Assembly (NCBI RefSeq): GCF_004310335.1
Contig: NZ_SIRS01000002.1
Location: 310,001-374,000, forward strand
DNA: 64,000 nucleotides
Reading direction: 5' to 3'
Source of the DNA: Hyunsoonleella pacifica
GTDB lineage: Bacteria; Bacteroidota; Bacteroidia; Flavobacteriales; Flavobacteriaceae
Shown: piece after piece, positions 1 to 64,000 of the stretch
How the letters are laid out: every line of letters starts with the position of its first letter
How positions within the stretch are numbered: the stretch's first letter is position 1
The notes under the pieces: generated by a model
Told to the model about the DNA's origin: nothing
Seen by the model: the letters and a program-made list of their open reading frames with translations, nothing else
Databases searched by the model: none
Translations under genes and position numbers: made by a program

Positions 1-1
1 G

Positions 2-355
2 GGGATTGTAATAGTGTTTTTAATGGTTTTATTGAATATTATATTAATTCCAATATATGGATTAAATGGAGCAGCTTTGGCAACTTTTATAGCAGTATGT
101 CTTTACAATACATCAAAAGTTTATTTTGTGTACAAGGCATTTAAAATAATACCATTTACAATAAAAACCCTAAAATCGGCAGCGGTTTTATTTTTTATGG
201 CTATTGCGTTTTATTTTTGGGATTTTGGATTTCATCCTGTTTTGAATATAGTATTGAAGTCTATTTTAGTTACCATTGTGTTTTCTTTAGTTGTTTACAA
301 ATTGAATTTGTCAGAAGATATTAAAATACTTGTAGATAAAGTTTTGAAGAAATAG
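2..355 (+). CDS. Oligosaccharide flippase (Wzx-like), C-terminal fragment
   Basis: The reading frame is open to the left edge of the window, so only the last 118 residues or so are seen and the true start lies upstream. The fragment is almost entirely hydrophobic, with three to four predicted membrane helices. It carries the pattern of small residues around GLNGAALAT that is typical of the C-terminal half of polysaccharide flippases of the MATE/MOP superfamily. Such proteins move undecaprenyl-linked repeat units across the inner membrane. It is separate from the MurJ-type flippase at 36872-38212, so the chromosome carries at least two. Family assignment is moderately sure because only the tail is visible. 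Confidence 0.6.
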   Translation, partial: GIVIVFLMVLLNIILIPIYGLNGAALATFIAVCLYNTSKVYFVYKAFKIIPFTIKTLKSAAVLFFMAIAFYFWDFGFHPVLNIVLKSILVTIVFSLVVYKLNLSEDIKILVDKVLKK

Positions 356-431
356 TTTAAAAGAAAACCCCACGATGTTGCTTTGAGGCATACATATCGC
401 AGGGCTTTCCAACTAACCAACCAAAATTTAT

Positions 432-1667
432 TTATCTTCTTCTACGGGTAGAATTAGATGATGTATTATTGTTTCTAGAAGTATTTCTACTTTGTGTTGC
501 TCTAGAATTTACTTGTCTTGTATTCCTTGCTACTCGAGTAGCAGGTTTGGAGCTTCTTGAAGATCTGGTAACTGTTTGTCCAGAACTTCTATTTGTGTTT
601 TGTCTGTTATATATACGAGTGTTATTTGCTTTTGGTTTTTTTGCAATCGTAGTACTTCTTTGCCTTGTTATTTGCTGAGACGAATTCCTTTTAGGTACTT
701 GCCTCACAGTAGTACTAGTTCGCTTTTTAACAACTTGTTGGTTGCTATTTCCACGCGTTCTATATTGAGAATTTCTATTGTTTATAGAGCTCTCACGTCT
801 CACAGTGTTATTTCCTCTATTTTCAACTCTAGAATTTGTTTTGTTAATACTTCTATTTTGAGCAGTTCTATTAGTATTTGTAGCAACTCTTCTAGAATTA
901 TTATTTTTAACGGTATTAGCTCTAGAAATCGATCTTCTGTTATTAGCAACAGTATTTACTTTTGTTCTGTTTCTTACATTTCTGTTAACTGTAGCGTAGT
1001 TTCTGTTTCTTACAATTTTATTTCCTCTTCTTGTAGCAATCGCAGTTCTAGGTCTAAAATTATTTCTAAAAGGTCTTTTATATACATATCTTACGGGCGT
1101 GTAAAATTGTCTATATGGCCTATTGTATACAACACAATGGTTAAATACTGGGGCGCTATAAAAACTATGCCATGGTCTAAAAACATAAGAGCGATTCCAT
1201 CTATTAATAAATCCAGTATAGTGTGAAAACCTATTAAATCTATTATAGTGTACATAAAGACCTCCAATACGGTTTACGCGTCCAAAGTTATTGTAAAATA
1301 CATTTACGTTTCCAACTTGAATAACACGACCATAAAAATCATAAAACACAGGAGTGTTTTCAATTTGAATAATGGCACCAAATTCATCATACTGTACATA
1401 GGCATTATAGTTAAATCCAGAGTTGAAAGTGATGTTAGCATTCCTATTTCCAATAGAAATAGCTAAATCTGGCTGATATCTTAAAATATTAAAATCAAAC
1501 TGTCCATCTGGGAATACTGAAAATTCAATACCGTTTTCAATAAATATGAAAGAGTTGCCGTAACCTCTGTAAAATGTTGATACAGTATTATTTTCTAAAT
1601 TGGTTGTAGCGGTAGCAGAAAATCCTCCTAGGATTATTGCTGCAAAAAATAAGATAAACTTTTTCAT
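432..1667 (-). CDS. Secreted basic, Arg/Asn/Ser/Thr-rich protein of unknown function
   Basis: This 411-residue protein starts with a clear Sec signal peptide (MKKFILFFAAIILGGFSATA) and should be exported. Residues about 30-150 form a folded-looking region rich in Tyr, Phe, Asn and Gly, with short repeated strands such as GRVIQVGNVNVFYN and GRVNRIGGLYVHYN. From about residue 190 to the end the chain is low complexity, dominated by Arg, Asn, Ser, Thr and Gln, strongly basic, and ends in RRRR. No catalytic motif is visible. The tail could bind acidic polysaccharide or DNA at the cell surface, but that is inference. The gene is divergent from the DUF3667 gene, with 134 bases between them. Confidence 0.75.
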   Translation of the reverse strand: MKKFILFFAAIILGGFSATATTNLENNTVSTFYRGYGNSFIFIENGIEFSVFPDGQFDFNILRYQPDLAISIGNRNANITFNSGFNYNAYVQYDEFGAIIQIENTPVFYDFYGRVIQVGNVNVFYNNFGRVNRIGGLYVHYNRFNRFSHYTGFINRWNRSYVFRPWHSFYSAPVFNHCVVYNRPYRQFYTPVRYVYKRPFRNNFRPRTAIATRRGNKIVRNRNYATVNRNVRNRTKVNTVANNRRSISRANTVKNNNSRRVATNTNRTAQNRSINKTNSRVENRGNNTVRRESSINNRNSQYRTRGNSNQQVVKKRTSTTVRQVPKRNSSQQITRQRSTTIAKKPKANNTRIYNRQNTNRSSGQTVTRSSRSSKPATRVARNTRQVNSRATQSRNTSRNNNTSSNSTRRRR

Positions 1668-1801
1668 AATTGTTAAATTTTATGGGTTCGATAATGTAAT
1701 TACAAACAGCATGCCAAAAAATTAAGTTGTTGATTTTAAGGGTGTAGTGTTATTTTTTGTGTCTGTTATTTTTATTAATTTTATAAAGCATTAAAACGTT
1801 T

Positions 1802-2890
1802 ATGGTAAAATCTTTGGAAACATGTAAAAATTGTGAGCAACAATTTAACAATGCATTTAATTTTTGTCCGCATTGTGGACAACAGGCTAAAGATGATTTA
1901 ACAGTAAAAGTGTTATTCTACAATACTATAAGTAATTACTTTTCTTTTGATGCTCGTTTTTTTAAAAGCTTCTTTCCGTTATTATTAAAACCAGGTTTTA
2001 TTGCTAAAAAATTTGTAGAAGGTAAGCGTTTAAGGTACCTACATCCTGCACAAATGTATTTGTTTATTACTGTTGTGTTTTTCTTTTTATTTTCTTTTGT
2101 ACAGCGTAGCCATATTAAGGGCTTGAATGAGAAATTGGCAAAGACAAATACTGTGGAACATATTGTTGAAGAGCATGTTAAAGATTCAATTAAGAAAGAA
2201 CGTGCTGAACAAAAACGTAGTAGAGACTCAGTAATAACTAATGCTATTACAGGAGCATTGGAAAATAATAAGTTTATTACTGGAATATCAGATGCTCAAA
2301 TAGATTCAATAGCTAAAGCAGAAAAGATAAATGCTGATGATATGATGTCTTTTGATTTTAATACTAAAAGAGTTGACTCCTTGATACAGCTTAAAGCTGC
2401 TGATAGTGTTGTTTATAGTGCTATGGGTATGAGTGATGAGCCTGGGTATTGGGAAAAACGTATGTATGCCCAAGCCTTAAAGTTTTATAAATCGAGAAAA
2501 GGTGGTAGTATTCTTGGAGCATTTTATGACGCTATTCCTATTGCTATGTTTTTCTTATTGCCAATTTTTGCACTCATATTAAAGATATTATACTCTAGAA
2601 GAGGGATGTATGCTCATCATCTTGTTTTTAGTTTTTATTATTTTTCATTTCTTTTTACTGTATTTAGTATTGTGATAGTCGTAAATTTTTTAATAGATAT
2701 CCCAAATTGGTTGGATTTTTTAATATTACTTTCAACTTTTATTTATTTAATAATTGCGCTAAAAAGATTTTATGTTCAAGGGTGGTTTAAAAGCTTATTT
2801 AAAGCAGGGGTAGCCTCATTTATTTTCTTGTCTATGGTAATTCCTTTAACTTTTGGAGTGCTAAGTGCATTTGCCTTTTTGTTTTATTAA
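1802..2890 (+). CDS. DUF3667-type membrane protein with N-terminal zinc ribbon
   Basis: Residues about 8-27 contain two CxxC pairs (CKNC and CPHC), a small zinc ribbon. After it come the features of the DUF3667 family: a hydrophobic stretch beginning FKSFFPLLLKPGFIAKKFVEGKR, the motif LHPAQMYLF, and a first membrane helix. A long charged segment (about residues 100-220) follows, and then four or so membrane helices to the C terminus. The length (362) is normal for the family, which is common in Bacteroidota and has no known function. The gene stands alone between divergent and co-directional neighbours; the ATG at 1802 fits the family's N terminus. Confidence 0.8.
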   Translation: MVKSLETCKNCEQQFNNAFNFCPHCGQQAKDDLTVKVLFYNTISNYFSFDARFFKSFFPLLLKPGFIAKKFVEGKRLRYLHPAQMYLFITVVFFFLFSFVQRSHIKGLNEKLAKTNTVEHIVEEHVKDSIKKERAEQKRSRDSVITNAITGALENNKFITGISDAQIDSIAKAEKINADDMMSFDFNTKRVDSLIQLKAADSVVYSAMGMSDEPGYWEKRMYAQALKFYKSRKGGSILGAFYDAIPIAMFFLLPIFALILKILYSRRGMYAHHLVFSFYYFSFLFTVFSIVIVVNFLIDIPNWLDFLILLSTFIYLIIALKRFYVQGWFKSLFKAGVASFIFLSMVIPLTFGVLSAFAFLFY

Positions 2891-2970
2891 AAGTGTCTTT
2901 AAATTTATAACTAATTGGTTTTTAAATAATTATTTATTAAGTTTAGCATAGCTAATCAATAATTTTAATC

Positions 2971-3561
2971 ATGAAAAAATCAATTTCCCTCGTTGCAATT
3001 TTATTAATTGCTATTAGTTTTACATCTTGTAGAGTGATACACGTCGATGCTGGTTATTCTAATGCAGCTGATAGATTTAGTGTTGAAAGTGGTAATGCCG
3101 CTCCTGCAACAACTTCGCTTTTACAAAAATCAAATAGTGCAAGTAAAGTTTCAGAAAGTTCTAGTGTTTTATTAAGTAATTCGACAACTACAACTAAATC
3201 TGGGTTTTATATAGGTGTGGCGGCAGCTGATATTGAATTGTCAGAGAACTTCAAATTTCAGCCAGAAGCTAGATTTATTATAGTAGAGGATTTAAATCAA
3301 ATTAATGTGCCTCTATTAATAAAATACAATGTGGCAGAAAAAATAAATGCCTATGCAGGACCTAGTTTAGGATACTTGTTGGATGCTCCAGCTGGATTAA
3401 AATCGGTAAATTTTGGTGCAAACATAGGAGCTTCTTATGATTTAACAGATAAATTTTTTCTTAATGCTAGATACGATTTGGGTTTAGCTGATTTGTCTGA
3501 AAGCTCTTTCAGCAAAGTTAAATTGAGTAATTTACTGTTTGGAGTAGGTTATAAGTTGTAG
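2971..3561 (+). CDS. Small outer-membrane beta-barrel-like lipoprotein
   Basis: The N terminus is a lipoprotein signal ending in SFTSC, with Cys20 as the likely lipid-modified residue. A Ser/Thr/Ala-rich linker follows (about 30-75). The rest alternates polar and aromatic residues in strands such as FYIGVAAADIEL, KFQPEARFIIVEDL, INAYAGPSLGYLL and KLSNLLFGVGYKL, typical of eight-stranded porin or OmpX-like barrels. At 196 residues it fits the small barrel class. A lipobox before a barrel is somewhat unusual; cleavage by signal peptidase I just after it is the alternative. A weak terminator hairpin lies between this gene and the convergent uvrA. Confidence 0.65.
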   Translation: MKKSISLVAILLIAISFTSCRVIHVDAGYSNAADRFSVESGNAAPATTSLLQKSNSASKVSESSSVLLSNSTTTTKSGFYIGVAAADIELSENFKFQPEARFIIVEDLNQINVPLLIKYNVAEKINAYAGPSLGYLLDAPAGLKSVNFGANIGASYDLTDKFFLNARYDLGLADLSESSFSKVKLSNLLFGVGYKL

Positions 3562-3581
3562 TTTTTAAGGTATTTAATAAT

Positions 3582-3614
3582 AAAGGGGATTTGCATTGGC
3601 ATATCCCTTTTTAT
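3582..3614. terminator. Hairpin between the barrel protein gene and uvrA
   Basis: AAAGGGGAT at 3582-3590 pairs with ATCCCTTT at 3603-3610 (eight pairs, one G-T) over a 12-base loop, and T-rich sequence follows. It lies between the convergent genes ending at 3561 and 3611 and could serve both, overlapping the last codon region of uvrA. Confidence 0.5.
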
Positions 3615-6397
3615 ATTTTTTCTTTCAAATACTTACCTGTTTCAGAAGCTTTTACTTTTATAACATCCTCAGGAGAGCCAGAAGCAACTAGATTTCCACC
3701 CTCTTCGCCACCTTCAGGTCCTAAATCTATGATATGGTCAGCACATTTTATCAATTCTATATTATGTTCAACTACTATAATGGAATGGCCTTTAGCAATC
3801 AAAGCATTAAATGATTTTAATAGCTTTTGAATATCGTGAAAATGTAGTCCGGTAGTAGGTTCATCAAAAATAAAAAGAGCTTTATCTTTAGTATTGCCTT
3901 TTCCTAAAAAAGTTGCTAGTTTGATGCGTTGTGCTTCACCTCCAGAGAGCGTAGAAGAGCTTTGTCCTAAGGTAACATAACCTAACCCAACATCTTGTAA
4001 AGGTTGAAGTTTGTTTTTAATTTTATCTTGTCCATTGGCTTCAAAAAAAGAAATAGCATCATCAATAGTTGAATTTAAAACATCATCTATAGTTTTATCT
4101 GCAAATGTTACTTCTAATACCTCTTTTTTAAAACGCTTACCGCCACAAGTTTCGCATTCTAAATGTACATCGGCCATAAATTGCATTTCAATGGTAACTT
4201 CTCCTTCTCCTTTGCAAGTTTCGCAGCGCCCACCATCAACATTAAAAGAAAAGTGTTTCGCTTGATAGTTTCGTATTTTGCTTAATTTTTGTTTTGAGTA
4301 TAAGGCACGAATATCATCATAAGCTTTAATGTATGTTACTGGATTAGAGCGAGAAGATCTACCAATAGGGTTTTGGTCTACAAACTCAATATGCTTAATG
4401 TTACCAAAATTGCCTTCTAAAGAGGAAAACTGACCAGCTTTATCGCTAAAGTCAGTCAATTTCTTTTGCAATGCAGGAAATAATATCTTTTTTACTAATG
4501 TACTTTTACCACTACCAGAAACGCCGGTTACAACCGTTAACATTTCTAAAGGAAAACGCACATCTATATTTTTTAAATTATTTTCTCTAGCACCCTTAAT
4601 ATCTATATAGTACTTTGAGGTTCTTCTAGTTTTAGGAACCTCTATCTTCATACTTTCATTTAAATATTTCGCGGTTAAAGACTCAGACTCGAAAATTTCA
4701 CTAAAAGTACCATTGGCAACTACGTTTCCGCCAAAAGTGCCAGCTTCAGGACCAATGTCTATAATACTATCTGCAGCTTTCATAATGTCTTCATCATGCT
4801 CAACTACAATTACAGTGTTGCCCAGATCTCGTAAAGATTGCAGTACAGAAATTAACCGTTCTGTATCCTTTGGGTGTAGACCAATACTAGGCTCGTCTAA
4901 AATATACATTGAACCCACTAAACTACTACCTAAAGATGTGGCAAGATTAATACGTTGGCTTTCCCCTCCCGATAGAGTATTGGATTTTCGGTTTATGGTT
5001 AAATAATCCAGCCCTACGTTAGATAGAAATGAAAGTCGATTATTAATTTCCTTAAGTAGTCGATTGGCTATTTGTGTATCATAATCGTTTAGCTCTAATT
5101 CTTTAAAGAATTGCACTAGTTTTTTTATAGGCATTTCTACTAAATCAGTAATAGTAGTGCTATTTATTTTTACATAATTTGCTTCAGGACGTAAGCGCTT
5201 ACCATTGCAAGTTTTGCATTTTGTTTTTCCGCGATAGCGAGATAACATAACCCTGTTTTGTATTTTATAAGCTTTAGATTCTAATTCTGAGAAGAATGAA
5301 TTTAAACCTTCAAAGTACTCATTTCCTGTCCAAATAAGTTGTTTTTGTTCTTCCGACAGTTCAAAATAAGGCTTATGTATAGGAAAATCGAATTTATGAG
5401 AATTATTCACTAGTTGATCCTTATACCAGCTCATGCTTTCTCCACGCCAAGGAAAAATAGCGCTTTCATAAACAGAAAGTCCTGTGTTGGGTATTACTAA
5501 ATCTTCATCTATACCTATAATATCTCCATAACCTTCACATTTTGGGCATGCGCCATAAGGGTTGTTAAAACTAAACAAATGAACATTTGGTTCTAAAAAT
5601 GATATGCCATCAAGTTCAAATTTATTGCTAAATTCATGTTTTGCACTATCGTTTAGCGTTTCAACAATACATTCTCCTTTACCTTCAAAAAAGGCAGTTT
5701 GTATAGCATCTGCTAGTCGGTTTTTAAAATCTTCTTCGTGTTTAACTATTATTCTATCTACAACTAGTAAAATATTCTCTTTATTCTTAGGTAGATTGAT
5801 AGTCTCGTCTATTCTTAAAACATCATTATCAACTTTTATTCTGGCATACCCCTGTTGTTTTAATGTTTTTAATTTATCTTCTATACTGCGCCCTTCCTCA
5901 AGGCATAAAGGCGCCAAGAGTAATAGTTTTTCACGTTCAGGGAAAGACATGATATGATTGAGTACATCCGTTACAGTGTTTTTTTTAACCTCATTGCCCG
6001 AAACAGGGGAGTATGTCTTCCCAATCCTTGCAAACAATAGTTTTAAATAATCGTAAATCTCTGTAGTTGTGCCAACAGTAGAACGTGGATTTGTAGAATT
6101 TACTTTTTGTTCAATAGCTATAGCGGGAGCAATGCCTTTTATATAATCTACTTTAGGCTTATTTAATCGTCCCAAAAATTGACGAGCATAACTAGATAGG
6201 CTTTCTACATAACGTCTTTGGCCTTCAGCATATAATGTGTCAAATGCTAAACTTGATTTTCCTGAGCCAGATAACCCAGTAATTACCACTAATTTGTTTC
6301 TAGGTATTACAACATCAATATTTTTAAGGTTATGCAATTTAGCGCCTTTTATGATAATATTTTCTTTTGGGTTTACTTCAGAAATTGTAGTATTCAT
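3611..6397 (-). CDS. uvrA: Excinuclease ABC subunit A
   Basis: The 928-residue protein is the DNA-damage recognition ATPase of nucleotide excision repair; it loads UvrB at lesions. It shows the full UvrA layout. The first Walker A is GLSGSGKSSLAF (about residue 40), and the first zinc module starts CPKCEGYG (about 285). The first ABC signature is LSGGESQRI, followed by LDEPSIGLHP. The second half has Walker A GVSGSGKSTL, zinc module CETCKGEGE...CETCGGKRF, signature LSGGEAQRIKLA and FDEPTTGLHF. No frameshift or missing motif is seen. It is monocistronic, with its promoter expected in 6398-6630, divergent from the sigma factor gene. Confidence 0.97.
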   Translation of the reverse strand: MNTTISEVNPKENIIIKGAKLHNLKNIDVVIPRNKLVVITGLSGSGKSSLAFDTLYAEGQRRYVESLSSYARQFLGRLNKPKVDYIKGIAPAIAIEQKVNSTNPRSTVGTTTEIYDYLKLLFARIGKTYSPVSGNEVKKNTVTDVLNHIMSFPEREKLLLLAPLCLEEGRSIEDKLKTLKQQGYARIKVDNDVLRIDETINLPKNKENILLVVDRIIVKHEEDFKNRLADAIQTAFFEGKGECIVETLNDSAKHEFSNKFELDGISFLEPNVHLFSFNNPYGACPKCEGYGDIIGIDEDLVIPNTGLSVYESAIFPWRGESMSWYKDQLVNNSHKFDFPIHKPYFELSEEQKQLIWTGNEYFEGLNSFFSELESKAYKIQNRVMLSRYRGKTKCKTCNGKRLRPEANYVKINSTTITDLVEMPIKKLVQFFKELELNDYDTQIANRLLKEINNRLSFLSNVGLDYLTINRKSNTLSGGESQRINLATSLGSSLVGSMYILDEPSIGLHPKDTERLISVLQSLRDLGNTVIVVEHDEDIMKAADSIIDIGPEAGTFGGNVVANGTFSEIFESESLTAKYLNESMKIEVPKTRRTSKYYIDIKGARENNLKNIDVRFPLEMLTVVTGVSGSGKSTLVKKILFPALQKKLTDFSDKAGQFSSLEGNFGNIKHIEFVDQNPIGRSSRSNPVTYIKAYDDIRALYSKQKLSKIRNYQAKHFSFNVDGGRCETCKGEGEVTIEMQFMADVHLECETCGGKRFKKEVLEVTFADKTIDDVLNSTIDDAISFFEANGQDKIKNKLQPLQDVGLGYVTLGQSSSTLSGGEAQRIKLATFLGKGNTKDKALFIFDEPTTGLHFHDIQKLLKSFNALIAKGHSIIVVEHNIELIKCADHIIDLGPEGGEEGGNLVASGSPEDVIKVKASETGKYLKEKI

Positions 6398-6493
6398 AGG
6401 CTTTTAAAGGAATAATTTTACAAAGATACTATAAGTAAATGAGCATAAAAAATGAAGAATAGTTAAGGAAAATGTTAAAAAAAGATGTTAATT

Positions 6494-6526
6494 TTTGCTT
6501 TTTAGGAATGATTGTTGTTATATTTG
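6494..6526 (+). promoter_or_regulatory. Putative Bacteroidota-type promoter for the ECF sigma gene
   Basis: TTTG at 6494-6497 and TATATTTG (TAnnTTTG form) at 6519-6526 are separated by 21 bases, close to the Bacteroidota -33/-7 spacing. Transcription would start near 6533 and leave a leader of about 100 bases before the ATG at 6633. That leader holds a small hairpin (CGAAG...CTTCG near 6600-6613). Assigned from consensus only. Confidence 0.45.
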
Positions 6527-6632
6527 AATTGTTGATAACTTATTAAAAGACTTGTCTATAGCATAATTTTACTTTTAAAAAATAAATAACCCCAAAGCTC
6601 GAAGCATACTTCGTGCATTAAAAGTAAATAAC

Positions 6633-7217
6633 ATGCAAAGAGAACTTATTACCGACGCTGTTCTAGTTAGTAGCTACATTAAAGGACAAGAAAGTGCACT
6701 AGAAACTTTAATCACAAGACACAAGCACAAAATTTACAGTTTTATTTATTCAAAAGTCTATGATAAAGATATCGCTGAAGATATTTTTCAAGACACATTT
6801 ATAAAGGTTATACGTACTTTAAAGCGAGGCGCGTATAATGAAGAAGGTAAATTTTCGCCTTGGGTAATGCGCATAGCTCATAACCTAGTAATAGACTATT
6901 TTAGAAAGAGTAATAGAATGCCAAAATTTGATAATACTGGAGAATTTAGTATTTTTTCTGTACTTAGTGACAATTCCCTTAACGCAGAGAAAAGTATTAT
7001 TAAAGAGCAAGTAGAGAGCGATGTAAGGCGATTGGTAGAGGAGTTGCCCCAAGACCAAAAAGAAGTGTTAATGATGCGTATCTATAACGATATGAGTTTT
7101 AAGGAAATATCGGAAAGAACAGGAGTAAGTATTAATACTGCGTTAGGAAGAATGCGCTATGCGCTCATTAATTTACGTAAGATAATAGATAAGCATAATA
7201 TTGTTTTAACCAATTAG
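6633..7217 (+). CDS. ECF-type RNA polymerase sigma factor
   Basis: This 194-residue protein has the two sigma-70 modules of extracytoplasmic-function sigma factors. Region 2 is at about 20-90 (FIYSKVYDKDIAEDIFQDTFIKVI, with the FSPWVMRIAHNLVIDYFRK segment). Region 4 is at about 130-190 (LPQDQKEVLMMRIYNDMSFKEISERTGVSINTALGRMRYAL), which carries the -35-binding helix-turn-helix. No anti-sigma factor gene is adjacent: the next genes are a tiny ORF and nth on the other strand. Its control is therefore not obvious from context. Homologues of this kind in Flavobacteriaceae are often orphan and highly expressed (general knowledge, not tested here). Confidence 0.92.
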   Translation: MQRELITDAVLVSSYIKGQESALETLITRHKHKIYSFIYSKVYDKDIAEDIFQDTFIKVIRTLKRGAYNEEGKFSPWVMRIAHNLVIDYFRKSNRMPKFDNTGEFSIFSVLSDNSLNAEKSIIKEQVESDVRRLVEELPQDQKEVLMMRIYNDMSFKEISERTGVSINTALGRMRYALINLRKIIDKHNIVLTN

Positions 7218-7254
7218 TTGTTGGTTATAATAATTTGGGCATTCCCCTCGAAGT

Positions 7255-7350
7255 CTAATCAGAACGTTTTTTGAGTTTTCGTGCTCGGGTCGCGCTTTCC
7301 GCGCTACACGGTAGCCAGCTGCAATCCCTAATGCAGATGCGGAACTATTT
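7255..7350 (+). repeat. GC-rich intergenic element, probably a dispersed flavobacterial repeat
   Basis: Within very AT-rich DNA, 7275-7348 is sharply GC-rich (for example GGGTCGCGCTTTCCGCGCTA) and contains short inverted repeats: CTGCA at 7319-7323 with TGCAG at 7332-7336, and CCGC with GCGG at the flanks. It is bracketed by ordinary AT-rich sequence and lies between a sigma factor gene and a tiny ORF. I recognise the style of such blocks (CGCGCTTTCCGC... then CAATCCCTAATGC) as recurring between genes in Flavobacteriaceae. Only this copy is visible in the window. Confidence 0.45.
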
Positions 7351-7499
7351 TGGTTTTTCAGGAAATATTAATTGTTATAATCATTTTTTAATGACTATCT
7401 GGTCTTTGGTTATTGTTATTTTAAGCAAAACGTTATTTCAAATACAATATTGGATTCTTTATAGCGTTATTATTTTGAATTAACCCTTAAAATGATAAA

Positions 7500-7646
7500 A
7501 TGGCAAAAATTTACTCTGAAAATTCTTTAGAAAACACCAAAAACTTAAAGCCAAAAGATGAAACTGTCAAGTTTCTACTAAATTATTCTAAAGCTTTAAA
7601 AGTAAAAAACGGGAAGTACGGGAAGTACGAAATGCTTCTTAATTAA
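7500..7646 (+). CDS. Tiny conserved-looking protein (48 residues), unknown function
   Basis: An ATG at 7500, preceded by A-rich sequence (TTAACCCTTAAAATGATAAA), opens a 48-codon frame ending TAA at 7646. The product is basic and soluble. Its core, LKPKDETVKFLLNYSKALKV, resembles very short proteins that recur in Bacteroidota genomes with the theme PxxETxxFLLNYSKxL. The tail contains a 9-base tandem duplication encoding GKYGKY. No function is known to me. It lies just upstream of a bidirectional terminator shared with nth and may be co-transcribed with the sigma factor gene. Confidence 0.6.
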   Translation: MAKIYSENSLENTKNLKPKDETVKFLLNYSKALKVKNGKYGKYEMLLN

Positions 7647-7660
7647 TACTAAAAAGTTGA

Positions 7661-7697
7661 AAAAATCCTGATTTGTTTAGAATCAGGATTTTTTCTT
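7661..7697. terminator. Bidirectional hairpin terminator between the tiny ORF and nth
   Basis: AAAAATCCTGATT at 7661-7673 pairs perfectly with AATCAGGATTTTT at 7681-7693 over a seven-base loop, with T runs on both strands. The right arm overlaps the stop codon and last Lys/Ser codons of nth, so the nth 3' end doubles as the terminator. Confidence 0.8.
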
Positions 7698-8342
7698 CTT
7701 GTAATATTCCTTAATTACAGTTTTTCTTCCAATAGTTTTAGTAATCATATCTTTTTCTAAATCCCAACCACGAGCAGGAGAATATTCACGACCATACCAA
7801 ATAATTTGCAAATGCAAATCGTTCCATAATTCTCTTGGAAATAAGCGTTTTGCATCCTTTTCAGTTTGTAATACATTTTTTCCAGAACTTAAATTCCAAC
7901 GGTACATTAAACGATGTATATGTGTGTCTACAGGAAATGCAGGTATGCCAAACGCTTGAGACATCACTACGCTAGCTGTTTTATGTCCCACAGCTGGTAA
8001 AGCCTCTAAAGCTTCAAAACTCTGAGGGACGTTTCCGTCATGTTTTTCAATCAAAATTCTAGATAAACCATGAATGCCCTTGCTTTTCATAGGAGACAAT
8101 CCAACAGGTTTTATAATATCACGTATTTCTTCTACAGATAATTTAACCATATCATAAGGGTTATCTGCAACTTCAAAAAGTAAAGGTGTTATTTTATTTA
8201 CTCTTACATCTGTGCTTTGTGCAGACATTAAAACTGCAATTAATAAAGTGTAAGGGTCTTTATGATCTAAAGGAATAGGTATATGGGGGTATATAGCATT
8301 TAATGTTTTTATAACAAAGTCTACACTTTCTTCTTTAGTCAT
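7683..8342 (-). CDS. nth: Endonuclease III-like DNA glycosylase/AP lyase lacking the iron-sulfur cluster
   Basis: The 219-residue protein removes oxidised pyrimidines and nicks abasic sites in base excision repair. The helix-hairpin-helix LPAVGHKTASVV carries the lyase Lys at about 121, and the catalytic Asp is in PVDTH at about 139. The usual C-terminal 4Fe-4S loop (four Cys) is absent: the region reads WYGREYSPARGWDLEKDMITKTIG, and the whole protein contains no cysteine. The rest of the fold and the length are normal, so it is probably active. It is divergent from the peroxiredoxin gene, with 53 bases between the two starts. Confidence 0.9.
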   Translation of the reverse strand: MTKEESVDFVIKTLNAIYPHIPIPLDHKDPYTLLIAVLMSAQSTDVRVNKITPLLFEVADNPYDMVKLSVEEIRDIIKPVGLSPMKSKGIHGLSRILIEKHDGNVPQSFEALEALPAVGHKTASVVMSQAFGIPAFPVDTHIHRLMYRWNLSSGKNVLQTEKDAKRLFPRELWNDLHLQIIWYGREYSPARGWDLEKDMITKTIGRKTVIKEYYKKKKS

Positions 8343-8395
8343 TTGGTTGTATTTTTGTAAAACGAAGTTAATAAATTATTAAACAAAAAATTGGT

Positions 8396-8851
8396 ATGAC
8401 AACATTAAAAACAGGAGATAAAGCACCTGACTTTACAGCTTTAGATGAGCAGGGAAATACAGTGCAGTTAAGTGATTATAAAGGAAAAAAATTAGTAGTC
8501 TTCTTTTATCCTAAAGCGAGTACGCCAGGATGTACGGCTGAGGCTTGTGATTTAAATGATAATTTTGATCGCTTTCAGGCGCAAGGCTACGAAATTTTAG
8601 GTGTAAGTGCAGATAGCGCGAAAAGACAGTCTAATTTTAAGAATAAATATGGTTTTAAATACTCTTTACTTGCGGATGAGGATAAATCAGTAATCGAAGC
8701 TTTTGGTGTTTGGGGACCAAAAAAGTTTATGGGTAGAGAATATGATGGCATACATCGAACTACATTTATCATAAATGAAGAAGGAGTGATTGATCAAGTA
8801 ATCACTAAAGTAAAAACCAAGGTGCATGCTGCGCAAATATTAGATGCATAA
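8396..8851 (+). CDS. bcp: Thioredoxin-dependent peroxiredoxin (BCP/PrxQ type)
   Basis: This cytosolic enzyme reduces hydrogen peroxide and organic hydroperoxides using thioredoxin. The 151-residue protein has the full AhpC/TSA fold. The active-site segment STPGCTAEACDLND carries the peroxidatic Cys and, five residues later, the second Cys characteristic of the PrxQ alpha type. The FYPKASTPGC and GVWGPKKFMGREYDGI segments are also diagnostic. It is monocistronic, divergent from nth and ended by a strong hairpin directly after the stop codon. Pairing with a DNA glycosylase is consistent with oxidative-damage defence but may be chance. Confidence 0.95.
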   Translation: MTTLKTGDKAPDFTALDEQGNTVQLSDYKGKKLVVFFYPKASTPGCTAEACDLNDNFDRFQAQGYEILGVSADSAKRQSNFKNKYGFKYSLLADEDKSVIEAFGVWGPKKFMGREYDGIHRTTFIINEEGVIDQVITKVKTKVHAAQILDA

Positions 8852-8880
8852 AAAAAGGAGCCTCATGGCTCCTTTTTTTT
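8851..8880. terminator. Strong bidirectional hairpin terminator
   Basis: AAAAAAGGAGCC at 8851-8862 and GGCTCCTTTTTT at 8867-8878 form a perfect 12-pair stem with loop TCAT, flanked by A and T runs. It begins at the last base of the peroxiredoxin stop codon and ends at the stop of the convergent gene, so it serves both. Confidence 0.9.
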
Positions 8881-10366
8881 ATTTTTTCTTTCTTGTTGAA
8901 GTACGGTGTTTCAAGGTTAATGGCTTAAGAGGTCTTCTGGTATAACCAAACAATCTGAAATCTTTTATTAAATCGGCAGTACCTTCTGGAAGCATGTCTT
9001 CCCATCCAGGTTCGCCAGTCTCAATCATTTTTAAGGCTTCTCTGGAGAAGATATTCATAATGCTTTCATCGTAATCTTCAATGTCAATAACTTTACCGTT
9101 ATATTTAAAGAATTTATACAATTCTTTCATTCGAGGGTATACTTTTAAATTTTCACTATCAATAAGTTCTCCTGTTTTAGGGTCAAACATAGGGTAGAGG
9201 TATACTTTTAAATCTTTAAAGAATAGTTTGCCAAAAGCTTCTAAGATACCTCCACTTATATGACGATAATATTTTTCATCAAAAATATCTATAAGGTTGC
9301 TTACACCCATTGCTAATCCCATTCTAGCTTTTGTGTAGTTAGAGAAGTATTCTACAACTTTATAATACTCTTGGAAGTTTGAAATCATTACTGATTGCCC
9401 TAGGGCGCATAACAAATCTGCTCTATCGATAAAATCTTGTTCATCTATTTTTCCTTCTGCGCGTAAATTAGAAAGTGTAATTTCAAAAACTACAACGGTT
9501 TTGTCAGGGTCTACTTTATTTTCCTTCACAAACATTTCATATGACTTCTTGTACATAGCCATATTTACCTTTGTTACGGGTCTGAAACTACCGCGAAGCG
9601 CTAGAATATTTTTCTTGTAAAAAATTCTGGCAGGTAAAACATTGTTGCCATCAGGACCAAATACTACAGCGTCAGTCATACCATTTTTTACTAACTGTAA
9701 GCTCATCAATCGGTTGTCAACATTTTTAAACACAGGTCCTGAAAAGTTTATAGTGTCAATCTCTAATTGGTCTTTATCTAAATGATCATAAAGATATCTT
9801 AGAAGTTTTTTAGGCTCATTGTATTTGTAAAATGCACCATATATTAGGTTTGTTCCTAGTACACCAAGTGTTTCTTGTTGTAAACGAGCGTCAGTTTCCT
9901 TAAATCTAATATGAAGGATGATTTCGTTATAATTTGCCCCAGCTTCAACCTGATATTTAATGCCAACCCAACCATGGCCTTTAAATTGCTTTGCAAAATC
10001 TATGGTGGCTACTGTATTGGCATAAGTAAAGAATATTTTATCAGGATTTTCATCTCTTGTAATACGTTCCTCCATTAATGCCATCTCATGGGAAAGCATT
10101 TTACGTAACCTAGACTCAGTAACATAGCGTCTATCATCTTCAATACCATAAATAGCATCACTAAAATCTTTGTCATAGGCAGACATTGCTTTTGCTATTG
10201 TGCCTGAGGCACCACCTGCTCTAAAAAAATGTCTAGCAGTTTCTTGTCCTGCTCCAATTTCAGCAAATGTTCCGTAAATATTTTCGTTAAGATTTATTCT
10301 GAGAGCTTTAGATTTTAATGAAGGAATATCATCAAATTCTCTGTCGCCATTTATGCTGATTTCCAT
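8879..10366 (-). CDS. Large conserved cytosolic protein of unknown function
   Basis: I place the start at the ATG at 10366; a TTG two codons upstream is also in frame but weaker. The 495-residue product has no signal peptide or long hydrophobic segment. Visible features are an acidic N terminus (MEISINGDREFDD), a Gly/Ala-rich segment GTFAEIGAGQETARHFFRAGGASG, a TYANTVATIDF block and a basic tail ending TSTRKKK. I recognise the protein as a widely conserved bacterial family but know no demonstrated role, and the automatic names attached to its relatives are not convincing. It is monocistronic and shares a terminator with the peroxiredoxin gene. Confidence 0.75.
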   Translation of the reverse strand: MEISINGDREFDDIPSLKSKALRINLNENIYGTFAEIGAGQETARHFFRAGGASGTIAKAMSAYDKDFSDAIYGIEDDRRYVTESRLRKMLSHEMALMEERITRDENPDKIFFTYANTVATIDFAKQFKGHGWVGIKYQVEAGANYNEIILHIRFKETDARLQQETLGVLGTNLIYGAFYKYNEPKKLLRYLYDHLDKDQLEIDTINFSGPVFKNVDNRLMSLQLVKNGMTDAVVFGPDGNNVLPARIFYKKNILALRGSFRPVTKVNMAMYKKSYEMFVKENKVDPDKTVVVFEITLSNLRAEGKIDEQDFIDRADLLCALGQSVMISNFQEYYKVVEYFSNYTKARMGLAMGVSNLIDIFDEKYYRHISGGILEAFGKLFFKDLKVYLYPMFDPKTGELIDSENLKVYPRMKELYKFFKYNGKVIDIEDYDESIMNIFSREALKMIETGEPGWEDMLPEGTADLIKDFRLFGYTRRPLKPLTLKHRTSTRKKK

Positions 10367-10454
10367 AAGCAATCTAGGTTAATACAATTTTAGGTAAAGA
10401 TACCAAATAACCATAGTTTACAAAAAAATAACCTTATTTTTGTTTAGTAAAATT

Positions 10455-11222
10455 ATGGTTTTGAAGGTAACGTTTTTAGGTACTGGCACATCGCAAGGCA
10501 TTCCTGTAATAGGTAGCAAACATCCTGTTTGTTTAAGTAGTGATAAAAGGGATAAGCGATTAAGGACATCAGTTTTGGTTGAGTGGGAAGATTATAGTTA
10601 TGTAGTTGATTGCGGTCCGGATTTTAGACAGCAAATGTTGAGTGCTGGGTGTGAAAAAATTGATGGGATTTTATTTACTCATGAGCATTCAGATCATGTT
10701 TTAGGGTTAGATGATATAAGGCCTTTTTATTTTAAGCAAGGCGATATTTCTATTTATGCTCAGAAAAGAGTTTTAAAATCACTAAAGAGAAGGTTTGACT
10801 ATATATTTCAAACCGAAAATAAGTATCCAGGAGCTCCTTCGGTGTCAATCCATAAATTAAAAAATAAAGCGTTTAATTTAAAAGGTTTGAATGTTATGCC
10901 TGTAAAAGGTTATCATTATAAGCTTAGTGTTTATGGTTTTAGATTTGGAGATTTTTGCTATACCACTGATTTGAAATCAATGAAACCAAAAGAAATTGAA
11001 AAAATAAAAGGGGTAAAAGTACTTGTGGTTAACGCCTTAAGAATAGAAAAACACTATTCTCATTTTAATTTAGAGGAAGCTTTAGATTTTATAGCTAAAA
11101 TAAAACCCGAGCGCGCCTTTTTAACACATATAAGTCATAAACTAGGGTTTCATGCTGAAGTAGAGAAGGAGTTGCCTAAAAATGTGTTTTTAGCTTATGA
11201 TAACTTAGAAATTACGATATAG
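10455..11222 (+). CDS. MBL-fold metal-dependent hydrolase (PhnP-like)
   Basis: The start chosen is the ATG at 10455, giving MVLKVTFLGTGTSQGIP, the normal family N terminus; a TTG five codons earlier is less likely. The 255-residue cytosolic protein has the metallo-beta-lactamase signature THEHSDHVLGLDDIRPF (about 75-95), and further metal ligands in the CYTTDLKS and FLTHISHKLG segments. The TGTSQGIP plus Cys-rich N-terminal loop is typical of the PhnP/lipoate-related phosphodiesterase branch. Its substrate cannot be told: no phosphonate genes are nearby. Two bases separate it from the next gene, so the pair is probably co-transcribed. Confidence 0.85.
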   Translation: MVLKVTFLGTGTSQGIPVIGSKHPVCLSSDKRDKRLRTSVLVEWEDYSYVVDCGPDFRQQMLSAGCEKIDGILFTHEHSDHVLGLDDIRPFYFKQGDISIYAQKRVLKSLKRRFDYIFQTENKYPGAPSVSIHKLKNKAFNLKGLNVMPVKGYHYKLSVYGFRFGDFCYTTDLKSMKPKEIEKIKGVKVLVVNALRIEKHYSHFNLEEALDFIAKIKPERAFLTHISHKLGFHAEVEKELPKNVFLAYDNLEITI

Positions 11223-11224
11223 AG

Positions 11225-11725
11225 ATGAAGCAAAAAATTTTTATGTATCTGTTTGTGTTTGCATTATTGCTTATTATTTTTCAATATGCAAATGCTAAAC
11301 GTATTTTTGAAGATCAAAATAGGAAATTAGAGAATTATAAAGTTAAAGCTGAAAAACTAACAGATTCTTTGTCTATCCTACAGAGTAATATGTTAACTCT
11401 ATCACATTTTAATCTGGAGCGAAATGAGGATGCGCTAAGTTATTTTGAAAAGGATGGTTATGATGTAAGCAAATTAATTCCATTAATTAAGGATGAGATT
11501 TATAGCACGAATGAGATCGAAGGTCAGCACCCTATTGTGCCTTATGCATCTTCTGAGGGTAGAAAAATGCTAATTAATACCGTAAAGCTTCTAAATCATA
11601 AGTGGTTTATAGCTGATTTTTCAGATGGAGAGTATTGGGGGGAGATACTGGTTAATTATTACATAAACGAAGATAAAACCATTGATTTTGAGTTAGCAGA
11701 ATCCTTTTTATATCCTTTTGATTAA
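11225..11725 (+). CDS. Membrane-anchored coiled-coil protein, unknown function
   Basis: The 166-residue protein starts with one hydrophobic helix (about residues 4-22) that should anchor it in the inner membrane. A short heptad-like coiled coil follows (about 28-58), and then a soluble domain with aromatic blocks HPIVPYASSEGRK, NHKWFIADFSDGEYWGE and an acidic C terminus. I do not recognise a family with known function. It directly follows the MBL-fold gene and ends one base from a convergent lipoprotein gene. Confidence 0.65.
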   Translation: MKQKIFMYLFVFALLLIIFQYANAKRIFEDQNRKLENYKVKAEKLTDSLSILQSNMLTLSHFNLERNEDALSYFEKDGYDVSKLIPLIKDEIYSTNEIEGQHPIVPYASSEGRKMLINTVKLLNHKWFIADFSDGEYWGEILVNYYINEDKTIDFELAESFLYPFD

Positions 11726-11726
11726 T

Positions 11727-12098
11727 TTATTCTATTTTATAAGCAATACCTTTGGCTTTTTTAACTTCGCCAACATAAGAATACTCAAAGGAGTAAGAAG
11801 AGTCAGTAGTTTTTAAAATTTTAAGGTGTATATCCTTTTGTTCTGACATATTCTTAGGATTTATAGTTCTAAAAACGGCTTCACAATCATTAATCCATCG
11901 TATTTCTGAAGAATCTGTATGATTATCATATGTTTCAATTTGTAGTTGTTCTGTTCTAACAAAGTATGACTTGTAAACTATACCATTAACAATAGATTCA
12001 CTATAAAATTTACCTGTTCTATAATTTTTACAATTACGTTCGGTTTTGTAGCAAGATGTTAATAAAATTAATGCGAGGCAAAGCAGTGTATTTTTCAT
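11727..12098 (-). CDS. Small lipoprotein, unknown function
   Basis: The signal peptide ends with the lipobox LTSC (Cys16), so the mature protein is a lipoprotein of about 107 residues. After a Cys-containing start (YKTERNCKNYRTGKFY) it shows beta-rich sequence with SSEIRWINDCEAVFRTINP and SYSFEYSYVGEVKKAKG. Two conserved-looking Cys (in RNCKN and NDCEA) could form a disulfide. Similar small lipoproteins are frequent in Flavobacteriaceae; no role is known to me. The next upstream gene on this strand is the XRE regulator, 36 bases away, so the two could share a transcript. Confidence 0.7.
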   Translation of the reverse strand: MKNTLLCLALILLTSCYKTERNCKNYRTGKFYSESIVNGIVYKSYFVRTEQLQIETYDNHTDSSEIRWINDCEAVFRTINPKNMSEQKDIHLKILKTTDSSYSFEYSYVGEVKKAKGIAYKIE

Positions 12099-12134
12099 CT
12101 AAAATAATTTACTACAAAATTACAAACTAGAAAT

Positions 12135-12506
12135 CTATTTTTCGAAGTTTTCAAAACTCCCATCAGAATAAAAAATGACAATTCGTTCAATTTTCTTTTC
12201 ATGAGATGATTTAATACTTGCAATTTGTTTTGAAGGCATTTCTAAGGAAGGGGTAGGAGTTTGTTTTTCTATTTCTATGGTTTTAGGGAAGCTTCCTTTG
12301 CCGTTTAATAGCCAATATAATTCTACCTCAGGAAAAGTTGAAAGTACTTTTAAAACAAACTCTAAACTAGGCTTATTTCTACCAGATAATATGTGTGAAA
12401 TACTTGAGCGTTGTACACCTATTTTTTCAGCAAAAGAAGAGGCAGACTCACCATAATATCCGATGATTTTTTGAAGCCTTTTAGTGAATTCTTCGCTGTT
12501 TATCAT
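12135..12506 (-). CDS. XRE-family helix-turn-helix transcriptional regulator
   Basis: Residues about 8-62 form a Cro/C1-type DNA-binding domain: SASSFAEKIGVQRSSISHILSGRNKPSLEFVLKVLSTFP. The remaining 60 residues are a Pro-, Ser- and Lys-rich linker with a short C-terminal strand IERIVIFYSDGSFENFEK. This layout is common in Bacteroidota regulators. Targets are unknown. The gene is divergent from the M14 peptidase gene, with about 290 AT-rich bases between them that could hold its operators. Confidence 0.88.
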   Translation of the reverse strand: MINSEEFTKRLQKIIGYYGESASSFAEKIGVQRSSISHILSGRNKPSLEFVLKVLSTFPEVELYWLLNGKGSFPKTIEIEKQTPTPSLEMPSKQIASIKSSHEKKIERIVIFYSDGSFENFEK

Positions 12507-12799
12507 TGTAAATTGTTATCATGTGAGATTTGTTGTTACAAATGTAATAAAAAGCATTTAATTGAACTATATATATAACGAACACTTTGATTTTTTATTA
12601 ATCAATTAATTTAAATAAAATATTTTAAAGTTATGATTACCAATAATTTAATATTGTATTTTTTGAAATAGTGTTAATTTGAAAAATTTATCGAATAGAT
12701 GTGTTTCAATTTGTTTACTAAACTAAACAAAAGCCCATAAAGCAAGTGTTTACAATTGTAAAAACCGAAATGTTTACTTTTGTAGACCAAATAAAAGAT
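12507..12799. other. Divergent intergenic region between the XRE regulator and M14 peptidase
   Basis: This strongly AT-rich stretch has no gene. It should contain the promoters of both flanking genes. A promoter candidate for the peptidase is at 12756-12782; I see no clear operator palindrome for the regulator. Confidence 0.6.
12756..12782 (+). promoter_or_regulatory. Putative promoter of the M14 peptidase gene
   Basis: TACTTTTG (TAnnTTTG form) lies at 12775-12782, with TTG at 12756-12758, a spacing of 16 that is shorter than the usual 19-21. If used, transcription starts near 12789, which rules out the GTG at 12746 and the ATG at 12770 as starts and supports the ATG at 12800. Confidence 0.35.
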
Positions 12800-13954
12800 A
12801 TGGAAATTTCAGACTTGCAATTACTCTTTAATAATCATAAAGAATCTTCTCTCTATCATAGGTATATAACTAATGAAAAAATTATACCATTACTCTCTAA
12901 ATATGATACAAAAGCAGAGGTAAAAATAGTAGGTAAATCAGTTTTAGAAAATGATATTTATGCAGTAAAAATAGGTAGCGGATCTAAGCGAATTTTGATG
13001 TGGTCTCAAATGCATGGAAATGAATCTACCACAACTAAAGCACTTTTTGATTTTTTAAATGTATGTATTGCGGCGAATGTTATAACAAATACTATTTTAG
13101 AAAATTGCACACTTTGTATTATCCCTATTTTAAATCCTGATGGAGCGAAAGTCTATACACGTGTAAATGCCAATAATGTAGATTTAAATCGTGATGCTCA
13201 ACATAGAACACAGCCAGAAAGTATAATATTGCGAGAAGTTTTCGAAGATTTTAAACCTCATTTTTGCTATAATTTACATGGGCAGCGTACTATTTTTAGT
13301 GCTGGTAACACAAATAAGTCAGCAACAATTTCGTTTTTAGCACCAGCACAAGATAATGATTGCACCATAACTCCAACGCGGAAGATAGCTATGGAAGTTA
13401 TTGCGGAAATGAATAACCATTTACAAAAAACAATTCCAGAGCAGGTTGGAGTATACGATGATGCTTTTAATATTAATTGTGTTGGGGATACGTTTCAAAC
13501 TGAAAATGTTCCTACAATTTTATTTGAAGCTGGTCATTTTCATGAAGATTATGCTAGAGACATAACGCGAGAACTCATTTTTATATCTTATTTAACGTCT
13601 CTATATTATATTTCTAAAAATGACATTGATGGTAATAAATATAAATCTTATGAAGATATTCCTGAGAACAAAAAATTGTTTTTTGATGTTATTATCCGAA
13701 ATGCACGTATAAACCAGAAAGATAAAAGTACTATGGATTTAGCTTTTCAATTTGAGGAGAGATTACTTGATGGTAAAATAGAATTTGTACCTATTTTTCA
13801 AAAAAGAGGGGAGTTGTTAGATAGTTTTGCACATAGGGAAATTGATGCTAAAGGGGCTATAATCTCAACTGTAGACAATAAAGTATTGGAACTAAATAGC
13901 GAAAACGTTTTCGTAAAATTAAATACTAAGGAAATCGCATTATTTTTAAAATAA
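12800..13954 (+). CDS. M14-family zinc carboxypeptidase
   Basis: The start at 12800 (MEISDLQLLF) fits the usual family N terminus and the promoter-like element just upstream; in-frame starts at 12746 and 12770 would add 9-18 unlikely residues. The product of about 384 residues shows the M14 zinc site HGNESTTTKALFDF, the substrate-binding NPDGAKVYTRVNANNVDLNRDAQ, the third ligand in CYNLHGQRTIF and the catalytic Glu in TILFEAGHF. No signal peptide is seen, so it is likely a cytosolic metallopeptidase; a C-terminal beta domain follows. Substrates are unknown. It precedes an Lrp/AsnC regulator in the same direction, 70 bases away. Confidence 0.85.
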   Translation: MEISDLQLLFNNHKESSLYHRYITNEKIIPLLSKYDTKAEVKIVGKSVLENDIYAVKIGSGSKRILMWSQMHGNESTTTKALFDFLNVCIAANVITNTILENCTLCIIPILNPDGAKVYTRVNANNVDLNRDAQHRTQPESIILREVFEDFKPHFCYNLHGQRTIFSAGNTNKSATISFLAPAQDNDCTITPTRKIAMEVIAEMNNHLQKTIPEQVGVYDDAFNINCVGDTFQTENVPTILFEAGHFHEDYARDITRELIFISYLTSLYYISKNDIDGNKYKSYEDIPENKKLFFDVIIRNARINQKDKSTMDLAFQFEERLLDGKIEFVPIFQKRGELLDSFAHREIDAKGAIISTVDNKVLELNSENVFVKLNTKEIALFLK

Positions 13955-14024
13955 AGCATATTAAATGTGCGTATTCTTTATAAAAAATGTATTATTTTTG
14001 ATTTTTATTTAAGAATAGTTCATT

Positions 14025-14504
14025 ATGGGGAAAATTAAACTAGACGAAATTGATCATCAAATTCTTGATATGTTAATTGACAATACAAGAATACCATTTA
14101 CAGATATTGCAAAGAAGCTTTTAATCTCTGCAGGAACAGTGCATGTGCGTGTAAAGAAGATGGAGGAGTCAGGTATTATTAGAGGTTCATCTCTAACATT
14201 AGATTATAAAAAGCTTGGTTATTCATTTATTGCTTATGTTGGTGTGTATCTAAATAACACGTCTCAAACACAATTTGTGTTGGAGCGTATAAACGAAATT
14301 CCGTTTGTAACAGTAGCACATATTACTACAGGTAAGTTTAACATATTCTGTAAAGTAAGAGCTAGAAATACAGAACATGCCAAAGAAGTAATATTCAAAC
14401 TTGATGAAATTGAAGGTGTATATCGCACTGAAACTATGATATCTTTAGAAGAAAGTATAAACGACAAGAAGAGGCTAATGCACTCTATATTTAATGAGAT
14501 GTAA
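14025..14504 (+). CDS. Lrp/AsnC-family transcriptional regulator
   Basis: The 159-residue protein has an N-terminal winged helix-turn-helix (LDEIDHQILDMLIDNTRIPFTDIAKKLLISAGTVHVRVKKMEESGII). An AsnC effector domain follows (about 70-150; YVGVYL, FVTVAHITTGKFNIFCKVRARN). Such proteins sense amino acids as octamers and control amino-acid metabolism. The adjacent peptidase gene is a reasonable but untested target. A good terminator hairpin follows at 14534. Confidence 0.93.
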   Translation: MGKIKLDEIDHQILDMLIDNTRIPFTDIAKKLLISAGTVHVRVKKMEESGIIRGSSLTLDYKKLGYSFIAYVGVYLNNTSQTQFVLERINEIPFVTVAHITTGKFNIFCKVRARNTEHAKEVIFKLDEIEGVYRTETMISLEESINDKKRLMHSIFNEM

Positions 14505-14533
14505 GTGTTTGATTGTCTTTTGATTACATTGTT

Positions 14534-14559
14534 AAGCCTCATTTTATGAGGCTTTTTTT
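14534..14559 (+). terminator. Rho-independent terminator of the Lrp/AsnC gene
   Basis: AAGCCTCAT at 14534-14542 pairs perfectly with ATGAGGCTT at 14546-14554 over a TTT loop and is followed by a T run. It isolates the housekeeping region from the polysaccharide locus that starts at 14694. Confidence 0.88.
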
Positions 14560-14693
14560 CTTATTGTTTAGTATATTATGTGTTTGTTAAAGTAATTATT
14601 GTGTAATTCATAGAAAATTTTTGAAATACTTTATTTATTAAAAGATATTTAACCATTAAATAGAAACCAAATAAACCTACTTATCTACTTTAT

Positions 14694-16127
14694 ATGTTAT
14701 TTAATTCTATAGAGTTTTTTATATTTCTACCAATAGTATTTATCTTATATTGGTTTGTTACTGCAAAACATTTAAAAGCGCAGAACTTGCTTATAGCAAT
14801 TTCAAGCTATGTTTTCTACGGATGGTGGGATTGGAGATTTCTGTCTTTAATAGCGTTTAGTTCTATAGTTGATTACACTATTGGTATTCTTTTACAAAGA
14901 TCAGAGTCTAAAAACAAACGAAAATTGTTGCTATGGATAAGTATTTGTGTTAACCTCGGATTTTTAGGCTTTTTTAAGTACTATAATTTTTTTGTACAAA
15001 GTTTGGTAGATTCTTTTACGCTTTTAGGACAACCTCTTGAAATTAGCACCTTAAAAATTATATTACCAGTTGGTATAAGCTTTTATACATTTCAAACATT
15101 AAGTTATACTATAGATGTTTATAATAAAAAACTGAAACCAACTAAAGATTTTATTGCATTTACTGCATTTGTTAGCTTTTTTCCTCAATTAGTAGCTGGA
15201 CCTATTGAACGTGCAACTAATTTACTTCCTCAGTTTTATACCAAGCGTAAATTTATTTATGAATTAGCAGTTGATGGTATGCGTCAGGCATTATGGGGTT
15301 TATTTAAAAAAGTTGTAATTGCCGATAACTGTGCTAAGTATGCAAACATGATTTTTAATAATTATGAAGACTATTCAGGGAGTACCTTGTTATTAGGGGC
15401 TTTTTTCTTTGCTTTTCAGATATATGGAGATTTTTCAGGCTATTCAGACATAGCCATTGGTGTGTCTAGGTTATTTGGTTTTGATTTAAAGAGAAATTTC
15501 GCATTCCCTTATTTTTCTAGAGATATTGCTGAATTTTGGAGGAGATGGCACATGTCTTTATCTACTTGGTTTAGAGACTATTTATATATTCCATTGGGTG
15601 GAAGTCGAGGAGGTACAAGTATGAAGATAAAGAATACATTTATAATTTTTCTTGTTAGTGGATTTTGGCACGGTGCAAATTGGACTTTTATTGTATGGGG
15701 GGGCTTAAATGCAATTTACTTCTTACCACTTATGTTAACAAATAAAAACAGAATAAATACAGATATAGTGGCTATGGACAGTGTTCTACCAAGTATAAAG
15801 GAAATTTTACAAATAGTATTAACATTTTTCTTGACATTAATAGCTTGGGTGTTTTTTAGAGCAGATTCTGTAACTCATGCATTTTTATTTTTAAAAGGTA
15901 TTTTTAATAGTTCTTTATTTTCGGCTTTTCAAATATTACCTAGTACAATTCTGCTTTTAGTTTTATTCTTTATCATAGTTGAATGGATAGGTAGAAGAGG
16001 AGAGTATGCAATTGACAGGATAGATACCTTAGGTAAACCTTTACGATGGTTATTTTACTTACTGATTATAATTTTAATGTTCAGTTTTACAGGTGAGCAG
16101 CAGGAATTTATTTATTTTCAATTTTAA
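14694..16127 (+). CDS. MBOAT membrane O-acyltransferase, copy 1 (AlgI-like)
   Basis: The 477-residue protein has about ten membrane helices and the MBOAT core. It shows GPIERATNLLPQF, the segment FWRRWHMSLSTWFRDYLYIPLGG, and SGFWHGANWTFIVWGG with the conserved His. Family members such as AlgI and DltB pass acyl groups across the inner membrane to a periplasmic partner. It ends in FIYFQF, as do the other three copies in the window. The adjoining SGNH protein three bases downstream is the expected partner that finishes acyl transfer to the sugar. This is the first of four such pairs and is closest in sequence to the copy at 39707. Confidence 0.93.
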   Translation: MLFNSIEFFIFLPIVFILYWFVTAKHLKAQNLLIAISSYVFYGWWDWRFLSLIAFSSIVDYTIGILLQRSESKNKRKLLLWISICVNLGFLGFFKYYNFFVQSLVDSFTLLGQPLEISTLKIILPVGISFYTFQTLSYTIDVYNKKLKPTKDFIAFTAFVSFFPQLVAGPIERATNLLPQFYTKRKFIYELAVDGMRQALWGLFKKVVIADNCAKYANMIFNNYEDYSGSTLLLGAFFFAFQIYGDFSGYSDIAIGVSRLFGFDLKRNFAFPYFSRDIAEFWRRWHMSLSTWFRDYLYIPLGGSRGGTSMKIKNTFIIFLVSGFWHGANWTFIVWGGLNAIYFLPLMLTNKNRINTDIVAMDSVLPSIKEILQIVLTFFLTLIAWVFFRADSVTHAFLFLKGIFNSSLFSAFQILPSTILLLVLFFIIVEWIGRRGEYAIDRIDTLGKPLRWLFYLLIIILMFSFTGEQQEFIYFQF

Positions 16128-16130
16128 ATT

Positions 16131-17054
16131 ATGTTTAAATTTTTAAGAAATATAATCTTCTTTTTTTTAGCAGCACTTGTTACAGGAGAGGTTGTGGTAA
16201 GGTTAACCCATGCTGTATCTGATATTCCGCAACGTACTATAGATAAAGACGGTATTCAAAAATACTATCCAAACCAAACAGGTTATTGGCTCAATGGTAC
16301 CCACACTTGGGAAATTAATGATCTTGGTTGGCCGGGGCAACTTCCTCAAAATTATGATAATTTAATTACCATAATTGGTGATTCGTTTATAGAAAATTTT
16401 ATGAACCCCAACGAATGTCATCAAGCTGTTTTGTTAAAACAAAGGTTAAGTAATTACAATTTTATGGAAGCAGCAAGATCAGGAATTTCATTTATAGAGG
16501 CTTTTGAAATTTCTAAACAATTAGATTCGCTTAATCCAATTGAAAATCTTATCTATGTCACAGATAGTGATTTTAGAGAAAGTATTGAAGATATTAAAAA
16601 GCTAGAAGATATTACCCAAGTAGACCTAAAGTCTCAAAAGGTTGTATACGGTAAAATGAAGGCTCCAAGTATGAAAAAAATGCTTTATAACTGGAAATTA
16701 GCCTATTATTTTTATAATCGATTTCCGATAAACTTTAGTAGCCTTTCGAAGTTTAAAAAAACAACAAAGGTAGATCATGGAAATAAAGATGTTAATATCA
16801 ATCAACAGATAAAATCTCTCTTGTCTTATATTAAGAAGAATTATGATATTCATAATAAAATTTTAGTATTCCATCCTAATTCAGATAAAGAGATAATCAA
16901 ATTATGTAAAGCTCAAGGTTTTTATATTATTCATTTAAACTCCAGTAATGATGAGAAAAGTTGGACCTTTGATTATGATCATCATTGGACATGTTATGGT
17001 CATGAACAAGTAGCAGAGCAAGTTAAGCAGGGACTAATAAATATAGAACTTTAA
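16131..17054 (+). CDS. SGNH-fold periplasmic O-acyltransferase partner, pair 1
   Basis: This 307-residue protein has one N-terminal membrane anchor (about 5-25) and a periplasmic SGNH domain. Block I is IIGDSFIENF with Ser at about 85, and the C-terminal Asp-His pair is in FDYDHHWTCYGHEQVA. Short anchored SGNH proteins coupled to an MBOAT gene act like AlgX/AlgJ or PatB, placing acetyl or another acyl group on exported polysaccharide. The gene starts three bases after its MBOAT partner. Its N-terminal motif (VDK/IDK, then YPNQTGYW) is shared with the partner at 18524, suggesting the two pairs arose by duplication. Confidence 0.8.
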   Translation: MFKFLRNIIFFFLAALVTGEVVVRLTHAVSDIPQRTIDKDGIQKYYPNQTGYWLNGTHTWEINDLGWPGQLPQNYDNLITIIGDSFIENFMNPNECHQAVLLKQRLSNYNFMEAARSGISFIEAFEISKQLDSLNPIENLIYVTDSDFRESIEDIKKLEDITQVDLKSQKVVYGKMKAPSMKKMLYNWKLAYYFYNRFPINFSSLSKFKKTTKVDHGNKDVNINQQIKSLLSYIKKNYDIHNKILVFHPNSDKEIIKLCKAQGFYIIHLNSSNDEKSWTFDYDHHWTCYGHEQVAEQVKQGLINIEL

Positions 17055-17066
17055 TAGCAGTTAAGT

Positions 17067-18518
17067 ATGGTATTTAATTCCTTAGAGTTTTTTATTTTTC
17101 TTCCGATTGTATTTATTACGTATTGGTTTTTTTTGAAAAAAATTATAAAGGGGCAAAACCTATTTCTTCTTGTAGTGAGTTACTTCTTTTATGGTTGGTG
17201 GGATTGGAGGTTTCTTTCTCTAATTTTCCTAAGTACTTTAGTAGATTATTTTGTAGGATTACAGATTCATGCTAATGAGAGTACGAGAAGGAGGAAACTT
17301 TGGCTTTGGTGTAGTGTTGTTTTTAATGTTGGCTTATTAGGGTTTTTCAAGTACTTTAATTTTTTTGTAGACTCATGGATTGATGTTTGCCACTTAATTG
17401 GTTATGATATTAAAAGTACATGGACATTGCGAGTACTACTTCCAGTAGGTATTTCATTTTACACGTTCCAAACTATGTCTTATTCGTTTGATATTTATTA
17501 CAAACGATTAGAACCTACAAAAGACTTTCTAGGTTTTGCAGCATTTGTCAGCTTCTTTCCGCAATTGGTTGCTGGCCCCATTGAGAGAGCATCAAATTTA
17601 TTGTCTCAAGTATTGAACCATAGATTATTTAGTTACGAGCAGTGTGTTTCTGGTCTAAAACTCATATTGTGGGGATTGTTTAAAAAAGTAGTAATAGCTG
17701 ATGGTATAGCCCCAATAGTAGATGATGTTTTTTCTAATTATACTACTTACCCAGCTTCTACCTTAATTTTAGGAGTAACTTTGTTTAGTTTTCAAGTTTA
17801 TGGAGATTTTAGTGGCTATTCTGATATAGCAATAGGTACTTCAAAACTCTTTGGTATAGAATTGAAGTCAAACTTTAAGTTTCCAAACTTCTCTAGGAAT
17901 GTTGCTGAGTACTGGCAGCGTTGGCACGTATCTTTATCCACATGGTTTAGGCATTATATTTATATTCCGCTGGGTGGGTCTAGAGTAAGTAAGTTAAAAT
18001 CAGTTAGAAATATTTGTATCATATTTTTAGTAAGTGGTTTTTGGCATGGTGCTAATTGGACATTTATTTTTTGGGGAGCATTTCATGCTTTGGTATTTAT
18101 TCCAGTATTTTTAATGGGAAGAAATACTATTTATAAACATTCTGTAGTTGGTGAGAATACTTTGTTCCCCTCTTTAATTGAAATAGGTCAGGTATTGTTG
18201 ACTTTTACAATTGTTACTTTTTCTAGGATATTTTTTAGATCAGAGTCCATTACAGATGCTTTTAGTTTTATAGAAAGAATAATATCTAATTTCACATACG
18301 CTCCTTACAACCATCCATTAGGCTATCGTATGATTGATTATTATATACTTATTGTATTGTTTGTTATTTACGAATATATTATAAGGAAGGATGAAAGGTC
18401 TCCCTTTAATTTTAAGTCTAGAGTAGTGAGGTTTATAATTTACTCAATTGTTATTATGTTAATGTTACTGTTTTATGATAGTAGTGTAGATAGATCATTT
18501 ATATATTTTCAATTTTAA
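17067..18518 (+). CDS. MBOAT membrane O-acyltransferase, copy 2
   Basis: This 483-residue MBOAT protein has the same layout as copy 1, with EYWQRWHVSLSTWFRHYIYIPLGG and SGFWHGANWTFIFWG, and ends in FIYFQF. It differs clearly in the middle and C-terminal third, so it is an older duplicate, not a recent copy. It lies 12 bases after the first SGNH gene and six bases before its own partner, making a four-gene operon from 14694 to 19486. The acyl group cannot be read from sequence; acetyl is the default. Confidence 0.92.
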   Translation: MVFNSLEFFIFLPIVFITYWFFLKKIIKGQNLFLLVVSYFFYGWWDWRFLSLIFLSTLVDYFVGLQIHANESTRRRKLWLWCSVVFNVGLLGFFKYFNFFVDSWIDVCHLIGYDIKSTWTLRVLLPVGISFYTFQTMSYSFDIYYKRLEPTKDFLGFAAFVSFFPQLVAGPIERASNLLSQVLNHRLFSYEQCVSGLKLILWGLFKKVVIADGIAPIVDDVFSNYTTYPASTLILGVTLFSFQVYGDFSGYSDIAIGTSKLFGIELKSNFKFPNFSRNVAEYWQRWHVSLSTWFRHYIYIPLGGSRVSKLKSVRNICIIFLVSGFWHGANWTFIFWGAFHALVFIPVFLMGRNTIYKHSVVGENTLFPSLIEIGQVLLTFTIVTFSRIFFRSESITDAFSFIERIISNFTYAPYNHPLGYRMIDYYILIVLFVIYEYIIRKDERSPFNFKSRVVRFIIYSIVIMLMLLFYDSSVDRSFIYFQF

Positions 18519-18523
18519 AGGAT

Positions 18524-19486
18524 ATGAAAAAATTAATTTTAAAATGTTTTGTTTACGCTGTATTAATAGTATTAGCTTTAGAAGTATATGTTCGTGTATT
18601 TCATTTAACCAAAGATTATCCTTCAAGATATGTTGATAAATATGGAGTAGAGAAGTGGGTGCCTAACCAATCAGGGTTTTCGGTTACTGGGAACAGACGA
18701 CAAAATTTTTCCGAATATCATATTAATAATTCGGGATTTAATTCATATCGAGAATATAATCCGATAGAAAATAAAATTGAAATTGCACTCGTTGGTGATT
18801 CTTTCATAGAAGGCTTCCATCAGAATTATTATAATTCAATTGGCAAAAAGATAGAGAATCAAATACAAGGTATAGATGTATATGAATTTGGGTATGCTGG
18901 ATATGATTTTGCAGATCAATTGCATTTGGTACATTCTTACAAAAAGAAGTTTGATTTAATTGATCACGTTATTTTTGGATTAAAATTTGAAAATGATTTA
19001 ACAAGGTCTACGTACAATGTTGTACAGGACCGAATGCGATTAGAATCTTCTTTATATAGAAATCTTAGAAAAGTAAAAATATTGGCTTATACTCAAAGTA
19101 TCGGTATCTTAGATCCTCTAAAACAAACCCCAAATAGATTTTTTTCTTTTATAACTGGGCAATCAAAGTCCAAGAAAAAACTAACCGAAGATCAAAAACT
19201 TGCAAAAGAAAAAAATAATAATGAAGAATATCTTAAAAACTTTAAAAGTTTAATTGATACTTATGGATACGATAAGGAAAAGTTTACTTTGTTAATAGAC
19301 AAAAGCAAAACTCCAAATTTATTCTTAGAATATTTAGACAATAATAATTTTAACTGGGTAGACTTTTCTAGAGATTTAGAGGCTTCTAAGCGGCCAACTA
19401 CATTAATATATGATAAGCATTGGAATAATAACGGAAGAACTATTATTGCTAACAAACTAACTGAATATTTAAAAGATAAAATTTAG
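18524..19486 (+). CDS. SGNH-fold periplasmic O-acyltransferase partner, pair 2
   Basis: The 320-residue protein has an N-terminal anchor (about 4-22), block I LVGDSFIEGFHQ with Ser at about 93, and a C-terminal DKHWNNNGRTIIANKL supplying the Asp-His pair. It resembles the pair 1 partner near the N terminus (VDKYGVEKWVPNQSGFS) but carries a longer, Lys-rich middle (about 200-235). It closes the plus-strand operon and ends two bases from the convergent FemAB-like gene, with no clear terminator between them. Confidence 0.78.
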   Translation: MKKLILKCFVYAVLIVLALEVYVRVFHLTKDYPSRYVDKYGVEKWVPNQSGFSVTGNRRQNFSEYHINNSGFNSYREYNPIENKIEIALVGDSFIEGFHQNYYNSIGKKIENQIQGIDVYEFGYAGYDFADQLHLVHSYKKKFDLIDHVIFGLKFENDLTRSTYNVVQDRMRLESSLYRNLRKVKILAYTQSIGILDPLKQTPNRFFSFITGQSKSKKKLTEDQKLAKEKNNNEEYLKNFKSLIDTYGYDKEKFTLLIDKSKTPNLFLEYLDNNNFNWVDFSRDLEASKRPTTLIYDKHWNNNGRTIIANKLTEYLKDKI

Positions 19487-19488
19487 TT

Positions 19489-21636
19489 TTATAGTCTATA
19501 CAAGGGAAAAAAACTAGAATCTAAATCACCGGTTTTATTTTTTGTAACTAGTTCTTTATATGTTTTTTCATTAGTTATATGTTTCCATATTTTAAAAGGC
19601 TTAAAATCTTTAGAGAAAGAAGCTTTAAATCTAAATAGTTCATCTTCTTGATTTCCTAACCCACCACCTAAATTAAAGTATTTAAAACCTTCTTCAGTTC
19701 CTTTTAAGCGCATTTCGTCTATTAACAGCCTAATAGGTGATATGTTTAAATATTCATTTCGTGTACCAGATATGTGGTATTGAATAATATTGTTAGTTTT
19801 TACCATCATTGCTGCTGATATAATATCTTCTCTTTCTTTATCTATTGCTAAAAGTACACTAGTTTTGTAATCGTCACTTTTAATGAAATCAAAAAAGTAT
19901 TGCTTTGAGAAGTAATATTTGTCTTCAGCATTAACTCTATCCATATTTTCATAATATAGATCTATGAATTTGAGAATATCTTCTTTACTATTACTTAATC
20001 TAAAATCAAATGTTTTTCTACATTTATTAATATAACGCTTAGTAGTTTTAGAAAAAGTAGTTCTTTGTTCGTCAACATTTTTAGTCAAATCAATATTTAC
20101 CACATTACTTAATTCTTCTATTTTGCCAATACCTTTTAAAATTAACTCTTGATAATCAATGAAAGGATTTAATCTTGAGAAGACAGATACAATTTTTTCT
20201 TTTTCAAAAAACTCATTTAACTTTTTAACGAAAATACTATTATCAAAAGCACTATTTATATTAATTTGCAATGGACCAGCGTATCCATAAACAGAAGTAG
20301 CATCAAAATATTCAGTATTTGGGATTTTTCGTTTAATTAATGGAAGGTAAATCTTTTTATTATCTTCTGTGTATTCAATTAATAATGGGGTTTCGTCTTC
20401 TAGTTTAGATAATGTATGATAATCATAAGTGTGATAAAAGTCATAGTGTCCAACTGATTTTATGGCATCTTTCCACTCTTTTTTTGTAGATATTATTCGT
20501 AATTCTTCGGTTTTAATATTCAATTTTTTTGCAATTATTTTTTTTTGGCCATATAAAGGAAAATATTTTTCTGAATTTTTAACATCATCCATCGCATCCG
20601 TAAACTCAACTTTAATATTCTTAATTAGGTTGTTATATATAGGTTGATTAATGACTTTCCTTCCTGTATAAAATACTATATCTTTATCTAATGGAAAAAA
20701 TGATTTCTTATATTGGTATAATCCATCATTGTTGCTTCTACCACCACCTAGAACATAATATTTTTTATTGTTTTCAATAGCCCATTTCATTACTTCAATT
20801 TTTAAAAAATCATTAGGCCTCATATTAAAATATTCGGAATGTGTACCTCCTAAATGTGAGTAGAGCGTATTGCCATCAATTAAAATCAATTCAGCAGAAA
20901 TGGCTATATCTTCCTTAAATATTAGAACTAATATAGTATCATTTGGGTTGTTGTTAATTAAATCCTCAAAATAGGTTTTCGAATAATAATAATTTAAAGC
21001 AGCTTTGTTTCTATTTAATGATTTAATATAGATATCATGAAATTTTTCTAAGACATCTGTGTCAATATTTTTAGCGTAAATTTTTGATTTTAAATTGAAT
21101 TTTAGAGACTTACGATAATTGTTTCTAACTTTTTGTTTAAAATTATTCCAGAGAGTTTCAAAATCAAATAAAGTTCCTTTAACATTATTTAATGTAGGGA
21201 CTAAATGGCCAGAATAGTGCTTATGATTTCCAAATAAATTAAACCGAATAAATTCAGTTATAATATTGTTTTTAGAGTACCACGAGTCTAAATAATGCCA
21301 AAATAGTGAGATTTCTTCTGCTGAATTTGTAGGATTAAAAATTGGACCTCCATAGCCATAAGGTGAGGATGCATCAAAAAAATCAGTGTTGTTAGAATCG
21401 CATAAATCATAATCATTTATTTTTTTTAAATAAATGGGCATTAGGGCTATTGTCTCATGCTTTTTTTTAAGAGTGGCATACATAAAGTTATTTTGAATAA
21501 CTGCGTTAATATACTCATACGAATAAAATATATTAACTCCATTTATTTCTCTTAAATGGGCTTTGTAGTTTGCTACATGAGTTTTGTTTTTAACTTCTAT
21601 GCATTCAAATTTATAAACATCTTTTTTTAATTGCAT
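19489..21636 (-). CDS. Tandem FemAB/GNAT-like aminoacyl- or acyltransferase
   Basis: The 715-residue protein consists of two homologous halves (about 1-360 and 361-715). Parallel blocks are DASSPYGYGGP with DATSVYGYAGP, YYYSKTYFEDL with YYFSKQYFFDFI, GGTHSEYFNMRPNDFL with SGTRNEYLNISPIRLL, and LGGGRSNNDGLYQYKKSF with LGGGLGNQEDELFRFKASF. These are the marks of FemAB-related double-GNAT proteins, which attach aminoacyl or acyl groups to amino sugars or peptides. Single FemAB proteins are about 330 residues, so this is a fused duplication. It is the last gene of the long minus-strand unit, close to the initiating sugar transferases. The substrate is inferred only. Confidence 0.75.
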   Translation of the reverse strand: MQLKKDVYKFECIEVKNKTHVANYKAHLREINGVNIFYSYEYINAVIQNNFMYATLKKKHETIALMPIYLKKINDYDLCDSNNTDFFDASSPYGYGGPIFNPTNSAEEISLFWHYLDSWYSKNNIITEFIRFNLFGNHKHYSGHLVPTLNNVKGTLFDFETLWNNFKQKVRNNYRKSLKFNLKSKIYAKNIDTDVLEKFHDIYIKSLNRNKAALNYYYSKTYFEDLINNNPNDTILVLIFKEDIAISAELILIDGNTLYSHLGGTHSEYFNMRPNDFLKIEVMKWAIENNKKYYVLGGGRSNNDGLYQYKKSFFPLDKDIVFYTGRKVINQPIYNNLIKNIKVEFTDAMDDVKNSEKYFPLYGQKKIIAKKLNIKTEELRIISTKKEWKDAIKSVGHYDFYHTYDYHTLSKLEDETPLLIEYTEDNKKIYLPLIKRKIPNTEYFDATSVYGYAGPLQININSAFDNSIFVKKLNEFFEKEKIVSVFSRLNPFIDYQELILKGIGKIEELSNVVNIDLTKNVDEQRTTFSKTTKRYINKCRKTFDFRLSNSKEDILKFIDLYYENMDRVNAEDKYYFSKQYFFDFIKSDDYKTSVLLAIDKEREDIISAAMMVKTNNIIQYHISGTRNEYLNISPIRLLIDEMRLKGTEEGFKYFNLGGGLGNQEDELFRFKASFSKDFKPFKIWKHITNEKTYKELVTKNKTGDLDSSFFPLYRL

Positions 21637-21669
21637 TGTTCTAATCTCTATAGAATTAATATGCTTAAA

Positions 21670-22278
21670 CTATTTTTTAGTTCCTGTAAATTCTGGCATG
21701 TTTGTCCCTTCATTGTTATTGATGCCTGAAGGAATTATGATATGTTTTATAGTTAACAAAATTATTTTTAAATCTAAATTTAAGGATTGATTTTTTACGT
21801 ACCACACATCTAGCTCAAATTTTTTTTCCCATGTTAAAGCATTCCTCCCCATTACTTGTGCCCAACCTGTTATACCGGGAGTTACATTGTGCCTTTGTTT
21901 TTGAAAATCGTTGTACAAAGGTAAATAATGTACTAATAAAGGCCTAGGGCCAACTATACTCATATCTCCTTTTATCACATTAATCAATTGTGGTATTTCG
22001 TCTATAGAATATTTTCTAATGAAAGCTCCTATTTTGGTTACTCTATTTAAACTATGAACATTTTTCTCATCTCCAGGTTTTAAATCTTTCATGGTTTTAA
22101 ACTTAATAATCTTAAAAACACTTTCACTTTTACCTGGACGTAGTTGAAAGAAAAACGGTTTACCGCTATTAGTAATTAATAAGCATATTGTAATGATTAC
22201 AAATACAGGAGATAAAAGCAAGAAAATAGTAGCTGCTGAAAGAAAATCAAATAAACGTTTAATATTTTTATATTTCAT
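21670..22278 (-). CDS. Initiating undecaprenyl-phosphate sugar-phosphate transferase, copy 1 (PglC-like)
   Basis: The 202-residue protein is a small monotopic phosphoglycosyl transferase. It has one N-terminal re-entrant helix (about 10-35), FKIIKFKTM, the Asp-Glu site in KYSIDEIPQLINVIKGDMSIVGPRP, and PGITGWAQVMGRN. It would transfer a sugar phosphate from a UDP-sugar to undecaprenyl phosphate to start repeat-unit assembly. It lacks the long N-terminal membrane domain of WcaJ types. A second copy lies just upstream, separated by the formyltransferase gene. The short C-terminal tail INNNEGTNMPEFTGTKK is not shared with the other copy. Confidence 0.92.
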   Translation of the reverse strand: MKYKNIKRLFDFLSAATIFLLLSPVFVIITICLLITNSGKPFFFQLRPGKSESVFKIIKFKTMKDLKPGDEKNVHSLNRVTKIGAFIRKYSIDEIPQLINVIKGDMSIVGPRPLLVHYLPLYNDFQKQRHNVTPGITGWAQVMGRNALTWEKKFELDVWYVKNQSLNLDLKIILLTIKHIIIPSGINNNEGTNMPEFTGTKK

Positions 22279-22360
22279 ATTTGTAAAAGTAAAATAGGCT
22301 TTTATACTTGCCTATATTTTACGTTTAAAAGTTATTATTTTTGATAAGAAACATTCATAT

Positions 22361-22963
22361 TTACTTTTCTTTAGTATGTAATTTTTCAATTTCAGAAATA
22401 GTTTCTAAAACTATTTTTTTTCCGTTTTTAGCAAATTTGGGATAAAGTGTTTCAAAAGTATCGCTTTCTAACACTTTTATAGAGTGCTGACATAATATAA
22501 TGCCTTCATCGATTTTATCATCAATAATATGGGTTGTTATTCCTGTAATTTTTACGCCGTAATCTAACGCATCTTGAATAGCTGTTTTAGTTGCTAAGAA
22601 GCTAGGAAACAAAGAAGGGTGAATATTTATTATACGATTAGGGAAAGTTTTTAACATTGGTTGTTTGATTATATATTTAAAATTTAGCATAAAGATATAG
22701 TCAATGCCTCTACTTCTTATCTCTTTAGTTAATCGCTCTTGATAGTCTAATAGGCTTGGGTAATCTTTTTTAAAGACTTGTAATGTTTCGATATTATGTT
22801 TTTCTGCATAGTCTTTAGCTCCACAGGGAGCCTCTTCATAGATGACTAAATCTATGCTAGAGTTTTTTAGTTTTCCTTTTACAAAAGCTTTAAGGGTGTC
22901 CTTGGCATTTCTTCCCCAACCGGTTACTAAAATGGCCCACTTAATGTTTTGATCTAATCGCAT
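22361..22963 (-). CDS. Formyltransferase-family protein (PurN-like fold), probably acting on a sugar
   Basis: The 200-residue protein has the folate-dependent formyltransferase core. The glycine loop TGWGRNAKDTL is at about 14-24, the catalytic Asn-His in INIHPSLFPSF at about 113-115, and the Asp in DKIDEGIIL at about 152. In PurN the loop reads SGxGSN and binds the glycinamide ribotide phosphate; here Ser is replaced by Arg. This and the location inside the polysaccharide operon suggest a nucleotide-amino-sugar or lipid-linked sugar substrate. The start overlaps the end of the upstream sugar transferase gene by 23 bases, so the two are translationally coupled. N-formylation of a QuiN4N-type sugar is the likeliest role. 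Confidence 0.72.
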   Translation of the reverse strand: MRLDQNIKWAILVTGWGRNAKDTLKAFVKGKLKNSSIDLVIYEEAPCGAKDYAEKHNIETLQVFKKDYPSLLDYQERLTKEIRSRGIDYIFMLNFKYIIKQPMLKTFPNRIINIHPSLFPSFLATKTAIQDALDYGVKITGITTHIIDDKIDEGIILCQHSIKVLESDTFETLYPKFAKNGKKIVLETISEIEKLHTKEK

Positions 22964-23555
22964 CTAAATCTTGAATAACGGAATTTGGATTTACTACCAC
23001 ATCTTTTGAGGTAATAACTTTTTGTATTGTTTGTATAAAAATTTTCACGTCTAACCCCATACTTAAGTTCTCAACATATTCAACATCCTTTTTCAGTCGA
23101 TCATTCCAGTTTAATAAATTTCTACCTGAAATTTGGGCTAATCCAGTAATGCCTGGTCTTATATCGTGTCTTTTTTTTTCAGTTTCTGAATAATAAGGTA
23201 AATATCTTATTAATAGGGGTCTAGGGCCTATAAAACTCATATCACCTTTTATTATATTGATGAGTTGTGGTAGCTCATCTAAAGATGTTTTTCTAATTAC
23301 TTTACCTATTGTAGTTAAGCGTTTTTCATCAGGTAATAGATTTCCGTTTTTATCCCTATCATCATTCATTGTTTTAAACTTCATGATGCTAAATGTTTTT
23401 TCGTTTTTTCCAGGGCGTTTTTGAACAAAAAAGGGATTTCCTTTGTTAAGAATTGCCAAAGATATAATCAAAGTTAGAAATATAGGTAATATAAGTAATA
23501 AACCCAATGTAGCTAAGAATAAATCTAAAAGACGTTTAAAAAAAAGTCTATACAT
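22941..23555 (-). CDS. Initiating undecaprenyl-phosphate sugar-phosphate transferase, copy 2
   Basis: The 204-residue protein has the same PglC-like plan as copy 1: N-terminal membrane-embedded helix, FSIMKFKTMNDD, KTSLDELPQLINIIKGDMSFIGPRPL and RPGITGLAQISGRN. The C terminus is longer and different (VNPNSVIQDLDAIRSKH). Having two initiating enzymes in one unit means either two repeat units or lipid carriers, or one of them acts on a modified sugar. It overlaps the formyltransferase gene by 23 bases and follows the carrier protein gene after 42 bases. Confidence 0.92.
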   Translation of the reverse strand: MYRLFFKRLLDLFLATLGLLLILPIFLTLIISLAILNKGNPFFVQKRPGKNEKTFSIMKFKTMNDDRDKNGNLLPDEKRLTTIGKVIRKTSLDELPQLINIIKGDMSFIGPRPLLIRYLPYYSETEKKRHDIRPGITGLAQISGRNLLNWNDRLKKDVEYVENLSMGLDVKIFIQTIQKVITSKDVVVNPNSVIQDLDAIRSKH

Positions 23556-23597
23556 TTTACGAGAAAGGCGTTTTTATTTTAAACTTTATGGCTATCT

Positions 23598-23852
23598 CTA
23601 ACTATGGATTATATTTTGTTCTTTTTGAATAGCCTTTATTAAATCTCCAACAGTATCCATATTCATTAAATCCATTAATTTGAACTTAATATTGAATGAT
23701 TTCTCTATATCATTAATAATCATCATGTGTGTTATGGACTCCCAACCATCTACATCATGAGATGTAGTAGATTCAGTTAGAGTAAAATTATTGTGCTCTA
23801 GAATAGTGCTAAAAGATTTGGATATTTTTTCTAAAATGTCTCTATTTTTCAT
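23598..23852 (-). CDS. Acyl/aminoacyl carrier protein
   Basis: This 84-residue four-helix carrier protein has the phosphopantetheine site in DVDGWESITHMMIINDIEKSF, with Ser at about 39. The GWESITHM form belongs to stand-alone carrier proteins found in polysaccharide and non-ribosomal systems, not to the fatty-acid synthase ACP (DSLDTVEL). Its first 11 bases overlap the end of the adenylation-enzyme gene, so it is almost certainly loaded by that enzyme. The likely recipients are the neighbouring GNAT-like and FemAB-like proteins. Confidence 0.87.
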   Translation of the reverse strand: MKNRDILEKISKSFSTILEHNNFTLTESTTSHDVDGWESITHMMIINDIEKSFNIKFKLMDLMNMDTVGDLIKAIQKEQNIIHS

Positions 23853-25341
23853 GGTTTAATTGGTTTCTTAATTCGTGTCTATCTATTTTGCCATTAATGT
23901 TATGCGGGATAATATTTATAAATCTAATTTGGGTTGGAATCATATAATGAGGTAGTTTTTCCTTTAAATATTTAATGGTAGGTAATACATCAAACTTGTC
24001 TGATTCTAGTATTAAATATAGTTCTTTATTTCCAGTGCTATTTTCAATATCTAGTACTACAAAATTTTTATTTGGAATCGTTTTTTTAACATGATACTCT
24101 ATTTCTCCAAGTTCAATTCTATATCCTTGTATTTTAACTTGAAAATCATTTCTGCCTACATACATGTAGTCGCCATCTTCATCTTTATAACAAAGATCTC
24201 CACTTTTGTAATATCTTTTAGGCTCTCCATCAACTTTTTTTATGAAAAATGATTTTTGGTTCTTTGATGAGTTATTCCAATATCCAGGTGTAACTTGCGC
24301 ACCGGCAATTGCTAACTCACCTGTAATACCATCCGGTACGGCATTATTATTTTCATCTATAACTAAATAATCGGTATTTTTAAAAGTTTTACCAATTGAA
24401 ATGATGTTGTTTTTATTTTTTCTTTTACTTGGTGGTGTATACAAATAGTAACCGCAATAAATTGTAGTTTCAGTAGGACCGTAGTAATTTATTATTTGTG
24501 CATTTGGTATACATTTATTCCACTCATTTGCTATGTCATCAAATAGCTTTCCTCCCGCAAAGCAAGATACTTTTACTTGTGGGGCATTTATTTCAGCAAA
24601 ATAAGGTTTTAAATAATTTATTATTGATGGTACAGTAATTAATACTGTTAATTTATGTTTTTCTAATAAACTAAATACTTGCATGTATTTAATTTTGCCT
24701 TTAGGAATGGTATATACTGAGGCACCATACAACAATGGTAATAGATAGGATACAACAGACATATCAAAAGTTAATTCAAACATTTGTAAACACTTGTCTT
24801 TTTCATTTATAGAAAAATAGTTGTCGTGATGTAATTCTTTTGCAAATGCTTCTATGTTGTTAAAAGTTATGGGAACACCTTTTGGTTTTCCAGTACTTCC
24901 TGAAGTGAAAATCATATATGCTACACCATTTTTATCATTGGGTTTAGGTTTTAAGTCTTGAATCTTATTAGTTATTTTTGATGTATTTATTAGTTTTAGT
25001 TTTTCAACTGTAAAGGTTTGATTGTTAGAATTAAGTAATGTTTCACAACCAACAATTTCTAAAATTTCAATATTTCTATCATCTGGAAATAAAGGATTTA
25101 AAGCAACATATCCTTTATTTTCTAACCATAGAGCAATAATACTAGCATAGGTATAAATATCATCGTGAGCAAAAAGCCCAATAATTTTTTCATCAACACC
25201 TATTTTTTGTATAATTTCAGAGCGTATTTGATTTACTAAATGATTAAATTCTTTATAGGTATAATACTGCTCGTTAATACAAAATGCAGTATTAGAACTG
25301 TGTTCTTTAATAGAATTATAAAGCGTATTGATTAATTCCAT
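23842..25341 (-). CDS. AMP-forming amino-acid/acyl adenylation enzyme (DltA-like)
   Basis: The 499-residue enzyme activates a carboxylic acid with ATP and loads it on a carrier protein. It has the A3 loop YMIFTSGSTGKPKGVP (about 142-157), NYYGPTETTIYCGY (A5), YYKSGDLCYKDEDGDYMYVGRNDFQVKIQGYRIELGEIE (A7-A8) and the catalytic Lys in HNINGKIDRHEL (A10). The stand-alone format and GYRIELGEIE match DltA/NRPS-type amino-acid ligases more than acyl-CoA ligases. It overlaps its carrier protein gene by 11 bases and lies 12 bases after a GNAT-like gene. The amino acid cannot be read by eye with certainty. Confidence 0.87.
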   Translation of the reverse strand: MELINTLYNSIKEHSSNTAFCINEQYYTYKEFNHLVNQIRSEIIQKIGVDEKIIGLFAHDDIYTYASIIALWLENKGYVALNPLFPDDRNIEILEIVGCETLLNSNNQTFTVEKLKLINTSKITNKIQDLKPKPNDKNGVAYMIFTSGSTGKPKGVPITFNNIEAFAKELHHDNYFSINEKDKCLQMFELTFDMSVVSYLLPLLYGASVYTIPKGKIKYMQVFSLLEKHKLTVLITVPSIINYLKPYFAEINAPQVKVSCFAGGKLFDDIANEWNKCIPNAQIINYYGPTETTIYCGYYLYTPPSKRKNKNNIISIGKTFKNTDYLVIDENNNAVPDGITGELAIAGAQVTPGYWNNSSKNQKSFFIKKVDGEPKRYYKSGDLCYKDEDGDYMYVGRNDFQVKIQGYRIELGEIEYHVKKTIPNKNFVVLDIENSTGNKELYLILESDKFDVLPTIKYLKEKLPHYMIPTQIRFINIIPHNINGKIDRHELRNQLNHEK

Positions 25342-25353
25342 CTGTAATTTGTA

Positions 25354-26451
25354 TTACGCAAAATTACCATCCCTGTCATTGATAAAGGTATTATCAAAGT
25401 CTATATTAATATTATTATATGCTAAAGCATAAAGTTTGCGTTTATTTGTATATAGGTTAATAAATTTATTTTTAATGTAATTGCCCAATTTTTCATTTTC
25501 AGTTTGCAAATTTGTAGCCTTAGTTTGCAAAATATTTTCCATTAGGGCATCAGCACAACATGCCATATCATCATCATCAGAAATAAAATAACGTACCATA
25601 GCTTCTTTTCCTCTTATTAGGAATGAAGTGAAGCCAATAATTTTATCTTCTTTTTTTATGGAATAACTTATATTATATGCTCTTTCATGAATACTACTTA
25701 CAAGACATTTATGTTGCTGTTTTGCACATAAAGGAGCATTAGTGTATTGACTATTATCTATTTGCCAGTTGATATATTCTTTAGATTTTGGGACTAAATC
25801 TTCTTTACAGAAAGGACTAATAAATTCCCATAAGGTTTCGTCTATATTTGAAATATATTCGTATTTAAGATTTTTAGTTGTTTTTATTGTTTTTTGCTTA
25901 TTGAATATGGATACTACATACAAGGAAAAAGTATCTATTTTGCTAAGTAAATATTTAAAGTATTTTAATTTTTTTTTCCTATTCATAAGGATAACCGAAT
26001 CTAAGTTGAAGATTATGTAGTATCTGGTTCTATGTGCAAATTCTTTAAATGGTTGTCTTTTATAATATTCCTCAGCTGATTTCCCTAAAAACTTTATTAT
26101 AGCCTTATTATTTATAATATTCATAGCTATATTCATAGTATAAGTGGGTAAAATGGAATCTTTGTATTTTTCTGAGATCCACCAACGTCTACTCCAAAAT
26201 ATTTTCTCAGTACCAGTAGTCGTATTTATATAATCTGGAACTAAAAAAATGAAAGAAATAATAGTGTTATGCTCGATACCTATAATAGCACAAACATCAC
26301 TTTTGGCTATTCTATCGTTTTTTAATATCCAGTAAGCTTTACTTTTTGAAAAAGGAATTTGAACTGCTGTATTGCCCCAATATGTGTTTTTGACAATAGC
26401 AGTTTGTAACTCTTCTTTAGTTAAAGAAGTAATTTTAATATCCTCTCCCAT
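25354..26451 (-). CDS. GNAT-like acyltransferase-type protein, substrate unknown
   Basis: The 365-residue soluble protein has no clear signal or membrane segment. Two mixed alpha/beta halves are suggested: one around IIGIEHNTIISFIFLVPDYI and WSRRWWISEKYKDSILPTY, the other around NISYSIKKEDKIIGFTSFLIRG and MVRYFISDDDD. This is similar to distant GNAT or FemAB-type folds found in polysaccharide loci. No motif is strong enough for a sure family call. Being 12 bases upstream of the adenylation enzyme and carrier protein genes, it is a good candidate for the transferase that moves the activated group to a sugar. This is context-based inference. Confidence 0.5.
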   Translation of the reverse strand: MGEDIKITSLTKEELQTAIVKNTYWGNTAVQIPFSKSKAYWILKNDRIAKSDVCAIIGIEHNTIISFIFLVPDYINTTTGTEKIFWSRRWWISEKYKDSILPTYTMNIAMNIINNKAIIKFLGKSAEEYYKRQPFKEFAHRTRYYIIFNLDSVILMNRKKKLKYFKYLLSKIDTFSLYVVSIFNKQKTIKTTKNLKYEYISNIDETLWEFISPFCKEDLVPKSKEYINWQIDNSQYTNAPLCAKQQHKCLVSSIHERAYNISYSIKKEDKIIGFTSFLIRGKEAMVRYFISDDDDMACCADALMENILQTKATNLQTENEKLGNYIKNKFINLYTNKRKLYALAYNNINIDFDNTFINDRDGNFA

Positions 26452-26529
26452 TAATTATTGTTATAGCAAGCGTATCATTACCGATACATATCAAAAATAA
26501 AATAATCTGGTTTTTGTAAAATATTTTTC

Positions 26530-27684
26530 CTACGAAAGGCTATTATATTCTTTGAGAAGGGCATTCCAAACCTCAGTACGTTTATAATTTGAAACAATAA
26601 TTTTTCTAGATGCTTTTCCCATAACTATAGAAGCACTTTTATTGTTATAAACTTGAATCATAGCATTGTAGAGAGCTTCATCGTTTTTTACTGGAATTAT
26701 GATACCGTTTTTACCATGATTTATGATTTCATTACAACCATTAATATTAGTGACAATACTAACTAGTTCCATAGCCGCAGCTTGCATTAGTACATTGGGA
26801 AAACCTTCTCGATAACTTGGAAAAGTTAGAGCATTAGATATAGAAAAATATGGTCTTACATCATTAACCCATCCAGTTGTTATAATATTATTGTTTGTAT
26901 TTATAATATGTTCAGAATCGGGAGAGAGAGGGTCTAGTTCCCTTTCATAACCCCCAACCAACAATAATTTAGTATCTGAAAACTCTTTATTAAGTTTTGA
27001 AAAAGCTTTGATTAATTCATTTAATCCTTTGTCTGCAACTAGTCTACCTAAAAAAATAAATATAAAACTGGTATCTGGTATTTTTAGTTGTTTTCTCAAT
27101 TTAATTTTGTAACTATCATTATATAACAATGGGTTAAAATGATTAGTGTCAATACCATTAGAACTTCCTTTACCTATAACTCTAAGTTTCTTTTTTGATG
27201 TAAACTTATGCTTTAAGATGATATCTACTAAGCCATAAGAATTAGGGTATATTTTTGTAGCACAGCGATATGTTATTTTTTCCACTGTATTAAGAATAAG
27301 TCGCTTAAAACCTGTCGCTTCAACTAATGGTAAACCTGCTATTGTATGTAACCTATGTGGTACGTTAGCTATTAATGCTGCTAACATACTAAGAGTACCA
27401 GCTTTAGGGGTATGGGAATGTACAATATAAGGCTTTTCTTTTTTAAAAATTTTATAGAGTTTCCAAACTGCTTTTAAGTCCTTCATTGGAGTTATTTTTC
27501 TTGTCATTTCTACAGGTATAACTCTAACCCCCTCATCTTTACCAACCTTTAACAGCCTAGATTCGTTTCCTGTAGATGATATGCCAACAACATCAAAATA
27601 TTGTGACATAAAATTTAACTGACCTGTTAGTAGACCACCAAGAGATTCGGGAACAGTAGTAACTCTAATAATTTTTTTTTTCAT
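26530..27684 (-). CDS. Glycosyltransferase family 4 (CapM-like)
   Basis: This 384-residue GT-B enzyme starts with GGLLTGQLNFMSQYFDVVGIS and has HSHTPKAGTLSMLAA and VPHRLHTIAGLPLVEATG, typical of the CapM/WbpH-type branch that often adds the second sugar. The C-terminal donor site is YREGFPNVLMQAAAME: the first Glu of the usual E-x7-E is kept but the second position is Gln, as appears usual for this branch. The C terminus has INGCNEII. It starts one base after the upstream asparagine synthase-like gene ends, showing tight operon structure. Confidence 0.88.
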   Translation of the reverse strand: MKKKIIRVTTVPESLGGLLTGQLNFMSQYFDVVGISSTGNESRLLKVGKDEGVRVIPVEMTRKITPMKDLKAVWKLYKIFKKEKPYIVHSHTPKAGTLSMLAALIANVPHRLHTIAGLPLVEATGFKRLILNTVEKITYRCATKIYPNSYGLVDIILKHKFTSKKKLRVIGKGSSNGIDTNHFNPLLYNDSYKIKLRKQLKIPDTSFIFIFLGRLVADKGLNELIKAFSKLNKEFSDTKLLLVGGYERELDPLSPDSEHIINTNNNIITTGWVNDVRPYFSISNALTFPSYREGFPNVLMQAAAMELVSIVTNINGCNEIINHGKNGIIIPVKNDEALYNAMIQVYNNKSASIVMGKASRKIIVSNYKRTEVWNALLKEYNSLS

Positions 27685-27685
27685 T

Positions 27686-29596
27686 TTATAACTGCTTGTA
27701 GATGTTGTAGTACCACTTCTGGAAGCAATAAAATGTCCATACTTTAAACGTATTGTCTTCTTTTCCTGTTATATGATTTTTAACAAGCTTTATAGTATTA
27801 TCAACATGGAAAATATTTTGATCTATGAGCTCTTTTTCTACAATATAGCTTTCTAATTCTTTTCTGAGTCCAGATTTTAACCAATCTCCAACAGGAGCCC
27901 CAAAACCACTCTTGCTTTTATCTAAAAAATCTTCTGGAAACTGATCTCTAAAAGCTTCTTTAAGAATATATTTTTTATTCCAACCTTTCATTAAGTACTC
28001 TTCAGGTAAAGTATTCGTATAATTCCAAATCTTTTTGTTTAAAAAAGGTGCTCTACATTCTAATGAATTTAACATACTAGTTCTATCTACTTTAACAAGC
28101 ATATCTCCTTCAAGACTTGTAACCTTATCGATTAACCTAAAATCTGTTAAAGTTTGCGGATGCATAATTTTAGTATCTTCTTTGTAGGTGTTAAATAGGT
28201 CTTCGTGTAAATATTTAGGAAGTAAAAAACTACCCAAAGCATTTTTTTGAAAACCTAATGATAATATATCCCAATAATATTCTCCACCATTATAATCAAT
28301 AGAGTTTAATAACCTTTTGATTTTAAATCGTTTTCCTCTGTTATCACTAGAAGTTTTCAAAAATGGACTAGTAACGCTTTTCATTATGTTGTGGATACTC
28401 TTAGGAACTATATTGGTATATTTAGTATTTAATTTTCCTATGTAGTACTTGTTATATCCACCAAATACTTCATCGCCTCCATCACCTGTTAAAGCAACTT
28501 TTACGTGGTCTTTAGTTCTATTTGAAACTAAATAGGTTGGGAGAGAAGAAGAATCGGAAAAGGGTTCGTCAAAATTCAATAAAATTTTATTTACATCTTC
28601 AACTAAATCTTTTTCATTGATTATAAATTCATGATGGTTACTGTTAATTAGTTTTGCAACCACTCTGGATTTTTCACTCTCATCATAAGACTTTTTTTCA
28701 AACCCTATGGAAAACGTATCAATAGGTTTTGATGTGTGCTGCGATAAGCATAATGATACAACAGAAGAGTCAACACCACCAGATAGAAAAGTACCAATTG
28801 GAACATCAGAGACCGATCTACTTGTTACACTTTCATACACTAAATCTTTTACATTCTCTTTAGCTTCGTCAAAAGGGATATCAATTTTAGAAACAGTATT
28901 ATCTGTTTCTTTTTCAATTTGATGAATAGAAAAATTATTACGTTCTATATCGTATTCAATAAAATGATTTTGCTTAAGCTTATGTATATTTTCATAAATG
29001 GTGTAAGGAGCTGGAATATAAGTGAGTCTAAAATAAAGATTGAGACCTTTACTATTTATTGCAGGTTTTTTATCTATAACACTTGTAATGGATTTTAATT
29101 CTGAAGCCCAAACAAATTGATCATTACTTTTGTAATAGTATAAAGGTTTTTCTCCGAAGAAATCTCGTGCAATGTATATTTTGTCTTTATTTTTATCATA
29201 TATACTAAAACCAAACATCCCATCTAGTTCTTTAAAAGATTCTACGCCAAACGTTTCATAAAGTTTTAATATAACCTCCGTATCACTTGTTGTATTAAAA
29301 CTAACCCCTAACTTCTCTAACCTTGCCTTTAATTCTTTATAATTATATATCTCACCATTAAAAACAATTACAATACTTTTATCATCTGAGAAAATAGGTT
29401 GTTTACCTGAGCTTAAATCTATAATAGATAGTCTGCGCATTGCTAGGGCAATTGAATGGGAATGGTTTGATTCTGTAAACACTCCATCTTCATCTGGTCC
29501 TCGATGAAAAATTAGAGAATTCATCTTACTCATATTTGCATTGAGTTTCTCTTGGCTTTCGTGACCATATTTTACGTAACCATTTATTCCGCACAT
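27686..29596 (-). CDS. asnB: AsnB-type glutamine amidotransferase, copy 1
   Basis: The 636-residue protein has an N-terminal class II glutaminase domain with nucleophile Cys2 (MCGINGYV) and RRLSIIDLSSGKQPIF. A C-terminal ATP-pyrophosphatase domain follows with SGGVDSS and the ALTGDGGDEVFGGYNKY block. Asparagine synthetase is the family name, but in polysaccharide loci such enzymes usually amidate uronic-acid carboxylates (as WbpS does). The nearby UDP-uronic-acid genes fit that. A second, different copy lies two genes upstream. General asparagine synthesis is a less likely role here. Confidence 0.88.
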   Translation of the reverse strand: MCGINGYVKYGHESQEKLNANMSKMNSLIFHRGPDEDGVFTESNHSHSIALAMRRLSIIDLSSGKQPIFSDDKSIVIVFNGEIYNYKELKARLEKLGVSFNTTSDTEVILKLYETFGVESFKELDGMFGFSIYDKNKDKIYIARDFFGEKPLYYYKSNDQFVWASELKSITSVIDKKPAINSKGLNLYFRLTYIPAPYTIYENIHKLKQNHFIEYDIERNNFSIHQIEKETDNTVSKIDIPFDEAKENVKDLVYESVTSRSVSDVPIGTFLSGGVDSSVVSLCLSQHTSKPIDTFSIGFEKKSYDESEKSRVVAKLINSNHHEFIINEKDLVEDVNKILLNFDEPFSDSSSLPTYLVSNRTKDHVKVALTGDGGDEVFGGYNKYYIGKLNTKYTNIVPKSIHNIMKSVTSPFLKTSSDNRGKRFKIKRLLNSIDYNGGEYYWDILSLGFQKNALGSFLLPKYLHEDLFNTYKEDTKIMHPQTLTDFRLIDKVTSLEGDMLVKVDRTSMLNSLECRAPFLNKKIWNYTNTLPEEYLMKGWNKKYILKEAFRDQFPEDFLDKSKSGFGAPVGDWLKSGLRKELESYIVEKELIDQNIFHVDNTIKLVKNHITGKEDNTFKVWTFYCFQKWYYNIYKQL

Positions 29597-29607
29597 AGTT
29601 TTTAGTA

Positions 29608-30762
29608 CTAAAAATTAATAAGTTCTTTAAATTGACTATAAATATTATTTAGCTCAAATTGTTTAGCCTTAGTGTGAGCTAATCTACCGTATTCCTTTCT
29701 TATTTCAGGGTTTTCCTTGTAATAATTTAAGGCTTTGGCGAGACCTTTTTCATCATCATTATTAACTAGTAAGCCATAATCTCCTTTGTAAAAACTACCT
29801 TCATTTATAGTAATAGGTTCTGAGTTTTTATTTAAAAGCTCTAAAGGTCCAGACAAACAATTTGTAGATATGCATGGTAACCCAACAGCCATAGCTTCTA
29901 AAAGAGCGTTAGGGAAACCTTCTGTAAATGACGACAATACAAAGCAATCATACTTTATTAGATGCTGATTAATATCTTTAATGTTACCCTTCAAAAAAGC
30001 AACATCAGTCATTTTCTTTTTGTTAATTAAATCATTAAGATAATTCTTTAAATTACCATCTCCATAGATGGAGAGTTCATACTTGTCTTTTAATTGAGAA
30101 ACGGCATTTATTATCATCTTCTGATTTTTCCTTTTATTTAAAGTACCAACTGTAGTAATTTTTAGCACTTCTTCTTTTAAAGTGAGTTTATTATTTAATG
30201 CGTTGGCTTTAGGTATAATTATAGGATTATAGATAACTTTTAAGGGTATTTTTACTTTAAAGTTTTCTTCCAAATCTTTATTAATATATATAGAATTAGA
30301 AAATAGCAAATCATTTTTATTGTACAAGATAGGGTAGCAGATTTTTGATATGTAATACGATAGCTTTGATGTAGTATTATCTGACGGATAACCTCGTTCA
30401 CTTATAACTGTTTTTAATTTGATAAATCTTAAGGCAGCAATGCTATTTAAAAAGTTTGGAAATGCTAAAAACGATATTGATACTTTTATTTTTCTTCGTT
30501 TTAGTTCTTTTAAAAATTTTATTTGAAATATAATAGGAGAAAACATTTTTTGAATAAAATTTGATTTAGCTGAAGAACTTTTACTATTAAATATGACTAA
30601 ATCGACTTCTTTTGGTATGTCAAAGTGGATGTCATTATAAAGTAAAAAGAGTGTTACGTTATAATCAATAACTAATTTCTTTAATAATAGACTAATTACT
30701 TTTTCAGCACCTCCACTAGCCATGCTAATGTTTATAATACTTAAATTGGGTTTTGATTCCAC
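29608..30762 (-). CDS. Glycosyltransferase family 4
   Basis: This 384-residue GT-B enzyme has the N-terminal glycine motif SMASGGAEKVISLL and donor site FTEGFPNALLEAMAVGLP (E-x7-E intact), followed by CLSGPLELL. The start is a GTG at 30762: the next in-frame ATG would remove the first beta strand, so GTG is preferred. It lies between the two amidotransferase genes with 11-base spacings on both sides. Sugar specificity is unknown. Confidence 0.88.
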   Translation of the reverse strand: MESKPNLSIINISMASGGAEKVISLLLKKLVIDYNVTLFLLYNDIHFDIPKEVDLVIFNSKSSSAKSNFIQKMFSPIIFQIKFLKELKRRKIKVSISFLAFPNFLNSIAALRFIKLKTVISERGYPSDNTTSKLSYYISKICYPILYNKNDLLFSNSIYINKDLEENFKVKIPLKVIYNPIIIPKANALNNKLTLKEEVLKITTVGTLNKRKNQKMIINAVSQLKDKYELSIYGDGNLKNYLNDLINKKKMTDVAFLKGNIKDINQHLIKYDCFVLSSFTEGFPNALLEAMAVGLPCISTNCLSGPLELLNKNSEPITINEGSFYKGDYGLLVNNDDEKGLAKALNYYKENPEIRKEYGRLAHTKAKQFELNNIYSQFKELINF

Positions 30763-30773
30763 CTTACTATAAA

Positions 30774-32627
30774 TTATTTAATAGAAATTCCTGATTCATT
30801 ATTATTAAGCCATTGTTTTAAAACTATTAGCTTCCAAATAATATGGTATCGATTCCAAGAACCATTCATATGTTGATTGATCATTTTAGTAATTTCAGCA
30901 GATTTTATGTTTGGTATTGATTTTAAATTTTCTTCACTCAATTCTGATAAGATAAAATCTTTTAATTCATACTTAAACCATTCTTTAAAGGGCATGGTAA
31001 ACCCAGCTTTTGGTCTGTCAAAAATTTCTTTTGGGACATGTTTATACAAAATATCTTTAAGAATTCTTTTTTGATTATCTTTTTTGTATTTAAAGTCAGT
31101 AGGCAAAGACCTTGCAAAATCTACAATATTATAATCCATTAAAGGAGCTCTAGCTTCCAATGAATAAGCCATAGAAGCTCTGTCTACTTTAGTGTTTATA
31201 TCCCAATTTAAATAGGTTTTAATATCGAAATCAGAAACTCTTTCGTAAATGTTTTTAGAATTATGGAATAAATATTTTAATTCTTCAAAGTTTGAATCTG
31301 TCGGAATCGAATTATCTACCCAGCTTGGTGCAGAGCCATATATTGTACTTAAATATGCATTATTAACATCATCATTTTTTATGACACTAGATATAATTTT
31401 AAGTTTATAATGAGGAAGTATATTTAATGAGGAAGCAACTAGTAATCTTAAAGGTTTTGGTAACTTATATATCATATTCATATAAGTTACCCAATTGTAT
31501 CTGTGATATCCAATAAAGCTTTCGTCACCACCATCCCCTGATAAAGCTACAGTTACATGCTTTTTTGTGTGTTTTGCTAAAAGCATAGATGGTATTGCAG
31601 AAGAATCAGCAAATGGTTCATCATAATAATGACTAAAATCTTTAATTAAATCTAAACCTTCATTATAATTACAATTAATAACATGATGATCGGTTTTTAA
31701 GTGGTCTGCAACTTGTTGAGCATAACTGCTTTCATCAAATCCTTTTTCATTAAACTTAACAGAGAATGTTTTTATTTTATCAGTTGTAGTCTTAGTAGCT
31801 AATGCAGCTATTAACGAAGAATCAATACCTCCAGATAAAAATACTCCAACAGGAACATCTGCAACTAGTCTATTCTTAACGGCTTTGGTTGTTAATATTT
31901 CTAATTTGTTTAGTGCTTCATCATACGATCCTGAAAATTTGTTTTTTCCAAAACTGTCAATATCCCAGTATACTTGAGATTTAAAGTCTCCATTATTTAA
32001 ATTGTAAGTAAAATAATGACCAGCTTCAAGTTTTTTTACTTCATTAAAAATAGACATTGAATCTGGAACTACCCCCCAAGAGAGATAATTTCTAATTGCC
32101 TTACTTGAAATGGATAATCTTTTATTAAATAATTGAATCGATGAAATTTGACTAGCGAATTCAAAATTATTTTTGTCATGAAAATAATAAAAAGGTTTTT
32201 GACCTAATCTATCCCGAGCACCAAAAAATTTTTGATTGCCGATATCATAAATTACAAAAGCAAACATTCCGTTTAATTTGTCAACACAATTAAATCCATA
32301 TTCAAGATATGCTGCACATATAACTTCAGTATCACTTGTGGTTGTAAATTTGTATCCTTTCTGCTTTAATTCTTCTTTTATTTCAATGAAGTTGTATATT
32401 TCTCCATTGAAAACAATTTCTAATTTATCAATATAATTAAAAGGTTGATTTGATCTCGCATCTAAATCCACAATGGATAACCTATTGTGTCCAAAATAAA
32501 CTTGTGAATCATTGAAAGAATAAGACTTGAAGTCAGTTTTATCAGGACCTCTAAATTGTGTTCTTTCCAATTTAGCCTTTATCTGATAACCCTCATATTG
32601 TATTGTTGTTCCGTATATACCACACAT
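30774..32627 (-). CDS. asnB: AsnB-type glutamine amidotransferase, copy 2
   Basis: The 617-residue protein has Cys2 (MCGIYGTT), the glutaminase block FRGPDKTDF, HNRLSIVDL and the synthetase motifs SGGIDSSLIAAL and VALSGDGGDESFIGYHRY. It is only moderately similar to copy 1, so the pair does not come from a recent duplication. As it is flanked by glycosyltransferase genes on both sides, amidation of a second uronic acid or a different acceptor is the likeliest role. Both active sites look complete. Confidence 0.88.
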   Translation of the reverse strand: MCGIYGTTIQYEGYQIKAKLERTQFRGPDKTDFKSYSFNDSQVYFGHNRLSIVDLDARSNQPFNYIDKLEIVFNGEIYNFIEIKEELKQKGYKFTTTSDTEVICAAYLEYGFNCVDKLNGMFAFVIYDIGNQKFFGARDRLGQKPFYYFHDKNNFEFASQISSIQLFNKRLSISSKAIRNYLSWGVVPDSMSIFNEVKKLEAGHYFTYNLNNGDFKSQVYWDIDSFGKNKFSGSYDEALNKLEILTTKAVKNRLVADVPVGVFLSGGIDSSLIAALATKTTTDKIKTFSVKFNEKGFDESSYAQQVADHLKTDHHVINCNYNEGLDLIKDFSHYYDEPFADSSAIPSMLLAKHTKKHVTVALSGDGGDESFIGYHRYNWVTYMNMIYKLPKPLRLLVASSLNILPHYKLKIISSVIKNDDVNNAYLSTIYGSAPSWVDNSIPTDSNFEELKYLFHNSKNIYERVSDFDIKTYLNWDINTKVDRASMAYSLEARAPLMDYNIVDFARSLPTDFKYKKDNQKRILKDILYKHVPKEIFDRPKAGFTMPFKEWFKYELKDFILSELSEENLKSIPNIKSAEITKMINQHMNGSWNRYHIIWKLIVLKQWLNNNESGISIK

Positions 32628-32669
32628 ATTTTATTTCTAAGTAGTTAGGTGAAATTTTGAGAAGAATTA

Positions 32670-33731
32670 TTATATCTCCTTAAACATTTTTTCATATTCA
32701 TTCAATATTTTTTCTTTATTAAATTTTTTTTGAACAAAACTTCTTATTTTATCTGGCTCAAAATTTACATTAGTATTTAGCTTATTGATAAATTCATTTT
32801 CAGTATTCACTAAAAAACCATTAATACCATTACTAATTATCTCTTTGGTGCCCCCAGGGACATCAAAAGCTATAACTGGAGTTCCTACAACACAACTTTC
32901 TAAAACAGAATTTGGAAAGCCCTCAACATAGGAGCCTTGTAAAAAAAAATCATGTTTCGCAATATAACTACTTACATCCTTGGTAAAAGGAATATGCTTA
33001 ATTTTATTGAACAAATTTAACCTTTTAGCTTCTTTAAAAATAGTTTCTTTTTCATCCCCATTACCAATAAGGGTGTAAGTAAAGTCAAAGTCAAGCTTAG
33101 CTAAGATTCTTAAAATACGTAAAATGCCTTTTTCTTTTGAAAGGCGACCTACAGTTATTAAATGTTTAGTTTTACTTTTATGCTTGCCATTATTTATTGG
33201 TGATGAATCATTACTTATGGGATTATTGATTATAATTGTTTTTTTTAGAGGGATATTATAGGTGTCCATTATATGTTTAGACATGTCTTTTGATTGGCAA
33301 ACAATCATGTCTAATTTGCCATAGAGTTTTTTGTATAAAATTTTATTAATATTAATTCTTTTCTTCTTTTCTTCTTCATATTCACTACTTATTGTAGCCT
33401 CTCGTCCTATAAATTTTGTTTTTTTAAAAAATAAAGAAAAAAAAGCCATAACTATATTTAAGTGAGAAATAGAACTGAATACAATGTCAGGTTTATTTTT
33501 AATTATAAAAATAAAAAATTGGGGTATTGCATAGAGAACTCTGTCTTTGTTAAGATAAGTGACTTCGATGTTTTTAATATCATAAGCAGCGTCTTTACTA
33601 TGCCCAGCAATTAATAGTTTTGCTTGGAATTTTTCTTTATCTATATTTTGCGATATAAAAGACATTATTTTCTCTGCACCTCCTGCAAATAATGTAGGTA
33701 AAACAAAAATTATGTTAATTTTTTTAATCAT
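32670..33731 (-). CDS. Glycosyltransferase family 4
   Basis: This 353-residue GT-B enzyme begins INIIFVLPTLFAGGAEKIMSF and has the linker ITVGRLSKEKGILRILR and donor site YVEGFPNSVLESCVVGTPVIAFDVPGG with both Glu of E-x7-E. It lies 22 bases downstream of the hexapeptide acetyltransferase gene and 42 bases upstream of the second AsnB gene. One of four GT4 enzymes in this unit; together with the initiating transferase they suggest a repeat unit of about five sugars if each acts once. Confidence 0.87.
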   Translation of the reverse strand: MIKKINIIFVLPTLFAGGAEKIMSFISQNIDKEKFQAKLLIAGHSKDAAYDIKNIEVTYLNKDRVLYAIPQFFIFIIKNKPDIVFSSISHLNIVMAFFSLFFKKTKFIGREATISSEYEEEKKKRININKILYKKLYGKLDMIVCQSKDMSKHIMDTYNIPLKKTIIINNPISNDSSPINNGKHKSKTKHLITVGRLSKEKGILRILRILAKLDFDFTYTLIGNGDEKETIFKEAKRLNLFNKIKHIPFTKDVSSYIAKHDFFLQGSYVEGFPNSVLESCVVGTPVIAFDVPGGTKEIISNGINGFLVNTENEFINKLNTNVNFEPDKIRSFVQKKFNKEKILNEYEKMFKEI

Positions 33732-33753
33732 TATATACTGGTAATAACAGCAG

Positions 33754-34335
33754 TTAGATGTGCTTGATTATTTTTTTGATATTAACTTCTTTAATCTCTT
33801 TTGCTGGATTTCCTGCTATGAGAATGCTTTTTTTCTCGAATGATCTATTAACCACTGCATTAGCGCTAATAGCAATGTTATCTGCTATTTTAATATTTCC
33901 ATAAATTTTTGCTCCTGGACCAATATATACATTATCTCCAATATGAGGAGCTTCAGGTTTACCTCCAGATGCACCAATATTTGTACAAGCATGAATTCTA
34001 CAGTTTTTACCAATTTTTGAAGCGCTATTAATGACAATGGTACCATAATGTACAATTGATAACCCAGGACCAAATACATTAATGGGAATAGAAAACCCAA
34101 GTTTTAAAGATATTTTTCTAAATCTATACTTTAAGAAAATGTAATACAGCTTATTTAAACCATTATTTTTACAGTTATGATGGTATTCTAATTTCCGTAA
34201 GCTTTTTTGAAATTGCCAGATGTAATTAGGGAAGCATAAATTTATAATTTTAAAATAAAAACTCTCAACATTTATACCAAGTGCAAGAGCGTCAGATTTC
34301 AAATATTCTTTATATGTATTTTTGGAAACAATCAT
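33754..34335 (-). CDS. Left-handed beta-helix acetyltransferase (serine acetyltransferase-like)
   Basis: The 193-residue protein has an alpha-helical N terminus (about 1-85) and a C-terminal hexapeptide-repeat beta helix (about 85-190). The repeats include GPGLSIVHYGTIVINSASKIGKNCRIHACTNIG and PHIGDNVYIGPGAKIYGNIKIADNIAISANAVVNRSF, ending IAGNPAKEIKEV. This matches the CysE/SAT-like branch often found in capsule loci, where the substrate is usually a sugar. The catalytic His is in IVHYGTIV. It acetylates from acetyl-CoA in the cytosol, unlike the MBOAT pairs. About 400 non-coding bases lie upstream. Confidence 0.85.
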   Translation of the reverse strand: MIVSKNTYKEYLKSDALALGINVESFYFKIINLCFPNYIWQFQKSLRKLEYHHNCKNNGLNKLYYIFLKYRFRKISLKLGFSIPINVFGPGLSIVHYGTIVINSASKIGKNCRIHACTNIGASGGKPEAPHIGDNVYIGPGAKIYGNIKIADNIAISANAVVNRSFEKKSILIAGNPAKEIKEVNIKKIIKHI

Positions 34336-34739
34336 TTTATTTAATTTTAATGAACTAAGTTTATTTTATTTGGTCATTATATTGGGTAGTTAACATATGT
34401 AAAAAGAATAATTTAGATGCAAATAAGTTAAAATGATAATGAGGCATTAGTATGATTCCTTTACAAAATGATTGAATTTAAAAATATCATCATTCTTGGA
34501 AAACACTCCTTTTATTTTTACATTTATTAAGTAAACTAATAATATTTTTTTGTGTTTAATATAATATATTATAATTATTCTTGATTTATATGTGAGTTTA
34601 AAGCATAAAACAAAAACTTTTTTCATTTTAGATAAATGTTATTTCAACAGTACATATTATCTCCAAATTTAAAATATTTAGAATTTGCATAGCTTAATAT
34701 TAACTAATTAAGTATGATTACCATTTTATTGATGAATGA
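34336..34739. other. AT-rich intergenic stretch inside the minus-strand unit
   Basis: About 400 very AT-rich bases with no credible coding frame. A CAAATTTA at 34664-34671 could be a minus-strand -7 element (TAAATTTG) for the acetyltransferase gene, but no matching upstream element is seen. The gap may mark a second promoter or the junction of two originally separate gene blocks. Confidence 0.4.
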
Positions 34740-35669
34740 CTAAATCTGTTTTTGGGGTAAAGGAACCATGTCACCTAATATTCTATCCCATTTTTCAGGA
34801 ATTATAGGCCTATTACCTCCATCATGGTGAAAGGTTAATTCTCCAAAATATAATTTACCATCTACGTCATACCAATCGACTCTTACATAACAAAAATCTG
34901 TAGATAATTTTTCGGATAAGGCTAACATTTCGTCTAGCGTTTTAGGTTTTTCTACATCTTCATCCGAAGGATCTGTAGCTTTCCCATTTTCTTTTAAAGA
35001 AGACCATTTATAAGGTTCTCTTTCCCATTTTGTATTGTACCAATTCCTATGATGATTATCAGAATCTCTGTCAATATCGACCTGAATCATATTTGCTTTT
35101 CCATTAAAACAATGAACTTTATAATCAAAAGGGATCTTTCCATTTTTGCTTATCAAAAGCTTTTCTACAATAATACATGGTTCTATATTTTTATATTGCC
35201 ACTCCTTAGATCTTGGATAATAATTCTTTTTTAAACGTTTTTTTAGACTTTCTTGAGCTTCGTTCCAATCTGTTTTAGATTTGTCAAAAACAAAAATCCC
35301 GCCACCACTATCATGATTTGCTTTAATAATAAAAGGAGGACTAGGTAGGTTCTCCGGTATGATTTCTTCAACATTTTTGGTTTGATAAAATAAAGGGACT
35401 AAATATTCTTCTCCTACTTTTTCTTTAATATATGATCTTACAGCATATTTATCAGCACATATGGTATGCAAATCTGTTCTATCAAAAAGTTTTAGCCAAA
35501 CTATTTTTTCATTAAGAGTTTTCGGATTATCTAAATCTAATTCTCTTTTAAATGATTTTTTAAACCTTCTTTTTAAGTAAATTTTTTCGGGCATAACATT
35601 GTATAAAAAAAATAAATGTATTCTTTGCAAGAAAGTATTTAGATATAAGTATTTTATAATGTTTTTCAT
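34740..35669 (-). CDS. TupA-like ATP-grasp protein
   Basis: The 309-residue soluble protein has the features of the TupA-like ATP-grasp family. These are DNPKTLNEKIVWLKLFDRTDLHTICADKYAVR near the N terminus, PPFIIKANHDSGGGIFVFDK, IVEKLL and the Mg-binding end VRVDWYDVDGKLYFGELTFHHDGG. Founding members are tied to teichuronopeptide synthesis, and relatives lie in polysaccharide loci where they are thought to join an amino acid or peptide to a sugar carboxylate by an amide bond. That fits the other amidation and aminoacylation genes here. The acceptor is inferred. Confidence 0.8.
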   Translation of the reverse strand: MKNIIKYLYLNTFLQRIHLFFLYNVMPEKIYLKRRFKKSFKRELDLDNPKTLNEKIVWLKLFDRTDLHTICADKYAVRSYIKEKVGEEYLVPLFYQTKNVEEIIPENLPSPPFIIKANHDSGGGIFVFDKSKTDWNEAQESLKKRLKKNYYPRSKEWQYKNIEPCIIVEKLLISKNGKIPFDYKVHCFNGKANMIQVDIDRDSDNHHRNWYNTKWEREPYKWSSLKENGKATDPSDEDVEKPKTLDEMLALSEKLSTDFCYVRVDWYDVDGKLYFGELTFHHDGGNRPIIPEKWDRILGDMVPLPQKQI

Positions 35670-35729
35670 TTATGTTAATAATTTGGAGTTATAAATGTTT
35701 ATTTGAACTAATTTGATCTTTATATTGCT

Positions 35730-36875
35730 TTACTCTAACGATTGTTTATTCTTCTTATCATGTTCTAATAATTTTAGATATAAAAAGATTGAGGTAAATA
35801 CAGTAGAGAATTTGCCGAAAAATGTATGCCCTACAAGAAAAGATGTTATCAAAGCAATTGTTATAAAAATATAATAAAAGTTATGTTGATAGTGTTGAAT
35901 ACTTTTTATAGAGAGAAATAACACAATCCACATTAAAAAAGCAAAAGCAATGATACCAGCTTCTCCAATTACCAATAAATATAAATTATGTACTCCTACT
36001 TCTATCCCTAGTCCTCTCCCTTTTCCTTGCAAGGTACGATAACCATTACCTGTAAAAGGCTTTTTCATAATAGCATCAGTGTACTGAGCCCAGGTGTCTG
36101 CTCTATTATCATGATTCATAGTATCAGTTTTAACTTCCTCATCATTAAAAATACTTTGCAGTGCTTCAAATCTAGACGCATTTAATTTTATAGCACCCGA
36201 GAATAAAATAAATGAAAGCACAATAGCTCCCAAAATAGGGGCTACTAAGTTTTTTTTATTCATAAAAACTGCAACTATATTAATAAATAACCATATTAAT
36301 ATAAAATACCTAGATAGAGTTAATAAACCAGACAGTGTAAATGCAAGTTGACCAACTAACCTAAACTTAATATTTTTAACTCCGTAACTAATACCAAAAC
36401 CAACAAGGCTTATAATTGCTGCATAATTGGGATTTAAATAAAAACCACTATAACGTCCATAACCTTTGCCAAAGCGCGCATCGATATCAGGAAAAATTGT
36501 AGCATGTGCAACTATGCTCAAGGCACCAAAAATTGAAGCTATATATATTTCTTCTATTTTTGAATCTTTTGCAACTTCAGTAGAGCAGACAACCACTATC
36601 ATGAATTTAATAAAGTACACAAGATAATTTTCAACAAATCCATAAGGAGGTATAAAATTAATCCCAGAAATGGTGTAATAAGAAATGCCTAAAAAAATAA
36701 ACGGTAATAGGGGCTTTCTATAATTATCAACAAAAAACAACATATAAACCAATAAAAGAAATATAGTTAAATAACTAGTTATTCCTCCCATTGCTGGGCT
36801 TATATAAATATTAGCAAAGGCAGGGAAATCCCAGAAAATCAAAAATAATATCAGTATTCTTAGTAATTGTTTCAA
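35730..36875 (-). CDS. O-antigen polymerase/ligase-family membrane protein (Wzy-like)
   Basis: The 381-residue protein has about ten membrane helices, a large periplasmic loop (about 220-290), and the Wzy_C-type signature GNGYRTLQGKGRGLGIEVGVHNLYLLVIGEAGIIAFAF. It is the likely polymerase of lipid-linked repeat units. The start appears to be a TTG at 36875 whose codon overlaps the stop of the flippase gene (sequence TTGA), so translation is coupled; the next in-frame Met would remove the first helix. Confidence 0.82.
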   Translation of the reverse strand: MKQLLRILILFLIFWDFPAFANIYISPAMGGITSYLTIFLLLVYMLFFVDNYRKPLLPFIFLGISYYTISGINFIPPYGFVENYLVYFIKFMIVVVCSTEVAKDSKIEEIYIASIFGALSIVAHATIFPDIDARFGKGYGRYSGFYLNPNYAAIISLVGFGISYGVKNIKFRLVGQLAFTLSGLLTLSRYFILIWLFINIVAVFMNKKNLVAPILGAIVLSFILFSGAIKLNASRFEALQSIFNDEEVKTDTMNHDNRADTWAQYTDAIMKKPFTGNGYRTLQGKGRGLGIEVGVHNLYLLVIGEAGIIAFAFLMWIVLFLSIKSIQHYQHNFYYIFITIALITSFLVGHTFFGKFSTVFTSIFLYLKLLEHDKKNKQSLE

Positions 36876-38212
36876 TTTAATTGATGTTGTTTTTTAAGTT
36901 TTAGAGTATATCTATATAGTATAATGGCTCTAACAATAAAAACCGTTGTGGTGCAAAGTGCAATACCAAAAACGCCAAAGTACTTCATGAAAATAAAATC
37001 TAAAACCAAATTTAAAATAACAGCAATAAATGCTACTTTAGCCATAAAGTTATTCTCGTTTATACTTGTCAAAAAGTTAACTATTACCATTCCACAAACG
37101 GTAAATGGAGCATAAACTAAAAAAATAATTTGTAGATAAGAAACAATATCAGTGTTTTTACTTGTGAATTCTCCACGCTCAAATAAAAACTCGATTAACC
37201 ATGGCGATATAACAATAATACATACCGCAGCTATTGAAGTTGCTATAAATAAGCGTTTTAGAGCGAAAAATAATTTATCAAACGCTAATTTTTTGTCCTC
37301 TATTACTAACTTTGAAAAGTGAGGAAGTAAAACCTTTCCCATTGAAATTATTAATATAGATGTTAAAAAAGCAGGAATTTTTAATCCATAATTTAAAGCG
37401 GCAATTGATCCAATTGCTAGTTTTGCTGCAAAGTATTGATCTGTAACAGGTATAAGACCTGTTAAAAACCCAGATAACACTTTAGCTGGAACTTGTTTCA
37501 GCATTATTTTTATGTCAGGACTATTAAAATTTGGTTTTGATAATTTAATAATTTTCTTGATAAAAGAAATTAATAATATTAAAATAAATTCTAATAGCGT
37601 ACCTAATAATAAACTTACGGACAAAACCTTTTGACCTAATTGCTCTTTAAAGAAAATGATGCATATTAAAAAGGATATTGGAGTAATTACTCCAACAAAT
37701 GTAGGTACTCTAAACTCTCCGCTAATATGCAGTAATCCATGCAATAGAGAGTTTAAACCCCAAATAAAAATACAAGGAACAATATAGTAAAACTGTATCT
37801 TTATTAAATCATAATATGTTTTTGAATGACCACTAAAAAATGATTCAAGAAAGGTATCAGTTATGAGTATCGCTATTATAGTGAAAAGAGTTGAAACACC
37901 TATCGTTATTAAAAACCCAGTGGCTTGAAATGCTCTTAAATCATTATCTAATTTTGATGCTTTAACATAATTAGGAATAAAAACACTTCCAAATGCTCCT
38001 GTAAATAAATTACTTACAAAACCTGGAATAAGCATAGCAATAAAGAAAGTATCTAATAATTCAGATAAACCAAAAGCTGAGGCAACAACGGTCTCTTTAT
38101 AAAAAGATATTAATTTAACTAATACCGTAAGGCCACCAACTAAAAGAATATTTTTTAAAACTGTACTTTTAGAATAGGTTAATACAAGTTTTTTTAAATC
38201 AAAAAAATTCAT
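36872..38212 (-). CDS. MurJ-type (MVF family) lipid-linked oligosaccharide flippase
   Basis: The 446-residue protein has 12-14 membrane helices and the MurJ signature near the N terminus: VLVKLISFYKETVVASAFGLSELLDTFFIAMLIPGFVSNLFTGAFGSVFIPNYVKA. MurJ flips lipid II, but relatives in polysaccharide loci act as Wzx flippases for the repeat unit. With a Wzy-like gene directly downstream and no peptidoglycan genes nearby, the polysaccharide role is preferred. It overlaps the polymerase gene by four bases. Confidence 0.83.
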   Translation of the reverse strand: MNFFDLKKLVLTYSKSTVLKNILLVGGLTVLVKLISFYKETVVASAFGLSELLDTFFIAMLIPGFVSNLFTGAFGSVFIPNYVKASKLDNDLRAFQATGFLITIGVSTLFTIIAILITDTFLESFFSGHSKTYYDLIKIQFYYIVPCIFIWGLNSLLHGLLHISGEFRVPTFVGVITPISFLICIIFFKEQLGQKVLSVSLLLGTLLEFILILLISFIKKIIKLSKPNFNSPDIKIMLKQVPAKVLSGFLTGLIPVTDQYFAAKLAIGSIAALNYGLKIPAFLTSILIISMGKVLLPHFSKLVIEDKKLAFDKLFFALKRLFIATSIAAVCIIVISPWLIEFLFERGEFTSKNTDIVSYLQIIFLVYAPFTVCGMVIVNFLTSINENNFMAKVAFIAVILNLVLDFIFMKYFGVFGIALCTTTVFIVRAIILYRYTLKLKKQHQLN

Positions 38213-38228
38213 GTTTGGGGCTTATTTT

Positions 38229-39329
38229 TTAATTTAATAATTTTTCGAATAAATTATTCCATTCCATAGTTACTGGTTCAGCTTCTAAGAATTTAACACT
38301 TTCTACAGCATTGACGCTAAATTTTTCTCTCAATTTTTCATCACTTATTAATTCTGATAAACGATCTTCTAGTTGTTTTTGATCTCCAATTGGTATCAAA
38401 AAACCACTATGTCCGTCCGTTATCAATTCTGAAGGACCGGTGGGACAATCTGTAGACACACAAGGAAGGCCAAAGTGCATGGCTTCGATTAAAGCATTAG
38501 GAGAGCCTTCAAATATGGATGTAAAAGCAAAAATTCTTGATTTATTATAATAATGTGCAATGTCTTTTGTTTGTCCCAATAAATTTATCTTATCATCTAA
38601 TTTTAAAGATTTTATTAGTTCTTCATACTCTTTTTGTTTTTCTCCTTTACCAACAATTATTAATTTCCAGTTGTTATGATTTATATTGGCAAAAGCTTTA
38701 ATTAGTACATCTTGTGCTTTCTGGTTGCTTAAGCTACCTACATTTAAAATAAGATTTTCTTTTTTTTGACTTGTATCTCTTGCATTAGTTAATTCTGGAG
38801 CTATAGGGTTTTTTAAAATGACTATTTTATTTTTATTGATGATAGATTCAAACTGTTTTTTCATTTCATCAGTTTGCACAACTAAAAACTCAGCTTTTTT
38901 GTATAATAATTTTCTTAGAATCCGCCATTGTAGAGGAGTGGTTGATTTTTTCGGATAATTACGTTCGCTAATTATACATGGAATGTTATTCTTTTTAGCT
39001 GCTAATATGGCTAACACGTTTGCACTAGTTATAAAGCCAATAAATAAATCTATTTTTTCTTTTTTTAAATAGTTGGATATTGTTTTGTAAAGTGAATAGT
39101 TTAGTTTTATTCCTTGTATAATACTACTACTTGGTTTATATTGCTCTGTACAAGTAAATAACTTTATATTACTATTTAATTTGTAGAAGGGTTCTGATTC
39201 TTTTTTTATTAAACTTATGATATGAACTTCATATTTTTCAATAAGTTGATTGGAAAGGTTTGTGATAACACGTTCTGCACCACCAGCGGTTAAAGCTCCT
39301 ATTACAAATGAAATTTTCTTTTTATTCAT
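38229..39329 (-). CDS. Glycosyltransferase family 4
   Basis: I place the start at the ATG at 39329 (MNKKKISFVIGALTAGGAERV); an upstream TTG adds six residues and is unlikely. The 366-residue GT-B enzyme has the N-terminal glycine motif, LNVGSLSNQKAQDVLIKAF and donor site FEGSPNALIEAMHFGLPCVSTDCPTGPSELI. It is the first gene of the long minus-strand unit that runs to 19489, divergent from the third MBOAT pair. Confidence 0.87.
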   Translation of the reverse strand: MNKKKISFVIGALTAGGAERVITNLSNQLIEKYEVHIISLIKKESEPFYKLNSNIKLFTCTEQYKPSSSIIQGIKLNYSLYKTISNYLKKEKIDLFIGFITSANVLAILAAKKNNIPCIISERNYPKKSTTPLQWRILRKLLYKKAEFLVVQTDEMKKQFESIINKNKIVILKNPIAPELTNARDTSQKKENLILNVGSLSNQKAQDVLIKAFANINHNNWKLIIVGKGEKQKEYEELIKSLKLDDKINLLGQTKDIAHYYNKSRIFAFTSIFEGSPNALIEAMHFGLPCVSTDCPTGPSELITDGHSGFLIPIGDQKQLEDRLSELISDEKLREKFSVNAVESVKFLEAEPVTMEWNNLFEKLLN

Positions 39330-39706
39330 AATTATAATTTGGGACAATTCTTTTTAAGAAAAATCATAGCTAAATGTAAAAGCTATTGATTGTTCTTTAA
39401 ATAAATAGAATATTAATTTCAATAATGATTTGTAAAGATGATAAAAGACTTAAATTTACTCCTGTTTTTTCGTCAAGTTAATAATATATTCGGTCTAATG
39501 TTGTTTGTTAAGCTTATTTTTTGTTCAATATAGATATAAATATATGTAGTTAAAAAAAGCTTACTAATTCTATTAATCTGTAGTTATGTAGTATGAATAA
39601 TAAACACAAGGTTTAAAAGTATATTTTTATATATTGCGACTTGTTATTTTTAATAGAATTTAATTCTGACAATCTATAATAATAAACTTAAAACTACTCA
39701 GTTCTT
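39330..39706. other. Divergent intergenic region between the main GT operon and MBOAT pair 3
   Basis: About 375 AT-rich bases without a gene. It must hold the promoter of the roughly 20 kb minus-strand unit and of the MBOAT gene at 39707. I find only near-matches to TAnnTTTG (for example around 39515), none with convincing spacing. No hairpin stands out. Confidence 0.5.
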
Positions 39707-41149
39707 ATGCTGTTTAATTCAATAGATTTTGCAATTTTTTTACCTATAGTTTTTTTTATCTATTGGTTTGTAATCCAAAAGAATTTAAAATTACAAAACC
39801 TATTAATAATTTTAGCTAGTTATGTTTTTTATGGTTGGTGGGATTATAGGTTTTTAGCATTAATTGTATTTAGTAGTTTATTAGATTATTCGATTGGGAT
39901 TGGGCTTAATAAATATAATGATAAAACAAAACGTAAAGGTTTATTAATTTTAAGCCTATTAGTTAATTTAGGTTTTTTAGGTTTTTTTAAATATTATAAT
40001 TTTTTTCTTGATAATTTTGTTGACGCCTTTAGCTTTTTTGGTAAAGATATAAGCGCTCAAGGGCTTAACATAATTCTACCTGTTGGTATTAGTTTCTATA
40101 CTTTTCAAACGTTAAGCTACACAATCGATGTTTACAGGAAAAGATTGGAACCAACCAAAGATATTATTTCATTTCTTGCTTTTGTTAGCTTTTTTCCTCA
40201 GCTAGTCGCTGGACCGATTGAAAGAGCTACAAATTTACTCCCGCAATTTTATCAAAAACGAAAATTCGTTTATTCAAAGGCAATAGACGGGATGAGACAA
40301 ATTTTATGGGGTCTGTTCAAAAAAGTTGTTGTTGCGGATAATTGTGCAGCTTTTGCAAATCAAATTTTTGATAATTATTCTGAAAGTTCAGCCAGTACAT
40401 TATTTTTTGGAGCCCTTTTTTTTACTTTTCAAATTTATGGTGATTTCTCGGGTTATTCTGATATTGCTATTGGAACCTCTCGTTTATTTGGGTTTAATTT
40501 AATGCGAAATTTTGCCTTCCCATATTTTTCACGAGATATTGCAGAATTCTGGAGGCGTTGGCATATATCCTTGTCTACGTGGTTTCGAGACTATGTTTAT
40601 ATTCCGTTAGGAGGAAGTAGGGGAGGAACCGCAATGAAAATCAGAAATACTTTTATAATTTTCATTGTAAGTGGTTTTTGGCACGGAGCCAACTGGACCT
40701 TTATTATTTGGGGTTTTTTAAATGCATTATATTTTTTGCCGATAATGTTGATGAAAAAAAACAGAGTAAATACTAATGGAGTTGCTGAAGGTAGACTATT
40801 TGCAAATTATAATGAGATAGGGCAGATTATTTTTACATTTTTGCTAACCATGATTGCGTGGGTGTTTTTTAGGGCTCCAAGTGTTACCGATGCCTTTCTT
40901 TATTTAAGGGGGGTGTTAAGCATAACATTTTTTACTATTCCAGTTGATTTTAATGATTGGTTAATAACTTTTGCTTTTGTTATTGCATTAGTGGTAATAG
41001 AATGGCTACAGAGAGACAAAGAACATGCTTTAGAACTTTTTGGAACAAATATTCCCAAATATATGAGATGGAGTTTTTATGTCATTATATTTTTTACCAT
41101 ATTTTGGTATGGAGGTTCGCAGCAAGATTTTATTTATTTCCAATTCTAA
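39707..41149 (+). CDS. MBOAT membrane O-acyltransferase, copy 3
   Basis: The 480-residue protein matches copy 1 very closely at the N terminus (MLFNSIDFAIFLPIVFFIYWFV against MLFNSIEFFIFLPIVFIL). It has the same core motifs, EFWRRWHISLSTWFRDYVYIPLGG and SGFWHGANWTFIIWG, and ends FIYFQF. Copies 1 and 3 are therefore the closest pair. Its neighbour 15 bases downstream is a different, shorter SGNH protein, so the acceptor or site of acylation probably differs from pair 1. Confidence 0.93.
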   Translation: MLFNSIDFAIFLPIVFFIYWFVIQKNLKLQNLLIILASYVFYGWWDYRFLALIVFSSLLDYSIGIGLNKYNDKTKRKGLLILSLLVNLGFLGFFKYYNFFLDNFVDAFSFFGKDISAQGLNIILPVGISFYTFQTLSYTIDVYRKRLEPTKDIISFLAFVSFFPQLVAGPIERATNLLPQFYQKRKFVYSKAIDGMRQILWGLFKKVVVADNCAAFANQIFDNYSESSASTLFFGALFFTFQIYGDFSGYSDIAIGTSRLFGFNLMRNFAFPYFSRDIAEFWRRWHISLSTWFRDYVYIPLGGSRGGTAMKIRNTFIIFIVSGFWHGANWTFIIWGFLNALYFLPIMLMKKNRVNTNGVAEGRLFANYNEIGQIIFTFLLTMIAWVFFRAPSVTDAFLYLRGVLSITFFTIPVDFNDWLITFAFVIALVVIEWLQRDKEHALELFGTNIPKYMRWSFYVIIFFTIFWYGGSQQDFIYFQF

Positions 41150-41164
41150 TAGCTTATTAGTATC

Positions 41165-42052
41165 ATGAGAAGTTTCGTAAATAGTTGTTTTAAGTTTTTA
41201 GGAATATTTTTAGGAATATGTCTTATCTCTCTTCTTTTTAATTCTTTATTAATTAATAATTATTTTGGTTATAAAATTAGAACAGAACAAAACATTTTAA
41301 TATTGGGTGATTCTCATACAGAATGTAGCATAGATGACAATATTTTTTCAAATAGTATCAATTTATCTCATAGTGCTGATTCTTATTTTTATTCTTTTTT
41401 AAAAATAAGGAAGATGAAAAACGAAAACCCTCAAATAGATACTTTACTTCTATCATTATCCAATCATAATTTACTTATTGAGTATGAAGACAGATGGCTT
41501 TTTAATACTACAAATATCAGGAGTAAGTTCAGAATATACACAGATTTAATGGATTTTTCTGATTTTATGTTTTTATTTAAATCAAATCCTTCTGGGGTTA
41601 TACAAGGCATAATAGAAGCTCCGAAATATTCTGTGAAACTCCTTTTTAAAGGAGAATTAACAGAAAGAGACTTAGGAAAATTTTTGCCTTCAAATAGAGA
41701 TAAATTATCAGAAGATATAGCTCAACTTAAATCAGGCATAAAATACAGGGAGTTGAAATATTCAGAAAATGATAAAAAATATTTATTTAAAATTATTGAC
41801 TTTTGCGAACAGAATGATATAAAGTTGTTTTTTATAGGAACTCCTCTGCATCGTGAATATTCCAGGAGAAAAGCAGAAGAATTTGAGCTATTTAATGAGT
41901 TTTATAAATCAAATCTTCAAAAATTTGACTATTTAAATTATATGGATTTTGATATACCAGATAATGGATTTCAAGATACAGATCATCTGAATACTTTAGG
42001 AGCTAAGTTATTTACCGAAAAATTAATGAAAGACTTAACCACCGCAAATTAA
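41165..42052 (+). CDS. SGNH-like periplasmic protein, MBOAT partner of pair 3
   Basis: The 295-residue protein has an N-terminal membrane anchor (about 7-30), a block I of ILILGDSHTECSIDD with Ser at about 50, and the C-terminal Asp-His in FQDTDHLNTLGAKLF. The GDSH form, with block I much nearer the anchor, sets it apart from the partners of pairs 1 and 2. It is the expected periplasmic transferase for the preceding MBOAT. It ends 20 bases from the convergent sulfatase-fold gene. Confidence 0.75.
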   Translation: MRSFVNSCFKFLGIFLGICLISLLFNSLLINNYFGYKIRTEQNILILGDSHTECSIDDNIFSNSINLSHSADSYFYSFLKIRKMKNENPQIDTLLLSLSNHNLLIEYEDRWLFNTTNIRSKFRIYTDLMDFSDFMFLFKSNPSGVIQGIIEAPKYSVKLLFKGELTERDLGKFLPSNRDKLSEDIAQLKSGIKYRELKYSENDKKYLFKIIDFCEQNDIKLFFIGTPLHREYSRRKAEEFELFNEFYKSNLQKFDYLNYMDFDIPDNGFQDTDHLNTLGAKLFTEKLMKDLTTAN

Positions 42053-42071
42053 ATTTTTAAAGTTTCAAATT

Positions 42072-43754
42072 TTATTCTATATAGTCTTGAATTGGTGGGC
42101 TAATAATACTATCCAAGTTGATTTTTTCCCATTTTGGTTCTATACCTAATCTTGCATTCCAGTATTTATTAAATGTAAAATCATCTTTTGTTTGAACATC
42201 AAGAGAGTTTCCATATATTTTAGACACTTCATTGCTATCATATTTCATTAATTTTAATAAAGATGGAAATATATTATAGTGACTAGATCTATTTTTATTA
42301 TGGCTCAGTGTTTTTTGCCAGTTTAAAGTATTTAATGATTTTCCCTGAATAACAACAAGAGGAACTAAGCCCTCTTCCATAGTCGGTTCAGCACTACAGT
42401 GCGTATGAACACCTGGATTACCTCTTTCATGAAGATCCTGCCCATGATCACCTGTGTAAATAATTAGTGAATTATTTAATTTGGCATTTTCAAAGATTTT
42501 CCTGAAAAACTCTCCAATATTCCATTCCATGGCATTCCTATAAGAATTTCGATATTGTATCCATTCCTCTGTACTACCATTAAATCCAGTTCGAAGACCA
42601 GTATCTCCTGTCTCTAACCAATTTCCTCGTGGTAATGCAGGTTTATATTTCATGAATTCATCTGGATATTTATCGTGGATTGGAAAATGCAAACCCATTT
42701 TTGTAATAAATATAAACTCATTAGTATTATTATTTATCAATTTTACCAATAAACTGGCTATTTCCTGATCTCTATTTAGGATACTAGTATTATCTAATTG
42801 GATGAATTCTTCTATGTCTTCCATTTCACTAGTAGTCATTCCATTTTGAAGCTCACCCTCCGTGCGCTGAGCATCAATATATATAGTCTTTAATCCTGCG
42901 TTTTTAGCATATTTCCATATTGAAGGTTTTGAGTATATAATCTTTTTATAATTATCTCTTGTACCCCCGTATCTTAACGTAAGATTTGTGGCAAAACTAC
43001 AGTTAGCTATTGAGGCTGCATAACCATAATTGAAAATGTCAAAATCGTCATAAGTATTACCTAAAAAGGTATTTACCCCATAAGAATTATTTATGTCCAT
43101 ATAGACTGCTGATACACTTTCGTCTAAAATAAAAATGATATCATGGTCAATATTATTTTTATCTCTGTCAATATTAATATTTTCTCTAGTACCAAAATCA
43201 TCCTGTGCTAATTCGTACATAACAAGAGAAGAATAAGATATAGGTGTATAGACGGATGGTAAACCCAACGCTCCACTTCCTCCTTTATAAAAAATTAAAT
43301 ATGTGAATAGAAAAAAAGAAAAAACAGGTATTAAACTAAAATAAGGCTTATTAAATATTTGCCGCTTTGGTTTTAAGATAATACCAAAAAGCAAAAGTAA
43401 CCCTAAAACTATGGATATTACGTAAAATTTCTTATACTGTTGAAATGCTTCTCCTGCTGAACCAGCAGCATCTATCATGTTTATAAAAGCATTGTAATCA
43501 AAAGGTTCAAGCATTATTCTTTGATAAGAATCATAAGCAACCGCACAAAAATAGAAAAGTATACCAATAATTACGCGGGTATAGCTGTTTTTGATATTGG
43601 CAACCACAAAAATACTGAAAGTTAACAATAGAAAAAAGAATATATATATTACACAGGAAGTTGACATTCCAAAATGATCAAGTCTAAGTAAATAAACATT
43701 AAAATCTTTTGCCAAATAGGCAAAAATTAAGATACTTTTTATGGGAAGTCTCAT
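42072..43754 (-). CDS. Sulfatase-fold membrane phosphotransferase (phosphoethanolamine-transferase-like)
   Basis: The 560-residue protein has five or so N-terminal membrane helices (about 1-165) and a periplasmic alkaline-phosphatase-fold domain, the plan of EptA, Cpt and LtaS enzymes. Metal-site motifs are HDIIFILDESVSAVY, YTGDHGQDLHERGNP and the HTHCSAEPTMEEGLVPLVV block. The nucleophile segment reads SIANCSFATNLTLRYGG, not the usual GTST, so the reacting residue is unclear. It overlaps dgkA by four bases (ATGA); since such transferases leave diacylglycerol from their phospholipid donor, this strongly suggests a phospholipid head-group transferase acting on polysaccharide or lipid A. Confidence 0.78.
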   Translation of the reverse strand: MRLPIKSILIFAYLAKDFNVYLLRLDHFGMSTSCVIYIFFFLLLTFSIFVVANIKNSYTRVIIGILFYFCAVAYDSYQRIMLEPFDYNAFINMIDAAGSAGEAFQQYKKFYVISIVLGLLLLFGIILKPKRQIFNKPYFSLIPVFSFFLFTYLIFYKGGSGALGLPSVYTPISYSSLVMYELAQDDFGTRENINIDRDKNNIDHDIIFILDESVSAVYMDINNSYGVNTFLGNTYDDFDIFNYGYAASIANCSFATNLTLRYGGTRDNYKKIIYSKPSIWKYAKNAGLKTIYIDAQRTEGELQNGMTTSEMEDIEEFIQLDNTSILNRDQEIASLLVKLINNNTNEFIFITKMGLHFPIHDKYPDEFMKYKPALPRGNWLETGDTGLRTGFNGSTEEWIQYRNSYRNAMEWNIGEFFRKIFENAKLNNSLIIYTGDHGQDLHERGNPGVHTHCSAEPTMEEGLVPLVVIQGKSLNTLNWQKTLSHNKNRSSHYNIFPSLLKLMKYDSNEVSKIYGNSLDVQTKDDFTFNKYWNARLGIEPKWEKINLDSIISPPIQDYIE

Positions 43755-44131
43755 AAAATATGTATTAGTTTGGGGGTATATAGTATTAAAATTATTATTA
43801 AAGCACCCAATGAAGAAATTGCTACAGCACCAGCGGCTATATCTTTTATAAAACCAATACGTTCTTCAAAATCTTCATGCACAAAATCACAAATTTTTTC
43901 TAGACCAGTGTTGAGTGCTTCAACACTCATTACCAATATAATTGTAAAAATTTGGATTATCCATTCTAAAGATGAAATTTCAAAGAAGAAACCAGCGAGT
44001 GTTAATATAATTGCTAAAAAAAATTGAACCTGTATACTAGACTCTGTTTTTAATAATAAAAGCATGCCTTTAAAAGCATAACCAATACTTTTATATCGAT
44101 GTATAATAAAAGGTTCGTGTTTGTTATTCAT
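43751..44131 (-). CDS. dgkA: Diacylglycerol kinase (DgkA family)
   Basis: The 126-residue protein has three membrane helices and the DgkA/undecaprenol kinase signature: FKGMLLLLKTESSIQVQFF, then VMSVEALNTGLEKICDFV and FIKDIAAGAVAISSLGAL. It phosphorylates diacylglycerol (or undecaprenol) with ATP. Overlap with the downstream sulfatase-fold gene suggests it recycles the diacylglycerol that gene's product releases. It is the first gene of a two-gene unit with about 360 non-coding bases upstream. Confidence 0.93.
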   Translation of the reverse strand: MNNKHEPFIIHRYKSIGYAFKGMLLLLKTESSIQVQFFLAIILTLAGFFFEISSLEWIIQIFTIILVMSVEALNTGLEKICDFVHEDFEERIGFIKDIAAGAVAISSLGALIIILILYTPKLIHIL

Positions 44132-44488
44132 AAAAAATTAATTATTACTTAACGAAAAATTAATATTGGTCTAAAATAGATTATTTTTTGATATAGGCAC
44201 AATCAATTCTATCAATTTCAGCTATTTACGATGAAAATCATGTGTCAGATAAATATGTAATTAAAGATAATTTTTGATTTAATCTTTTATTATCAAACAG
44301 AAATAAAAAACGCAATCATTTGTAGTTTTTTTGAGAAATATTTATTGAATAAATGTCTCACAACTAATAATAAATAAAAAACAAGATATGATAAATTTCA
44401 AAAAAAGTATTAGTGTTTTTTATTTGGTACTAATACATAAAATAAAAAAATAGTATTCTACTTGAAAAAGGTATAACGATCCAACTTA
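44132..44488. other. AT-rich intergenic region upstream of dgkA
   Basis: About 357 bases with no gene and no clear hairpin. It lies between two co-directional minus-strand units (sugar-nucleotide genes and dgkA) and should contain the dgkA promoter, but no good TAnnTTTG element was found on the minus strand. Confidence 0.45.
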
Positions 44489-45769
44489 TTACAACCTACC
44501 ACTAACTTTTTCTGTAATAATCCCTTTGACATCATAAACTAAACCATTTTCGGACAGTAAATCATTAAAGTTTAAATTAAGAAATTCCTGATGAGCAACC
44601 CCCAAAATAATTGTTTCAAATTTATCATTTGGTAAGTTGTTAATTGTCTCTAGATTATATTCACGCATTACTTCCTCAGAATTTACCCACGGATCAAAAA
44701 TAGTAATATCAATTCCGTAGTCTTTTAAATGTTTTATCACATCAACTATTTTTGTGTTTCTAACATCTGGACAATTTTCTTTAAAAGTAATCCCTAGCAT
44801 TAGTAATTTGGAGCCTTTAACTTTAATGTCATTTTTTAACATCATTTTAACAACTTCACTTGCTACATATTGCCCCATGCTATCGTTAACTCGTCTACCT
44901 GCTAAAATAATTTCAGGATGATAACCAACTTCTTGGGCTTTTTGTGCAAGATAATATGGATCTACACCTATGCAATGCCCCCCAACCAATCCTGGTTTGA
45001 ATGGAAGAAAATTCCATTTTGTTCCAGCTGCTTCTAATACAGAATGTGTGTCAATATCCATCAAATTGAATATTTTTGCTAACTCGTTAACGAAAGCAAT
45101 ATTAATATCTCTTTGAGAATTTTCTATAACTTTTGCAGCTTCAGCAACTTTTATTGTGGGTGCTAGGTGTGTTCCTGCAGTTATTACACTTGCGTATAAA
45201 TCATTTACTTTTTCCCCAATTTCAGGAGTTGAACCAGCTGTTACTTTTAATATTTTTTCAACAGTATGTTCTTTATCTCCTGGATTAATTCGCTCTGGAG
45301 AATAACCAGCAAAAAAGTCTTTATTAAACTCTAATCCACTTATTTTTTCTAAAATAGGTACACATTCATCTTCAGTTACACCAGGATAAACAGTAGATTC
45401 GTACACAACTACGTCTCCTTTTTTTAAGACTTTACCTACTGTTTCACTAGATTTATATAGTGGTGTTAAATTTGGCCTGTTATTTTTGTCAATTGGCGTG
45501 GGTACAGTAACAATATAATAATTACAATCTTTTATATCTTCAATGTTAGAAGAGCAAAATAAACCAACTTCAGAATTTGGACTATCTTTTAATACAGCTT
45601 TTAATACTTTATTGTCTACCTCTAAAGTAACGTCTTTTCCTTGTTGTAATTCTGATATTCTAACTTCATTAATATCAAATCCAATTACAGAATACTTTGT
45701 GGCAAAAAGACGTGCTAATGGCAGACCCACATAACCTAACCCTATAATAGCTATTTTATTATTATTCAT
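44489..45769 (-). CDS. UDP-N-acetylhexosamine dehydrogenase (WbpO/TviB type)
   Basis: The 426-residue enzyme oxidises C6 of a UDP-HexNAc with NAD to a uronic acid. It has the N-terminal dinucleotide fold [31 protein letters not shown], the catalytic Cys in [15 protein letters not shown] (about 267) and [16 protein letters not shown]. The [10 protein letters not shown] form is typical of UDP-GalNAc/GlcNAc dehydrogenases. With the WbpP-like epimerase nearby it should give UDP-GalNAcA, as in Vi-antigen-type pathways. It is the last gene of the four-gene sugar unit. Confidence 0.92.
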
Positions 45770-45786
45770 AATTTTATTATTCTAAA

Positions 45787-47166
45787 TTATTGACCAATAG
45801 AAGAATATACGAAACCGATATTCTCCATTTCTTGCTTATTAAGTATATTCCTACCATCGAAAATAAAAGCAGGCTTTTTCATGTTAGAGTAAATTTCCTT
45901 CCAATTATAAGTCTTAAACTCATCCCATTCAGTTAAAATTGCAACAGCATGAGCGTCTTGTAATGCATCATAAGGAGATACACAATGTTCCACTAGTGCT
46001 TTGTTTTCTTCTTGGTTTCTTGAACCTAAATAGTTCAGGTCTGATTGAATTTTATTCTCAGGAACTTTAGGGTCATAGACAGCAATATTTGCTTGCTCAT
46101 TCAATAAATAATCTGCAACATATATTGCAGCTGACTCTCTTGTGTCATTAGTGTCTTTTTTGAATGCCCAACCTAAGAAACCTATTTTCTTGCCTGAAAC
46201 AGTATTGTATAATGTACTTATTAAATTGTCAGCAAATCGTCTTTTTTGATGATCATTAAGAATAATAACTTGTTCCCAATAATCAGCAACAGCATTTAGA
46301 TTATAACTTCTTGCTATGTAAACGAGATTTAGTATATCTTTTTGAAAGCATGATCCGCCGAAACCAACAGATGATTTAAGAAACTTTGGTCCTATTCTTG
46401 AATCCATACCAATGGCTTTTGCCACTTCATCAACATTAGCTTCTGTTCTTTCACATAATTCTGAGATAGAATTTATTGAAGAAATACGCTGAGCTAAAAA
46501 GGCATTAGCAGTAAGTTTAGAAAGTTCTGAAGACCAAACGTTGGTTCTTAAAATTTGTTCTTGAGGTACCCAACTTCCATATATATTTGCTAAACTTTCT
46601 ATGGCTTCTTCAGACTCTCCACCTATTAAAACCCTGTCGGGGTTTAATAAGTCTTTTATAGCGGTTCCTTCAGCTAAAAATTCTGGATTTGATAAAATAT
46701 CGAAATTTACATCACTTCCTGTATTATCCAAAATACTCCTTATGGCTTGTGCTGTTCTTACCGGTAATGTAGATTTTTCAACTACTATTTTATTAGTTTT
46801 TGCCACATCAGCAATGTTTCTAGCACAAAGTTCTACATATTTTAAATCTGCAGCCATGCCTTTTCCCTTACCATAGGTTTTAGTAGGGGTATTTACTGAT
46901 ATAAAAATCATTTCAGATTCATCAATAGCTTTATCAATTTCGGTAGAAAAAAACAGGTTTTTGCCCCTGGTTTCCTCAACAATTTCAGCTAAGCCTGGTT
47001 CGTAAATTGGAAGTTTTGAAACATCTGAATTGTTCCAAGCATCAATTCTGGATTGGTTTATGTCTACTATTGTTACCTTAATGTTTGGGTTTTTCTTTGC
47101 AATAACTGCCATGGTTGGTCCTCCAACATAACCAGCACCAATACAACAAATATTTGTTACTTTCAT
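45787..47166 (-). CDS. ugd: UDP-glucose 6-dehydrogenase
   Basis: The 459-residue enzyme makes UDP-glucuronate from UDP-glucose. The N-terminal Rossmann domain starts [18 protein letters not shown], the catalytic Cys is in [18 protein letters not shown], and the C-terminal domain has [20 protein letters not shown]. This longer form with [12 protein letters not shown] is the animal/plant-like UGD type also found in Bacteroidota. Product UDP-GlcA can feed the 4-epimerase at 48323. Spacings of 17 and 10 bases to the neighbours show one operon. Confidence 0.95.
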
Positions 47167-47176
47167 TTATTTTTGA

Positions 47177-48160
47177 TTATAAATTTTCCCAATACCAATT
47201 AACAGCCTCTTTAATACCTTCATCAATATTGTATTTGGGGTTATAGTTTAATAGTTTTTTCGCTTTTTCTACAGAAGCTAAAGAGTGAGGTATATCTCCT
47301 ATTCTATTTTCACGATGTTTTATTTCAATATCCTTAATAGCATCATCAAAAGAAGAAAGATGCTTTTTTAATAGCTTAGTTAACTCTAACAAGGTTGTTC
47401 TGTCTCCGTAAGCTACGTTATATACATTATTTAAAGCTTTTTCGTTTTCAGTAGTTATAGCAAGAATATTCATTTGAATAACGTTATCTATAAACGTGAA
47501 ATCTCTAGAATAACTACCATCTCCATTTATAATTGGAGATTCATGATTAATCAATTGTTTTACAAACAGCGGAATTACAGCTGCATAGGCACCATTTGGG
47601 TCTTGCCGTTTTCCAAAAACATTAAAATACCGTAAACCAATAGTATCCAAATCATAAGACCTTTTAAAAATATCAGCATATAACTCGTTCACGTATTTAG
47701 TAATAGCGTAAGGAGATAATGGCTTACCAATAACATCTTCTACTTTAGGTAAAGCCTCATGATCTCCATAAGTAGATGAACTGGCAGCATAAACAAAACG
47801 TTTTACTTTTGCATCTCGGGAAGCAACAAGCATATTTAAAAAACCCGAAATATTGACATCATTACTTGTTACAGGATCGTTAATTGATCTAGGAACAGAT
47901 CCTAGTGCAGCTTGATGTAAAACAAAATCTACATTTTCACAAGCAACGTGACAATCTTTCAAATTTCTGATATCACCCTCTATTAAAGTAAAGTTTTTGT
48001 TTTTTAAGAATGGTTCGATATTTTTTCTCTTTCCAGTAGAAAAATTATCTAAACAAATGGTTTTTATATTGTTTGCAAGAAGAGTTTCACATAGATTAGA
48101 ACCTATAAAACCAGCACCACCTGTGACTAATATGGTATTATTGAGTAGATTATTTAACAT
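47177..48160 (-). CDS. UDP-GlcNAc(A) C4-epimerase (WbpP/TviC type)
   Basis: The 327-residue extended short-chain dehydrogenase has ILVTGGAGFIGSNLCETL, the Ser in YAASSSTYGDHEALPK and the Tyr-Lys pair in SPYAITKYVNEL. The downstream GLRYFNVFGKRQDPNGAYAAVIP block matches WbpP/TviC, which interconvert UDP-GlcNAc/UDP-GalNAc or their uronic acids. It pairs naturally with the WbpO-like dehydrogenase at 44489. Ten bases separate it from ugd. Confidence 0.9.
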   Translation of the reverse strand: MLNNLLNNTILVTGGAGFIGSNLCETLLANNIKTICLDNFSTGKRKNIEPFLKNKNFTLIEGDIRNLKDCHVACENVDFVLHQAALGSVPRSINDPVTSNDVNISGFLNMLVASRDAKVKRFVYAASSSTYGDHEALPKVEDVIGKPLSPYAITKYVNELYADIFKRSYDLDTIGLRYFNVFGKRQDPNGAYAAVIPLFVKQLINHESPIINGDGSYSRDFTFIDNVIQMNILAITTENEKALNNVYNVAYGDRTTLLELTKLLKKHLSSFDDAIKDIEIKHRENRIGDIPHSLASVEKAKKLLNYNPKYNIDEGIKEAVNWYWENL

Positions 48161-48322
48161 TTAATTGGGGGTTTTTTAATAGCTAGCACAAATATGTGAA
48201 AAAATATTTAAACCCAGCTTATTATTATACTAAGTTGATGTTTTTTACGATTAAAATCATAAAGCATATATATTGAATGATTTTTATCGGTAAAAAAGGA
48301 TTATGTGGTTAGTTACGTAAAG

Positions 48323-49342
48323 CTAATAATATGCTTTATACCAATCAACAAATGCTTTTACACCATGCTTTATAGATGTATTTGGCTTGTAATCATAATC
48401 TTTTATCAAGTCATCTACGTTTGCCCAAGTGCGTTCAACATCACCAGGTTGTATAGGTAGCATATTTTTCTCAGCTACAGTATCAAGGTTTGATTCAATC
48501 TCTTGTATAAAGTCTAATAATTTTACAGAATTGTTGTTCCCAATATTATAAACTTTATATAAATCATTATTTTCTATTCTCTCTATATTTGGATGTTCAA
48601 GAATCCTTACTACACCTTCAACTATATCATCTACATAAGTAAAATCACGTTCCATTTTTCCATAGTTAAAGACTTTAATGGGTTTCTTATTCACTATAGC
48701 ATCTGTAAACAAGAACATAGCCATGTCTGGTCTTCCCCAAGGACCATAAACTGTAAAGAAACGTAACCCTGTAGTTGGAAACTTGAATAAATGACTATAA
48801 GTATGTGCCATTAATTCATTACTTTTTTTTGTAGCGGCGTATAAGCTAATTGGATTGTCTACATTATCGTGTGTAGAAAAAGGGATTTTCTCGTTTAAGC
48901 CATAAACACTAGAGCTACTTGCATAAACAAGATGCTTTATTTTGAAATTCCTGCAACACTCTAAAATATTTAAAAACCCCACTAAATTTGAATCTACATA
49001 AGATTCTGGGTTTTCTAAACTGTATCTTACACCAGCTTGAGCCGCTAGATTACATACAACGTCAAATTTTTCATTTTTAAAAAGTTTAGGAAGCTCTTCA
49101 CGGTTTTCTAAATGCATTCTTATAAACGAAAAACTATCATTTTTTTCACTTTTACTTAAACTATTAAATGTAGAGGCTTCATTTTTATCAATGCCTAACA
49201 CTTTTAACCTATCAAATTTAAGGTTGATGTCGTAATAGTCGTTAATATTATCTAGGCCAATTACAGCATGCCCACTATCAATTAAAACTTTTGACGTATA
49301 AAAACCAATAAATCCGGCTGCTCCAGTTACAAGTATTTTCAT
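48323..49342 (-). CDS. UDP-glucuronate 4-epimerase-type NAD-dependent epimerase
   Basis: The 339-residue enzyme has ILVTGAAGFIGFYTSKVL, NLAAQAGVRYSLENP, the Ser in YASSSSVYGLNEKIPF and Tyr-Lys in SLYAATKKSNELMAHTY, followed by TTGLRFFTVYGPWGRPDMA. The AAQAGVRYS and GPWGRPDMA blocks are typical of UDP-GlcA 4-epimerases (CapI/LpsL), giving UDP-GalA. Its substrate would come from the ugd product. It is the first gene of the unit, divergent from MBOAT copy 4, with 162 bases before the next gene. Confidence 0.92.
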   Translation of the reverse strand: MKILVTGAAGFIGFYTSKVLIDSGHAVIGLDNINDYYDINLKFDRLKVLGIDKNEASTFNSLSKSEKNDSFSFIRMHLENREELPKLFKNEKFDVVCNLAAQAGVRYSLENPESYVDSNLVGFLNILECCRNFKIKHLVYASSSSVYGLNEKIPFSTHDNVDNPISLYAATKKSNELMAHTYSHLFKFPTTGLRFFTVYGPWGRPDMAMFLFTDAIVNKKPIKVFNYGKMERDFTYVDDIVEGVVRILEHPNIERIENNDLYKVYNIGNNNSVKLLDFIQEIESNLDTVAEKNMLPIQPGDVERTWANVDDLIKDYDYKPNTSIKHGVKAFVDWYKAYY

Positions 49343-49625
49343 TTTGTTTTTAAGTTATATTAAAACTAACTAGTTTTAAAATGATTTTAGAAATTATTAA
49401 AATAGCTAAGCAAAGATGAAAAATTGTATTGATATAAAAACAAAAAGGAGATTAAATTCTGATTTTCATCGATAAGATTAATAAAAGAAATAACCTCTCA
49501 AGATTAAAGTACGTTTTAATGGCCAAATAGCTCAGTACATCGAAAACAGCACAATATGTTTTATATCATCAGTAATATATATTTATCTTCGTCTCCTGTA
49601 TTTATTCAATAACTATTGAACAATA

Positions 49626-51026
49626 ATGATTTTTAACTCTGTTGCTTTTTTATTATTTTTTGTAATAGTTTTTACTTCTTATTGGCTAATCCCCCAAAAA
49701 TATTTTAAATGGCAAAATGTTTTACTACTAATTGCTAGTTATGTTTTTTATGGTTGGTGGGATTGGAGATTTTTATCTTTAATTGCCTTTTCTACTATTT
49801 TGGATTATTTGGTTGGTTTGAAAATTTATTCATCTAAATCAAAGAAAAAAATATTTTTGATTATTAGTTTAATATCAAATCTAGGACTGTTATGCATATT
49901 CAAATATTTTAATTTTTTTATTGAGTCTTGGGTGAATTTGTGGTCTGTATTTGGTTACGAGGTATCAGTTTCTACACTAAGTATTATTTTACCAGTAGGT
50001 ATATCTTTTTATACTTTTCAAACTATGTCTTATTCAATCGATATCTATAGAGGAGATCTTAGGCCAACTAATAATTTTATTGAATTCGCAACGTTTGTCT
50101 CTTTCTTTCCTCAGCTTGTAGCTGGTCCAATTGAAAGGGCATCGAATTTATTACCTCAGCTAGCTCGTAAAAGAGAAATGTCTCTAGATAGATTTAAAAA
50201 TGGATTATTTCAAATTTTTATTGGTTTTTTTAGAAAGGTAGTGGTTGCAGATGCTATTGGAAGTATCATAGATGGTATATATAATACACCCGATATACAT
50301 AATGCATCTAGTTTGGCAATGGCTGTTGTTTTATACTCATTTCAAATTTATTTTGATTTTAGTGGGTATTCAGATATTGCTATTGGGACAGCTAAAATAC
50401 TAGGTTTTGATTTTAAACGAAACTTTAATCTACCATATTTTTCTGTTTCCATTACTGAGTTTTGGAGGAGGTGGCATATTTCATTATCTACATGGTTAAA
50501 AGATTATTTATATATTCCATTGGGAGGAAATAAAAAAGGAATTAAAATACAATATCGTAATCTTTTAATAACTATGTTATTAGGAGGATTGTGGCATGGT
50601 AGCTCATGGAATTTTGTTATTTGGGGTGCTATTCATGGATTACTGTTAAGTCTTGAAAAGCGATTTAATTTAATACCAAAAAAATATACACTACTAAAGA
50701 ATCTTTTTATATTCAGTTTGGTTAGTTTAGTATGGATATTTTTTAGAGCTCTTAGTTTCGATGATTCTGTTTTAATTTTTGTAAAACTTACAAAAGGCCC
50801 TTATCTATCTCCTTATATTGGTAATATTTCTAGCTTTACAAGTCTAATGTATGGATTATTGCTTGCTTTATCTTTTGATACCTATATTTTTAGAAAAGAT
50901 TTAGTTTTAGAAGAGTTTGGCTCAAAGTTAAGTAATACTAGTTTTATAGTGATTTCTACTTTTATTTTGATAAACATAACTTTATTCTTCTCAAGTTCGA
51001 GTAACTTTATATATTTTCAATTTTAG
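49626..51026 (+). CDS. MBOAT membrane O-acyltransferase, copy 4
   Basis: The 466-residue protein has the MBOAT core EFWRRWHISLSTWLKDYLYIPLGGNKKG and LGGLWHGSSWNFVIWG, and again ends FIYFQF. The WHGSSWNFV and GGNKKG variants and the different C-terminal third make it the most divergent of the four copies. Its stop codon is immediately followed by the ATG of its partner gene with no gap, so the two are translationally coupled. Confidence 0.93.
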   Translation: MIFNSVAFLLFFVIVFTSYWLIPQKYFKWQNVLLLIASYVFYGWWDWRFLSLIAFSTILDYLVGLKIYSSKSKKKIFLIISLISNLGLLCIFKYFNFFIESWVNLWSVFGYEVSVSTLSIILPVGISFYTFQTMSYSIDIYRGDLRPTNNFIEFATFVSFFPQLVAGPIERASNLLPQLARKREMSLDRFKNGLFQIFIGFFRKVVVADAIGSIIDGIYNTPDIHNASSLAMAVVLYSFQIYFDFSGYSDIAIGTAKILGFDFKRNFNLPYFSVSITEFWRRWHISLSTWLKDYLYIPLGGNKKGIKIQYRNLLITMLLGGLWHGSSWNFVIWGAIHGLLLSLEKRFNLIPKKYTLLKNLFIFSLVSLVWIFFRALSFDDSVLIFVKLTKGPYLSPYIGNISSFTSLMYGLLLALSFDTYIFRKDLVLEEFGSKLSNTSFIVISTFILINITLFFSSSSNFIYFQF

Positions 51027-51959
51027 ATGAAAAAGTCAATTAAATTATTGTTAGTCTTAGCTCTTGTTTTTTTTGCTGCGGATAGATTAATTTGCCTATG
51101 CTTAAAAAAAATGGATAAAAAGGTTTACACAGGACAAAGTGTAGGCAAGGTCAATCATTTTTTTTCATTAAAAGATTCTGTTGATTTATTAGTTTTTGGA
51201 AGCTCAAGAGCTAATCACCATATAGATAATGAGTCTTTAAATATTTCATCTTTTAATATTGGTGTAGATGGTACTAAAATTGGTTATAGTGCTGCCTTAA
51301 TATCTACATTAAAAAAGAAAGATCAAATTTTATTAGTTCACATAGACCATGCTAGTCTTTATGACTCAGAGTACAATGGTAGTGATATGATGGGTTTGAT
51401 AAATATGATTCAAAGGAGTGATGACGTTAGTGCTTTTATTTATAATTTTTTTCCTAATGAAATTTATATATCAAGAATTTTTAATTCTTATATATATAAT
51501 AGTAAGGTATTGGGAATTTTAAAAAACTCTTTAGCTCCAAGTTATGATTACAGCGAATATTGCGGTTATGATCCTTTATATCCTAATCAAGAGCAAAGAG
51601 AAATTTTTGAAAAAATGCTGAAATCAGATAGTTTAAAGTTGGAACAAGACAAGCTTATGGTAAATGAGGTAAAAATTAACCCTTTAATTAATAAATTTAT
51701 AGATTTAATCATTGACTACAGTGGAAATAATAATTCTCGCCTAATATTCTTCACTTCTCCTACATTAAAAAGAAATCATTTCAATGTTCAATCTATAACA
51801 AAGCAATACTTTGCATCTAAGAATACTTCTTATTATGATTATTCTGATTTTTTTAAAAAATATAATGTAGACTATTGGAAAGACTTTACACATATGTCTG
51901 CAGATGGAGCAACAGCTTTCACAAAAGCGTTTAAAGAAGAGATTCTACAGGCAAATTAA
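51027..51959 (+). CDS. SGNH-like periplasmic protein with GSS variant, MBOAT partner of pair 4
   Basis: The 310-residue protein has an N-terminal anchor (about 5-25), a block I of LLVFGSSRANHHIDN (about 54-67) where the usual GDS is GSS, and a C-terminal Asp-His in WKDFTHMSADGATAF. GSSR-type block I occurs in SGNH-related proteins of polysaccharide loci, so it is probably active, but the missing Asp is notable. Its gene begins directly at the MBOAT stop. About 700 non-coding bases follow. Confidence 0.72.
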   Translation: MKKSIKLLLVLALVFFAADRLICLCLKKMDKKVYTGQSVGKVNHFFSLKDSVDLLVFGSSRANHHIDNESLNISSFNIGVDGTKIGYSAALISTLKKKDQILLVHIDHASLYDSEYNGSDMMGLINMIQRSDDVSAFIYNFFPNEIYISRIFNSYIYNSKVLGILKNSLAPSYDYSEYCGYDPLYPNQEQREIFEKMLKSDSLKLEQDKLMVNEVKINPLINKFIDLIIDYSGNNNSRLIFFTSPTLKRNHFNVQSITKQYFASKNTSYYDYSDFFKKYNVDYWKDFTHMSADGATAFTKAFKEEILQAN

Positions 51960-52450
51960 AAAGTGAATTAAATAATTCTTGATTATTTTCTTTATGTTGC
52001 TATAAATGATTTAGATTTTTTTGGCAATACAAAAGAGGTGTAAAAATTCATATTACGAAGTGAAACAATAAATATCATGCAGCATACAGCAAAAATAACA
52101 TAGAATTAGAAATAACTTCATATTTAATTAGAGAAAAGAAATTCCAATTAAGCGAAATAAACAACATATTACTTACAACTTTAAAACAGAGGATCGAGGA
52201 GGAGAATTAGTTTATTTGATTCTGCAACTTTAATATTTTAGATAGAAGCATTATTTAAGAAAAGATTATGCTTTCATTATAAAGAGTCGAAATAAAGTTA
52301 TTATCGAAATTGGTGTAATGTAATATAAAAATATTATGTCTAATTTTAGAAATCTATTTTAACTCCAAAACCTAAATCTATATAAAAGGACTTATAATAT
52401 CGTTAAAGAACAATATACTTAAATACTTATTAACAAGTTATTAATAAAGC
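51960..52450. other. AT-rich intergenic region after MBOAT pair 4
   Basis: Around 490 bases with no intact frame. Fragments such as a 20-codon frame near 52140-52207 (ending in KQRIEEEN) hint at decayed coding sequence, but I could not match it to any family. No terminator hairpin is obvious. Confidence 0.4.
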
Positions 52451-52482
52451 TTTAAAATAATCGATTAACTGCATATTTTTGC
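52451..52482 (+). promoter_or_regulatory. Putative Bacteroidota-type promoter of the lyase gene
   Basis: TATTTTTGC at 52474-52482 is a perfect TAnnTTTGC -7 element, and TTTA at 52451-52454 lies exactly 19 bases upstream at the -33 position. Transcription would start near 52489, leaving a leader of about 185 bases before the ATG at 52673. That leader carries a near-repeat: TCGACGAAATGCAT at 52555-52568 and TCGATGAAATGCAT at 52604-52617. Confidence 0.55.
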
Positions 52483-52672
52483 GAACAATTACAAAAAATA
52501 GAAGATTTTATAATCTGAAAATGTTTTTGTCACGTATAATAATGAAAGTTTAAATCGACGAAATGCATTTTGTATTCAAAGTACTACAATAAAAAATAGA
52601 ATTTCGATGAAATGCATAAAAAATAGATTTGAAGTAAATATATTTGAAGTCCCTAAAATCTAGTTTATTGTG

Positions 52673-54535
52673 ATGTACCTACTTAAAAACTCAAAATTAT
52701 TGTTTTTTATTTTACTTTCTTTGATTGTAATGTTTTCATGTAACAATGAAGAACTTTATGTATCTCAATTTGAGGAACAGATTATTGAGGAAGAAATTCC
52801 AGAAGAAGTAGAACCAGCAGAAGAAATTTTTCAAATAGAACTCCAAGATGACGTTGTAGAGACAAGTGAAAATGCTTCAATAGAAATTAGAGTATTTGAA
52901 AATGATAATAGTGTACCTACAAATTTTGGTATTAGTAATACTTCTCCACAAAATGGAACTTTGGAAATAGTGGATAACGGTACACTTAACAATTTTTCCG
53001 ATGATGTATTTATTTATACACCAAATTCTGATTATTTTGGTACTGATACTTTTGAATACACTGTATGTGATGAGAGTAGTACAGAAGAAAACTGTGATAC
53101 TGCTAAAGTTGATATTACTATAAATGAAGTTAATATTGATAATAGTGTTGCTGCAGAATTAAAGGCATTTCCAGATGCTTATGGAGCAGGTGCAAATGTA
53201 ACAGGTGGACGTGGTGGTGTTGTAGAACACGTTACCAACTTGAACGATAGTGGTCCAGGAAGTTTGCGAGAAGCATTAAGTAAAACCTACACAAGAATAA
53301 TTGTTTTTGACGTGTCTGGTGAGATAGACTTGCAATCAAGTTTAACTGCCGGTAGTGGAAATTTCACCATTGCAGGACAAACAGCACCTGAGGGAGGTAT
53401 AACACTTACTGGGTCTAGAATGTATATTGCTTTTGCCGATAATTGGATTATTAGATATGTAAGATTTAGAAACGGAAAAAAAGATACTTTTGAGAGGGAT
53501 TGTATAACTGCCCCCCAATGCTCAAATGTTATAGTAGATCATTGTTCTTTTGCATATGCCACTGATGAAGCTGTAGATTTTGATTCTAGTGAAAGTGATG
53601 GTAATGTAACAATACAAAACTGTTTGTTTTATGAAAATAAAACGGGAGCTATAGTTGGTAGTAACGATACTAGGAGTGGGGAGTTTTCTTTTCTTAGAAA
53701 TGTAATAACAAATGTAAGTCATAGATTTCCAAATTCATCTGGCGGTGGGGCTAAATTGGATGTTGTTAACAATTTCATACACAATTTTAGGTACAGAACA
53801 CTTAACATTAGTGCATATACTGCTAACGATAGTTTTGATATTAACCTTGTGGGTAATTATTTTCAATCAGGAATTAATACAATTGCCAGTGGAGGCAATG
53901 ATGGTGTAGGGATTCATAAGCTAGGCACTGGTAATGGACAGTCAAATAATCGAATTTATAGCAGGTTTAACCACATCGATCAAAATGTTTTAGATATTTA
54001 TTCGTTAACTAGTTATGATGAAAATACAGACGAAAGTTCTGCGTGGTCTAACTTTCCTTTGGCAGCAACCGAGCCTGTAAAATCAAGTTGGTTTGTTAGC
54101 TCACCTTTGCCTTATAATGGAAAAGCTCCAATAATTTTATCAAATAGTGAACTTAAAACAGATTTATTTGCATCAGTAGGAGCAAGTCAATATTTAAATG
54201 CAGATGGTACAGTAGGATTTTATAGAGATTCTGATGATATAGAAGCTATTGCTTTAGCTAAAGATGATGGAAGTGCTTCAAGAACAAGTTCTGTTTACGG
54301 TCTTGAAAGACCTACTATTTACGATGGGTCACTAAGGGATTCGGCAAGAGATAATAGACCATCTACACCTAATAATGTCAGACCAATAAGTTATGATACC
54401 GATAGAGATGGAATGCCTGATATATGGGAAAGAGCTATGTTTGGACCAGATTTAACATTAAAAGATGGAACAATAGATACAGATGGAGATGGTTATACTG
54501 ATTTAGAGGAGTTCTTAAACCTTGTATTTGAATAA
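52673..54535 (+). CDS. Pectate-lyase-like polysaccharide lyase lipoprotein
   Basis: The ATG at 52673 is preferred over the GTG one codon before. The 620-residue protein has a lipoprotein signal with Cys at about 23 (VMFSC) and an acidic Glu/Pro linker. An Ig-like domain follows (about 50-150; VFENDNSV, NSDYFGTDTFEYTVCD), then a right-handed beta-helix (about 165-560; NLNDSGPGSLREAL, IAGQTAPEGGITLTG, VIVDHCSFAYATDEAVDF), and a C-terminal EF-hand-like calcium repeat (DTDRDGMPDIWERAM, DTDGDGYTDLEEFL). The beta-helix is of pectate-lyase type. In a uronic-acid polysaccharide locus it probably trims or releases the polymer at the outer membrane. Confidence 0.82.
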   Translation: MYLLKNSKLLFFILLSLIVMFSCNNEELYVSQFEEQIIEEEIPEEVEPAEEIFQIELQDDVVETSENASIEIRVFENDNSVPTNFGISNTSPQNGTLEIVDNGTLNNFSDDVFIYTPNSDYFGTDTFEYTVCDESSTEENCDTAKVDITINEVNIDNSVAAELKAFPDAYGAGANVTGGRGGVVEHVTNLNDSGPGSLREALSKTYTRIIVFDVSGEIDLQSSLTAGSGNFTIAGQTAPEGGITLTGSRMYIAFADNWIIRYVRFRNGKKDTFERDCITAPQCSNVIVDHCSFAYATDEAVDFDSSESDGNVTIQNCLFYENKTGAIVGSNDTRSGEFSFLRNVITNVSHRFPNSSGGGAKLDVVNNFIHNFRYRTLNISAYTANDSFDINLVGNYFQSGINTIASGGNDGVGIHKLGTGNGQSNNRIYSRFNHIDQNVLDIYSLTSYDENTDESSAWSNFPLAATEPVKSSWFVSSPLPYNGKAPIILSNSELKTDLFASVGASQYLNADGTVGFYRDSDDIEAIALAKDDGSASRTSSVYGLERPTIYDGSLRDSARDNRPSTPNNVRPISYDTDRDGMPDIWERAMFGPDLTLKDGTIDTDGDGYTDLEEFLNLVFE

Positions 54536-54638
54536 ACTTAAAATAGTTATACAAATATATAGAAGAAAAATTCTTACTTCTTAAATTAAGAAAGGGAATG
54601 ATCATATTTCTTTCAAGTTTTAAATCTTTAGCTGTCGA

Positions 54639-55223
54639 ATGAAAAAAAACTGTCTACCAGCAGGCAGGTTTACCAAGTTCACAAATTATCTAGATTCAAA
54701 AGGAGAACCAATTAGAAAGAAGTGTTCTTGAATTAGACTGGGAACTATGAATAGACAAGAGTCCTTTTTATTATTGACGCAAAAAGTGTGGAGGATTGAA
54801 ACTACACATTTAAAAGACATAAAGTTACTTGAAGTAGAAAACTCTAGCCTTAAATGTATAATGTATACTGATGCCTCACTTGATACTCGGATATTAAAGA
54901 AGGTACATTAAAAAAGCTCTAAGACCTTCTAATAAGTGATAATACACGAGATACCTTATAAATAAATATGAAGTGTCCATCAAATGAGCTTCGTCGAGTT
55001 ATGACTCTGTTAAGTTATATATGCTATTATCAAATAAAGAAAAATGACAAAGAGGTCATCAACAAGATTTTCATAACTTACTTATACAGTACTTAGCTAT
55101 CCAAGGATTTATCAGTATAATTACCGAATACGTCGTGAAAATCATAAATGAAACAAAAAACGAGTACTGAGAGGATATAGAAGCATAAACTTAACCAGGT
55201 GTAAGCACAAGAAAAGTTTAGTA
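54639..55223 (+). pseudogene. Decayed IS3-family transposase (orfA and start of orfB)
   Basis: No intact frame exists, but the three plus-strand frames together preserve IS3-family order. From 54673 one frame reads SSQII, stop, IQKENQLERSVLELDWEL, stop, IDKSPFYY, stop, RKKCGGLK, matching the orfA helix-turn-helix (SQIIKIxKE...REL-GID-KxTFYYWRKKYGG). A second frame gives HLKDIKLLEVENSSLK...DASLDTRILKKV (leucine zipper). A third gives KKALRPSNK, and 55131-55220 gives RRENHK, stop, NKKRVLRGYRSINL, the orfB start (HKWNHKRVYR). At least three stops and several frameshifts are present and the DDE core is missing, so it is a dead relic. No inverted repeats were identified. Confidence 0.75.
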
Positions 55224-55736
55224 ATCAAACATATTTTAGCTTGCTTTATTACTAATTTTTGATTCATTTTTTAGTTTATAGTTATATATCATAAAAGAGC
55301 ACTTCATATTTTCATTTAAAAAAATGATTTTCTAACAAATGTTCACATATAAACAGGTTTTTAGTTTATATTTAAAACTTTACCATGTCGATAACATGCA
55401 AACATTATCCATGAAAAAAACACTTAATGTCGTTAGCCGATTTTAAATACGCTTTTAGCGAAATAAGTGATTAGTTGTCAGTTTGAACTAAAACAATTAT
55501 TAAATTTACCCCGTATTACAAGATTAAATTGATTAATAGCAAAGTTTTGATTTAATTAAGTTGTTAAAATAATTTGTCATAATCCCTCTCAATGACGCTA
55601 GATGTTATCACAACTTTTTAAATCAATTTTGGAAATTTTGAATATTAGTTTTTGATTTTGTTTTTCTTCTAAATAGAGGGGAGATTTCATAAACAGTATT
55701 TTACTTATTAATTGCTTTAAGTGGATTAATTATATA
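55224..55736. other. AT-rich intergenic region upstream of the aminotransferase gene
   Basis: About 510 bases without a gene. It should hold the promoter of the block beginning at 55737. Near-consensus elements exist (for example a TA, GT, TTTTTG run near 55645) but none has exact spacing. The left end may include more IS remnant that I cannot align. Confidence 0.4.
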
Positions 55737-56861
55737 ATGTTAACAAAAACAAGAATATATTTGTCGTCACCTCATATGGGGGGGAGAGAAAGGAGTTATG
55801 TTGAAGAGGCTTTCAACACTAACTGGATTGCTCCCCTTGGACCAAATGTAAACAATTTTGAACAAGATATTTCAGCATATCTAGGAGAAAAAGAGGTTAC
55901 AGCTTTGAGTTCTGGAACAGCTTCGATTCATTTGGCTTTGGTTTTGTTAGGCGTTACTAAAGGAGATGAGGTATTATGCCAGAGTTTTACATTTTCCGCT
56001 TCAGCTAATCCAATCATGTATCAGGGAGCTACACCAATTTTTATTGATAGTGAAGCGGATACATGGAATATGTCTCCTGAGCTTCTTGAAATAGCTATAA
56101 AGGATAGACTAGAGAAAAACAAAAAACCTAAAGCGATCATAGCAGTGCACCTTTATGGTATGCCATATAAGTATGACGAAATTAATGCCATAGCAGAAAA
56201 ATATGATATTCCTGTTATTGAGGATAGTGCTGAAGCTTTAGGTAGTAAATATAAAGGTAAAAAGTGTGGTACTTTAGGAACATTTGGTATTTTATCATTT
56301 AACGGTAATAAAATTATTACTACTTCTGGAGGAGGAGCTTTAATAACCAATAGTAAGAAAGATAAGGATAAAGCTATTCATTTATCGACACAAGCCAGAG
56401 ATGATGCTCCTCATTATGAGCATTCTAAGGTTGGTTATAATTATAGAATGAGTAATGTAGTAGCGGGAATAGGTAGAGGGCAGATGGAAGTGTTAGAAGA
56501 TAGGGTAGTGACAAGAAGGAAAAATTTTCAATTTTATAAGAATAATCTAGAACATATTAAATCTATAGAATTTTTAACAGAGCCAACTGGTTTTTTCTCT
56601 AACAGGTGGTTAACTTGTATTAAAACAAATTCTTTTGAACAAAGAGAAAAAATAAGATTGGCATTGCAGGATGAAGATATAGAGTCAAGACCTTTATGGA
56701 AGCCCATGCACATGCAGCCAGTATTTAAAGAGTATATAAATTTCACAAATGGTGTATCTGAAGATTTATTCAAAAAAGGACTCTGTGTACCAAGCGGTTC
56801 AAACCTGACAGATATCGATTTAGAAAGAATACTCAAAATAATATTAAAAACCCTAAATTAA
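55737..56861 (+). CDS. DegT/DnrJ/EryC1-family sugar aminotransferase (PglE-like)
   Basis: The 374-residue PLP enzyme aminates a UDP-4-keto-sugar. It starts with the typical IYLSSPHMGGRERSYVEEAFNTNWIAPLGPNV, has ALSSGTASIHLAL, VIEDSAEALGSKYKGKKCGTLG, and the PLP-binding Lys in SFNGNKIITTSGGG (about 186). This set is characteristic of PglE-type aminotransferases that make UDP-4-amino-GlcNAc-type sugars. It lies 23 bases before the PglF-like dehydratase gene, whose product is its expected substrate source. The product is a good acceptor for the formyltransferase at 22361. Confidence 0.93.
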   Translation: MLTKTRIYLSSPHMGGRERSYVEEAFNTNWIAPLGPNVNNFEQDISAYLGEKEVTALSSGTASIHLALVLLGVTKGDEVLCQSFTFSASANPIMYQGATPIFIDSEADTWNMSPELLEIAIKDRLEKNKKPKAIIAVHLYGMPYKYDEINAIAEKYDIPVIEDSAEALGSKYKGKKCGTLGTFGILSFNGNKIITTSGGGALITNSKKDKDKAIHLSTQARDDAPHYEHSKVGYNYRMSNVVAGIGRGQMEVLEDRVVTRRKNFQFYKNNLEHIKSIEFLTEPTGFFSNRWLTCIKTNSFEQREKIRLALQDEDIESRPLWKPMHMQPVFKEYINFTNGVSEDLFKKGLCVPSGSNLTDIDLERILKIILKTLN

Positions 56862-56884
56862 AATAATTACCAAAACTCTTACTT

Positions 56885-58846
56885 ATGTTAAAAAATTACT
56901 TTTCCTATTATTCACAGAAGTTTGCCTCCAAATGGCTCGTTTTTGTTATAGATTTAGCAATAGTAACAATTGCGTTTTTTGCTGCTTATTTTATACGGTT
57001 CAATTTTACTCTTAATTTTGATTTAGAACAGTTTTTAATTCAAACGCCTATCCTTTTAGTGATTTCTATAATAAGTTTTCTATTGGTAGGTTCCTTTAAA
57101 AGTGTAATACGACATACTGGTTTTGCAGATGTTATTAATGTTTTTAAGGCAGTATCATTAATAGCTTTAATAACTACATTGGTAGTACTAGTAAATTCTT
57201 CTTTAAGATTTATACCTAATTTTACAATTCCTAAATCCATTATTGTATTCCATGTGCTTTTAAGTTTTGTATTACTAAGCGGTTGTAGATTACTATTTAA
57301 GTTTGGATATAATTATCTCAAGTGTAAATTGATATCAAATAAAAACGTAATGATTTATGGTGCTGGAGATTCAGGTATTGTTACATACAATGCATTAATG
57401 AACAATACAAAAACAAATTATAATACAATATTGTTCATTGATGATGACCAAAAGAAAAAAGGGAAATTAATTAATGGGATTGGGATTTTACCTCCAAGTG
57501 CAATTGATGAACGATTTATTAAACATAATAACATTGATGAGATAATAATTGCTTCTCAAAGTATAGATCCTAGTAATCTGATTCATTTCGTTGATAGTTT
57601 GATTGATTTTGAAGTAAAAATTAAAAAGGTACCTCCTATTGAAGATTGGATTAATGGAGAATTTAGTAGTAGCCAAATAAAGCAATTTCAGATAGAAGAC
57701 TTATTAGGAAGACCTCAAATTAATATAGATAATCCGAATTTATTAAACGAATTTAATGGAGAAACAGTATTAGTAACAGGTGCAGCAGGTTCTATAGGTA
57801 GTGAACTGGTAAAGCAATTAGCGAATTTTAATTTGAAGAAATTAATACTTGTTGATCAAGCTGAGTCTGCACTTTATGATGTTCAGCAAGATTTAAAACG
57901 TAATAACAAACACAATTTCATTGCTATTGTTGCGGATATTAGAGATGGTTTGAGAATAGATACAATTTTTCAAACAGAAAAGCCAACCATGGTGTTTCAC
58001 GCAGCAGCATATAAACATGTCCCTTTAATGGAGAAATCTCCTTATGAAGCCATAAAAATTAATGTAAATGGAACCAAATTATTAGCAGATACAGCTTCAA
58101 GGTATAATGTTAAAAAATTTGTTTTTGTTTCTACAGATAAGGCTGTTAATCCAACAAGTGTAATGGGGGCAACCAAAAGAATGGCAGAAATGTATATTAG
58201 TTGTCTTCAAAAAGAGAGCAAAACTAAATTTATAACTACACGTTTTGGAAATGTATTAGGCTCTAACGGATCTGTTATTCCTTTGTTTAAAAAGCAAATA
58301 GAACGAGGAGGCCCTTTAACATTAACTCATAAAGAAATTACGCGTTATTTCATGACAATACCGGAAGCAGCTCAATTAGTTTTGGAAGCAGGTACTATGG
58401 GTAAAGGAGGTGAGATATTTATATTTGATATGGGGGAATCTGTGAAAATTTACGATTTAGCTAAGAATATGATAAAACTCTCGGGTTTAAGCTATCCAGA
58501 AGATATTGATATCAAAATTACAGGATTAAGACCAGGAGAGAAGTTATATGAAGAGTTATTAGCTAATGGAGAAAATACTTTGTCTACATATCATAAAAAA
58601 ATATTAATAAGTAAAACAAGAGAGTTAGATTATATAAAAGTAAAAGCAGCAATTGAAGAGCTCTGTATTACTAATCGTTTTCAAAGCAATAATATTGTAA
58701 TGAAAATAAAAGGGTTAATACCAGAATATAAATCTAATAATTCAGAATACGAGAAATTTGATACGCGAGTTAAGGTATACAAAAAGGCGAAAGGCATAAT
58801 AGATGATAAGTCCAAAGATTCTAAAGTTTTTAAGTCAGTTCAATAA
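56885..58846 (+). CDS. Membrane UDP-GlcNAc 4,6-dehydratase (PglF/WbpM/CapD-like)
   Basis: The 653-residue protein has four N-terminal membrane helices (about 15-140), a first nucleotide-binding domain (NVMIYGAGDSGIVTYNAL), then the catalytic extended-SDR domain. That domain carries VLVTGAAGSIGSELVKQL, FHAAAYKHVPLMEKSPYEAI, and the active site STDKAVNPTSVMGATKRMAE, where Met replaces the usual Tyr, as is normal for the family. It dehydrates UDP-GlcNAc to the 4-keto-6-deoxy sugar used by the upstream aminotransferase. The full length is standard. It is followed after 44 bases by the export lipoprotein gene. Confidence 0.95.
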   Translation: MLKNYFSYYSQKFASKWLVFVIDLAIVTIAFFAAYFIRFNFTLNFDLEQFLIQTPILLVISIISFLLVGSFKSVIRHTGFADVINVFKAVSLIALITTLVVLVNSSLRFIPNFTIPKSIIVFHVLLSFVLLSGCRLLFKFGYNYLKCKLISNKNVMIYGAGDSGIVTYNALMNNTKTNYNTILFIDDDQKKKGKLINGIGILPPSAIDERFIKHNNIDEIIIASQSIDPSNLIHFVDSLIDFEVKIKKVPPIEDWINGEFSSSQIKQFQIEDLLGRPQINIDNPNLLNEFNGETVLVTGAAGSIGSELVKQLANFNLKKLILVDQAESALYDVQQDLKRNNKHNFIAIVADIRDGLRIDTIFQTEKPTMVFHAAAYKHVPLMEKSPYEAIKINVNGTKLLADTASRYNVKKFVFVSTDKAVNPTSVMGATKRMAEMYISCLQKESKTKFITTRFGNVLGSNGSVIPLFKKQIERGGPLTLTHKEITRYFMTIPEAAQLVLEAGTMGKGGEIFIFDMGESVKIYDLAKNMIKLSGLSYPEDIDIKITGLRPGEKLYEELLANGENTLSTYHKKILISKTRELDYIKVKAAIEELCITNRFQSNNIVMKIKGLIPEYKSNNSEYEKFDTRVKVYKKAKGIIDDKSKDSKVFKSVQ

Positions 58847-58890
58847 ATTTTATTTTAAATCTCGTAGTTTTACCCCAAATCTTATTTATA

Positions 58891-59661
58891 ATGTTTTTTA
58901 ATTCCATCAAAGCGTCCATAATTGTAATTAGTTTTTTAGTATTAATTTGTTTTTTTTCATGTGCTTCAAAAAGAGATGTTGTTTATTTTCAGACAGCTAA
59001 GGATTTTGAGACTATAGTTGAAACAAATACATTTACTCCAAAACTTAAAATAAATGATATTATTAGCGTTTATGTTTCCACATTCGATTTAGAGGCAGTA
59101 GAGCCTTTTAATTTAAAAAAAGGACAGACCAGCTCTGGTGGTTTGCAATATATCGATTATTTAATTGATAAAGATGGTAATATTGATTACCCTGTACTTG
59201 GCAAAATTAAGCTACTAGGTTTAAGTGTAGAGCAAGCTAAAGAACTACTAAAACAGAAGCTTTCCGATTATCTTAAGGATCCAATAGTTAACATAAGGAT
59301 TTTGAATTTTAGAATAGCTGTTTTAGGAGAGGTAAATAGACCTGGGATGTATCAGGTTTCCGGAGGGAGAATTACCCTTTTGGAGGCTATTGCCCTAGCT
59401 GGGGATCTGAAAATTAAGGCAAAAAGGGAAAACATACTTGTAGTAAGAGATTTTAACGGCACAAAAACTTACACTAGAGTAGATTTAACAAATAAGGAGT
59501 TATTTGATTCCCCTGTTTATTTTTTGACTCAAAATGATGTTGTTTATGTTGAACCTAACAAGTCAGCAATAACTCAGGCGTATTTTGATGGTAGAGTTAA
59601 TGTTGCAATATCTATAGCATCTATCATCATAACTTCTACAGTAATTTTATTATCTAGATGA
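58891..59661 (+). CDS. wza: Polysaccharide export outer-membrane lipoprotein (Wza-like, OPX family)
   Basis: The 256-residue protein has a lipoprotein signal (Cys at about 24 in CFFSCASKRD), the polysaccharide-export domain starting with PKLKINDIISVYVSTFD, one SLBB domain (IAVLGEVNRPGMYQVSGGRITLLEAIALAGDL), and a C-terminal hydrophobic helix. This short form with one SLBB and a final helix is common in Bacteroidota. It should form the outer-membrane part of the export channel with the Wzc-like kinase whose gene follows. Confidence 0.93.
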   Translation: MFFNSIKASIIVISFLVLICFFSCASKRDVVYFQTAKDFETIVETNTFTPKLKINDIISVYVSTFDLEAVEPFNLKKGQTSSGGLQYIDYLIDKDGNIDYPVLGKIKLLGLSVEQAKELLKQKLSDYLKDPIVNIRILNFRIAVLGEVNRPGMYQVSGGRITLLEAIALAGDLKIKAKRENILVVRDFNGTKTYTRVDLTNKELFDSPVYFLTQNDVVYVEPNKSAITQAYFDGRVNVAISIASIIITSTVILLSR

Positions 59662-59707
59662 TAATTATAGTTTCTATTTTAGACACAAAAATTTAAAACC
59701 TACATCG

Positions 59708-62065
59708 ATGGATAAAAATATTGACTTAAAAAAAATAATAAATATCTATCTAAAACAATGGAAATGGTTTGTTTTGAGCTGTGTAATATTTATTACACTG
59801 GCCTTCTTTAAGCTAAGGTATACAGCTCCAGAGTATAATGCTTATGCAAAAATTATGCTTGTAGGTGATAACGGTGTTTCTAATCCCGCAGAAGAGGTTC
59901 TTCAAGATTTAGGTAAGATACCTAACAAGGATAGTAAAAAAGTTGAAGATGAAATAGAAGTCTTAAGGTCTAGAAGATTAATGGAGGGTGTTGTTAAACG
60001 TTTAGATTTAAATAAAACTTTTTTTGCTCAAGGTCGTATACATAATACCGAATATTTTCCTTTATCAAAAGCTCCATTGAAAATCAATTTTCTAGAGTCT
60101 GATACACTTATTAATAGATCTAAGTTAGATTTTAGTCTAAACGTGATTTCTGAAACAGAATTTGATATCATTTATTTAGTAGGAGAGCAAGAATTAAAAA
60201 AGAAGGGGTACTTTGGAAAAAATGTAGATTCACCTATTGGAGATATTTTAATAACTCCCAATACCAGTAACTTATCAAGTTTTATTAATCAAATTTTTTA
60301 TTTTCGATTAAGACCTATCAACAGAGTTGCCGAATCCTATAGAGCTTCTGTAAAAGTAAAACAGGTTTCAGAATTTTCTATGGTATTAAATTTATCCCTT
60401 GATGATAGAGTGGTTTCAAAGGCTAAAGCAGTATTAGACACCTTGATAGATGAGTACAATAGAACTTCAATTGAGGAAAAAAGTGCAAAATCTAACAATA
60501 CGGCTGAATTTATCAACAAAAGAATTAATTTGATAGCCTCTGATTTAGGGAAAGTTGATGACGAAATAGAACAATTTAAAACAGGCAATAAATTAACCGA
60601 TATTTCGTCAGAAGCTAGTCTGTATTTACAGTCTAATGCTCAAACAGAACAAAGTTTAGTTACAGCACGTACTGAATACAATAAAATAAATTTCATGAAG
60701 AATCAGCTAAATGTTGATTCCTTTGAAAGAATACCTGCTAATATAGGTCTAGCAAATGGGGCTCTTAATACTATAGCTTCAAAGTATAATGAATTATTAG
60801 ATAATCGTAACAGACTTTTAAAAAGTTCAAACGAGAAAAACCCTATAATTGTTAATTTAGATCAACAACTAAAATCTTTAAAAAATAGTCTACAAGATGG
60901 ATTAGATAATTCAGCTGAAACAGTTGGTCTTCAAATTAAAAGTCTTGAAAATCAATCTTCAAAATTGAATTCGAAAATATATGCAGTTCCAGGTCAAGTT
61001 AGAAAATCTAGAGATATTCAACGAGAACAAGGTATTAAAGAGTCACTATATCTTTATCTCTTGCAAAAACGTGAAGAAGCTACGATTTCACTAATATCTA
61101 CTTCACCTAATGCCAAAATAGTTGATTCCGCCCATTCTAACTATTTTGCTGTATCTCCCAATTCTTCTATCACTTATTTTACATTTTTTGTTTTAGGTTT
61201 ATGTATCCCTTTTGGTTTTATTTATTTGAAAGATTTATTAGATAGCAAAATTCATAATAAAGAAGATTTACAGAATAAGCTTAGAAATATTACAGTATTA
61301 GGTGAAATACCTAGACTTAATAAAGGTAATAAAATGCTTATTGAAATAAATGACCGTTCAATTCTATCAGAATCATTTAGAATAATTAGAACAAATGCTG
61401 ATTACATTCGGAAAGGTAGAAAAGTTAAAAATTATGATAATGTAATTTTTGTGACTTCTACCATTAATGGAGAAGGAAAATCATTTTTTAGTATGAATAT
61501 GGCATTAACTATAGCGAATACAGGAAAAAAAGTACTACTTGTAGGAGCAGATATTAGAAACCCGCAAATATTTCCAGCTATAAAGAATGTTGTAAAAGAT
61601 AAAGATTCTAAAAATGGGCTGACAGAATTTTTAGTAGAGAACTCTCTACAAGTCAATGATATAATAAATAGACATAAAGTAAATGATATTGATGTAGATG
61701 TATTATTGTCAGGTAAAGTACCGCCTAATCCTGCAGAATTATTGATGGGAGATAGGGTAAAGGAATTATTTGATATAGTAAGTAAAGAATACGATTACGT
61801 AATCGTAGATACAGCTCCATCTATGTTAGTGACAGATACAATATTAATAAGTCAGTATGCGGGTCATACTATATACTTAACAAGAGCTAATTATACAGAA
61901 AAAGAGATTTTAAACTTTGCGAATGAACTTCATGAAACCAATAAGCTCAATGGTATGATGTTAGTTGTAAATGATGTAAAACAATCTAACTTTGGTTATG
62001 GTGCAAAATATGGGTATTATGGTGCTCCTAAAAAGAAAAAATGGTATTCGCTAAAAAGAACATAA
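59708..62065 (+). CDS. wzc: Wzc-like polysaccharide co-polymerase and tyrosine autokinase
   Basis: The 785-residue inner-membrane protein has TM1 at about 18-36 and a Wzz-type periplasmic region with long coiled coil (about 200-420). TM2 follows at about 480-500, and then a cytoplasmic BY-kinase with Walker A STINGEGKSFFSMNMA, Walker A' VLLVGADIRNP and Walker B YDYVIVDTAPS. The C-terminal tail has a Tyr cluster (GYGAKYGYYGAPKKKKWY) expected to be autophosphorylated. It controls chain length and drives export with the Wza-like lipoprotein. Its gene ends at a perfect terminator hairpin at 62068. Confidence 0.95.
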   Translation: MDKNIDLKKIINIYLKQWKWFVLSCVIFITLAFFKLRYTAPEYNAYAKIMLVGDNGVSNPAEEVLQDLGKIPNKDSKKVEDEIEVLRSRRLMEGVVKRLDLNKTFFAQGRIHNTEYFPLSKAPLKINFLESDTLINRSKLDFSLNVISETEFDIIYLVGEQELKKKGYFGKNVDSPIGDILITPNTSNLSSFINQIFYFRLRPINRVAESYRASVKVKQVSEFSMVLNLSLDDRVVSKAKAVLDTLIDEYNRTSIEEKSAKSNNTAEFINKRINLIASDLGKVDDEIEQFKTGNKLTDISSEASLYLQSNAQTEQSLVTARTEYNKINFMKNQLNVDSFERIPANIGLANGALNTIASKYNELLDNRNRLLKSSNEKNPIIVNLDQQLKSLKNSLQDGLDNSAETVGLQIKSLENQSSKLNSKIYAVPGQVRKSRDIQREQGIKESLYLYLLQKREEATISLISTSPNAKIVDSAHSNYFAVSPNSSITYFTFFVLGLCIPFGFIYLKDLLDSKIHNKEDLQNKLRNITVLGEIPRLNKGNKMLIEINDRSILSESFRIIRTNADYIRKGRKVKNYDNVIFVTSTINGEGKSFFSMNMALTIANTGKKVLLVGADIRNPQIFPAIKNVVKDKDSKNGLTEFLVENSLQVNDIINRHKVNDIDVDVLLSGKVPPNPAELLMGDRVKELFDIVSKEYDYVIVDTAPSMLVTDTILISQYAGHTIYLTRANYTEKEILNFANELHETNKLNGMMLVVNDVKQSNFGYGAKYGYYGAPKKKKWYSLKRT

Positions 62066-62067
62066 AT

Positions 62068-62105
62068 AAAAAAGACCTGATAGTTTAAACTATCAGGTCT
62101 TTTTT
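62068..62105. terminator. Perfect palindromic terminator
   Basis: The 38 bases 62068-62105 form a perfect inverted repeat: AAAAAAGACCTGATAGTTT and its complement. A and T runs at the ends make it work in both directions, ending the wzc transcript and aroB from the other side. Confidence 0.9.
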
Positions 62106-62120
62106 ATTACTATTTAATTT

Positions 62121-63188
62121 TTAATTAGAATAATAATCAAAAGCATCCAAAATAACATTTTCTTCAACTATACAATCTATTTTAGTCTTACCAATATCTT
62201 CCAGTAGAACAAAATTTATATTACCATGAGAGTTCTTTTTATCATATTTAAGCAATTCTATAATTGAAGTATAGTCATTGTCCTCAAATTCAACTTTCTC
62301 ATAGTATTTACGAATCAACTCTTTAATACTTTTAGCTTTATTTTCTGGAAAACCAACTAATTCTTTAGATATATAAATGGCTAAAATCATGCCTATGGCT
62401 ATTGCTTCTCCATGGAGTAAGTCTACCTTGCTAGGGTTACTTAAAAAATAAGACTCTATGGCATGTCCCAAGGTATGTCCAAAATTTAAAGTTTTTCTTA
62501 GCCCATTTTCTCTAGGGTCTTTATCTACTACATCTTTTTTAATTAAAACCGATTCGTAAATCAACTCGTCTAAATCTGCTAAAGTAAGCTCAGAAAAATT
62601 ATTAAATTTATTCCAATAGATTTCATTACTAATTAGCCCATGTTTTAACATTTCCGCTAATCCCGACCTCATTTGCTCCTGAGGAAGTGTATCAAGATAT
62701 TTAGTGTCTATTAAAACTATATCTGGTATGCTAATTACTCCTATTTGGTTTTTTAAAGTCCCTAAATCAACTCCAGTTTTACCACCTACAGAAGCGTCAA
62801 CCATAGCTAATAGCGAAGTAGGTACATTGATATATGCAATGCCTCTTTTAAATGTAGAAGCTACAAAACCTCCTAAATCAGTAACAACGCCTCCACCGAT
62901 ATTAATCAGTAAACCTTTTCGGTCTCCATCTAGATCAGATAAAGAGTTCCACACTCCAACACATGTTTCTATGGTTTTATATATCTCACCTGCTTCAATT
63001 TCTATAATTTCTATACTATTAGAGCTGTCTAGATTAGATAAGAAATAAGGAAGACAATACTCATGAGTATTACTATCTACAAGAATAAATATCTTGGAAA
63101 AATTATTTTTCTTTATATGTTGGTTTAGTGCAGGATAACAAACTTCATTGAAATGAATTATACCACTATTTGCAGTTATGGAGTCCAT
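62121..63188 (-). CDS. aroB: 3-dehydroquinate synthase
   Basis: The 355-residue enzyme makes 3-dehydroquinate, the second step of the shikimate pathway. It has the NAD-binding GLLINIGGGVVTDLGGFVASTFKRGI, PTSLLAMVDASVGGKTGVDL, and zinc ligands in MLKHGLISN (Glu/His region), LNFGHTLGHAIE and LHGEAIAIGM. Length and motifs are complete. It is monocistronic, convergent with wzc across a shared terminator, and divergent from the proline dehydrogenase gene. Confidence 0.96.
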   Translation of the reverse strand: MDSITANSGIIHFNEVCYPALNQHIKKNNFSKIFILVDSNTHEYCLPYFLSNLDSSNSIEIIEIEAGEIYKTIETCVGVWNSLSDLDGDRKGLLINIGGGVVTDLGGFVASTFKRGIAYINVPTSLLAMVDASVGGKTGVDLGTLKNQIGVISIPDIVLIDTKYLDTLPQEQMRSGLAEMLKHGLISNEIYWNKFNNFSELTLADLDELIYESVLIKKDVVDKDPRENGLRKTLNFGHTLGHAIESYFLSNPSKVDLLHGEAIAIGMILAIYISKELVGFPENKAKSIKELIRKYYEKVEFEDNDYTSIIELLKYDKKNSHGNINFVLLEDIGKTKIDCIVEENVILDAFDYYSN

Positions 63189-63235
63189 ATCTAAATTGAT
63201 TAATTTGCGTGCGAAATTAAGGAGATTTTAATAAA

Positions 63236-63263
63236 ATTGGTAATGGTACTATAATTATATTTG
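63236..63263 (+). promoter_or_regulatory. Putative promoter of the proline dehydrogenase gene
   Basis: TTG at 63236-63238 and TATATTTG (TAnnTTTG) at 63256-63263 are 17 bases apart, slightly short for the Bacteroidota spacing. Transcription would start near 63270, a few bases before the ATG at 63277, implying a very short leader. Confidence 0.4.
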
Positions 63264-63276
63264 TGAAAACATTGAT

Positions 63277-64000
63277 ATGCTTTACAAGAATATTTTTGAT
63301 AATACCAATATTGCATTTAGTCTAAAGAGCGACTCTGAGTTAGAACGTGCTTATTTTCTGTTTAAAATGATTTCGGTTGAGCCCTTAGTGAGAATTGGAA
63401 CCGCTGCAACTAATTTTGCTTTAAAAGCTAATTTACCTATAGAAGGTCTTATTCGCTCTACAGTATTTGATCATTTTTGTGGCGGTATAAATGAAGAGGA
63501 TTGTTTGCCTGTGATAAATAGAATGTATGAAAAAGGTGTAAGCTCTGTTTTAGACTATTCAGTAGAAGGAAAAGAAAGCGAGGAGGAGTTCGATAATGCA
63601 TTACAAACAGTCTTAAAAATTATTGAATTTGCTAAAGCTTTAGATGCTATTCCTATTGCTGTTTTTAAACCATCTGGTTTTGGGCGCTTTGAACTTTATG
63701 AAAAGAAAAACAAAAATTTGAAGTTAAATATTGATGAAACTGAAGAGTGGAAAAGAGTAGAAGCCAGATTTCATGCTGTTTGTAAAAAAGCTAAAGCTTA
63801 TGATGTTGCAGTTTTGATAGATGCCGAGGAGAGCTGGATACAAGACGCAGCTGATGTTTTGATAACCCAAATGATGAAAGTATATAACACAGAAAAAGCA
63901 ATTGTATATAACACATTACAAATGTATAGGCATGATAGAATGAACTTCTTGAAAAATGAACATGCGAAAGCTAAAACTGATGGTTATTATTTAGGTTATA
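63277..64000 (+). CDS. Proline dehydrogenase, 5' part
   Basis: An ATG at 63277 opens a frame that runs off the window after 241 codons. The N terminus reads MLYKNIFDNTNIAFSLKSD, followed by ERAYFLFKMISVEPLVRIG, STVFDHFCGGINEEDC, SSVLDYSVEGKE and IPIAVFKPSGFGRFELYEK, the plan of bacterial FAD-dependent proline dehydrogenases in Bacteroidota. The active-site barrel continues (VAVLIDAEESWIQD). It would oxidise proline to pyrroline-5-carboxylate. The 3' part is outside the window. Confidence 0.85.
   Translation, partial: MLYKNIFDNTNIAFSLKSDSELERAYFLFKMISVEPLVRIGTAATNFALKANLPIEGLIRSTVFDHFCGGINEEDCLPVINRMYEKGVSSVLDYSVEGKESEEEFDNALQTVLKIIEFAKALDAIPIAVFKPSGFGRFELYEKKNKNLKLNIDETEEWKRVEARFHAVCKKAKAYDVAVLIDAEESWIQDAADVLITQMMKVYNTEKAIVYNTLQMYRHDRMNFLKNEHAKAKTDGYYLGY

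Follow-up and report, generated by a model that had tools for sequence, protein, structure and literature searches.

The seven-gene unit analyzed here is, as we judge with moderate confidence, a cassette for the carrier-dependent aminoacylation of a surface polysaccharide, in which a GNAT-like protein would transfer an aminoacyl group from a carrier protein to the amine of an amino sugar, and a FemX-like protein and a formyltransferase would perform further N-acylations. The unit lies in a 64,000-nucleotide stretch of Hyunsoonleella pacifica (hereafter the window); all seven genes, verified from open reading frames and Pfam/NCBIfam searches, are located on the minus strand, with short or overlapping junctions. 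The genes of the unit, the glycosyltransferase just upstream and two amino-sugar genes of the window are:

26530..27684, minus strand, GT4 glycosyltransferase, just upstream of the unit (PF00534)
25354..26451, minus strand, double-GNAT-fold protein of 365 aa (AlphaFold2 fold), putative aminoacyl-carrier-dependent N-acyltransferase
23842..25341, minus strand, stand-alone amino acid adenylation enzyme (PF00501; TIGR01733)
23598..23852, minus strand, carrier protein, phosphopantetheine Ser39 (PF00550)
22941..23555, minus strand, PglC-like phosphoglycosyl transferase a (PF02397, 202 bits)
22361..22963, minus strand, formyltransferase with a PurN/Fmt-like N domain (PF00551, 112 bits)
21670..22278, minus strand, PglC-like phosphoglycosyl transferase b (PF02397, 202 bits)
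19489..21636, minus strand, tandem FemX-like protein of two domains (PF13480 twice, PF04339)
55737..56861, plus strand, DegT/PglE-like sugar aminotransferase (PF01041, 316 bits)
56885..58846, plus strand, PglF/CapD-like nucleotide-sugar 4,6-dehydratase (PF02719, 398.5 bits)

The layout described by an earlier, sequence-only reading was confirmed, with one small correction: the GNAT-like gene is placed upstream of the adenylase gene, the adenylase and carrier genes share 11 bases, and a tandem FemAB-like gene closes the unit. Two PglC-like genes and a formyltransferase gene do follow the carrier gene, as had been reported, but in another order, with the formyltransferase gene between the two sugar transferase genes.

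For comparison, 73 related loci were collected by searching with the GNAT-like family, so that the constancy of the GNAT-like gene among them is by construction. The GNAT-like, adenylase and carrier genes were all present in 71 of these loci; the remaining two, L042 and L077, are truncated where their contigs stop. The spacing is -36 to 191 bases between the GNAT-like and adenylase genes and -13 to 75 bases between the adenylase and carrier genes. As the three share one strand and this order in 71/71 uncut loci, their grouping is more than chance. They are accompanied by FemX-like proteins (70/73, FemAB-type genes being counted by profile), PglC-type sugar transferases (69/73), the cluster of GT4 genes that contains the one just upstream of the unit (63/73) and PglD-type genes (46/73), while the formyltransferase is the least conserved member of the unit, with two formyltransferase families in 12/73 and 6/73 loci. 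Directly after the carrier lies a PglC gene in 31 of the 71 loci and a gene of the PglD or hexapeptide type in 26, and an MBOAT gene occupies this place in none. The trio was also found together in one further genome of the window's family (L242) and in two other families of the class (L196 and L198). Speaking against the aminoacylation reading, an adenylase-led search of the class, covering 22 of 26 other genomes, yielded a GNAT-like partner in 2/22.

The adenylase should activate an amino acid, because its amino-acid-binding Asp193 and Lys485, which we take to be the alpha-amine and carboxyl positions according to the GrsA numbering, are each invariant in 73/73 adenylases. Its best model was NCBIfam AA-adenyl-dom (TIGR01733), with a narrowly missed cut-off (311.2 bits vs. 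317.4, E 9.7e-93). That the enzyme instead loads a hydroxy or fatty acid, comparable to the ACP-dependent acylation of Qui4N in Flavobacterium psychrophilum, appears highly improbable to us. An ACP-carried 3,5-dihydroxyhexanoyl group and a PglD homologue are proposed for that species in excerpts of PMC6519341, and PglD-type genes recur in the related loci, but the universal alpha-amine Asp and the amino-acid model at the top of the list argue against it, as does the absence of ketoacyl synthases and reductases from the part of the recurrent neighbor families scanned with Pfam.

The pocket letters of the window adenylase, DMVTCAYIYK, occurred in 3/73 copies; DFVMSGYVYK was found in 50/73 and DATMIGHVCK in 8/73, with the rest in smaller groups. 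None of these codes corresponds to an amino-acid signature that we know of. The bulky pocket residues hint at a small amino acid, with no specific one assignable from the code, for which the mapping of the pocket positions was checked by eye only, against what we take to be the Ser code on 8xjz. D-alanine was considered as a substrate on account of the similarity to DltA (3fcc, 180.7 bits) and of a racemase gene in Segatella copri. This assignment is weakened by the Cys that presumably marks the D-Ala pocket of DltA-type enzymes, which is absent in 73/73 adenylases (the window enzyme has Ala there), and by a search of the 73 loci that, at E 1e-10, gave no racemase homologue.

These observations also bear on a true Dlt-like O-alanylation, in which the carrier would feed an MBOAT/SGNH pair and a D-alanine ester would be added outside the inner membrane; we regard it as distinctly unlikely. 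Four MBOAT/SGNH pairs are present in the window, at most 9 kb separate the GNAT gene from an MBOAT gene in 48/73 loci and from an SGNH-like gene in 46/73, and an MBOAT gene lies near related adenylases of other Bacteroidia in 14 of 20 loci examined, often directly after the carrier. However, the window carries its MBOAT genes on the strand opposite to the unit, no MBOAT directly follows the carrier in the 71 loci, and the DltA-type Cys, absent throughout our set, is retained in 11/15 MBOAT-linked related adenylases (a set found with a Cys-bearing query and therefore leaning toward Cys). Neither curated DltA model reached its cut-off (261.2 bits vs. 559.85, and 280.7 vs. 476), and the distances between nearest MBOATs were uncorrelated with those of the GNAT-like protein (r 0.06) or the adenylase (r 0.04), a test weakened by mixed MBOAT paralogues. 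SGNH distances do follow both (0.72 and 0.67, respectively). With the Dlt system (DltA-DltC-DltB-DltD) the unit has in common a stand-alone, DltA-related amino acid adenylase and a carrier; it differs by its GNAT-like partner, by sugar-nucleotide and PGT genes as opposed to the teichoic acid of Dlt, by a PglC gene in place of an MBOAT (DltB) after the carrier, and by the missing Cys. The proposal of a Dlt-like module that loads an amino or acyl group onto an amino sugar hence survives for amino-acid activation and carrier loading, whereas strict Dlt identity is unsupported given the missed DltA cut-offs, the absent Cys and the 71 loci without an MBOAT after the carrier: the cassette is not a Dlt system.

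The carrier matched PF00550 at 24.4 bits (cut-off 20.8), its nearest PDB relative was 2lml, and the phosphopantetheine attachment site Ser39 is kept in 72/72 carriers. The phosphopantetheinyl transferase family is represented by two genes in the genome; other AMP-binding genes are located elsewhere in it, two of them in long frames adjoining a phosphopantetheinyl transferase. We hold it to be extremely improbable that the genes form a small NRPS-like secondary metabolite pathway merely located within the polysaccharide locus: a stand-alone adenylase with a carrier is NRPS-like, and the further AMP-binding genes would fit such a pathway, but the unit has no condensation or thioesterase domain (Pfam/NCBIfam), and PGT, PglD and GT4 genes are neighbors in most of the 73 loci.

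The GNAT-like protein, to which the aminoacylation reading assigns the transfer step, had no Pfam or NCBIfam match at 0.001, no PDB match in single-sequence and profile searches, and no relatives in the plasmid collection. Its AlphaFold2 model (pLDDT 93.7) has an NMT/VipF-like double GNAT fold (E about 4e-11 and TM 0.39-0.57 against NMT and VipF), and a viral fold library returned NMT, GNAT and one FemAB-named protein, which gave no further information. In place of the CoA pyrophosphate loop, for which we assume the motif [QR]xxGx[GA], the window protein has KYKDSI, which deviates from it. Both loop glycines are present in 0/78 window-type or carrier-linked copies vs. 13/19 relatives that are unlinked to an adenylase or carrier, one or both being missing also in 6/19 of the latter. 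Since 15/19 of these unlinked relatives sit beside a polysaccharide deacetylase, amines set free by deacetylation are the probable substrates of the family. In the 73 loci, Pfam matched no such deacetylase, so the acceptor amine there must have another source; in the window, the DegT/PglE-like aminotransferase is the likely one. In the underlying searches, three of 20 places (two short contigs of one genome and one fragment with stops) and, in another search, two of six places, both marginal, were left out; alignment A2 was limited to GNAT rows of 355-375 aa that were no more than 82% identical. A third, remote GNAT-like family was too distant for use.

Judged from the tree, loop loss and carrier linkage may represent one ancestral switch, a single event. 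A broader scenario, which we put forward tentatively and with some doubt, is that these GNATs are a new family evolved from CoA-dependent, deacetylase-partnered polysaccharide N-acyltransferases, in which the CoA site was traded for an aminoacyl carrier protein, an exchangeable NRPS-type adenylase changes the amino acid on the surface sugar, and FemX-like proteins extend it to a short peptide side chain.

In one locus (L043) the GNAT-adenylase pair occurs twice, with two different pocket codes and a single carrier, which suggests that the two proteins function as a pair. Their distances correlated at 0.86, and values of 0.66-0.78 were obtained when those of GNAT were compared with GT4a, two FemAB families and SGNH (L042, L077 and L043 were left out here and from the code-class agreement). 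The nearest GNAT shared the code class in 60/70 cases, with one class dominating, and for the first GNAT of L043 the nearest GNAT falls outside its own code class. Between the window and L030 the adenylases are 57% identical, the GNATs 70% and the carriers 85%; going by these identities, the GNAT and adenylase genes are not invariably inherited as a pair. The lower similarity of the adenylase extends across its full length, with no clear mosaic border.

A profile built from 21 domains matched FemX at 3.7e-15, and the tandem protein of the window alone reached 0.0019 with FmhB and 0.029 with FemX; its halves are 31% identical and account for the only two PF13480 matches in the genome. It is conceivable, if unlikely, that the FemX-like proteins are the carrier-dependent transferases, with the GNAT-like protein serving another function, for example modification of the carrier-bound amino acid or docking as a subunit, as FemX relatives move aminoacyl groups, and FemAB-type genes are nearly as constant as the trio, are fused to PglD in L034 and to an FAD protein in L086, and follow the GNAT-like gene in L196, from another family of the class. 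The trio nevertheless occurs without FemAB in L091 and L198 (the latter on a short contig stretch), and in three of four plasmid regions examined (of five matched) FemAB-type relatives reside in PglF-aminotransferase-PGT operons whose surroundings, up to 12 kb away, contain neither an annotated adenylase nor a carrier, although the plasmid gene tables are incomplete.

Under the aminoacylation reading, the gene identities, the conserved linkage, the substrate-anchoring residues, the fold and the loss of the CoA loop are taken from sequence, and our inference covers every reaction, the identity of the amino acid and of the sugar, and the succession of steps. The adenylase would activate an amino acid with ATP and load it onto the phosphopantetheine of the adjacent carrier, from which, and not from CoA, the GNAT-like protein would form an amide with a free amino-sugar amine. 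As the acceptor, a 4-amino-4,6-dideoxy sugar is probable, produced by the PglF-like dehydratase together with the DegT-like aminotransferase, either as UDP-sugar or already put on undecaprenyl phosphate by PglC. With aminoacyl-tRNA as a possible donor, the tandem FemX-like protein would add one or two more (amino)acyl groups. The formyltransferase, which fell below the PurN cut-off (130 of 150.1) and whose substrate is probably a sugar or aminoacyl amine, would serve in amine capping. The earlier placement of the unit among sugar-transferase and amino-sugar genes agrees with the PglC-type, DegT and PglF-like genes of the window, and its choice of an amino sugar as likely acceptor fits both the latter two and the deacetylase partners of the GNAT relatives.

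According to excerpts of PMC3210612, amino sugars of the N-aminoacyl and N-(acyl-aminoacyl) kinds are long-standing finds in marine O-antigens, and 4-amino sugars bearing N-formyl, N-acetylglycyl or N-acyl-alanyl groups are established constituents of polymers. No description of an adenylase-carrier-GNAT route to them was found in the open-access library searched, in line with the earlier remark that the exact set was undescribed, although there are analogues that use other transferases. Because the three-gene cassette is conserved and its adenylase apparently exchangeable, it makes the origin of N-aminoacyl amino sugars testable and could render the amino acid on a polysaccharide predictable. 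The GNAT-like transferase seems to have swapped CoA for a carrier protein, and the cassette is a candidate case of such a switch.

XrtA-named models came first for three genes, namely those for FemAB (TIGR03019), one AsnB (TIGR03108) and GT4 (TIGR03088), and another, TIGR03098, ranked sixth for the adenylase; all were below cut-off and exosortase (PF09721) had 0 matches in the genome, so membership in an XrtA/PEP-CTERM system was rejected. A term search of the PMC1569441 abstract likewise brought up nothing on these genes. Among known systems, the F. psychrophilum O-polysaccharide (wfpD, wfpG), for which excerpts of PMC6519341 propose ACP-dependent N-acylation of Qui2NAc4N, would likewise use a carrier of its own to supply an N-acyltransferase that acts on a 4-amino sugar, but ketoacyl synthases provide the acyl chain there and a PglD homologue serves as the transferase. 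Lincosamide synthetase (LmbC, LmbN-CP, LmbD/E/F/V) also combines a stand-alone adenylase and a carrier to form, according to excerpts of PMC4351081, an amino acid-amino sugar amide, although it makes an antibiotic rather than a polymer and uses other condensing proteins. HfsK of the Caulobacter holdfast, a FemX-like protein with a double GNAT that takes part in exopolysaccharide biogenesis, is suggested in PMC5362036 to share a pathway with the deacetylase HfsH; the excerpts mention no adenylase or carrier with it. A plasmid polysaccharide locus of Segatella copri has a 42% identical adenylase followed by a carrier and an N-acyltransferase, and differs in that this transferase is of the AAC(3) type, an alanine racemase adjoins it, and the DltA-type Cys is kept.

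The window (host genome 4.13 Mb) contains a polysaccharide locus. In it, the seven genes of the sequence-only reading were recovered as open reading frames at the positions that reading gave, and were examined with Pfam and NCBIfam:

25354-26451, minus: GNAT-like protein, 365 aa, without a match to any Pfam or NCBIfam model or PDB chain
23842-25341, minus: adenylase, an AMP-binding enzyme (nearest NCBIfam model AA-adenyl-dom, 311.2 bits, cut-off 317.4)
23598-23852, minus: phosphopantetheine carrier protein
22941-23555, minus: Bac_transf (PglC-type) enzyme
22361-22963, minus: Formyl_trans_N protein
21670-22278, minus: Bac_transf (PglC-type) enzyme
19489-21636, minus: tandem protein, 715 aa, with two Acetyltransf_6/FemAB-like domains

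GT4 enzymes, two AsnB-like amidotransferases (27686-29596 and 30774-32627), a TupA-like ATP-grasp protein (34740-35669), a Wzy-type protein and a MurJ-like flippase are encoded upstream, while two UDP-sugar dehydrogenases, two epimerases, a DegT aminotransferase, a PglF-like dehydratase and Wza- and Wzc-type proteins lie farther away in the window. The ATP-grasp and amidotransferase genes share the strand of the cassette, and further amide chemistry on the polymer is possible. The flippase gene (36872-38212) stands where Wzx is usual. The window also holds four MBOAT-type genes (14694-19486, 39707-42052, 49626-51959), three recognized by Pfam and the fourth (17067-18518) by similarity. Next after each stands a gene called SGNH-like from its position alone; Pfam matched nothing of the SGNH type in these genes.

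The seven genes make up a genuine, conserved and coherent set. Within the family, 9 of 199 genomes (window genome included) have the GNAT-like gene, and named genomes gave 73 distinct loci with it, whose hosts are assigned to Flavobacteriaceae genera or to the family, save two MAGs (Flavobacteriales; Bacteroidia). As these loci were collected through that gene, only the constancy of adenylase and carrier is informative: all three genes are present in 71 loci, in constant order and on a single strand, the genes lying -36 to 191 bases apart at the first junction and -13 to 75 at the second, the two remaining loci (L042 and L077) being interrupted by contig ends. PglC-type enzymes occur in 69 of the 73 (at least two copies in 56), FemAB-type proteins in 70 (profile count), and, with Pfam run on representatives, a PglD-type family in 46 and a FAD-NAD(P)-binding family, some of whose members are fused to FemAB, in 48; formyltransferases are the less usual option (12 and 6 loci). 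In 31 loci the gene right after the carrier encodes PglC, and in 26 it encodes a PglD-type or hexapeptide protein. Because of the following fusions, the PglD, FAD and FemAB enzymes probably share one pathway:

L054:12654-14891: PglD-FAD
L086:13899-17594: FAD-FemAB-FemAB
L034:11893-13644: PglD-FemAB

Two further families recur, one represented by a 434-aa protein that Pfam does not match (L055:7057-8361; 40/73 loci, unlabelled in the window) and the other by a beta-helix protein roughly 650 aa long (L055:2471-4426; 42/73). In another locus (L035:2062-7700), five single FemAB-like genes, two of them checked with Pfam, stand in a row upstream of the cassette in addition to the tandem one.

The best reading of the cassette, which we favour somewhat, would be carrier-dependent aminoacylation of an amino sugar. 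Foldseek matched the AlphaFold2 model of the GNAT-like protein (58 sequences; pLDDT 93.7, pTM 0.90) to N-myristoyltransferases and VipF, which share its double-GNAT fold (E about 4e-11, TM 0.39-0.57). A profile search over 395 genomes of the class matched 20, and the protein of L198, a related locus from another family, matched 7 of 395 genomes of the phylum; 22 relatives were studied (17 places fetched from the first search, four from the second, and L029). Adenylase and carrier adjoin three of them (L196 and L198 from other families, L242 from the window's family), and neither was present in the fetched stretches, some of them short, of the other 19. A polysaccharide deacetylase adjoins or lies near 15 of these 19 unlinked relatives (Pfam was applied to three of the 15 and to that of L198). 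Both glycines of the CoA-phosphate loop are kept in 13 of 19 unlinked relatives versus 0 of 78 linked copies, and the first alone in 18 of 19 versus 2 of 78, where linked copies are the window's, 74 in the 73 loci (including that of L077, whose adenylase was unseen) and three others. Fisher's test on this contrast gave 6e-12, which is not a fair probability, as the copies are related and the tree allows a single switch, and the contrast is weakened by L239-L241, unlinked relatives with a deacetylase yet an imperfect loop. The deacetylase company of the wider family and the loop loss in the carrier-linked branch are still the strongest clue to the mechanism: the wider family adjoins enzymes that uncover amines, and the carrier-linked branch lacks the feature for CoA use.

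The FemX-like proteins are the other candidate carrier partner. A profile of 21 FemX-like domains gave E values of 3.7e-15 with FemX and 0.0019 with an aminoacyl-tRNA-dependent peptide synthase, and relatives of the window protein were matched in five plasmid records. In three of the four plasmid regions fetched (Cetobacterium, Priestia, Deinococcus), the relative shares its operon with genes for a nucleotide-sugar dehydratase, an aminotransferase and a sugar transferase, adenylase and carrier being absent from the annotation; the Azospirillum region is without that company. As such relatives stand without an annotated adenylase or carrier, FemX-like proteins need not depend on a carrier, and the GNAT-like protein is therefore the likelier partner.

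Asp235 and Lys517 (GrsA numbering), which we take to hold the substrate amino and carboxyl groups in amino acid adenylation domains, are present in all 73 adenylases, the window's included. The pocket codes are DFVMSGYVYK (50), DATMIGHVCK (8), DFVLSGYIYK (5), DMVTCAYIYK (3; window, L031, L036), DATMVGHVCK (3), DFVMCGSVTK (2) and two singletons. D-Ala selection by DltA depends on one pocket Cys; that position holds Gly in 69 copies and Ala in 4, and MBOAT is the next gene after the carrier in 0 of 71 loci, so the Dlt-like label of the sequence-only reading is not supported in its strict sense. The cassette is not a Dlt system; nor is it an XrtA system, an identity that was considered and rejected.

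The Segatella copri plasmid polysaccharide locus (L122:11950-15848) encodes consecutively an adenylase, a carrier, an AAC(3)-family N-acyltransferase and an alanine racemase; it also has phosphonate genes. Its adenylase, 42% identical to the window's, keeps the DltA-type Cys, and as a query it found relatives in 26 other genomes of the class (E 1e-80), 22 of which were examined (20 plus L196 and L198). An MBOAT lies within the fetched stretch in 14 of those 20, and the 15 adenylases of these 14 carry Cys (11) or Ser (4) in a set biased by the Cys-bearing query; the GNAT-linked members have Ser (L196) and Gly (L198). Despite this bias, MBOAT-linked adenylases look Dlt-like and GNAT-linked ones do not. 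From these three sorts of loci, it seems that adenylase-carrier pairs in surface loci of Bacteroidota supply transferases of at least three kinds: MBOAT, the AAC(3) type and the GNAT-like family. A GNAT-carrier fusion lies between adenylase and MBOAT in L210 (1920-2819), and in several Dlt-like Bacteroidia loci adenylase and carrier are separated by a gene of 215-225 aa, whose product is of GNAT type in the one case scanned (L212).

Related chemistry has been described. In passages of PMC3210612, 4-amino-4,6-dideoxyglucose is described as bearing formyl, N-acetylglycyl or N-(hydroxybutyryl)alanyl substituents, and marine O-antigens as containing N-acetyl-alanyl amino sugars. N-acylation of Qui2NAc4N by an ACP and a PglD homologue was proposed for F. 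psychrophilum (part of PMC6519341). Lincosamide synthetase joins an amino acid and an amino sugar through an adenylase and a carrier, although its condensing proteins differ (excerpt of PMC4351081). For the FemX-like Caulobacter HfsK, of unknown donor, a common pathway with the deacetylase HfsH was suggested (section of PMC5362036).

Compared with a Jejuia pallidilutea locus (L030), the window shows identities of 70% (GNAT), 85% (carrier), 80% (PglC), 83% (formyltransferase) and 80% (GT4), whereas the adenylases are just 57% identical and differ in code; the closest adenylases, at 74%, are those of L031 and L036, with GNATs at 63% and 45%. From these identities, the adenylase seems to be a replaceable part of a cassette that is stable in other respects. 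GNAT distances correlated best with adenylase distances (r 0.86), followed by those of a second FemAB family (0.78), GT4a and SGNH (0.72), carrier (0.70) and FemAB (0.66). The nearest GNAT belongs to a locus of like code class in 60 of 70 cases, but tight pairing is weakened because a single class dominates and because the first GNAT of L043 (Spongiivirga citrea) has its nearest relative outside its own class. The latter locus (9001-14500) reads GNAT-adenylase-GNAT-adenylase-carrier, with codes DATMIGHVCK and DFVMSGYVYK; one carrier is common to both pairs, and a PLP decarboxylase lies downstream.
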